Source: Bacteroidales bacterium
GTDB lineage: Bacteria > Bacteroidota > Bacteroidia > Bacteroidales > VadinHA17
Direction: 5' to 3'
Assembly: GCA_012513795.1 (NCBI GenBank)
Contig: JAAZBN010000039.1
Location: 1-40,056, forward strand
Length of the DNA: 40,056 bases
Positions within the stretch are counted from its first letter, which is position 1, and every line of letters starts with the position of its first letter. Positions 1 through 40,056 of the stretch are shown here, piece by piece. Position numbers and translations under genes: made by a program. The notes under the pieces were generated by a model that made no database searches, was not told the DNA's origin, and saw nothing but the letters and a program-made list of their open reading frames with translations.

Positions 1-1217
1 TCTCAGGGGGAAACATTTCAGTCATTGACAGCATCGGGAATATATGGATCACCCCCTCCGGCACTGACAAAGGATCACTGAAGCCGGAAGAGGTGGTCTG
101 TGTTGCTCCTGACGGCGTCTTTGAGGGTCCGCAGAAGCCGTCCATGGAATACCCGCTTCACCGTGCCGTTTATGATGCCAGGCCTGACATAAGGGCCATG
201 ATACATGCCCATCCGCCGCTTCTGACTTCATTCAGCATCCTGCATCAGATCCCGGATACATCAGTGATAAATGAATGGCGGCAAATATGCGGTCAGGTCG
301 GTTATGCTGCTTATGCCATTCCCGGTAGCATGGCGATGGGACAAAACGTAGCTGAGGAATTCATGAAGGGTCATGATGCGGTTATTATGGAAAACCATGC
401 CATAGTGGCCGGAGGAAAAGACCTTGCAGAGGCACTGGCACGGCTGGAGGCTCTTGAATTCTGCGCAACGACTCTTCACGCTGCCACGGCATTAGGAGAA
501 ATCAGTATACCTGACCATGCTCAGAATGACAATCCGGAACTCCCGGCAGGAAGCCAGTTGCCTCCTCCCGGCCCTGGTTTGCACCCCGGGGAAACCGATA
601 GTGCGTTGACTCCTGAAGAGGAACAACTGGCTGATGAGATCTGCCGGATGGCTTCACGGGCATGCGACAGGGGTCTTATGTATGGCTTCTGCGGGACTGT
701 GTCAGCAAGAGCAGCCGGGGACAGATTCCTTATTACCCGGGAACGGGTTTTAAGGTGCGATATCAGGAAAACAGGTATTGCAGGTACAGACAACACCGGT
801 ACCGGTTTGAATACATGGCTGCATGTGGAGATCTACCACCGGTTACCGTCAGTAAATGCTGTCATCATGGCCCGGCCACCCTGGCTTATGGCATTCGCTG
901 TGACAGCAAAGGAGATTGATGTAAGGACCATCCCGGAAAGCTGGATTTTGCTGCAGGAATTGCCTCTCCTGCCACTGCAAGCGCTCCAGCAGGGCAGAGG
1001 GGAGATATTTGACATGCTGGCAGGAGGGATACCGGCTCTGATGATAGCAAATGATTCGGTGATAGTGACGGGTGAGAGCCTTATGCAGGCATTTGACCGG
1101 CTGGAGGTGGCTGAGATGACGGCCATGTCACTTATCCTGGGAAAATCCCTCGGCAGTGTTAGTCCATTATCAGATGCCAACATAGATGAGCTGAGGAGAG
1201 TCTTCTTCAGCAAGTGA
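1..1217 (+). CDS. Tandem class II aldolase/adducin-domain protein, 5' end outside window
   Basis: The frame is open from the first bases of the window. The upstream codons encode SGGNISV and WITPSGT, the classic N-terminal motifs of class II aldolases, so the gene starts before the window and the GTG at 93 is not its start. Domain 1 keeps the catalytic machinery of fuculose/rhamnulose-phosphate aldolases: an acid Glu in MEYPLHRAVY (codon 147), the zinc ligands of HAH (codons 204 and 210) and a third His in ENHAIV (codon 396). Domain 2 (about 615-1200) repeats the fold but reads MARPP where HAHPP is expected and ANDS where ENHA is expected, so it has lost the metal ligands. The family cleaves sugar phosphates to dihydroxyacetone phosphate plus an aldehyde in the cytoplasm. 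A PfkB sugar kinase follows 256 bp downstream, suggesting a kinase/aldolase sugar pathway. The substrate is not known. Confidence 0.9.
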   Translation, partial: SGGNISVIDSIGNIWITPSGTDKGSLKPEEVVCVAPDGVFEGPQKPSMEYPLHRAVYDARPDIRAMIHAHPPLLTSFSILHQIPDTSVINEWRQICGQVGYAAYAIPGSMAMGQNVAEEFMKGHDAVIMENHAIVAGGKDLAEALARLEALEFCATTLHAATALGEISIPDHAQNDNPELPAGSQLPPPGPGLHPGETDSALTPEEEQLADEICRMASRACDRGLMYGFCGTVSARAAGDRFLITRERVLRCDIRKTGIAGTDNTGTGLNTWLHVEIYHRLPSVNAVIMARPPWLMAFAVTAKEIDVRTIPESWILLQELPLLPLQALQQGRGEIFDMLAGGIPALMIANDSVIVTGESLMQAFDRLEVAEMTAMSLILGKSLGSVSPLSDANIDELRRVFFSK

Positions 1218-1379
1218 CTTAAATTCTGTGGACTGAATAGTTTTTCCCAAGGTGCAATCAATCCAGCATATGCATTGTCATAGGCAAAGGCTTAAGTAAA
1301 GGTAAGAGCATAATACGCCGGGCAACACATAGCTCACCTTAACGATGACTGACCTGCCGAAGCGAAACGGATCAATGCA

Positions 1380-1429
1380 GTCAATTGACCGGAATTTCCA
1401 CCTGCCGGTCAGGAAAAATTGATAATTTT
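1380..1429 (+). promoter_or_regulatory. Inverted repeats upstream of the sugar kinase gene
   Basis: The 256-bp gap between the aldolase and kinase genes holds a 10-bp palindrome GTCAATTGAC (1380-1389). An overlapping inverted repeat, TGACCGG (1386-1392) with CCGGTCA (1405-1411), has a 12-nt loop. An AT-rich inverted repeat AAAATT/AATTTT (1415-1429) follows. They end about 45 bp before the kinase start, a plausible place for an operator or an attenuating hairpin. No clear TAnnTTTG promoter element was found in the gap. A function is inferred only from position and symmetry. Confidence 0.3.
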
Positions 1430-1473
1430 ACCCTGACGGATTCCGGACCCTGCGGTGGCAATGATATCCACCC

Positions 1474-2574
1474 ATGAAACTAAAAACAGAGAATATGAGT
1501 ATTGAGCTTAAGAAAGAATATGCAACCTCTCTGCTTGTACCGACGAGCATGGGAGTCCGCATCACGCCGGTTAATCATCAGCCGGTTCATTCGAGTGACA
1601 CCTTCTTCATGCAGGCCACCAGCGCCGAGACCAATGTTGCGAGCATTGCAAGCTATCTGGGGCTGCCGGTGAAGGTGCTGACAACTTTCGTCAAGGGAAG
1701 CCCCATAGCGCAGTTCATAAAAAGCAATCTTGCCGGCCGCCATATGAGTTACGAGGGCAAGGAGGTTCCGCAGGGCGATCCCTGGGGATACCGTCACCAG
1801 TTCAATATTGCGGACATGGGATATGGCTCACGTGGCCCCCGTGTACATAATGACCGTGCCGGAGAAGTGGGACGAACACTTAATGTGAAGGACTTTGACA
1901 TTGACCGCATCTTCGGCAAGGAGGGGGTGCAGATTGTCCACCTCTCCGGTTTGATTGGGGCGCTCTCACCGGAAACCAGCACTTTCTGCCTTGAGCTGGC
2001 CCGGGAGGCAAAGAAGCACGGCACACGCATATCATTTGACCTGAACTATCGCGCCTCCTTCTGGAAGGGACGCGAGGAAGAGCTGTCAGGGATATTTCGT
2101 GAGATTGCCTCTGTGGCTGACATCCTGGTGGGCAACGAGGAGGACTTTCAGTTATGCCTGGGAATAGAAGGCCCCGAGGCAGGAGGCAAGGACATAGCAT
2201 CCAAGATTGAAAGCTTCAAGGGGATGATTGACTGTGTCCGGAAGGAGTACCCGGATGCATCAGTCTTTGCAACCACCCTCCGTCAGGTGCTGAGTGTTGA
2301 TACCCACCTCTGGGGAGCCATCATGTGGGAAGGAGGCAACTGGCATGTTATTGAGCCCCGTGGAATACATGTGCTTGACCGCATCGGCGGAGGCGACGGC
2401 TTCGTGGGAGGACTGCTCTATGGCATCCTGAGGGGCTGGGACCCGTCGCGGTGGCTGGAGTTCGGATGGGCCAGCGGAGCGCTGGCAACAACCTTCCTGA
2501 CCGACTATGCCCAGCCGGCCGACGAAGAGATGGTCTGGAGCGTCTGGGAGGGCAATGCCAGGGTCAGACGCTAG
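1474..2574 (+). CDS. PfkB-family sugar kinase, 2-keto-3-deoxygluconate kinase-like
   Basis: This 366-residue cytoplasmic kinase belongs to the ribokinase/PfkB family, which phosphorylates a sugar hydroxyl with ATP. The C-terminal PfkB signature is intact as DRIGGGDGFVGGL (about 302-314), with D308 as the expected catalytic base in the GGGD anion hole. The N-terminal sugar-binding signature is present but altered (SAETNVASIASYLG, about 50-63, with Glu where Gly is usual). FDLNYR (188-193) and NEEDF (221-225) are typical of the KDG kinase/fructokinase branch. The chosen ATG gives the longest frame; a second ATG at 1495 would give MSIELKK. The aldolase upstream makes a kinase-then-aldolase route plausible. 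KDG kinase is the nearest guess, but another keto- or deoxy-sugar is possible. Transcription ends at a strong hairpin just downstream. Confidence 0.88.
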   Translation: MKLKTENMSIELKKEYATSLLVPTSMGVRITPVNHQPVHSSDTFFMQATSAETNVASIASYLGLPVKVLTTFVKGSPIAQFIKSNLAGRHMSYEGKEVPQGDPWGYRHQFNIADMGYGSRGPRVHNDRAGEVGRTLNVKDFDIDRIFGKEGVQIVHLSGLIGALSPETSTFCLELAREAKKHGTRISFDLNYRASFWKGREEELSGIFREIASVADILVGNEEDFQLCLGIEGPEAGGKDIASKIESFKGMIDCVRKEYPDASVFATTLRQVLSVDTHLWGAIMWEGGNWHVIEPRGIHVLDRIGGGDGFVGGLLYGILRGWDPSRWLEFGWASGALATTFLTDYAQPADEEMVWSVWEGNARVRR

Positions 2575-2587
2575 AATAAATGTAAAA

Positions 2588-2626
2588 CGTCCCTGCACAC
2601 CGCTGATAGCAGATGATGCAGGGACG
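2588..2626. terminator. Bidirectional hairpin terminator between convergent genes
   Basis: A perfect 10-bp stem, CGTCCCTGCA (2588-2597) with TGCAGGGACG (2617-2626), encloses a 19-nt loop that can itself fold through GCT/AGC. It lies in the 82-bp gap between the rightward kinase gene and the leftward coiled-coil gene. On the minus strand it is followed by TTTTACATTTATT, on the plus strand by only a short T run. It therefore fits a terminator for the leftward operon and probably acts for both. Confidence 0.75.
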
Positions 2627-2656
2627 CCTGTTTGATATGGTCAGCACCGGATCAGA

Positions 2657-3346
2657 TCAAATCTCGCCCGGCAGTTTCCTGCCTTTCTGAATTTTTTCCT
2701 CGAGTTCAGTAACAGCCTTTTCAGCATTGTCTATCTTCTCCTTTCTCTGCTGATAGACATCTTCGGGAATTCTTTTTGAGGCTTTTTCCTTCTCCAGATC
2801 TTCCCTTGCAATCCTTATTCTCTCTCTGGCCTGCACCATCTTCTGTTCGCTGTCCTCAACCTTTCTGTCGAGTTCTGATCTCCTCTCCTGGTGCTTCATC
2901 CGTGCCTCTTCAGCCCTTGCCTGTCCAAAATCGCGACCTTCCAGTCCACCCTTGTTTCTGCCATAGGCATTACCCTTGCCTTTATCGCGGGCCTTATCCT
3001 TCCTGCCCCCTTCCATATCGCGGATCCTTTCTTCTTCTTTCTGAGCTGCTTCACGAACCCTTTCCTCCTCATCCTTCATTGCCTCACGTGCTCTCTCTTC
3101 TTCATCTTTAATTGCCTCGCGGGCTCTCTCTTCCTCTTCTTTTACAGCTTCGCGCGCTCTTTCCTGCTCCTTCTGCAACGCCTCGTCAGCCTCCTTTGCC
3201 TTCTCCTTGCCTTTTTGTTTTGCCTGGTTTACCTCTTTGTTTGCCCTGTCACGCCCGCCCTGCTGCTGTGCGGCAGTTTCGTTTCCCCAGGCCATAAGTG
3301 CAATAACAAACAGAGCCACCGGAAATATTGATAATATCTTTTTCAT
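2657..3346 (-). CDS. Exported charged coiled-coil protein with 11-residue repeats
   Basis: This 229-residue protein has a clear signal peptide (positive start, hydrophobic core to about residue 19, cleavage near TAAQ at 24-27), so it is exported to the periplasm or beyond. The mature part is almost entirely charged and helical. Residues 59-113 are five tandem copies of an 11-residue unit of the form EEERAREAIKD, with Arg spaced exactly 11 apart (63, 74, 85, 96, 107). This is a hendecad pattern, expected to give a long straight or right-handed coiled coil. A short basic Gly/Lys/Arg stretch (about 114-135) separates it from a second helical region (about 140-222). No enzymatic motif is seen. 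A small helical lipoprotein lies 19 bp upstream in the same direction. Function is unknown; a structural or envelope-spacing role is only a guess. Confidence 0.8.
   Translation of the reverse strand: MKKILSIFPVALFVIALMAWGNETAAQQQGGRDRANKEVNQAKQKGKEKAKEADEALQKEQERAREAVKEEEERAREAIKDEEERAREAMKDEEERVREAAQKEEERIRDMEGGRKDKARDKGKGNAYGRNKGGLEGRDFGQARAEEARMKHQERRSELDRKVEDSEQKMVQARERIRIAREDLEKEKASKRIPEDVYQQRKEKIDNAEKAVTELEEKIQKGRKLPGEI
3008..3172 (-). repeat. Five tandem 33-bp coding repeats (hendecads)
   Basis: This is the DNA encoding residues 59-113 of the coiled-coil protein. It consists of five imperfect 33-bp units, each reading EERAREA or a close variant at the same phase. The repeats keep frame, so copy number could change without disrupting the protein. 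Confidence 0.75.
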
Positions 3347-3365
3347 GATCGTATTGTTTTAAGGA

Positions 3366-3563
3366 TTATAGTTCACTCATTATAGTGTCCAGTTTCATCG
3401 CTGCTTCCTCGATCTCAGTAATAGTGCTGTCAATCTGTGAGGTGACAGTCTCAATCTGTTCGATCTCAGCTGCCCTGGCTTTTTCAGCTTCTTTTGCAGC
3501 TTTCCCGGTGCATCCTGCCAGTGCCAGGGCAAGGATTCCGGATACAATAATAGCTTTTTTCAT
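3366..3563 (-). CDS. Small helical lipoprotein
   Basis: A 65-residue lipoprotein. The signal peptide ends in the lipobox LAGC (Cys18), so the mature part of about 48 residues is lipid-anchored. The mature chain is one amphipathic helix rich in Glu, Ala and Ile, with heptad-like spacing near the end (IDSTITEIEEAAMKLDTI). Size and form recall small Lpp-like lipoproteins, but the C-terminal Lys that links Braun lipoprotein to peptidoglycan is absent (the protein ends MSEL). It is followed 19 bp later by the exported coiled-coil gene, so the two are probably co-transcribed and may act together in the envelope. A strong Bacteroidota-type -7 element lies upstream at 3739-3746. Confidence 0.8.
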   Translation of the reverse strand: MKKAIIVSGILALALAGCTGKAAKEAEKARAAEIEQIETVTSQIDSTITEIEEAAMKLDTIMSEL

Positions 3564-3738
3564 TGGTTTGTTTTTTGGTTAATAATGTTACAGTTCTCTC
3601 TCCCTGTATGCCCTGCACCTGTTCATTCTTCAGACCAGGTACCGATGCGTAATCAGAGAGTTTATTGAATTAAGTTTGACTTAAAGTTAACCGGCAATCT
3701 TATTTATTAATTTCTGTTTTAGGTTCAGGCGTCAGGTG

Positions 3739-3746
3739 CAAAGTTA
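3739..3746 (-). promoter_or_regulatory. Bacteroidota -7 element for the small lipoprotein operon
   Basis: On the minus strand these bases read TAACTTTG followed by CAC, an excellent match to the Bacteroidota sigma factor -7 consensus TAnnTTTG followed by a pyrimidine. It points leftward at the lipoprotein gene, with an untranslated leader of about 170 nt. No good TTTG -33 box is seen at the normal distance, which lowers confidence. It lies in the 381-bp gap 3564-3944, which otherwise shows only AT-rich sequence plus the rightward promoter described separately. Confidence 0.5.
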
Positions 3747-3859
3747 CTAAAAAAACTAACTGCGCTCTATAAGTGTATTTTCAGAAGTATTAACTGCCCT
3801 GAATCATAAATTATTATACTGTTTTTACCATAAGACATCACGCCTGCACATGTTTCGAA

Positions 3860-3909
3860 ATCATTAATGATACTTTTCTTTCTAATACCGTTGCGGTTGG
3901 TTATATTTG
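3860..3909 (+). promoter_or_regulatory. Candidate promoter and operator of the nikR operon
   Basis: A -33-like TTTC (3879-3882) and a -7 element TATATTTG (3902-3909, followed by T) are separated by 19 bp, the usual Bacteroidota spacing. The start codon follows 35 bp later. Immediately upstream lies a perfect 12-bp palindrome ATCATTAATGAT (3860-3871), a plausible operator. It does not match the E. coli NikR operator (GTATGA, 16-bp gap, TCATAC), so autoregulation by the encoded NikR homologue is a guess from position. Confidence 0.5.
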
Positions 3910-3944
3910 TCAGCGATATTACTAATATTTAAAAAAGTGACACG

Positions 3945-4364
3945 ATGTCGGTAATCCGTTTTGGGGTTTCACTGGAGAAGGAGCTTTTGGAACTGCTTGA
4001 CAATTTCGTTGAGGAGAATCTCTTCTCCAACCGTTCCCAGGCTATCAGGCATCTTATCAGCAGCAGCCTCGCCGAAAAGAAGTGGCACTGCAGCAATGAG
4101 GTGACAGGCTCAGTGACTATCCTCTATGACCGGCAGAAGAGAGGGGTTATGGAACAGCTTGCAGGTATCCGTCATTCACATGATCCTCTGATTCTCTCAA
4201 TGCAGCAGCATATGATTGATCACAATCAGTGTCTTGAGCTGGTTGCCGTCAGGGGCAGGGCCGCGGATCTTACGGACCTGGCTGACAGGTTACGCAGTGT
4301 CAGGGGGGTGAGGTTTGCAAGGCTGACCATAACAAGGATAAAGCCGGAGGAGGAGCATGCATAA
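3945..4364 (+). CDS. nikR: NikR-family ribbon-helix-helix metal-responsive regulator
   Basis: This 139-residue protein matches NikR in length and domain order. The N-terminal ribbon-helix-helix DNA-binding domain contains the strand VIRFGVSLEKE and the helix NRSQAIRHLI (about 3-42). The C-terminal ACT-like metal-sensing domain contains QCLELVAVRG (about 95-104) and a final RGVRFARLTI strand. In E. coli NikR nickel is bound by His76, His87, His89 and Cys95. The counterparts here appear to be His77, Gln87, His89 and Cys96, so one ligand seems replaced, although His79 and His93 are close by. The gene heads the operon and overlaps the transporter lipoprotein gene by 8 bp, so it probably controls that transporter in response to nickel or a related metal. 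Family assignment is firm; metal identity is inferred. Confidence 0.9.
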   Translation: MSVIRFGVSLEKELLELLDNFVEENLFSNRSQAIRHLISSSLAEKKWHCSNEVTGSVTILYDRQKRGVMEQLAGIRHSHDPLILSMQQHMIDHNQCLELVAVRGRAADLTDLADRLRSVRGVRFARLTITRIKPEEEHA

Positions 4365-5571
4365 GGCAGCCGGATTACAGGCCTTTGGACGGTTCTGCCG
4401 GGCACTTTCCGACAGGGGAGGGCAGAAGCAGGGCGGCTCGTGGCATCTTCCCATGATCATGATCATGACGGCGGTGGTTGCATCGTCCTGCGGTTCATCG
4501 CGACAGCCTCATGAGGGCCGTCTTATTACTGACAGCGCAGGACGGCAGGTGACTGTTCCGGATACTGTAAAGTCGGTTATTGCCCTTAAGTCGGGCACGC
4601 TGAGACTCCTCAGCTACATGAAGGTGACTCACCTTGTCAGCCATATAGAGGGGAGTGAACAGCGGCGCAATGTGCTCTATCTCTTTGCCAATCCGCATCT
4701 CAGGGAGTTACCCCCCATCGGGGCCGGCAATAACTATGATACTGAGCTCCTGGCGGCAGCGGCTCCTGACCTGATTCTTGCCACCTTCATGTCGCCGCTC
4801 GAGGCTGACAGGCTTGAGCAGCTGACCCGGAGGCCGGTGGTGCTGCTGGAGTATGGTGATCTTGGAGAACGCAGGACGAAACTCTTTGGCACGCTGACAC
4901 TCCTGGGAACGATTTTCCACAGGGAGGAGAGAGCTGATACGCTCATCAACTACATTGAAACCACAATCAATGAGTGTACACGCAGGGCAGCCGCTGCCAC
5001 GGAAAAGCCCTGTTCAGCCTATATCGGGGGTGTAGCGTATAACGGCGCACACGGCATCACCTCAACGGAGCCCGATTATCCTCCTTTTGCCATGCTCTCA
5101 GTGTACAATGTTGCTGCGGGACTGGGACTGAGGGTCAACGGCGATGCCCCTGGGCACGAGGTTGTATTCATTGATCCCGAGCAGCTTATACAATGGAATC
5201 CGGATATTCTGTTCCTTGATGCTGCCGGCAGCCGTATATGGGAAGAGGAACTTGCCGCGCCCTCAGTCTTCTCCCCGCTGAAAGCATTGCGGGAAGGCAA
5301 GGCATACACCGTCCTTCCGTACAACTGGAACACCACCAACTATGAGAACCTGTTGTGCAATGCCTGGTATATAGGCTCACTGCTTATGCCATCAGCCTTC
5401 GGCGATGTGGATGCCGGGCAGAAGGGCAGGGAGGTGATGCAGCTCCTCTATGGCGCTGATATCTATGACAGGGCGGTTGACTATTACCAGCCCTTCAGGC
5501 AATATCTTGATTTCAGTATGCATGACAACATATCATCAGCGGATACTCTTCCGGCAATCAGGCATGAGTGA
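4357..5571 (+). CDS. BtuF/FepB-type metal-chelate binding lipoprotein of ABC transporter
   Basis: This is a periplasmic substrate-binding protein of the class that captures cobalamin, siderophores, haem or other metal chelates. The N-terminus has a hydrophobic stretch ending in a lipobox-like VVASSC (Cys45), preceded by an unusually long n-region of about 30 residues. The conserved start of the fold follows (TDSAGRQVTVPDTVKSVIAL, about 58-77), then the mid-domain ELLAAAAPDLILAT and the C-terminal lobe (NPDILFLD, KAYTVLPYNW). At 404 residues it is normal length for the family. The ATG overlaps the nikR stop by 8 bp and is preceded by a strong GGAGGAG, supporting translational coupling and this start. 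The permease follows directly. The chelated metal cannot be read from sequence; the NikR regulator suggests nickel or cobalt. Confidence 0.88.
   Translation: MHKAAGLQAFGRFCRALSDRGGQKQGGSWHLPMIMIMTAVVASSCGSSRQPHEGRLITDSAGRQVTVPDTVKSVIALKSGTLRLLSYMKVTHLVSHIEGSEQRRNVLYLFANPHLRELPPIGAGNNYDTELLAAAAPDLILATFMSPLEADRLEQLTRRPVVLLEYGDLGERRTKLFGTLTLLGTIFHREERADTLINYIETTINECTRRAAAATEKPCSAYIGGVAYNGAHGITSTEPDYPPFAMLSVYNVAAGLGLRVNGDAPGHEVVFIDPEQLIQWNPDILFLDAAGSRIWEEELAAPSVFSPLKALREGKAYTVLPYNWNTTNYENLLCNAWYIGSLLMPSAFGDVDAGQKGREVMQLLYGADIYDRAVDYYQPFRQYLDFSMHDNISSADTLPAIRHE
4452..4467. repeat. 16-bp perfect palindrome inside the signal-peptide codons
   Basis: CATGATCATGATCATG is fully self-complementary and encodes the odd MIMIM stretch of the binding-protein signal peptide. 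It could form a small RNA hairpin about 95 nt after the start codon or serve as a protein site, but codon choice in a Met/Ile run gives the same pattern by chance. Confidence 0.5.
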
Positions 5572-6647
5572 TGAAGAGAGAGCATGAGATAGAGAAGCAG
5601 TACAGCCTGTTTGTAAACCGCAAGGGCAGGTTCATATGGATTGCAGGGGTGGTCGCCCTCATCCTGGCTGTCACCGGCCTGGCCCTGGGGCCGAGCAGCA
5701 TCAGCTTCCGTGATCTGCTTGCGCTCTTTTCGGATAGTCGTGACGCTCTTCATCACGGGATCATCTTTCAGATAAGGTTGCCGAGGGTACTGGCCGGAAT
5801 ACTCAGTGGCATGGCTCTTTCTGTCAGCGGTGTGGTGATGCAGAGTGTCCTGAGGAACCCACTCGGATCACCGTTCACCCTGGGAATAAGCAACGCGGCC
5901 GCTTTTGGTGCGGCTTTTGCCATAATTATCTTTGGTGCGGGAAGCATGTACAGCAGCAGCTCCGATGCGGTGATGATAGCCAATCCATATGTTGTCACCG
6001 CCTCAGCCTTCGTATGGTCCCTGGGAGCCTGCTTCCTGATTCTCCTGGTGGCAAAGCGAAGGGGAGCCACACCCGAGAACATGATCCTTACCGGTATCAT
6101 CGCCAGCTCACTCTTCACAGCCCTGACCACCGGACTGCAGTACGTTGCTGATGATGTGGAGCTGGCGACAATTGTCTTCTGGACTTTCGGCGACCTGAGC
6201 AAGGGCGGATGGAATGAACTGCTGCTCCAGGTGGTGATAGTGGTGCCGGTAATGGTCTATTTCTATCGTAACAGGTGGAATTATAATGCACTCGATGCCG
6301 GAGATGAGACAGCACGAAGCCTGGGTGTCAACATAGGCAGGCTCAGACTGACGGGAATGGTGGTTGCATCACTGGCCACGGCGGCTGTGGTTTCGTTTTA
6401 CGGGATCATTGCCTTCGTGGGACTGGTTGTGCCACACATGGTGCGCAGGATAACGGGAGGAGACGAGCGGTTCCTGATCCCGGGAGCGGCTCTTGCCGGT
6501 GCAGCATTCATGACAGGCTGTGATATTGTGGCACGTACACTCCTTTCGCCGGTGGTGCTTCCCGTGGGAATACTCACATCATTGATTGGAGCACCGCTTT
6601 TTGTGCTGCTGCTGATAAAGGGGAAGGGAGGGTCACAATGGAGATGA
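5571..6647 (+). CDS. FecCD-family ABC transporter permease (metal chelate)
   Basis: An inner-membrane permease of about 358 residues with the roughly ten membrane segments typical of BtuC/FecC/FecD proteins. Family hallmarks are RLPRVLAGILSGMALSVSG near residue 70, MQSVLRNPLGSPFTLGIS near 90, and the coupling-helix region FVGLVVPHMVR near 275. The ATG at 5571 overlaps the preceding TGA by one base (TGATG). A GTG one codon earlier is also in frame but less likely. It would form the channel for the substrate delivered by the upstream lipoprotein and powered by the downstream ATPase. It overlaps the ATPase gene by 10 bp, so the three transporter genes form one tightly coupled unit. Confidence 0.93.
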   Translation: MKREHEIEKQYSLFVNRKGRFIWIAGVVALILAVTGLALGPSSISFRDLLALFSDSRDALHHGIIFQIRLPRVLAGILSGMALSVSGVVMQSVLRNPLGSPFTLGISNAAAFGAAFAIIIFGAGSMYSSSSDAVMIANPYVVTASAFVWSLGACFLILLVAKRRGATPENMILTGIIASSLFTALTTGLQYVADDVELATIVFWTFGDLSKGGWNELLLQVVIVVPVMVYFYRNRWNYNALDAGDETARSLGVNIGRLRLTGMVVASLATAAVVSFYGIIAFVGLVVPHMVRRITGGDERFLIPGAALAGAAFMTGCDIVARTLLSPVVLPVGILTSLIGAPLFVLLLIKGKGGSQWR

Positions 6648-7402
6648 TCAGCCTTACATCAGTGCATTTCGCCTATAACGGCCTGAAAGTGATAAATGAT
6701 GTATCACATGTCTTTGAAAAGGGATCATTCACGGCTATCCTGGGTCCGAACGGGTCGGGAAAGACAACCCTGATAAGGCTTATGAACGGCCTCCTTAAGC
6801 CGCAGTCGGGACTCGTTGAGGTGATGGGACGAAGGGCAGGCGATTACGGGGCCAGGGAGCTGGCCCAGCAGATGGCCTACGTGCCACAGTCACAGTATAA
6901 CCTTTTCCCCGCAACGGTCTTTGACACGGTACTGCTGGGCCGGAATCCATATGTCTCCTGGTCGCCCGGCAGGGACGACCGCCGTATCACCTCGGAGATA
7001 CTTGTCAGGCTGGGACTGGATGACATCGCCCTGAAGGACATAAACAAGCTGAGCGGCGGACAGCGTCAGCGGGTCTTCATAGCCAGGGCGCTGGCACAGC
7101 AGCCTGCCCTGATGTTGCTTGATGAGCCCACTGCCAGCCTCGACCTGAAGCATCAGCATGAGACACTGCATCTGCTCAGGGAGTTAAGTGCAGGAGGGAT
7201 GACAGTTATTGTTTCTATCCATGATCTCAACCTGGCCCTGAAGTATTGCACCAGCTTCATGATCCTTGATGGTGGGCGGCTTGTGGCGGAGGGAGGCAGG
7301 GAGATATTCAAGGAGAAGCTGATTGAAGATGTCTACAAGGTGAGGGTAAAAATAATCACGGAGGAGGAGCAGATATTCATCCTGCCCGTGGAACCGGTTT
7401 AA
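6638..7402 (+). CDS. ABC transporter ATPase, FepC/BtuD type
   Basis: This 254-residue cytoplasmic ATPase drives the metal-chelate importer. All nucleotide-binding motifs are present: Walker A GPNGSGKTT (36-44), Q-loop Gln84 in YVPQSQ, signature LSGGQRQRV (138-146), Walker B LMLLDEP (158-164), D-loop SLD and the switch His195 in SIHDLNLA. ALAQQP after the signature and the overall length are usual for the FepC/BtuD/FhuC group. The ATG lies within the 3' end of the permease gene and is preceded by GGGAGGG, a good ribosome-binding site; ATG at 6644 is an in-frame alternative. A short TsaA/TrmO-like gene begins 11 bp after the stop and is probably co-transcribed. Confidence 0.95.
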   Translation: MEMISLTSVHFAYNGLKVINDVSHVFEKGSFTAILGPNGSGKTTLIRLMNGLLKPQSGLVEVMGRRAGDYGARELAQQMAYVPQSQYNLFPATVFDTVLLGRNPYVSWSPGRDDRRITSEILVRLGLDDIALKDINKLSGGQRQRVFIARALAQQPALMLLDEPTASLDLKHQHETLHLLRELSAGGMTVIVSIHDLNLALKYCTSFMILDGGRLVAEGGREIFKEKLIEDVYKVRVKIITEEEQIFILPVEPV

Positions 7403-7413
7403 CAATTACATTG

Positions 7414-7800
7414 ATGAAGGAATTACAGATAACAGTGATAGGGCATGTCCGTAACGAATGGAAGAAAGCCAAACCATTTGAGGCTGATGCAATCAAAAGC
7501 AGCATCTCAACCATTGTGGTAAAGAAGGAGTATGCCGACGGGCTGTACAAGATAGAGAACTTCAGAGAGCTGAATGTGCTGTTTTATTTTGACAGGTCGT
7601 TGGGTTATGAGCTGCGCACCTCCACCCGCTCGGGTGATTTCCGTGGCGTGTTTGCCTGCTGCTCACCGCGCAGGCCCAGCCTGATAGGGCTAACCACCGT
7701 GGAGTTGCTGAAGGTTGAAGAGAATGTCCTTACCGTCACGGGACTTGACGCCATCAACAACACCCCGGTGCTTGACATAAAACCGGTGATACCCAGGTAG
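7414..7800 (+). CDS. Short TsaA/TrmO-like (UPF0066) protein
   Basis: This 128-residue protein belongs to the TsaA/TrmO beta-barrel family, whose studied member TrmO uses S-adenosylmethionine to methylate t6A37 in tRNA. Family landmarks are IGHVRN (9-14), the LNVLFYFD strand (53-60), the loop GVFACCSPRRPSLIGLT (78-94) and the closing LDAINNTPVLDIKPVIP (111-127). It has only the core domain; E. coli TrmO is about 235 residues. In E. coli the loop reads ATRSTFRPNPIG, whereas here Thr-Arg is replaced by Cys82-Cys83 and RPNPIG by RPSLIG, so tRNA methylation is uncertain. It is the last gene of the nikR transporter operon, which suggests a role linked to metal supply. The ATG at 7414 is preferred over the TTG one codon before. 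Confidence 0.8.
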   Translation: MKELQITVIGHVRNEWKKAKPFEADAIKSSISTIVVKKEYADGLYKIENFRELNVLFYFDRSLGYELRTSTRSGDFRGVFACCSPRRPSLIGLTTVELLKVEENVLTVTGLDAINNTPVLDIKPVIPR

Positions 7801-7890
7801 CCTGGGTTCGATGGTGCGAGCTCATTCATCATTGGACAGACCCTCTGTGGTTACCACAAAACTATTTTACAGGTTCGTCATAACCAGAAA

Positions 7891-7916
7891 GAGGGTGTCC
7901 CATCTGAGACACCCTC
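7891..7916. terminator. Hairpin terminator between convergent operons
   Basis: A perfect 9-bp stem, GAGGGTGTC (7891-7899) with GACACCCTC (7908-7916), encloses an 8-nt loop. It lies between the rightward metal operon and the leftward susCD operon. Only a short TTT run follows on the minus strand and none on the plus strand, so it may stop transcription imperfectly. The same 272-bp gap also holds TGTGGT-T-ACCACA (7846-7858) and a GTCAATC/GATTGAC pair (7961-8001) of unknown meaning. Confidence 0.65.
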
Positions 7917-8072
7917 CATTCAAACCAAACCTCACTTGCTGATTAAAAATTCGGATTTCAGTCAATCTCGCTCAGCGGGCCGGGAAATAGAAGTGATTGA
8001 CATCCCTTCCTGCCAGGCTTGAATTTGACGTAGTCAGAACCCTCTTTCCAGCTTAAAAGATCTTCTGTTCAC

Positions 8073-9764
8073 CTATTCCCATCCTGGATTTTGCTGCAAT
8101 TCAGGATTTATGGAAATTACACTGTATGGATACGGGAACCACTCGTGTTTTCCTGCCACAAAGCCAGTTGTTTTACCAGCATTAGGTTCCGAGTAGGTGA
8201 CATATCCTCTGTGTGCAGGCTCATCCAGGGTAAAGTATGCATCTTTAAGCGAAGGAATATTTTTCCCTGCATTCTTTGCTTTATCCAGTTCACCCCAGCG
8301 TTTCATATCAATCCAGCGTGCACCTTCACACCACAACTCGTAGTTCCTCTCTTTCTTAACTTCATCCAGAGTCAGTGAAGTGCTAACATGGTCTGATCCA
8401 GCACGTTCCTGAACCTTCTGGAGATACTGAAGACCATCAGAATCACCTGTCTGGGCGCAGGCCTCAGCATATAGAAGAAGAACGTCAGCATATCTTGCAA
8501 CAATGAAGTTGTTATACCGATACGAGAAAGTTGTCAGCACGTCTTCAGGAGTTGCGATATGCTTTTTCTGCAGGTAACTGCACTGCCCGTAAAGACCATC
8601 GGTATTAACTATTCCTCTTCCGGGATCTGCGAGCTTTTGTGCTTCGGTAAGATTATTTATATCTCCTTCATCACTTGGCCATTCAAGTTCGGTAAGGAAC
8701 TCCTCATACGACAGCATAGTGGCTTTGCGGCGATAGGAATCTCCGTCATTTGCTGCGAACTCATCGGCGAACTCATCTTCAATAGCCAGACCGCCCCATC
8801 CCTGTGCAGCCATATATAGAGGCTGAGCTGCAAGACGGGAAGTTCTCCATCCCCAGATATTCATTTCCATCCAGGTAGAACGCTGGATTTTTCCATCCCA
8901 GTCACCCATGGCAGAATTTGCGGCAATATTTGACTCGAATATTTTCTCTTCGGAGCCGTCACCACCTATATGGAAAATATCGGCCCATTCTTCACCGGGA
9001 ACAAGGTCATATTTACCTGATGTGATTACGTTTTTAAGGGCCAGTTTTGCGTTTGCATAATCACCCTTGTACATAAGAGCTTTTCCCTGAACTGTCCAGG
9101 CAAATCCCTTGGTGACCTTTACAGCGCCATCTTTATCTGCTGTGCTTTTGCGCTCTTCCAGAAATGGTACAGCAGCTGCGCACTCATCTGCACACCACTG
9201 AAGAAGAGCCTCATGCCCGCCCTCATAGTTTGTGGGTTTGTCAGAGCCAGCAAGTACGTGGTCAACAAGCGGAGGGTTGCCCCAGGCCATTGCAGCCATC
9301 ATATGACACCATGCGCGTATTACTCTTGCTTCAGAGATACAACGGTCTTTTACCGGGCTGTCACCGTACTCAAAGTTATCAATGATCAGGTTAGCACGAT
9401 AGATTACGTAGTAGAAATGATTGTACGCCAGCTGAATAACCGGGCTTTGAGTATCAAAACGGAACTCATTGATGGCGGCTACCATATCATTGTCTCCATA
9501 AAATTCTCCTGCTGCGAGAATGTTGTCAGAGGGGTAGTTGAAAAGGATATTCAATGGAACGTAGATAAAGGCACCATCATAACTTGCTATTTGTGTGGCG
9601 AAATGAGCGTACATTGCGACAAGTGCAGACTCCGCATCCGCATCGGTCTGGTAAAACGATTCTATACCAATAACGCCCTTCTGGGGGATATCGAGCCTGT
9701 CCTCACTACATGCAGTGAACAACAGCACGAGTAGCAAGGCTAGTATATGTTTATTCTTTTTCAT
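8073..9764 (-). CDS. SusD-like outer-membrane glycan-binding lipoprotein
   Basis: This 563-residue SusD-family protein forms the lid over its SusC partner and binds oligosaccharides at the cell surface. The signal peptide ends in LLFTACSED (Cys19), giving a surface lipoprotein with the acidic +2/+3 residues often seen for surface export in Bacteroidota. The N-terminal helical region with FYQTDADAESALVAMYAHF and the YRANLIIDN helix is typical. The C-terminal RagB/SusD signature is clear: FIVARYADVLLLYAEA, then LDEVKKERNYELWCEGARW and IDMKRWGEL. It lies 16 bp after the susC gene on the same strand, so the two are co-transcribed. Aromatic residues of the binding site cannot be assigned, so glycan specificity rests on the surrounding arabinose-directed enzymes. 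It is the distal gene of the leftward arm. Confidence 0.96.
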   Translation of the reverse strand: MKKNKHILALLLVLLFTACSEDRLDIPQKGVIGIESFYQTDADAESALVAMYAHFATQIASYDGAFIYVPLNILFNYPSDNILAAGEFYGDNDMVAAINEFRFDTQSPVIQLAYNHFYYVIYRANLIIDNFEYGDSPVKDRCISEARVIRAWCHMMAAMAWGNPPLVDHVLAGSDKPTNYEGGHEALLQWCADECAAAVPFLEERKSTADKDGAVKVTKGFAWTVQGKALMYKGDYANAKLALKNVITSGKYDLVPGEEWADIFHIGGDGSEEKIFESNIAANSAMGDWDGKIQRSTWMEMNIWGWRTSRLAAQPLYMAAQGWGGLAIEDEFADEFAANDGDSYRRKATMLSYEEFLTELEWPSDEGDINNLTEAQKLADPGRGIVNTDGLYGQCSYLQKKHIATPEDVLTTFSYRYNNFIVARYADVLLLYAEACAQTGDSDGLQYLQKVQERAGSDHVSTSLTLDEVKKERNYELWCEGARWIDMKRWGELDKAKNAGKNIPSLKDAYFTLDEPAHRGYVTYSEPNAGKTTGFVAGKHEWFPYPYSVISINPELQQNPGWE

Positions 9765-9780
9765 CTTGTTAAGAATTAAA

Positions 9781-12700
9781 TTAGAATGTAAGATTTACTC
9801 CGAAAATAACCTTTTTGGCTTGCGGATATGTCCCGTTATCATAGCCTGCGGCCGAAGCAGCGTTGTTGGAGGCAGTAGCTGTTTCAGGATCAGCACCAGG
9901 GTACTTTGTAAAAGTAAAGTAATCATCCAGAGACACATAACATCTCAGCCTGTTGATGAGTACCCTGTTGGTAACCGTGGCAGGCAGGGTGTAGCCCAAC
10001 TGTAACTGCTTGATCTTGAAGTAGGCTCCGTTAAACATGGAAGCTGAGGAACCCCAGAAATGCCAGTCATTGGCTACAGCTGCAGGATCAGGCATCGAGC
10101 CTCCGGTGTTTTCTTCTGTCCAGGCGTTATCATAGTAATACCTGAGCGAGTTACGCATTGGAGTATCAGCGCGATAAAACACCGTAAAGATATCATTGCC
10201 ACCTACGCCGGTGCCAAACAGGTTCAGATCCAATCCCTTATAACCAAAGTTAAGGTTAACGCCGTATGTGTAGTCAGGAATTGCTTTTCCAATATAGGTC
10301 ATATCAGCATCACCAATCTGGCCATCTTCATTGACATCCTTGAGTATTGCGGCACCAGTCGCAGCGTCAACACCCTCAAATTGGTAACCCCTGAAGTACC
10401 AGATAGGGTAACCAACCTCAAATGCTGAGTGAATGGGGTTGTTGGTCCCGTCTACACCACCGGTTGAACCGGTAAGGCGTGAAATGGCAGGATCAAGGTA
10501 GGTAACCTCATTGTGCAGTGTGGCGAAGTTAGCGCTGACAGAATAGGTGAAATCTGCACCTATCTTGTCTTTCCAGGCTCCTTCGAATTCGAAACCGCGG
10601 TTGAGCACAGAACCTGCATTCACAACGGTACTCGAAACACCAATTTCCGGGACAGGACTGATGGTTACGAGAAGGTCATTGGTCTTCTTGTTGAAGTGTC
10701 CCAGAGAAAGAGAGAGCCTGTCATTCAGGAATCTCATGTCAATACCGAGGTCGAGCTGTTCTGAGGTCTCCCATGTGAGATCAGGGTTAGCCAGGCCGGA
10801 GGGTGCAGAACCATAGGTGGGAGCACCATCATCTACCATAAACTGGTACCATGAGCTGTTGTAAGCGATACTTGTGCTGTACGGATAATTGTTCAGCACA
10901 TTAATATTGCCATTTAGTCCCCAGGAACCACGGAGTTTCAGGAAAGTGACCGGAATCCGGTCAGCAATACCCGCAAAGAAATTTTCGTTACTGACGATCC
11001 AGCCTGCTGAGAATGAAGGGAAGTAGCCCCAGCGATTTTTTTCTGACAATTTGGAGGAGTCAAATGCATCGGCACGGAAATTACCCTGAACGGTGTATTT
11101 GTTTGCAAAAGTATAGATCAAACGTCCGAAGTAGGATATCTGAGTCGATTTGCCGGGAGCATTGCCGAAGGTCTTGATCGTCTTTTCTTCTCCATCTACA
11201 ATATTGCTTATTACATAATTGAGATAGCGGAAGTTCGGTTCGTATCCTGACAAAATGTTTGGTCCCGAGGCGCTGGCACTGACGTTATCCGTATTATTTT
11301 CGGTGTAAGACATACCAGCCATTGCTGTAACATTATGGTTATCAAGGGCCAGGTTATAATTGGCAAAGTTTTCCCATTGATAATAGTAATTATTATTTGC
11401 GTTGGTGGAGATGTCGTAATTATATGACGATGCCTGCGGTGTGGCAAAATATGGAGTGTTGTAACTGTGAACATTGTTGAGCCCCACCCTGTAACCGAAA
11501 CGGGAGGTGACTACGAGCCCTTTCACAGGCTTAAGGTTTCCATAGATTACACCACGAAGGTTGATCCCTCTGTTGTCGCGGTCAACACGGTCTCTCTGCA
11601 GCAGGGGGTTACCGCTGTCGTCCGTGATATACTTTGATGTAGCATAGTAGAGATCATTGGTAGGATCCTTGAGAATAATCCTGCCTGCATCATAAGCCTG
11701 CCTCATTGATGGGGCGAACTCTTCCGGCGAAGCATAGTAAACAGGAGTCAGGGGATCAAGCGTCATCACCGAGTTCATTACTGAGCCATATTGAGACATC
11801 TGCGAAACTGATTTGGTAGACCAGTTCTCGATAGAGTTGTTGGTACCTACCTGTAACCATTTCTTAAGATCATAGTCTGCATTGATCTGAGCTGTGAGAC
11901 GTTTGTAAACATCCCTGTCTCCCTTCACCATACCGTCATTATTCACATAGTTGATTGAGGTGAAAAAATGTCCCTGGTTATTTCCACCCTGGAAGGTAAA
12001 AGTATGTTGCGGACTCCATGAAGGAGCAAACACTACATCGAACCAATCGGTGTCGGTACCGTCATAACCATTTGCCTCCAGCTGATTATCAATAGGCAGG
12101 CCTGACATTCTCTTATACTCTATGAAATCATCAGCTCTGAAAATTTCCGGTTTCCTGGCAAGGCTTTGCCCGGTGTACTTGAAATCATAAGAAATGCTCG
12201 AAACACCCTGAGTCCCGGATTTTGTTGTAATCAGAACGACTCCGTTACCGGCCTGGGCACCATAGATAGCTGCAGAAGCAGCATCCTTCAATATCTCAAT
12301 GGATTCAATCATAGAAGGATCCAGGTACTGGATGTTATCAACCTTAAGACCGTCTACAATGAGCAGTGGGCCTATATTACCCGAGTTTGATGAGTAACCG
12401 CGTACACGGATGGTTGCAGCCTGTCCGGGAGCACCGGAATTGGTAAGAACCTGGACTCCGGAAGCCTTACCCTGAAGAGCTGCGGCTGCATCAGTGGTTG
12501 ATACATTTTTAATGGCATCTGCCCGGACGGATGCAACAGCTCCGGTAACATCGCTCTTTCTCACAGTGCCATAACCCACAACAACTATCTCATCAAGTGC
12601 CTCTGTGGTCTCTTCCATCATCACATCAATGACAGTCCTGCCATTTACCTGCACTGAAAGATGTTTATAGCCAACAAAGGAGAAGGCCAGTGATGCATTG

Positions 12701-13002
12701 GCCCCGGGTACATCGAGAGTATACCTTCCGTTGACATCTGTAAAAGTACCTGTGGTTGTACCTTCAACCTGTACGGCAACACCTGGCATCGGTTGCCCTT
12801 CGGCATCTCTTACAACCCCGGTGACCCTTAATTGTTGAAGTGTATTATCTGAATTCAGATTCAGATCATCTGCCCCCAGGCAATAAGCATTGCTGCTAAA
12901 AATACCGAGGGTAAAGGTAAGAAGAACTAATTTTGCAATCAGTAAGTGCCTTTGTATTCCCCGTTTTAATAAAGGAATAGGCCTGGTTAGTTTTTGTTCC
13001 AT
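9781..13002 (-). CDS. SusC-like TonB-dependent outer-membrane glycan transporter
   Basis: This 1073-residue SusC-family transporter imports oligosaccharides across the outer membrane using TonB energy, working with the SusD protein encoded next. Domains in order: a signal sequence (about 1-43, with a long n-region MEQKLTRPIPLLKRG), a carboxypeptidase-regulatory-like domain (about 58-135, containing VTGVVRDAEGQPMPGV and FVGYK), a TonB-box-like EIVVVGYGTVRKSDVTGAV (about 138-156), a plug domain with the SusC-specific IRVRGYSS, DGLKVDNIQYLDP and SIEILKDAASAAIYG, and a beta-barrel of about 800 residues ending VIFGVNLTF with a terminal Phe. Length and motif order are normal. The 286-bp upstream region holds inverted repeats and a sequence shared with the GH51 upstream region, suggesting its own regulated promoter. 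Confidence 0.97.
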   Translation of the reverse strand: MEQKLTRPIPLLKRGIQRHLLIAKLVLLTFTLGIFSSNAYCLGADDLNLNSDNTLQQLRVTGVVRDAEGQPMPGVAVQVEGTTTGTFTDVNGRYTLDVPGANASLAFSFVGYKHLSVQVNGRTVIDVMMEETTEALDEIVVVGYGTVRKSDVTGAVASVRADAIKNVSTTDAAAALQGKASGVQVLTNSGAPGQAATIRVRGYSSNSGNIGPLLIVDGLKVDNIQYLDPSMIESIEILKDAASAAIYGAQAGNGVVLITTKSGTQGVSSISYDFKYTGQSLARKPEIFRADDFIEYKRMSGLPIDNQLEANGYDGTDTDWFDVVFAPSWSPQHTFTFQGGNNQGHFFTSINYVNNDGMVKGDRDVYKRLTAQINADYDLKKWLQVGTNNSIENWSTKSVSQMSQYGSVMNSVMTLDPLTPVYYASPEEFAPSMRQAYDAGRIILKDPTNDLYYATSKYITDDSGNPLLQRDRVDRDNRGINLRGVIYGNLKPVKGLVVTSRFGYRVGLNNVHSYNTPYFATPQASSYNYDISTNANNNYYYQWENFANYNLALDNHNVTAMAGMSYTENNTDNVSASASGPNILSGYEPNFRYLNYVISNIVDGEEKTIKTFGNAPGKSTQISYFGRLIYTFANKYTVQGNFRADAFDSSKLSEKNRWGYFPSFSAGWIVSNENFFAGIADRIPVTFLKLRGSWGLNGNINVLNNYPYSTSIAYNSSWYQFMVDDGAPTYGSAPSGLANPDLTWETSEQLDLGIDMRFLNDRLSLSLGHFNKKTNDLLVTISPVPEIGVSSTVVNAGSVLNRGFEFEGAWKDKIGADFTYSVSANFATLHNEVTYLDPAISRLTGSTGGVDGTNNPIHSAFEVGYPIWYFRGYQFEGVDAATGAAILKDVNEDGQIGDADMTYIGKAIPDYTYGVNLNFGYKGLDLNLFGTGVGGNDIFTVFYRADTPMRNSLRYYYDNAWTEENTGGSMPDPAAVANDWHFWGSSASMFNGAYFKIKQLQLGYTLPATVTNRVLINRLRCYVSLDDYFTFTKYPGADPETATASNNAASAAGYDNGTYPQAKKVIFGVNLTF

Positions 13003-13288
13003 AACTTGGTTGTTTAGTTAATTAGGAGTTTCCATTAAATAGGAGTAAATATTTTTTATTAGAGTTCATGGATATTCCAAATCCACTGGATCAGGTGAGG
13101 TTCATCAGGTTTGTTTCATAGGCAATCAGGTTTTGTTATTGGACTCTTAAGGCTTGTGGTATTCAGTAAGTGTAGTATGAACACTTTCACTTTGCTTTCA
13201 AAGCAAGGAAAAAGTTCTTATAAACACTTTTGTTTTTTAGTCAAAGAGCTTTAAAAATCATTCAAAGTACATGAAAGTGTATTATAGT
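13003..13288 (-). promoter_or_regulatory. Upstream region of susC with repeated ACACTTTCA motifs
   Basis: This 286-bp AT-rich gap lies between the GH51 stop and the susC start, both leftward. It holds ACACTTTCA at 13181-13189 and its reverse complement at 13272-13280, a related ACACTTTT near 13226, and an inverted repeat TTGCTTT-C-AAAGCAA (13192-13206). The 11-mer ACTTTCACTTT at 13183-13193 recurs upstream of the GH51 gene (14874-14884). No good TAnnTTTG element was seen. A role as binding sites for the HTCS regulator is inferred. Confidence 0.45.
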
Positions 13289-14788
13289 TCACCTAAGCGG
13301 AACCATGATCTGAGTGAATGAATGAGCCGGGAATGAATATCTGATTGTATTGCCCTTGAATTTGATATCAGATGATGTTGTGTTAACAGCCTCTGCAGCC
13401 CTCGGATTTCCGGGATCGGCTATTTTGCCGTTCACCTCATTCACTTCAGCAGTACCGGCGAATTCGCCCGTCTGAAGGACTATGTCTGTTTCAATGGCCT
13501 TTGTCTCATGCCTGTTGACCACGTTGATCACCAGGACTTCGTTGTTAAGCACAGCTGTAACGTCGAGGTAAGGAATTTCTTCGAAAACAGCATTGCTGTA
13601 TTTTTCGCAGTCAGTGCTGACATCGAGTGATATGCCGAAGCAATTGTTGCTGTAGAGCCAGAATGCCTTGTAGGTTGCGTTCTTGTAGGCTCCTTCAGGT
13701 GAGTACCCCACAAGGCTTGAAAGCATAGTCATATTGGCCATCTTTACAATATCTGCATGCCTGATGAAGGAATTAAGGTGCTGTGCAACCATCAGTGATA
13801 CAGTGATGCTGTTACCAAACCCTCCGGCCCATTCATCAAATGAGATATAGACCGGTCGTGTTGATCCTGTTTTTGTCATCGCTTTGAGGATGAGAGCCTT
13901 CACCGTCTCTATTTTCTGGTCAAGGTCAAGTCCAAGGCACATCATCCCTGAGAAGCTTCTGTCATTACCCAGCGCCTCGGTTGCGTACCGGTGCACTGAG
14001 AGGTAATCAATGGAGCCTGTCATATGGGTCAACACGTAGTCATTCCAGTCTATCCAGCCATTATCCGGTTTGTAATTTGAGGCGCCACTGGCAATAAGTT
14101 TGATGTCCTTATCAACCAGTTGCATCAGTTTACCTGCCTCAAGGGCGAACTTAACATAGTCTTCAGCGCTCTTCTGTCCCATCTGCCACGGTCCGTCAAT
14201 CTCATTTCCCAGGGCCCAGTACTTTACTTTAAAAGGTTCCTCATTACCATATTTCCTTCTCAGATCAGAATAATAAGTGCCCTTTTCAATGTTGCAGTAT
14301 TCCACCCAGTGCCTTGCCTGGTCAAGGGTGCCCGTTCCCGCGTTTATGCAGATGAAATTCTCCGCTCCGAGGAGTTTGCAGAGCTGCACATATTCATCAG
14401 TTCCCATATGATTTGATTCAACCTGGTGCCAGGCAAGGTCGAGTCTTGCCGGTCGTTGCTCCTTCGGGCCGATTCCATCCTCCCAGTTATATCCTGACAC
14501 GTAGTTGCCGCCGGGCCACCTGACAACCGGAATTTTCAGCTCGCGGACAAGCTGAACGAAGTCTTTCCTGAAGCCATTCTCGTCAGCAAAGGGAGAAGCA
14601 GGATCATAGATGCTTCCATAAACCACATTACGTATAGGTTCAACGAAGGCTCCGTAGATGTTAGGATCAACCATGCCTGCCTGGCGATCAAAGTCGATCT
14701 TTATCACAGCGTTATCCTGGGACATCAGGTTCCCGGAAAGAATACCGGAGAGAACCATGCAACCAAATAAAACAGTCAGCTTCTTCAT
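13289..14788 (-). CDS. GH51 alpha-L-arabinofuranosidase, secreted
   Basis: This 499-residue GH51 enzyme releases terminal alpha-L-arabinofuranosyl residues from arabinan, arabinoxylan or their oligosaccharides by a retaining mechanism. A signal peptide (to about residue 23, LMSQD) sends it to the periplasm. The N-terminal part shows YGAFVEP (45-51) and RWPGGNYVSGYNWEDGIGP (90-108), both diagnostic of GH51. The acid/base is Glu196 in WALGNEIDGPW and the nucleophile Glu319 in ISFDEWAGG. The C-terminal beta-sandwich follows to the last strand FTQIMVPLR. Length is normal. It lies upstream of susC in the same direction, but a 286-bp gap suggests susCD also has its own promoter. The region before it is shared with a divergent GH43 gene. 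Specific linkage preference cannot be read from the sequence. Confidence 0.95.
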   Translation of the reverse strand: MKKLTVLFGCMVLSGILSGNLMSQDNAVIKIDFDRQAGMVDPNIYGAFVEPIRNVVYGSIYDPASPFADENGFRKDFVQLVRELKIPVVRWPGGNYVSGYNWEDGIGPKEQRPARLDLAWHQVESNHMGTDEYVQLCKLLGAENFICINAGTGTLDQARHWVEYCNIEKGTYYSDLRRKYGNEEPFKVKYWALGNEIDGPWQMGQKSAEDYVKFALEAGKLMQLVDKDIKLIASGASNYKPDNGWIDWNDYVLTHMTGSIDYLSVHRYATEALGNDRSFSGMMCLGLDLDQKIETVKALILKAMTKTGSTRPVYISFDEWAGGFGNSITVSLMVAQHLNSFIRHADIVKMANMTMLSSLVGYSPEGAYKNATYKAFWLYSNNCFGISLDVSTDCEKYSNAVFEEIPYLDVTAVLNNEVLVINVVNRHETKAIETDIVLQTGEFAGTAEVNEVNGKIADPGNPRAAEAVNTTSSDIKFKGNTIRYSFPAHSFTQIMVPLR

Positions 14789-15059
14789 TCGATAATTATT
14801 TTTTTCGATACCTCAATTCATTTTGAAATATAAGGAAATCCTCCCGCCAGGGAAGCAGGTGGGAACCGTAATTACTTTCACTTTTACGTCATTGGTTATA
14901 AAAATCCTTCAATCAAAAGATATCGGTGGTAAATACTGCTTGTGTGGCCTTTTTTATGGCCGGGTGAGGTGATTCTGTGACAAGTTTTTCTATCTTTCCT
15001 TAGCGTTAATGAAAAGTCTGTAAGCCACACGGCATATAGACAACTTAATACATCCACCA
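14789..15059. promoter_or_regulatory. Divergent regulatory region between GH51 and GH43 genes
   Basis: This 271-bp region must carry promoters for the leftward GH51 gene and the rightward GH43 gene. On the minus strand, TATATTTC (14825-14832) resembles the TAnnTTTG -7 box 37 nt before the GH51 start. On the plus strand, TATCTTTC (14991-14998) is a similar weak match 62 nt before the GH43 start. ACTTTCACTTTT (14874-14885) repeats a sequence found upstream of susC and may be an operator. Neither promoter has a convincing -33 box. Confidence 0.4.
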
Positions 15060-16784
15060 ATGAAAAAGTCTTTTATAGTTATGCTTCTTATCCTGACTTC
15101 CTGTTCAGGAGAAATGATTAAACAGGAAAGAACTTATTGCAATCCACTGAACCTCAACTACCGGTTTCAGTACACTGACAGCGTATCATACCGTGAAGCA
15201 GCCGACCCGGCAATGATACGGTTCAAGGATAAACACATTCTCTTTGTTTCCCACAGCGGAGGGTACTGGTATTCTGATGACCTGCATGAATGGACCTACC
15301 TGCCGGTCAGCTCGCTGCCGATAGAAGACTATGCCCCCGATGCAATAGCAATCAATGATACAGTCTGGTTTGCCGCCTCTTCAGCAGAGAGGAAGCCATT
15401 TTATTATACCACAGATCCATTCAGTGATAGCTGGCAACCCCTGAATGACACACTTCCATTTGCCGTTTGGGATCCCCATTTTTTTGTTGATGATGACGGA
15501 CAGAGATATTTGTACTGGGGCTGTTCCAACCAAATGCCTATATATGGAGTGAAGCTAAACTCAAAAATGAATGCAGTTACTGAGCCGGCGGTCCTTATTG
15601 ATCACAATCCCGCAAGCTACGGATGGGAGGTACCGGGCGAATTCAATGAACTGACAAGTAACGGATGGAATGAAGGGGCATGGATGACCAGGTACAACAA
15701 CAGGTATTACCTCCAGTATGCTGCCCCGGGGACGGAATACAGGACTTATGCTGACGGTGTTTATACTGCGGATTCGCCCCTGGGGCCGTTTGAATATGAA
15801 ACATACAGCCCCTTCTCCTATAAACCGGGAGGTTTTGCAGGCGGGGCCGGACACGGCTCGACGTTTCAGGACAAATACGGCAATTACTGGCATATAGCAA
15901 CCATGTCTATATCAATACGTCATATGTTCGAACGACGCCTCGGGCTGTTCCCGGCAGCATTCGACAAGGACGGTGTACTACGGACTTTTACTGCTTTCGG
16001 TGATTATCCGGCAATTGTACCTGACCGGAAATTCGACTTTGAAAAAGAGAGCACCTTTAAGGGGTGGATGCTTCTTTCATATAGAAAGAATGCAGATGCG
16101 TCATCGGCAGTTGATGGTTTCCCTGTCAGCAATGCCTTTGATGAGGATATAAGGACATGGTGGTCAGCTGCCAGCGGCGACAGCGGGGAATGGCTCAGCG
16201 TGGAACTGGATAAGGCTTCCACAGTATATGCTGTTCAGGTCAATTTTGCGGATTACCTTTCAACACTCAAGCCTGACAGCAAGGAAATCTTCTACCGGTA
16301 CAGGATTCTGGCATCACAGGACGGGAAATCATGGGATGTCATTGCAGATAAAAGCAACAACACTGCGGATGCATGCCATGATTATATTCAGCTGGAGAAC
16401 CCGGTCCAGGCCAGATTCATCAGGATTGAAAATGTCAGTGTACCTGATGGCCGGTTCTCTCTTTATGACGTGAGAATCTTCGGAACCAGGGAGGGAAACA
16501 CTCCCGCAGAAGTGAGCACATTCACTGTTTCCCGCAACGAAAATGACACCAGAAGGGCCTTTGTGGAGTGGCCGGCAGATGACAAGGCAACAGGCTATAT
16601 AGTAAACTATGGCACAGACCCCAAAAAACTATATACCTCCGTAATGGTTTACGATGCCGGTTCGCTGATGCTCACTGGCCTGAACAGGGATGTGACATAT
16701 TACTTCAGCGTTGATGCCTTCAACGAATCAGGAATTACAAAAGGTACTGCAATCGTGCCAGACGACCTGCCGGATACCAGGTGA
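15060..16784 (+). CDS. GH43 lipoprotein with discoidin and FN3 domains
   Basis: This 574-residue lipoprotein (LILTSC, Cys15) has an N-terminal five-bladed GH43 domain (about 25-325), an F5/8 type C (discoidin) domain (about 335-475) and an FN3 domain (about 483-565). GH43 catalytic residues are in place: base Asp49 in READPAMIRF, pKa-modulating Asp138 in WDPHFFVDDDG, and acid Glu205 in NEGAWM. GH43 enzymes are inverting arabinofuranosidases, xylosidases or arabinanases; this multidomain form could bind carbohydrate through the discoidin domain, but its subfamily and substrate are not clear. It is the only rightward gene within the left arm of the locus. It faces the GH51 gene divergently and converges on the next GH43 with only 3 bp between stops, leaving no room for a terminator. 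Confidence 0.92.
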   Translation: MKKSFIVMLLILTSCSGEMIKQERTYCNPLNLNYRFQYTDSVSYREAADPAMIRFKDKHILFVSHSGGYWYSDDLHEWTYLPVSSLPIEDYAPDAIAINDTVWFAASSAERKPFYYTTDPFSDSWQPLNDTLPFAVWDPHFFVDDDGQRYLYWGCSNQMPIYGVKLNSKMNAVTEPAVLIDHNPASYGWEVPGEFNELTSNGWNEGAWMTRYNNRYYLQYAAPGTEYRTYADGVYTADSPLGPFEYETYSPFSYKPGGFAGGAGHGSTFQDKYGNYWHIATMSISIRHMFERRLGLFPAAFDKDGVLRTFTAFGDYPAIVPDRKFDFEKESTFKGWMLLSYRKNADASSAVDGFPVSNAFDEDIRTWWSAASGDSGEWLSVELDKASTVYAVQVNFADYLSTLKPDSKEIFYRYRILASQDGKSWDVIADKSNNTADACHDYIQLENPVQARFIRIENVSVPDGRFSLYDVRIFGTREGNTPAEVSTFTVSRNENDTRRAFVEWPADDKATGYIVNYGTDPKKLYTSVMVYDAGSLMLTGLNRDVTYYFSVDAFNESGITKGTAIVPDDLPDTR

Positions 16785-16787
16785 CTC

Positions 16788-18119
16788 TTACCTGAACTGA
16801 ATCCAGTCAATATTGACGGGATTTCCCTCTTTAAGTACAACAAAGAGATTATGGATCCCCTTCTTGTACTTTGACACTTTTGCATCAACGGTACTCAGGG
16901 CCGCAGTCGCGGGAATTTTTATCTCCGCCAGGAGGAGACCGTCAGGGTTATCGAGCCGGATCTGGATAACTCCTCCTGCTGCCGAGGCGGCATTGACCCG
17001 CACTGATCTAAGCTTTTTCTTCCCGAAGTCAACTGTATTGTATGAGATCCAGCTGTCTTGTCCGCTCAATGTTGCATACCATCCGCTGAAGGTATTGATG
17101 GTATCAATGAGTTCCACCGATACACCCGATGGACTGATCTGACTGTAACGATCAATCTCAATCATGTCAGAAGCGCCTGTTATTCCCACTCCACGGTTAG
17201 TGGGAATAACTTTCCTGATTGTACCGTCTTCATTGAAGAAGAGGCTGTCAATGCAGACAGACCTGTTCTTGTCAAACTTCGGCGAATAGGCACTGTTATG
17301 ATAGAAGAGATACCACTGGTCATTGTATTCAACCAGGGAGTGATGATTGGTCCAGGTGCCCATGGGGGTCTCGTCCATGATAACCCCGGTCACCTTAAAC
17401 GGCCCGAGAGGATTGTCACCCATGGCATATTCAAGCCGTTCAGTTTCTTTTTCCACGTGTGGATAGGTCATGTAATAGATGCCATTCCTCTCGAAGAAGA
17501 AGGGTCCCTCAACCAGTCCTTTAGTCGGCAGATCTCCTATAACCACCGGATCAGACTCGAGTTCAGTCATGTTGTCTTTCAGTTTGGCGGCAAAGATTCT
17601 CCCCATCGAATAATAGAGATACGCCTGGCCATCCCTGTCAATGAACACGCTGGGGTCAATGCCCCTTGCCTTTGCAATAGGTTCAGGCAGTGGAGTGTAG
17701 GGCCCTTCGGGATTATCCGCTATGGCGACACCGATTCCGAATCCCCGGCCGGTCTTCAGGTTGGCAGGGAAGTAGAAATAGTATTTCCCGTTTCTTTCGA
17801 TGCAGTCAGGCGCCCACATGCTGAACGATGTGGGATTGACCCAGTCAACTTTCTCCTGGCTTACAATGACGCCATGGTCGGTCCAGTCAGTCAGGTTTGA
17901 CGATGAGAAGACATGGTAATCTGCCATGCAGAACCAGTCCTTGCGTGGAAAACTCTCCGGAGCAGGTATGTCATGTGAAGGGAAAAGGTACATCTTACCG
18001 TTGAAAACCCTGGCTGTCGGATCAGCAGTGAACTGGTCCCTGATGACAGGGTTTTGCGAGTAGGCACAGGTGGCTGCCAGTACGGCAGCGGCAACCATAA
18101 TTGATCTTAAGTATCTCAT
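16788..18119 (-). CDS. GH43 glycosidase with C-terminal CBM6-like domain
   Basis: This 443-residue secreted enzyme has a signal peptide (to about SQNP, residues 21-24), a GH43 five-bladed propeller (about 25-310) and a C-terminal CBM6-like beta-sandwich (about 315-443, ending NIDWIQFR). Expected catalytic residues are Asp33 in TADPTARVFNGK, Asp155 in GIDPSVFIDRDG and Glu204 in LVEGPFFFERNG. WAPDCIERNGKYYFYFP is typical of the branch containing beta-xylosidases and alpha-L-arabinofuranosidases, so action on arabinoxylan or arabinan oligosaccharides is likely but not resolved. It is preceded by a GH9 gene 44 bp upstream on the same strand, apparently in one operon with the esterase genes. Its stop is 3 bp from the stop of the convergent GH43 gene. 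Confidence 0.93.
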   Translation of the reverse strand: MRYLRSIMVAAAVLAATCAYSQNPVIRDQFTADPTARVFNGKMYLFPSHDIPAPESFPRKDWFCMADYHVFSSSNLTDWTDHGVIVSQEKVDWVNPTSFSMWAPDCIERNGKYYFYFPANLKTGRGFGIGVAIADNPEGPYTPLPEPIAKARGIDPSVFIDRDGQAYLYYSMGRIFAAKLKDNMTELESDPVVIGDLPTKGLVEGPFFFERNGIYYMTYPHVEKETERLEYAMGDNPLGPFKVTGVIMDETPMGTWTNHHSLVEYNDQWYLFYHNSAYSPKFDKNRSVCIDSLFFNEDGTIRKVIPTNRGVGITGASDMIEIDRYSQISPSGVSVELIDTINTFSGWYATLSGQDSWISYNTVDFGKKKLRSVRVNAASAAGGVIQIRLDNPDGLLLAEIKIPATAALSTVDAKVSKYKKGIHNLFVVLKEGNPVNIDWIQFR

Positions 18120-18163
18120 TGTATTTCTGTTTAATTCAGTTATCAGATTCCCTTCCGGGGATA

Positions 18164-20734
18164 TTATTCATTTGCTATCTCTCCTGCAGCTTTTGCAAGG
18201 AAGATGTAGTCGGCGCTGCCGGCCATTGTAACTTCATTCTCACCCCAGAGAAATGGCCAGTCATCCTTATTCTCCAGGTAATCAGGTCTGAGAAGGATAA
18301 GTCCGGGGACAATGCCTCCGGCAATTATGGAGAAATCAGCCCTGTTGTTGCCGTAGGCAACTTTCTTCGACCGGGTACCTACTGCCTCAACAAACGATAT
18401 ATTTGAATAGGGATGGCAACCCAGGACATAGTTCATGCCCCGAAGCACATATTCCTTATTCATTATATCCGGGAATGCTTTATAGGCATAGTAGTTTGCA
18501 ATTGCCCAGGCGACAACCGAACTGGTGCCTCCCCATGACCCGAGGGTTATCGGCACTGCATAGGGATTCTGTTTGTCAATTTCGTCAAGTGATTCCCGGT
18601 ATTTGACCACATAGCCTTTCAGTTTGGTTCTATAAGCATCATCCATATATGGCAGAGCCTTCAGGGCCGGAAGAAGCTCCATTCCTGCAAAGGCTCCCTG
18701 GAACATCATGCTGCGGCCACCCTGTGGAGGTTCAAGGGTAGTCCAGATCTGGCTGAGGAACCTGTCAGCATATTTCTTCCCGCCGGTAGTGACATAAAGC
18801 TGCAGTGCAGCATCAAGCTGAGCACCTTTGCCCATCATTGACCACATCATCATCCCGGGATCGTTGCCGGTCTTGTTTTCAGCCAGTCCGTCAGCTTCTT
18901 CGACGAGTCGTTTTGCAATGGCCAGGCTTCTCTCTGCAAGATCATTGTTGAACCCTCTCAGGGCGCGACTGGCAGCTGCCAGGGTGGCTGCAGTGGAATA
19001 ATCAAGAAAAGGCTGACGTGTTGTGAAGGCCCAGCGGTCATCAGGGGTGCCGCTTGACCTGCCGTCAGTTTCGTAAGGCTTCAGGGCCGGGTTGTAAGGA
19101 AGATTGTCTGTTTCGGTCATCGCATCACCCAGGTGGTGATACTGATGCATTGTGGGAACTATGATTCCCATTACAGGGTGGCCGATGTTTTCACACTGTG
19201 CAACCAGGTTCAGTGTGCCATGCTCAATCTGCTGCAGGATATCAGGTTTCCCGTCAGGACGATGGATATCAACGTATCTTGTTTTCTGGTCGATGAAGGT
19301 CTGATCCCTGTCAGGCCTGAATTCTTCCCATGCTTCAACAAACCTCGAGATGACGCTATTGTGTGAACCGGTCTGAATGTCAAAATCACCGGCATCGAAC
19401 CATCCGCCGACAGCCATATTAGGAATTCGTTCAAGGGGTTTGAACTTCGTATCTGTGGTGTCACCCATCCTGTAACCGTCGAAATGCTGATGATTCAGTG
19501 GTGCCTGCAGACAGTCATCAAGGAAGGGAGCTCCGTGCCAGATACGGTAGGCTTCATTAACCGTCATGTGATCCATCTGTACAGGGAACCAGACATCAAG
19601 AGTGGGATGCCATACATCGTCATATACCTCAGGTGAGATAACGAACGGATTCGTTTTATAATCACCGTAAGAGATGTAATAAATACCTGGTTCACTGACT
19701 GAGGAGAAATCAAACCTGGCATAGTTATATCTCAGATATTTACCCCACACTTCTACAGGGCCGCTGAATTTCTCCACTGACCTGCCATCTGCCGTGACCT
19801 GGAAAACCTGTGCCGTTTTCACAGGTGTGTCATTTATATCCAGTTCTATAACTGCAACTTTTTCCTGTGAGGGGACATAGCCTGCCTGCGAGAAACCTAT
19901 GACCGGTTCCCTGGTCCAGCCCGGAACGGCATTCACTTCAAGGTGCCATGTCAGCACATTTCCTGTTTTATTTGCCGGCAGCAGACTGCGCACAATGAAC
20001 CATCCGTTCTGTGCGAGGTTCCGACCGTCAAATAGCATCAGGTCGGTATCTATACCTTTGATTATCACCATCCTGGCGGGATCATCAGGCGCCAGTGTCA
20101 GGGTTTTGCCTGTTGCAAGTGGCAGGGGTATAATGAATTCACCCAGACCCCTGTCATCGAATGTGGTATGACCGGCGAACTGGGGAATCTTTTTATCTGC
20201 AGATTCGATTTTTGTACTGCCGGAAGGGTATCTCGGGAAATTGCCGGGTTTGCCATCAGCTATATAGGTTCTTTCAAAGTATGCTGAAGGCAGGAATTCA
20301 AGGTTGAATCCTGCTTTTCCCTCGAGTTCCGGCGGCAGGGGTTTGTCAAGGTAAACGATAATCTCCACACCATTCTCCCTGGCAGTAACACTGATCCTGG
20401 AATTGAAATTGTAGTCCTTGTATCTCAGTTCAGCAGTAATTGTTTTACCGTCTTCATCAACTTTGCGGCTGATTACCGATGGAATCAGGTCCCACTGTTC
20501 CGGGGTGTTCTGAAGCCTTATCGCACCACCTGTTGAAGTTCTTGTTCCGTGGTGAATTATCTCAATTCCTGCAGTCTTTTCATCAAAGAACATTCCTGTG
20601 AACTGATTGCTGTAAACCAGGATGTTCACTCCTGGTGTTTCAAAATATCCCTGGTCATTAAGCCGAAGGAGCTGCCCGTTAAGAATGACGGTGCCAAAAA
20701 AAAACCCTAAGAAGGGAACCATGAATTTCATCAT
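18164..20734 (-). CDS. GH9-family hydrolase with long conserved N-terminal module
   Basis: This is an 856-residue secreted protein. The start is placed at the ATG-ATG pair at 20734 because MMKFMVPFLGFFFGTVILNGQ is a good signal peptide; a frame extension to 20776 adds only 14 polar residues. Domains: an unrecognised N-terminal module (about 22-270), a cellulase-type N-terminal Ig domain (about 276-368, starting IGFSQAGYVPSQEKVAVIEL) and a GH9 (alpha/alpha)6 catalytic domain (about 376-856). GH9 Asp residues are in GGWFDAGDFD (Asp447, Asp450) and the acid Glu834 in WGENEVTMAG. The family signature that usually ends PHHR reads GNNRADFS here, so one conserved His is absent. GH9 enzymes are mostly inverting endo-glucanases; the arabinose-oriented neighbours make the substrate open. 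A paralogue lies at 35886-38417. Confidence 0.92.
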   Translation of the reverse strand: MMKFMVPFLGFFFGTVILNGQLLRLNDQGYFETPGVNILVYSNQFTGMFFDEKTAGIEIIHHGTRTSTGGAIRLQNTPEQWDLIPSVISRKVDEDGKTITAELRYKDYNFNSRISVTARENGVEIIVYLDKPLPPELEGKAGFNLEFLPSAYFERTYIADGKPGNFPRYPSGSTKIESADKKIPQFAGHTTFDDRGLGEFIIPLPLATGKTLTLAPDDPARMVIIKGIDTDLMLFDGRNLAQNGWFIVRSLLPANKTGNVLTWHLEVNAVPGWTREPVIGFSQAGYVPSQEKVAVIELDINDTPVKTAQVFQVTADGRSVEKFSGPVEVWGKYLRYNYARFDFSSVSEPGIYYISYGDYKTNPFVISPEVYDDVWHPTLDVWFPVQMDHMTVNEAYRIWHGAPFLDDCLQAPLNHQHFDGYRMGDTTDTKFKPLERIPNMAVGGWFDAGDFDIQTGSHNSVISRFVEAWEEFRPDRDQTFIDQKTRYVDIHRPDGKPDILQQIEHGTLNLVAQCENIGHPVMGIIVPTMHQYHHLGDAMTETDNLPYNPALKPYETDGRSSGTPDDRWAFTTRQPFLDYSTAATLAAASRALRGFNNDLAERSLAIAKRLVEEADGLAENKTGNDPGMMMWSMMGKGAQLDAALQLYVTTGGKKYADRFLSQIWTTLEPPQGGRSMMFQGAFAGMELLPALKALPYMDDAYRTKLKGYVVKYRESLDEIDKQNPYAVPITLGSWGGTSSVVAWAIANYYAYKAFPDIMNKEYVLRGMNYVLGCHPYSNISFVEAVGTRSKKVAYGNNRADFSIIAGGIVPGLILLRPDYLENKDDWPFLWGENEVTMAGSADYIFLAKAAGEIANE

Positions 20735-20797
20735 TTTTCCGCGGGGTATCCTGTGGTTTATGTAAGTGCTTCTCACTGGTAGGGTATCTGGTTGGGT

Positions 20798-22372
20798 TTA
20801 TTTATTTTCAGTTCTCTCATTGGTTATATGGAACCAGTCGAAATCAACATATCCGCCAGGCTCCCGGGTGGCATAATTGAACAGCCCGAAGCGATATCCC
20901 ATGAAATGAGGCATGGAGTATTCCATTTTCAGTTGATTACCAATGGGTTTCCATGTCTTCCCATCAAGGCTGTAATAGAAGTATCCAATATCCCTCCGGT
21001 CAGTGAAATCACATTCTGCCTTAAGATAAACCTTTTTCCGTGATAACGGAACACTTTCCACTTCATCAGGGCTGCCCGACTGAGCATTGATCATGACAAC
21101 CGATCTGATTCCTTTGGTGTATTTTACACCCACAATCCCATACTTTTTTTGCAGGAGTGCCAATCCTGCAAAATCACCTTCCTTCATATGCGAAACATCA
21201 ATCAGGGTTGATCCGGAGCATTCAGGACCGACAGTGCGTTGTGTAAGGGTATTCCTGGCCTGGGTGAACAGAGTGTCTGTTCTTCCGGTAGTCAGCCTTA
21301 GATATCCTTTTCTCCGGGTTACTGACCATAGTGTGTTGTCAGGATTATGGTTCCACTGCCAGACAAGCGGAAGCGGGGGGGCACTTTTCTTTCGCTTGAA
21401 TTCATCCGATGTCACGATCCCGGGTATGAGTCCTTTGGCTTGCGGAAGATCCAGAACTTCCGGAACCTTGCCGTCAGTTCCGATGACCGGCCATCCGTTC
21501 TCCCAAGTCATGGGGACAATGTAAGGTATCCGGCCTAAGGATCCGTAATCCCTGAAAAGGTAAGCATACCATCTGCCGTCAGGGGTATTGATAATCCCTC
21601 CCTGGGCTACGCCGAGATCCTGGAAAACAAGCTTCCCTTCCCACGGTCCGGTCAGTCTGTCAGCCCTGTGGACAACTACAGTACGCATCCCCCCACGGGG
21701 CCAGGTTATATTGAACAGGTAATATTTGCCATTCATCCTGAACAGCTGCGAACCTTCTCCCAGTCCGCTGTCAGGCCCCGATGGCGCACTGGCATCTTCA
21801 ATAATAACCTGGTTTATGCCTCCGGGCCTGATGCCTGACAGATCAGCATTAAGCTCCACGAGGGTAAGCTTTTTATTACCATATATGAGGTAAACACGAC
21901 CGTCATCATCAAATACAAGGGTATGATCATGAAAACTGGGGCTGAATGCTATCTCCTTCCATGGACCCTTCTCTATATCCCTCGTTGACCAGATATATGT
22001 TTTATTGGTTGTTGATGAGAAGGTTGACACATAGAAGGTTTCATTTTGATACCTTATACAGCTTGCCCATGATCCTCTGCCGTAGGCATTTTTTCCGTCA
22101 ATGAGGTTCAGCTGGTCATTATCTCCGAGGGTGCAGTAGGCATAATTGACTATTTCCCAGTTAATAAGATCTTCAGACTTCATGATCGGAACGCCGGGAG
22201 ACATGTGCATGGTTGTGCTGCTCATATAATATGTGTCACCGACACGTATCATTGACATATCAGGCACGTCAGCCCATATTACCGGATTCCGGGCCGGATT
22301 ATTCTGAGCGGCAGCTGTAATACAAAGATGGGCATTGATAAGTATCACGAGTATGAATTGGTATCTATTCAT
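20798..22372 (-). CDS. GH43 (subfamily 12-like) alpha-L-arabinofuranosidase
   Basis: This 524-residue enzyme has a signal peptide (to about AAAQ, 20-23), a GH43 propeller (about 28-310) and a C-terminal GH43-associated beta-sandwich (about 330-520, ending YVDFDWFHI). NPVIWADVPDMSMIRVGDTY, SSTTMHMSPGVPIMKS and the C-terminal module are characteristic of the arabinofuranosidase branch often labelled GH43_12. Catalytic residues are most likely Asp38, Asp149 in FHDHTLVFDDDG and Glu206 in LGEGSQLF. It should remove arabinofuranosyl side groups from arabinoxylan or arabinan fragments. The GH9 gene starts 63 bp after its stop and a CE6 gene ends 82 bp before its start, all leftward. A minus-strand TATATTTG followed by C (22434-22441) in the upstream gap could be an internal -7 element, without a visible -33 box. 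Confidence 0.93.
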   Translation of the reverse strand: MNRYQFILVILINAHLCITAAAQNNPARNPVIWADVPDMSMIRVGDTYYMSSTTMHMSPGVPIMKSEDLINWEIVNYAYCTLGDNDQLNLIDGKNAYGRGSWASCIRYQNETFYVSTFSSTTNKTYIWSTRDIEKGPWKEIAFSPSFHDHTLVFDDDGRVYLIYGNKKLTLVELNADLSGIRPGGINQVIIEDASAPSGPDSGLGEGSQLFRMNGKYYLFNITWPRGGMRTVVVHRADRLTGPWEGKLVFQDLGVAQGGIINTPDGRWYAYLFRDYGSLGRIPYIVPMTWENGWPVIGTDGKVPEVLDLPQAKGLIPGIVTSDEFKRKKSAPPLPLVWQWNHNPDNTLWSVTRRKGYLRLTTGRTDTLFTQARNTLTQRTVGPECSGSTLIDVSHMKEGDFAGLALLQKKYGIVGVKYTKGIRSVVMINAQSGSPDEVESVPLSRKKVYLKAECDFTDRRDIGYFYYSLDGKTWKPIGNQLKMEYSMPHFMGYRFGLFNYATREPGGYVDFDWFHITNERTENK

Positions 22373-22433
22373 AGCCCTCCTTCCATGGTAAAGTCTTTTC
22401 AGTCTTCATGAACTGTCTGGTCTCCCTGAAAGG

Positions 22434-22448
22434 CAAATATAATATTTG
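22434..22448 (-). promoter_or_regulatory. Possible internal promoter element with inverted repeat
   Basis: CAAATAT-A-ATATTTG is a 7-bp inverted repeat with a 1-nt centre. Read on the minus strand its right part gives TATATTTG followed by C, a good -7 element 62 nt before the GH43 start at 22372. No TTTG box is seen 19 bp further upstream, so this is tentative. Confidence 0.3.
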
Positions 22449-22454
22449 GCGTGA

Positions 22455-23303
22455 TTATGGCTCCGATATATTATACCCAAGCAGATCAAGCATCCTGGCA
22501 GCATACCTTCTTCCGAGCATCCGATAGCCTTCGGAGGTGAAATGCAGGTGATCGGGTGTTCCGGGGCAACCCTCCGAGGATATCACGTATGAATTTGGTA
22601 TTTCCTGCGGCAGTGTGGCAATAATAGTGTTCATGCCCGCGCATATTCCTCCTTCGGCAGCGCTTACCATTTCACCGGCAAGAAGAGGCACCTTTTCAGG
22701 TTGCAGATCAAGGTCCTTCAACAGGTTGTCATAGACGAGGCGGACTTTACCGGGCCATGTGGTATCGCCATTATCTGACTCACCCTGATGCATCAGTATA
22801 CCCTTTATGACGCCATCCTTCCGGGCCAGATTTGCCATCTCTACCAGACGTGCATAGGGATTACCCTCGTAGGAATTGATCATAGGGATCATCCATCCCG
22901 GTGCAGTTGAGACATATTCCTTGTAATTATCCTTATCAAACAGCTGTATTTTGCAACCACCTATAGAAACATTTATAATCCCCACCCTGATATGCTCAGG
23001 GAGGTTTTCAACCATGGTCCTGCCGAAATAATCGGCAGGTGACAGTCCGGTTCTGCATCTGCAAAGCGGCGGGATAGCCGGATACCAGCCACCCTTGACT
23101 CTTCCGAGGTTCGGGCAGTCAAGGGTTGCCATCACCATGAACCTGCTGTCTACAGTTGTGTCCTGCGGCTCAATCCTGGCAGCTCCTTCCATGTTTGACT
23201 GGCCGAAGCACAGGTAGATGTGGAAATCCTGATCCTGCGCAACGACCCCTGAACCTGACAGGAAGACAGTGACAATTACTATAAAAAATAGTCTTAGTTT
23301 CAT
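22455..23303 (-). CDS. CE6-type SGNH carbohydrate acetylesterase
   Basis: This 282-residue esterase belongs to the sialate O-acetylesterase/CE6 group, which removes acetyl groups from xylan and other glycans. A signal peptide (to about VVAQD, 20-24) sends it to the periplasm. The SGNH-type motifs are clear: nucleophile Ser36 in CFGQSNMEG, the block NVSIGG (111-116), HQGESD (172-177) and the Asp-x-x-His of DHLHFTSEGYR (Asp251, His254). Length is normal for a single-domain CE6. It lies between a CE1 esterase gene upstream and the GH43 arabinofuranosidase gene downstream in the leftward cluster. Acetylxylan is the usual substrate of CE6, but acetylated pectic side chains are possible given the other enzymes. 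Confidence 0.9.
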   Translation of the reverse strand: MKLRLFFIVIVTVFLSGSGVVAQDQDFHIYLCFGQSNMEGAARIEPQDTTVDSRFMVMATLDCPNLGRVKGGWYPAIPPLCRCRTGLSPADYFGRTMVENLPEHIRVGIINVSIGGCKIQLFDKDNYKEYVSTAPGWMIPMINSYEGNPYARLVEMANLARKDGVIKGILMHQGESDNGDTTWPGKVRLVYDNLLKDLDLQPEKVPLLAGEMVSAAEGGICAGMNTIIATLPQEIPNSYVISSEGCPGTPDHLHFTSEGYRMLGRRYAARMLDLLGYNISEP

Positions 23304-23356
23304 TTTTTATATGGATAATGCGTGTTACCACTAAAGTTGATATATAATTTGTCTCA

Positions 23357-27771
<4,415 letters not shown>

Positions 27772-27826
27772 TTAACTTTATGAAATTCCTGTACTATCAT
27801 CAATCAACTGCTAACCAACCTGGTCT

Positions 27827-29224
<1,398 letters not shown>

Positions 29225-29275
29225 TTAAAAGTCGACCACAAAAGAGTTAAAAAAGCATAATTTCAGGGTACGGCA

Positions 29276-29315
29276 TACCGGTAAGGGTCACGGCGCTACC
29301 GGATGCCATGACCCT
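29276..29315 (-). terminator. Possible hairpin after the HTCS gene
   Basis: AGGGTCA (29284-29290) pairs with TGACCCT (29309-29315), and GGC/GCC inside extends the stem past one mismatch, leaving a 10-nt loop. A palindrome TACCGGTA (29276-29283) follows on the minus strand. It lies 18 bp after the HTCS stop. No T run follows closely; the nearest (CTTTTTT on the minus strand) is about 30 nt further. Apart from this hairpin, the 300-bp gap 29033-29332 shows only AT-rich sequence that probably contains the esterase operon promoter. Confidence 0.4.
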
Positions 29316-29332
29316 GATGCGGATTGAAATAC

Positions 29333-32300
29333 TTAATTTACTTTCCTTACAAACTGCGAGGGAGAAATTCCGAATTGCTTCTGAAAGGTGGTTGCAAAAT
29401 ATGAAGGCGACGAGAATCCAACGAGGTATGATATTTCATTTATCCTGAAATTGCCGTCAATCAAGAGCTCAGCAGCCTTCTTCAGCCTTGTCAGCCTTAT
29501 GTATTCCACAGAGTTGAGGTCTGTCAGGGCTTTTACCTTCCTGTATAGTGTTGAGACACTTATTCCCATTAACTCTGATACCTTCTCAACACTTAAATCA
29601 GTCTCGGAAATATTTTCCATAAGGGTGGAATTAAGCTTCTTAAGGAAATCCTCATCCGTCTTGTTCAGTGCTACGGACCTGAAATGAGCCAGTGGAGAAT
29701 TGATGAAATTCTGCTGTTCAAGCCTTCGGTTTCTTATAAGGTTCTGTATTTGAGCAATAAGATGGTCAGTCTCAAAGGGTTTCTCAATGTAAGCATCTGC
29801 GCCTGAGTCGAGGCCTTCTATCTTTGCATTTACATGAACAGAGGCCGTAAGCAGTATAACCGGAATATGGCTGAATTCAATTGTTGACTTGATCTGACGA
29901 CATAGTTCATATCCGTTCATTACCGGCATAATTACATCACTAACTACCAGAATGATATTAAATTTCTTCAGTGCCTTTAGTGCCTCTTCACCGTTATGAG
30001 TTAGTATTACGTTATATTCGCCGGAAATTTCTTTGGCTATGAACCTGCCCATTTCAATCTCGTCTTCCACCAGAAGCAGATTGTGACAATTGTCTGCAGC
30101 AGAGCTGAAGACTTCAAATTCATCGGTTTCCTTGAGGCTTGATTCCTGTGCGGGATTTTCTATTTCACTGATAGATTCTTCCTGGTATTTGGGCAGCTCA
30201 AGCACAAACGAGTTGCATTGGTTTACGGTAGTGTCAAGAAACAGTCTGCCATGATGAAGTTCAGCTATGGAGCGGGCAAGAGACAACCCCAGTCCGGTGC
30301 CCTTGTTGCCAGGTTTGTTGGAATCAAGCTGATAAAACGGCTCGAAGATCTTATCCGCCAGTTCCTTCGGGATCAAACTGCCGTCATTGTTAATCCTTAT
30401 TTTCATGACACTGTCCTGATCGGTACCCGGCTCCAGACATATGTCAACCCTGGATTCGGCAAACTTCAGTGCATTTGACAGGAGGTTGCTTAAAATCTTT
30501 ATGATTGCTTCCCTGTCCAGGGCAAGCTCGTAATGATTTACCGGTGAATTAAGATTGACAGATATCTGCTTTTCCTCACTGTATGTAAGGAACAGGTTGA
30601 ATGTTGACTCCACCAGCTCGTACAGGTCGGTTCTGATAAAATTGAGTCTCAGTCTTTCCTTCTCTGTCTTCCTGAAATCAAGCAACTGGTTGGTAAGGTT
30701 GAGCAGCCTGTCAGTATTTTTTTTAATGATCCGCAGGTTCTCCTCATGATCATTCAGGTTTTTTGAACCAGCCTTCAGAATTCTGTCAATCGGGCCCTTG
30801 ATCAGGGTCAGCGGGGTCCTGACCTCATGTGTTATATTGGTAAAGAAATTGATCTTTGCATTGAGTATCTCCCTCTCCTTGCCGGCTTCAATGGCCTCTA
30901 TTTGTCTCTGATTTTCGACAGCCTTCTTCTTAAGGTAGGTAATTATCAGGAAGTAGCCAATAGCTGTCACAGTGAACAGGTAAAGTATGTATGCAGGCAG
31001 CGAGAGCCAGAATGGCGGGGAGATCCTGATCCTCAACCTTGCCTCGGTTTCACTCCAGGTATTACCGCTGGTTGAAGAAACAACCCTGAACATGTAATCT
31101 CCCGGAGACAGATTTGCATAGTTTACCTGCCGTTCACCGGACACCTGTACCCAATCCGGATCAGCCCCCTCCATCATATACTTGTATCTTGTAAGCCTGG
31201 GGCTTGTAAAGCCTGGAGATACAAACTCAATGCTTAACGATGACTGATTGTGCTTCAGTGAGATCCTGTCAGTTACAAGTATTGATTTCGAGTCAGGAGA
31301 ACCTTCACCTTTGCCGGGATATTCTCTGCCATTGACATGCAAATCAGTAAAATAAACGGGAGGATTATAGTTGCTTTCCTTTATCTCAGCAGGATTAAAT
31401 GCCAACAGTCCATTGACCATTCCAAAATACATTCTTCCATTTTTATCCTGATAAGCTGAATTATAACTGAATGTATTCCCCAGGAGACCATCATCCCTGG
31501 TATAAACGGTAAAGACGCCTGCATCAGGAGCATATCTGAGCAATCCCCTGGTAGAGGTTATCCACAGGTGACCACGGCTGTCCTCCAGGATGGCACAATA
31601 TATGGCAAATTCAATGTCCCTGCCCGGGATGAACCGGCTGATCACTCCGGTGGATGCATTCATGCAGCTGAATCCGCCTCCTTCAGTGGTGAACCAGATA
31701 TTATGTTCCTTGTCCTCATATATTGAGGTGATATACTCATTTTTAAGTCTGCCGTAATCGTCATGGTCTGATAACACCTGTTCGCACATCTCCGAGGATG
31801 CATCATATTTATGCAATCCCCTCCCGTATGTTCCTACCCAGATGTTGCCCCTGCTGTCCTCATAGAGTGCATGGATGAAAGCATCCGGGGCAACATTTTC
31901 AAGAAGACGGAATGTTGAAGTTTCCCGGTTGAACCGATAAATGCCTGAGACACTGCCTGCGTAGACAGTCCCGTCACCCGCCCTGAGAAAGGTGACGAAA
32001 GAGTTTGTCAACAGACCTTTGCCCTGATCTTTAATAGTATAATGAGACCTTATTTTTCCGGTATTCAGGTTCATTGCATAAATGCCATTGTCATACGTAG
32101 CAATCCATAGTTCGTCATTGTCAACAAGCAATCCCTGGACATTTCTGCTGTTGACCCCGGAAGGACTGTTTCCATAGTAAGATGAGAATATCCCGGTCCG
32201 GGGATCAAGGCTTATGAGACCCGCATCTTCAGTTCCTATCCAGATAGTACCGAATGAGTCAGCCCGGATTTCCCTGACCACATTACCGGTCAGCGAGCCA

Positions 32301-33337
32301 GGCAATCCCGTAGGATAAAACTTTTCGAAGGGTTTGTTTTCATGCGGGAGGTAATTGACCCCGCCATAAAAGGTCCCGGTCCAGATTCCTCCCTCCATGT
32401 CCTGGCAGATGAAACGAATTGCATTATTTGACAGGGAGAACGGGTCAGTGGGAACCATCTGAAGGGCTTTTACAAATCCCGTTTCAAGATTATAAATATA
32501 TATGCCCGATTCTGACCCAATCCATAGTTCGTTATTGTCAAGTAACTCTATTGTATTGATAATGATACTATTATGAAGCCGGGTGTCATCTCCGAACAGG
32601 TCTGTGACCTTACCTGAATTTGGCTCAAAAAGCCTGAGACCTGCCGTTTTGGTTGGTATGACAAATCCGTAACTACCGGCATCCACTATTTTTCCCAGGA
32701 TGGCTGAAGATGCTGTTTCATTGTCGGTCAATATTTTAAAACCAGAGAAGTCATCTGCCCTGGCGTCATATTTATATATACTGCCATCGTAGGCGGATAT
32801 CCAGATATCTCCTGCATTTGTAAGTGTGATGTTTCCAGGCAGAAAATATTCGTTTCCGGAATACCAGGTCAGTCTTCCGGTTTGTTTGCTGTATTTATAT
32901 GTTCCTGTAAAAGTAGCCAGCCAGATATTATCATTGTTATCGGCAACTATATCCACAACCGCCCTGTCAACCTGGAAGTTTTCATCTTCAATGGTTCCGA
33001 AGTAATCATTGTCCGGCATATAATAGCAGAGACCCCTGGCTGTTCCTATCCATATCCATCCCTGATTATCTTCACATAGTGACAGAATGAAGTTGTCCGG
33101 AAGGCTGTTTGATAATGTCTCGTTATGGCTGAAGCTCCTGAACCGGGCCCCGTCAAAGCGGTTAAGACCTTCCTTGGTGGCAAACCACATAAAGCCTCTC
33201 CGGTCCTGTATGCCGGCCATCACTGTATTGTTCGAAAGACCGTTGTCATTGGTGTAATGTCTGAAGTAGTAGGGCCTGCCATCAGCCAGAAATGATAATG
33301 ACGTGAGAATTGACAATATCAGAAACAATCTCTTCAC
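29333..33337 (-). CDS. Hybrid two-component system (HTCS) sensor/regulator of the PUL
   Basis: This 1334-residue protein fuses a full two-component system in one chain, the standard PUL regulator of Bacteroidota. Order: signal/anchor (1-20), two seven-bladed-type propellers of two-component-regulator repeats (about 25-650, many WIGT/WVGT blades), a Y_Y_Y domain (about 690-772), one membrane segment (about 776-800), a histidine kinase with His837 in ITHEVRTPL, an ATPase domain with N952 in LSNLLSNALKFA and GTGLGLSLA, a receiver domain (about 1085-1200) with Asp1134 in VVSDVIMP and Lys1186 in YIEKPFE, and an AraC-type DNA-binding domain (about 1235-1334). It senses an oligosaccharide in the periplasm and activates both arms of the locus. 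The C-terminal HTH is complete. Position between two divergent arms supports control of both. The inducing sugar is unknown. Confidence 0.97.
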   Translation of the reverse strand: MKRLFLILSILTSLSFLADGRPYYFRHYTNDNGLSNNTVMAGIQDRRGFMWFATKEGLNRFDGARFRSFSHNETLSNSLPDNFILSLCEDNQGWIWIGTARGLCYYMPDNDYFGTIEDENFQVDRAVVDIVADNNDNIWLATFTGTYKYSKQTGRLTWYSGNEYFLPGNITLTNAGDIWISAYDGSIYKYDARADDFSGFKILTDNETASSAILGKIVDAGSYGFVIPTKTAGLRLFEPNSGKVTDLFGDDTRLHNSIIINTIELLDNNELWIGSESGIYIYNLETGFVKALQMVPTDPFSLSNNAIRFICQDMEGGIWTGTFYGGVNYLPHENKPFEKFYPTGLPGSLTGNVVREIRADSFGTIWIGTEDAGLISLDPRTGIFSSYYGNSPSGVNSRNVQGLLVDNDELWIATYDNGIYAMNLNTGKIRSHYTIKDQGKGLLTNSFVTFLRAGDGTVYAGSVSGIYRFNRETSTFRLLENVAPDAFIHALYEDSRGNIWVGTYGRGLHKYDASSEMCEQVLSDHDDYGRLKNEYITSIYEDKEHNIWFTTEGGGFSCMNASTGVISRFIPGRDIEFAIYCAILEDSRGHLWITSTRGLLRYAPDAGVFTVYTRDDGLLGNTFSYNSAYQDKNGRMYFGMVNGLLAFNPAEIKESNYNPPVYFTDLHVNGREYPGKGEGSPDSKSILVTDRISLKHNQSSLSIEFVSPGFTSPRLTRYKYMMEGADPDWVQVSGERQVNYANLSPGDYMFRVVSSTSGNTWSETEARLRIRISPPFWLSLPAYILYLFTVTAIGYFLIITYLKKKAVENQRQIEAIEAGKEREILNAKINFFTNITHEVRTPLTLIKGPIDRILKAGSKNLNDHEENLRIIKKNTDRLLNLTNQLLDFRKTEKERLRLNFIRTDLYELVESTFNLFLTYSEEKQISVNLNSPVNHYELALDREAIIKILSNLLSNALKFAESRVDICLEPGTDQDSVMKIRINNDGSLIPKELADKIFEPFYQLDSNKPGNKGTGLGLSLARSIAELHHGRLFLDTTVNQCNSFVLELPKYQEESISEIENPAQESSLKETDEFEVFSSAADNCHNLLLVEDEIEMGRFIAKEISGEYNVILTHNGEEALKALKKFNIILVVSDVIMPVMNGYELCRQIKSTIEFSHIPVILLTASVHVNAKIEGLDSGADAYIEKPFETDHLIAQIQNLIRNRRLEQQNFINSPLAHFRSVALNKTDEDFLKKLNSTLMENISETDLSVEKVSELMGISVSTLYRKVKALTDLNSVEYIRLTRLKKAAELLIDGNFRINEISYLVGFSSPSYFATTFQKQFGISPSQFVRKVN

Positions 33338-33605
33338 CTGTAAATGCTATTTTCATTAAAGATAAGGTGTTCGAAAGTTAGTAAAAGATCCTTGAACTGG
33401 TTCATATGCACGGCGCCGGTCAGTTGTTATTCAGAAATTTCATTAAATTCGCAAACTGACATGAGATGCGGCAAAATTCATTTTGAGTCTTTAATGGCTT
33501 AATTATCAATGAGTTCACATTTAAGTCTCATTATCTGAGTCAACCTTGAAACGAACAATTTAAATATTTCAACCAGGACAATCATTAACACAGTAACGAT
33601 CTATT
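33338..33605. promoter_or_regulatory. Divergent region between HTCS and right arm
   Basis: This 268-bp AT-rich region must drive the HTCS gene leftward and the unknown-protein/GH43/GH9 arm rightward. A short inverted repeat GAAC-TG-GTTC lies near 33394-33403. A weak minus-strand match TATCTTTA lies just before the HTCS start. No convincing complete promoter was recognised. Confidence 0.35.
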
Positions 33606-34340
33606 ATGAACATTAAACGCAAAACATTCCTGTTGGCGGCAGGCTTAATGCTTCTGACCGGACCGGCGCTTCATGCACAGCCCGAAAGACCTTTTCGTCA
33701 GATGGATGATCCCACAAAACGAGACACTGTTCGCAGCATTGAGCAATACTTTACTCCGGCAACGAAATCGAAAATGACACCGGATGCTGAAGGCTTCATC
33801 CGGCGCTGGATGCTGCTTGAACCAATAAGCAAGCCAAACCGAACCAATACCGTTTTTACGGACAGCTACCTCAGGCAGGCATTTGACACCCTCTATTTCC
33901 CCAACCAGTTTACAATTCTTCCCAAAGATGGTGAAAAGGTAAAAGTGGGAGATCAGGAACTGAAATGGCATGCTCTGGATAGCAGAAATTTCAATGTTAA
34001 ATTGTTCCGTTTCGCATATGGGTTGCATAAGCCGGTATACGGGGTACTTTTCTGGGCGGTAACCGTTGTAAACAGCCCGGAGGAAATGAAGAACGTGAGA
34101 ATGTCTGTAGGATCAAATTCTGCATCTATGTGGTGGTTAAACGGGAACGAAGCAGTCTTGCTTTCCGGAGACAGGCGAATGGTGATGGATGATTGTGTAT
34201 CGCCACGCCTGACACTCAACAAGGGAAAAAATATAATCCGCGGAGCAGTAATCAATGGCCCCGGGATGAGTGATTTCTGTGTTCGCTTCCTCGACGAGAA
34301 TGGGCAACCGGTAAAGGATATCACCATTACCTGTAAATAA
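33606..34340 (+). CDS. Secreted jelly-roll-like protein of unknown function
   Basis: I do not recognise a named family for this 244-residue protein. It has a signal peptide (to about LHAQPE, 23-28) and no lipobox. Residues about 60-235 alternate strand and turn, ending in a pattern seen in carbohydrate-associated beta-sandwich domains: NVRMSVGSNSASMWWLNGNE (about 165-184), then DDCVSPRLTLNKGKN (about 196-210) and IIRGAVINGPG. The WLNG turn followed by a KGKN strand recalls jelly-roll accessory modules of glycosidases, so a glycan-binding role is possible. An earlier stretch, RRWMLLEPISKPNRTN (about 66-81), is also distinctive. No catalytic motif is evident. It is the first gene of the rightward arm next to the HTCS, with a GH43 gene 49 bp downstream, so it should be induced with the locus. 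Confidence 0.75.
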   Translation: MNIKRKTFLLAAGLMLLTGPALHAQPERPFRQMDDPTKRDTVRSIEQYFTPATKSKMTPDAEGFIRRWMLLEPISKPNRTNTVFTDSYLRQAFDTLYFPNQFTILPKDGEKVKVGDQELKWHALDSRNFNVKLFRFAYGLHKPVYGVLFWAVTVVNSPEEMKNVRMSVGSNSASMWWLNGNEAVLLSGDRRMVMDDCVSPRLTLNKGKNIIRGAVINGPGMSDFCVRFLDENGQPVKDITITCK

Positions 34341-34389
34341 AGTCAGTCATACTGCCAGGAACCTAAATTGGATAAGAATTGAAAATATT

Positions 34390-35841
34390 ATGAAGACAAT
34401 AATTATTAAAATGGGTGTCACAACCCTGTTATCAGTTTGTTTAGCCGCTACGTTGACTGCGCAGATCGGCAAACCTTTCATACATGATCCGTCAACAATC
34501 ATGGAATGTGACGGGAAATATTACACGTTTGGCACAGGCAGAGGCGGATTGATATCTGAAGATGGCTGGAGCTGGAACAGTGGTGCAGTTAGACCCGGCG
34601 GAGGGGCAGCACCTGATGCCATGAAGATCGGTGATCGTTATCTTGTAGTCTATGGCGCAACAGGCGGAGGGCTGGGAGGCGGCCATAACGGCAGAATACT
34701 TACCATGTGGAACAAGACGCTTGACCCGCAATCTCCGGATTTTGAGTACACGGAAGGTATCCTGGTTGCCCAGTCTGACGGTATAGAAGATAATGATGCA
34801 ATCGACCCCGGACTTCTTATGGATCCCAATGATGGGCGTCTGTGGTGTTGCTACGGAACCTATTTCGGGTTCATTCGTCTCATAGAACTCGATCCCGCAA
34901 CCGGGAAGCGTGTTGAAGGCAACGAAGCCATAGATATTGCCATTGATTGCGAAGCCACAGATCTGGAGTACCGTGACGGCTGGTATTATCTTCTCGGCAC
35001 GCACGGCACCTGCTGCGATGGTGCAAACTCAACATATAATATTGTTGTCGGCCGTTCCAGGAATGTAACCGGCCCTTACCTTGACAATATGGGCAGAGAC
35101 ATGCTGAAAGGTGGTGGCAAGATGGTCTTGGCAGCAGGCGGAAGACTTATCGGCCCGGGCCATTTCGGACGCGTGATCATTGAAGAGGGAGTTGAAAAGA
35201 TGTCATGCCATTATGAAGCAGATCTCGATCAGGGTGGCCGCAGCGTACTGGGAATAAGGTCATTGCTGTGGAAAGACGGGTGGCCTGTTGCAGGAGATAT
35301 TTTCAGGGATGGAACATACGAAATTGAGTCCGTGAGAAGAGGATATGCCCTGGAACTTGTAGTTGATTTCGTACGTATGCCTCGCACCATGCGCGGATTT
35401 GCTCCCAGCAATGATGAACCGGTGGAACCTGTTCCGTCACAGACACTGGCAGATGTGATTAATACCTGGCCGGCCGGGAACATTGGCGTACGAATCGGGG
35501 ATTACATGACCCGTCCGCATCAGAAATGGACCATTACGGCAGCCCCCGATGCAGGGGGATATCTGGGAGGCCCATATTATAAGATTGTGATCGAGGGAAC
35601 GGACCGTGCACTGGCAGCAACAGCCGATGCAGAAGTAATAACGGTTCCGGAATTTACCGGTGCACCGGAACAATTGTGGCGAATTGATCAGTTGACTGAC
35701 GGAACCTACAGGATTATGCCAAAAGTGGTTCCCGGCTCAAATGAGAAACTGGCCCTGGTCTCTGCAGGAGACAGTACGCCCACTCTTGCTGAGTTTGACA
35801 TGAACAGTGACAATTCCAAATGGAATTTCAGAGCTCACTGA
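34390..35841 (+). CDS. GH43 endo-arabinanase-like enzyme with ricin-type beta-trefoil
   Basis: This 483-residue secreted protein has a signal peptide (to about LTAQ, residue 25). It carries a GH43 propeller (about 28-325) with Asp33 in HDPSTI, Asp139 in DAIDPGLLMD and Glu188 in CEATDLEY. The THGTCCDGANSTYNIVVGRS segment (about 204-223) closely resembles the CC-G-STYNI motif of endo-1,5-alpha-L-arabinanases, so it should cut the arabinan backbone internally. The C-terminal part (about 365-483) contains three QxW-type motifs (QKW, QLW, and SKW at the end) expected of a ricin B-like carbohydrate-binding trefoil, giving it an anchoring function on the polymer. It is the second gene of the right arm, and the GH9 gene starts 44 bp after its stop. 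Confidence 0.92.
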   Translation: MKTIIIKMGVTTLLSVCLAATLTAQIGKPFIHDPSTIMECDGKYYTFGTGRGGLISEDGWSWNSGAVRPGGGAAPDAMKIGDRYLVVYGATGGGLGGGHNGRILTMWNKTLDPQSPDFEYTEGILVAQSDGIEDNDAIDPGLLMDPNDGRLWCCYGTYFGFIRLIELDPATGKRVEGNEAIDIAIDCEATDLEYRDGWYYLLGTHGTCCDGANSTYNIVVGRSRNVTGPYLDNMGRDMLKGGGKMVLAAGGRLIGPGHFGRVIIEEGVEKMSCHYEADLDQGGRSVLGIRSLLWKDGWPVAGDIFRDGTYEIESVRRGYALELVVDFVRMPRTMRGFAPSNDEPVEPVPSQTLADVINTWPAGNIGVRIGDYMTRPHQKWTITAAPDAGGYLGGPYYKIVIEGTDRALAATADAEVITVPEFTGAPEQLWRIDQLTDGTYRIMPKVVPGSNEKLALVSAGDSTPTLAEFDMNSDNSKWNFRAH

Positions 35842-35885
35842 ACTTTATCAGGCACAAACCACTAACGGAACCGATTTTATTTAAC

Positions 35886-38417
35886 ATGAAGAGAATAATC
35901 ATTACTGCATTTGCACTGCTGCTGGCACCGGTCTCTAATTACGTTTCCTGCCAGGATTTGAAACTCAATGATCTTGAGTATTTTGAGACGCAGGGCGTTA
36001 ATGTCCTCGTGTACAGCAACCTTTTTACCGGGGGGTTCAATGATGAGAAAAACGCCGGAATAGAGTTGATACACCATGGTGTCAGAACAGTACAGGGTGG
36101 AGCCGTGAGGCTTTCCAGCACCCCGGAACAGTGGGATCTTGTGCCTGCAATGCCGTCGCGGAAGGTTGACCCTGCAGCGCAGACCATTGAGGTTGCTTTA
36201 AGGTATGATGATTACGATTTTGATTCGCGTGTGGTTGTCACCGCCATGGGTAAGGGTGTTGAAATTTCTGTTTACCTTGATAAGCCTGTTCCGGCCGCAC
36301 TTGAAGGCAGTGCAGGATTTAATCTTGAGTTTCTTCCCTCGCAATACTGGAACAAGGCCTATGTGGCGGACGGCCGCTACAACCGGTTTTCCCGTTATGT
36401 GGCCGGTAACAGCATCACGAAGCCCAACAGCCAGAAGCCTAAGCAGTTCAAGGGATATGTTACTTCCGATGACAGGGGAACAGGCAGATTTGTCGATCCC
36501 CTTCCGCTGGAAACAGCCCGCACATTGATTCTTGCTCCTGATGATCCGGAACGCCTGGTGAAAATCACCTCTCCGGATGCTGACATGATGCTTTTAGACG
36601 GCCGCGTGCTGGCTCAAAACGGCTGGTTTGTCGTTCGCAGCCTGCTTCCGCCAGGAAAGACAGGCAAGGTTTTAACGTGGACTGTTGAACCAAATGCAAT
36701 TGACGGCTGGATCAGGGAGCCAAACATCGGTTTCTCCCAGGTGGGCTATCTCCCTTCCCAGCCTAAAGTCTCCGTTATTGAACTAGACAAGAAAGACAAA
36801 CCCCTGGCAGAAGCATCAGTTTATAGGGTAAGCGAAGAGGGCAACGCTGAAAAAGTATTCAGCGGCAAAATCGTGCCCTGGGGTGATTATTACAAGTACC
36901 ATTACGTCAAATTCGATTTTTCTCCGGTTGAGACCCCGGGCATATACTATATTGAGTATGGCAGCATTAAAACAAATAACTTCCTGATTGAAAACAGCGT
37001 TTACGACAGGATTACCGATGCCACGAGCGATGTATGGATTCCCATACACATGAATCACATGTTCGTAAACGAAGCTTACAGGGTGTGGCATGGCGAACCG
37101 TTCAAGGAGGGCTATCTGCAGGCTCCGCCAAATACCGATCACTTTGATCTCCACCGGCAGGGACCGACAACTGATACAAGATTCAAAGCCCTGGAGCTGA
37201 TCCCGGGGTTGAACATCGGCGGTTTTTTCGATGCAGGCGATTTTGATATCGAGACCGGATCAAACATTATGGTGGTTCAGAACTTTGTAAGGACATGGGA
37301 GTACTTCAAGCCCCTGCGTGATCAGACTTTCATTGATCAGGAGCAGCGCTATGTGGATCTTCACCGTCCGGACGGTATACCGGACATGTTGCAGTTCATA
37401 GAGCATGGAACACTCAATATGGTAGCCCAGGCAGAGAATATCGGCCATATGGCACAGACCCTGTCGAATTCTGTTCTCGACAATTATCATCATCTTGGTG
37501 ACGCAGCCTCAATAACCGACGGCCTTCCCTATAACCCTGACCTGGGCCCGTACGAGATAGCTGCTGACGGCCTCTCGAGCGGAGTGAAGGATGACATGTG
37601 GGCATTTACAAGCCGCAATCCCGGCCTCGATCTGTCGGCCGCAACAATGTTAGCCGCAGCAAGCCGGGCATTGAAGGGATATAACGATGATCTCTCGGAG
37701 AGAGCCCTGCAGCAGTCAAAAAGACTCATGCAGGAGGCAACGGAACTGATTGCCGGCAATCCGCATGCTAACCGCACATGGGGAGGCGGACCGGCAAATT
37801 TGGGCACCAATCTCCAGCTTTACATCTCGACTGGTGAACAACAGTACAGGGAAAAATTCCTGGAGATTCTATGGCCTGCACTTGATCGGTTCGTCAGCTT
37901 CAGCCTGCTGACGGCACTGGATGCCATACCATACATGGATGACTCATACAGGGAGAAGCTCCGCCCGTATGTTCTAAAATACAGGGAATACATTGAAAGG
38001 CTTGAAAAGGATAATCCGTACGGAGTGCCTATTGGCCTTGGAAACTGGGCAGGTGGAGGAGAAGGGTTGAACTTCGGCACCACCGTCTGCTTCGCAAGCA
38101 AGTATTTTCCTGATATTATTGACGCTGACCACGCTTTCAAGACCGCCAGCTGGCTGTTTGGCTGCCATCCGTATCACAATTATTCATTCGTGGCTACAGT
38201 TGGCGCCGCCCGTCCGAAGGCAGTCTTCTATGGAAATAACAGGGCTGATTTCTCATTTATCCCGGGCAATGTTGCCCCGGGCGTATTGTTCAGAAAACCC
38301 GACCACTTTGAAAATTATGACGACTGGCCATTCCTCTGGGGACAAAACGAGGGCACCATTGCCGGGAACACCAGTTATCTGATTTTTGGATCAGCTTTCA
38401 AGGATCTGGTGAAATAG
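35886..38417 (+). CDS. GH9-family hydrolase, paralogue of the left-arm GH9
   Basis: This 843-residue secreted protein has the same architecture as the GH9 at 18164-20734: an N-terminal unknown module (about 23-270), an Ig domain (about 278-368, IGFSQVGYLPSQPKVSVIEL) and a GH9 catalytic domain (about 376-843). The start is set at 35886, where MKRIIITAFALLLAPVSNYV gives a signal peptide; the frame extends to 35820 but overlaps the previous gene. Expected catalytic residues are Asp449 and Asp452 in GGFFDAGDFD and Glu821 in WGQNEGTIAG. The GH9 His signature again reads YGNNRADFS. Shared blocks run through both proteins, including TPEQWDL, DDRGxGxF and LAQNGWF. The two genes thus come from duplication and now sit in opposite arms of the locus. 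Both may act on a backbone that is not ordinary cellulose. Confidence 0.92.
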   Translation: MKRIIITAFALLLAPVSNYVSCQDLKLNDLEYFETQGVNVLVYSNLFTGGFNDEKNAGIELIHHGVRTVQGGAVRLSSTPEQWDLVPAMPSRKVDPAAQTIEVALRYDDYDFDSRVVVTAMGKGVEISVYLDKPVPAALEGSAGFNLEFLPSQYWNKAYVADGRYNRFSRYVAGNSITKPNSQKPKQFKGYVTSDDRGTGRFVDPLPLETARTLILAPDDPERLVKITSPDADMMLLDGRVLAQNGWFVVRSLLPPGKTGKVLTWTVEPNAIDGWIREPNIGFSQVGYLPSQPKVSVIELDKKDKPLAEASVYRVSEEGNAEKVFSGKIVPWGDYYKYHYVKFDFSPVETPGIYYIEYGSIKTNNFLIENSVYDRITDATSDVWIPIHMNHMFVNEAYRVWHGEPFKEGYLQAPPNTDHFDLHRQGPTTDTRFKALELIPGLNIGGFFDAGDFDIETGSNIMVVQNFVRTWEYFKPLRDQTFIDQEQRYVDLHRPDGIPDMLQFIEHGTLNMVAQAENIGHMAQTLSNSVLDNYHHLGDAASITDGLPYNPDLGPYEIAADGLSSGVKDDMWAFTSRNPGLDLSAATMLAAASRALKGYNDDLSERALQQSKRLMQEATELIAGNPHANRTWGGGPANLGTNLQLYISTGEQQYREKFLEILWPALDRFVSFSLLTALDAIPYMDDSYREKLRPYVLKYREYIERLEKDNPYGVPIGLGNWAGGGEGLNFGTTVCFASKYFPDIIDADHAFKTASWLFGCHPYHNYSFVATVGAARPKAVFYGNNRADFSFIPGNVAPGVLFRKPDHFENYDDWPFLWGQNEGTIAGNTSYLIFGSAFKDLVK

Positions 38418-38533
38418 GCGTTTATCTTTTAATATTAGCCTGAAAGTCAAGACGATTCAGAGACAAACTCTGAACTTAAAGATACTGCTACGCGGCTTAC
38501 AAACTATCTATATAGCGAATAAACTCTTTACCA

Positions 38534-40056
38534 ATGAAAAAATCAACATGCTTTGTTTTCCTCTGTCTGATCACGGCCGGATATGTATTTACGGGGTGTA
38601 ACCTGAAAACCAGCCGGAATCAAAATCCGGTTGTTACAACCACTTCGGGTACTGTTTCCGGCAGTATTGAAGATGGAGTTTATTCCTTCAAGGGAATTCC
38701 CTACGCCAGGGCTGAAAGATTCATGCCTCCGCAGGAGCCTGATGCCTGGGACGGAGTCCTTGAATGCAATGAATTTGGGCCTGTAGCCAAACAAATAGTA
38801 GCCTGGATTGCAGATTCCGTGATGGATGAAAAAAATCTGTTCAGTGTAAATGTCTGGACACAGGGATTATCAGATGGCAAAAAGAGACCGGTTATGCTAT
38901 GGTTGCACGGAGGAGGATTTCATGTTGGCAGCAGCAATGATCCCATGACATATGGAAAAGCTCTGGCCAAAAAAGGCGATGTGGTTGTGGTATCCTTAAA
39001 TCACCGGTTGAATATCCTTGGTTTTCTTGATCTGTCTGCATGTGGTGAAAAATATGCCCAATCGGCGAATGTCGGCATGCTTGACATTGTGAAAGCCATG
39101 GAGTGGGTCCGGAGGAACATTGAGAATTTTGGAGGCAACCCTTCCGATGTGACCATTTTTGGCGAATCAGGAGGTGGTGGTAAAGTCGGCACCCTGATGT
39201 GCATGCCGGCGGCAGAAGGTTTGTTCCACAAGGCAATCATTCAAAGCGGAACCCTTCTGAACGTTATGGACAGTGAACAATCACAGGCCCTTGGTATTGC
39301 GGTTCTCAAAAAACTGGGACTTACACCTGACGAGGCGGAGAAACTGGATACAATTCCTTACATGGATCTTGTCAAAGCAGGTAATGAAGCTGTAGCTGAG
39401 ATTTATGGTTTAAGGACACCCGGAACCCCTGAGATGTATGGTTTCGTACCTTCAGCAGACGGCGTTGTTTTGTTGCAGCAACCTTTCAGTCCCGGATTTG
39501 CCGGTATTTCAAAGGATATACCTCTGATGACCGGTACCACCCTCAATGAACTTATGAGAACATATTATGCCGAAAAAGACCTGACAATGGAACAGGCAGG
39601 GGAGCGGCTGGCAAAGGAGTATGGTGACCGGACCAATGAATACATTGAGCTGTTCGCAAAAGCTTACCCTGACTATACGCCTCAGGATCTTATATCCATT
39701 GACAATGTTTTCAGACCTTATACAATAAGGGCCGCTGATGCAAGGGCAAGGGAGGGAGGTGCTCCGCTGTACGTTTACTTCCTGGCATGGAAAAGTCCTG
39801 TGGACAGTGCATCCAGAGGTTCTTTCCATGGTCTGGACATTCCCCTGGCCTTTTATAATGTGGATCTAAGGCCTGACTGGACAGGTGAATCGGAAGAAGC
39901 ATGGGCATTAGCTGAAAAGATGAGCTCTGCATGGTTGAATTTTGCAAAGACGGGTGATCCCAATGTGCCTGGTCAGTTGCCTTCGTGGGAACCTTATACT
40001 GTTGAGAATGGTGCAACCATGTATTTTGACGATGAGTGCAGGGTTGTACATAACCA
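38534..40056 (+). CDS. Type B carboxylesterase lipoprotein, 3' end outside window
   Basis: An ATG at 38534 opens a frame that runs to the window end (507 residues seen, no stop). MKKSTCFVFLCLITAGYVFTGC is a lipoprotein signal with lipobox FTGC (Cys22). The rest is a type B carboxylesterase, an alpha/beta-hydrolase family acting on a broad range of esters: FKGIPYARAERF near the N-terminus, the oxyanion loop WLHGGGFHVGS (about 121-131), nucleophile Ser212 in FGESGGGG, and catalytic His432 in SFHGLDIPLAF. The usual Glu/Asp of the triad is not assigned. Judging by family length only a small C-terminal part is missing. It follows the GH9 gene after 116 bp on the same strand and would add a third kind of ester-cleaving activity to the locus. 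Substrate unknown; hydroxycinnamoyl or acetyl esters are plausible. Confidence 0.88.
   Translation, partial: MKKSTCFVFLCLITAGYVFTGCNLKTSRNQNPVVTTTSGTVSGSIEDGVYSFKGIPYARAERFMPPQEPDAWDGVLECNEFGPVAKQIVAWIADSVMDEKNLFSVNVWTQGLSDGKKRPVMLWLHGGGFHVGSSNDPMTYGKALAKKGDVVVVSLNHRLNILGFLDLSACGEKYAQSANVGMLDIVKAMEWVRRNIENFGGNPSDVTIFGESGGGGKVGTLMCMPAAEGLFHKAIIQSGTLLNVMDSEQSQALGIAVLKKLGLTPDEAEKLDTIPYMDLVKAGNEAVAEIYGLRTPGTPEMYGFVPSADGVVLLQQPFSPGFAGISKDIPLMTGTTLNELMRTYYAEKDLTMEQAGERLAKEYGDRTNEYIELFAKAYPDYTPQDLISIDNVFRPYTIRAADARAREGGAPLYVYFLAWKSPVDSASRGSFHGLDIPLAFYNVDLRPDWTGESEEAWALAEKMSSAWLNFAKTGDPNVPGQLPSWEPYTVENGATMYFDDECRVVHN

Follow-up and report, generated by a model that had tools for sequence, protein, structure and literature searches.

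In this study, two homologous elements of about 42 bp were found in a PUL of an uncultured Bacteroidales, one upstream of susCD and the other upstream of a GH51 gene (elements A and B in the table), and both are probably target sites of the HTCS regulator encoded at the same locus. The elements are conserved, have a tandem geometry, are rare in the genome and recur before GH51 or PUL genes in two genera. HTCS regulators are numerous in Bacteroidota, but to our knowledge only a small number of their DNA sites are known from genera other than Bacteroides. The window, that is, the whole stretch of 40,056 nucleotides analysed here, is one whole contig of the genome G000 (3,131,777 b in 317 contigs, 88% complete), and its genes suggest a PUL. 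A Pfam scan that took in 19 window proteins, the ORFs at 3945-7800 being left out, gave among others SusC, SusD, a GH51 arabinofuranosidase, four GH43 enzymes, a SASA esterase, four Esterase-family proteins and the HTCS, together with two GH9-like enzymes, the second of which was just below the GH9 cut-off. From these enzyme families, it is plausible that the window is an arabinoxylan utilisation locus. The first of the two gaps studied lies upstream of the leftward susC gene, and the second lies between the leftward GH51 gene and the rightward GH43 gene.

Table. Positions of genes, candidate regulatory elements and repeats in the window, counted from its first letter.
Feature	Position	Strand	Sequence	Remarks
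susD-like gene	8073..9764	-		Pfam SusD_RagB
susC-like TonB-dependent receptor gene	9781..13002	-		Pfam Plug, TonB_dep_Rec
Candidate -7 box of susC	13167..13174	-	TACACTTA	69 bp beyond second TGA-box; imperfect match to TAnnTTTG
11-mer, first copy	13183..13193	+	ACTTTCACTTT	Poorly conserved; outside element A, in spacer before -7-like box
11-bp stretch of susC spacer	13188..13198	-	AAAGCAAAGTG	Counterpart in G100, absent in G096; placement ambiguous; overlaps first 11-mer
Element A, candidate HTCS operator of susC	13224..13266	-	TTTGAATGATTTTTAAAGCTCTTTGACTAAAAAACAAAAGTG	TGA-boxes start at 13264 and 13243 (21 bp apart)
GH51-type alpha-L-arabinofuranosidase gene	13289..14788	-		Pfam Alpha-L-AF_C, ASD1_dom
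Candidate -7 box of GH51	14825..14832	-	TATATTTC	59 bp beyond second TGA-box
Element B, candidate HTCS operator of GH51	14871..14912	-	TTGAAGGATTTTTATAACCAATGACGTAAAAGTGAAAG	Gap common with divergent GH43; TGA-boxes start at 14911 and 14891 (20 bp apart)
11-mer, second copy	14874..14884	+	ACTTTCACTTT	Inside downstream edge of element B
GH43 enzyme gene, divergent from GH51	15060..16784	+		Pfam Glyco_hydro_43
Second conserved block	29207..29231	-	CTTTTAAATTTCAATCATCATTTGC	Before esterase genes; alignment of seven genomes; also given as CTTTTAAATTTTCAGTCAnnATTTGCaTAAAA
HTCS gene	29333..33337	-		Pfam Reg_prop propeller sensor, Y_Y_Y, HisKA, HATPase, REC and AraC-type HTH_18, all in one chain; SHIP motif at residue 1156

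The orthologous gaps were aligned with those of G100 (susC 92% and GH51 91-92% identical) and G096 (susC 76% and GH51 83-84%); the GH51 gap of G096 aligns poorly and was left out of the conservation count for that gap, for which G000, G100 and G110 were used. In these alignments, 38 of the 43 positions of element A (G000, G100 and G096) and 36 of the 42 positions of element B are invariant. Moreover, when a 40-nt window was slid blindly along the susC gap, the most conserved stretch was 13226-13265, with 37/40 invariant positions versus 188/286 for the whole gap, and in the GH51 gap it was 14870-14909, with 35/40 versus 143/271. The two conserved stretches align mutually (TTGAAtGATTTTTAAAgCtctTTGACtaAAAAacaAAAGT with TTGAAgGATTTTTATAaC-caATGACgtAAAAgtgAAAGT), and a pattern written from both, TGAANGATTTTTANAN{3,8}TGAC, had two matches in the window and none in 100 shuffles. 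The similarity of the two gaps within the window alone is borderline (reached by 87 of 2000 shuffles); the case for the elements rests on conservation and on the further sites.

A- and T-tracts dominate the element, with A-rich flanks beside the TGA(C)-boxes. In 10 of the 11 sites collected, the TGA-box occurs twice on the same strand as a direct repeat, the GH51 site of G096 being degenerate, and the repeat is imperfect because the boxes differ outside the TGA(C) core. The distance from box to box is 19-21 bp in all 11 sites (one box of the GH51 site of G096 was placed by alignment, at 20 or 21 bp), with 21 bp in the susC-type sites and 19-21 bp in the GH51-type sites. The cited sections of Ravcheev et al. 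(2013) describe predicted HTCS operators of Bacteroides thetaiotaomicron as direct repeats with boxes on average 21 bp apart (PMC3878776). In common with the present sites, those operators precede susCD or other PUL genes, consist of two conserved boxes about 21 bp apart and have a linked AraC-type HTCS, and they were also found by phylogenetic footprinting (PMC3878776). The likeness concerns geometry, and the present sites, with a spacing of 19-21 bp, come from an uncultured Bacteroidales MAG. SusR-type operators, as given in the same source, likewise have tandem boxes upstream of PUL genes, but these are 67 or 77 bp apart (PMC3878776), a distance not seen between the boxes here. HTCS proteins are reported to bind DNA at the PULs under their control (PMC3404733, PMC11253607); in EMSA, BT4124 bound the bt4114 promoter and BT4663 the bt4662 promoter (PMC11253607), and targets of BT0366/BT1754 were obtained by ChIP-seq (PMC3404733). 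The HTCS of the window carries the SHIP motif, which is conserved in most HTCSs. A literature search found no description of the present element, which is no proof of absence, and the element is most likely a newly predicted instance of the known HTCS-operator type.

Further copies of the element occur before GH51 or PUL genes in G110, G077, G103 and G036. A profile of six sites, with which 31 sequences were scanned, recovered the G077 site (E 6.5e-5), a third place in G096 (1.7e-4) and, weakly, a site before GH51 in G103 (0.5); the G077 site, in another genus, lies upstream of a GH3-hypothetical-GH51 operon. With nine sites in the profile, the gap before GH51 in G036 was recovered at E 0.07. 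Two models were searched more widely: R1, built from 10 sites, and R2, built from only 5 sites of G000, G100 and G096. In the genome of the window, R1 gave the two window sites at E 1.8e-9 (A) and 4.6e-9 (B), both training sites, and the next match at 0.004 (150 of 2380 first-look candidates scored). In the 117 genomes of the family, for which 54 candidates per genome, a part of the first-look set, were scored with R1 and with R2, R1 returned 11 sites with E<1e-5, which were spread over 7 genomes and each adjoined genes of this PUL or its relatives; 10 were training sites, and the eleventh was that of G110, 88 bp upstream of GH51 with a divergent GH43 gene as in the window. At looser limits, R1 finds a match in nearly every genome (112 of 117 at E 0.5). 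The top three R2 matches outside the training set all adjoin PUL-type genes (G110 at 4.8e-8, G096:C54 at 2.0e-5 and G077 at 9.1e-4); the R2 E-values run optimistic and the 9e-4 of G077 is modest, since nine further rows fell at 0.0029-0.0096 versus about one expected. At E<=0.01, the sites of G103 and G036 and the GH51 site of G096 were absent from the R2 matches. Among 393 genomes sampled across the order, with 16 candidates per genome scored and few close relatives in the sample, only the window's own sites were strong.

Several matches were rejected. Those of R1 in G034 (3.4e-4) and G058 (5.1e-4) are coding and coincide with the start, ATGACAAAAAATCAAAA, of a susC-like gene, and the genes beside that of G087 (1.2e-4) look unrelated, as judged from translations alone. 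Weak matches in the order sample (6e-5 to 7e-5) fell in unrelated-looking places, in G438 inside an ORF and in G223 about 475 bp before a PAS/kinase-like ORF. The third strong copy in G096 (L052:3385-3428) has a susC-type promoter behind it and a divergent SMP-30-like gene beside it, and a carboxylesterase gene follows after about 450 bp; this copy may be what remains of a susC promoter that has moved.

The assignment of the element to the HTCS was weighed against the view that it is a real operator of another regulator, a second AraC-type protein or some other encoded elsewhere, with the HTCS acting at other sites. The element stands upstream of susC and GH51 in G000, G100 and G096, each with the HTCS in the same window or genome, and in G096 the HTCS and susC genes are divergent with the element between them. 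An HTCS of at least 62% identity was found in 11 of the 117 genomes, and 6 of these 11 have a strong site, versus 1 of the other 106 genomes (Fisher 1e-6, a value that is partly circular, as these loci supplied the training sites). In the five other genomes with both HTCS and site, the C-terminal DNA-binding region of the HTCS is 84-88% identical to that of the window. In favour of another regulator, G110, an exception to the pattern, carries a strong site and only HTCS paralogues of 30-34% identity (its genome is 79% complete), and five HTCS-bearing genomes (G072, G048, G054, G083 and G056), several with the HTCS on short contigs, have no R1 site below E 0.01. The DNA-binding regions in these five are 76-84% identical to that of the window and not sharply unlike those of the site-bearing genomes, and a two-box scan gave suggestive matches before susC of G054 and before the HTCS gene of G083 (0/200 shuffles each, 19 regions tested). 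Against another regulator, the tandem boxes about 21 bp apart have the published HTCS geometry (PMC3878776), and the presence of only two strong sites in the genome argues for a local regulator. Furthermore, the HTCS is the sole protein with a DNA-binding domain among the families of the 19 proteins scanned, the ORFs at 3945-7800 lying outside the scan. In addition, no site was found in the stretches examined of G033, G042 and G104, whose genomes contain GH51 relatives of about 80% and no HTCS match above 32% identity (the gene of G104 is broken, and the stretch of G042 contains Ns). Taken with this evidence, an operator of another regulator is rather unlikely.

A search of genome contigs for the HTCS gave, among the best 80 of 584 loci, one close record, WXFE01000174.1 (the G100 contig, HTCS 79%); in the remaining 79, most best matches were limited to the kinase/receiver part. 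Upstream of the HTCS gene in G077 (L067:10456-11029) and G036 (L068:15830-16182), a common TTGAA(T/C)GAATTTCAAAAGGAATTGAT was observed, with two TTGA boxes 21 bp apart, which represent a possible autoregulatory site (2/200 and 0/200 shuffles).

The esterase genes beside the HTCS gene have a different conserved promoter block, a further point on the side of another regulator. Neither R1 nor the two-box scan gave a strong operator match before the esterase genes (29096-29332) or the HTCS gene (33338-33605). On its opposite strand, the block before the esterase genes has a TGACTGA-like half-site, and its TTTG could be a -33 box. Among seven genomes, the opposite-strand half-site was unusual in three (shuffle counts of 4, 4 and 5 in 300), borderline in one more (19/300) and unremarkable in the other three (174-222 of 300). 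For the two-box scores in this gap, 1-3 of 200 shuffles did as well in each of the four genomes that belong to the window's genus, and the scores were unremarkable in G048, G036 and G056 (60, 21 and 77 of 200); the two-box matrix is a rough scan only, since it scored 2 of the 11 training sites low (those of GH51 in G100 and G096, where the input stretch began at the box). The inverted half-site and two-box signal before the esterase genes is thus suggestive.

The initial annotation had proposed as the HTCS site an exact 11-bp repeat, ACTTTCACTTT, together with a core, ACACTTTCA, that recurs inverted near susC. The 11-mer does occur twice on the + strand, with no third copy in the window, in gaps before leftward genes (susC and GH51, the latter gap also preceding the rightward GH43), and the core is present at 13181-13189 (+) and 13272-13280 (-), 91 bp apart. 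The 11-mer proved rare, as an operator of this locus ought to be under that annotation, with 2 copies in the genome, both at this locus; the reversed pattern, taken as a control, has 1. About 1.8 genome copies are expected from the base composition of the window, so that the count is close to expectation and the sole notable point is that both copies fall in one locus. The expectation of 0.02 copies of a given 11-mer in the window is no proof of an excess over chance, since the word was picked after looking. Dinucleotide shuffles of the two gaps had a common 11-mer on the same strand in 92 of 2000 cases and on either strand in 156 of 2000, and when some pair among four promoter gaps was taken, the figure was 162 of 500. 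With these rates, an excess over chance is not established and the 11-mer alone carries little weight.

Conservation in related loci, which the same annotation had set as a test, went against the 11-mer. The susC copy has 5 of 11 positions invariant (G000, G100 and G096) and lies in a stretch missing from G096, and the GH51 copy has 8 of 11 (G000, G100 and G110), with 10 of 11 letters retained in G096. The exact 11-mer is at its aligned place in none of the relatives examined in either gap, including the GH51 place in G100, G096 and G110. An exact copy stands elsewhere in the susC gap of G100, overlapping the GH51 stop codon, and AAAGTGAAAG occurs in the susC gaps of both G100 and G096 at another place, the GH51 end or upstream of the element. 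The inverted core at 13272-13280 was rejected as an operator part: it lies outside the conserved element, 6 of its 9 positions are invariant, and it is ordinary by chance (0.43 expected; at least two copies in 7 of 100 shuffles). The arrangement also differs between the two gaps. For all its exact match and uniqueness to the locus, the 11-mer with its inverted core was accordingly rejected on its poor conservation and chance level, and it is very improbable as the operator. The annotation had picked the correct gaps and the probable regulator, but the wrong letters; each gap does hold a conserved, repeat-structured element of HTCS-operator geometry, which is not the 11-mer.

Other repeats were observed in the susC gaps. 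A TGAAAG..CTTTCA inverted repeat lies just upstream of the operator in G100 (L049:15461-15479, overlapping the GH51 stop codon) and in G096 (L064:8388-8407), of which the window retains only the CTTTCA half, the inverted core discussed above. The susC spacer also contains TTGCTTTCAAAGCAA at 13192-13206, a 15-nt palindrome with 7-nt arms and one central base; G100 has it with a single mismatch, and its position belongs to the stretch that G096 lacks.

The position of the element was compared with that of boxes resembling the Bacteroidota -7 consensus, which the cited source gives as TAnnTTTG (PMC7366714). The second TGA-box is 58-60 bp from a -7-like box in 7 of the 11 sites: 58 bp at susC of G096 and at the third G096 site (a box missed by the search pattern and measured by eye), 59 bp at GH51 of G000 and G100, 60 bp at GH51 of G110, and 59 bp in G077 and in G036 (a poor box). 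The box TATATTTC or TAAATTTC is found at 59-60 bp in G000, G100, G110 and G077. The spacing is 69 bp at susC of G000 and G100 and 67 bp, with a poor box, at GH51 of G096; in G103, a -7-like box was looked for with the patterns and not found. The patterns also matched at 26 bp (susC of G096), 28 bp (G036) and 71 bp (G077), and these matches were set aside. The two 69-bp susC promoters are 11 bp, or about one helical turn, longer than that of G096. As the -7 patterns were chosen by eye, the spacing is a strong hint and not a test, and we only tentatively suggest that the HTCS operator may be held in a fixed rotational phase to the -7 box, at 58-60 bp in two genera, with the 69-bp promoters having gained or kept one turn. 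Another reading takes the conserved stretches for a piece of the core promoter, or for an A-rich, UP-like activating sequence with no specific regulator. It would suit the A- and T-tracts, but it is highly unlikely: both genera have preserved the TGA-boxes with their spacing, a core promoter would not extend to the second box, 58-69 bp upstream of the -7-like box, and a sequence of this sort would be expected in many copies, whereas only two strong ones were found in the genome.

For elements A and B as targets of the HTCS, we infer the binding, the activation and the ligand as follows. The two TGA(C)-boxes, 19-21 bp apart and thus two helical turns, may receive a dimer of HTCS AraC-type domains on one face of the DNA. 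The Bacteroidota -7 box would follow downstream of this dimer in a constant helical phase, after 58-60 bp or one further turn. The propeller sensor may detect (arabino)xylan oligosaccharides, upon which the HTCS would activate the transcription of susCD and GH51.

In conclusion, a conspicuous exact repeat can draw attention away from a functional element next to it. The phasing, if true, would amount to a natural spacing experiment in which HTCS activation is face-of-helix dependent, and box order together with distance would become a general rule for finding HTCS promoters. The conserved candidate operator, with its consistent spacing to a -7-like box in an uncultured Bacteroidales, offers a concrete, testable target and a means of linking genes with this regulator.
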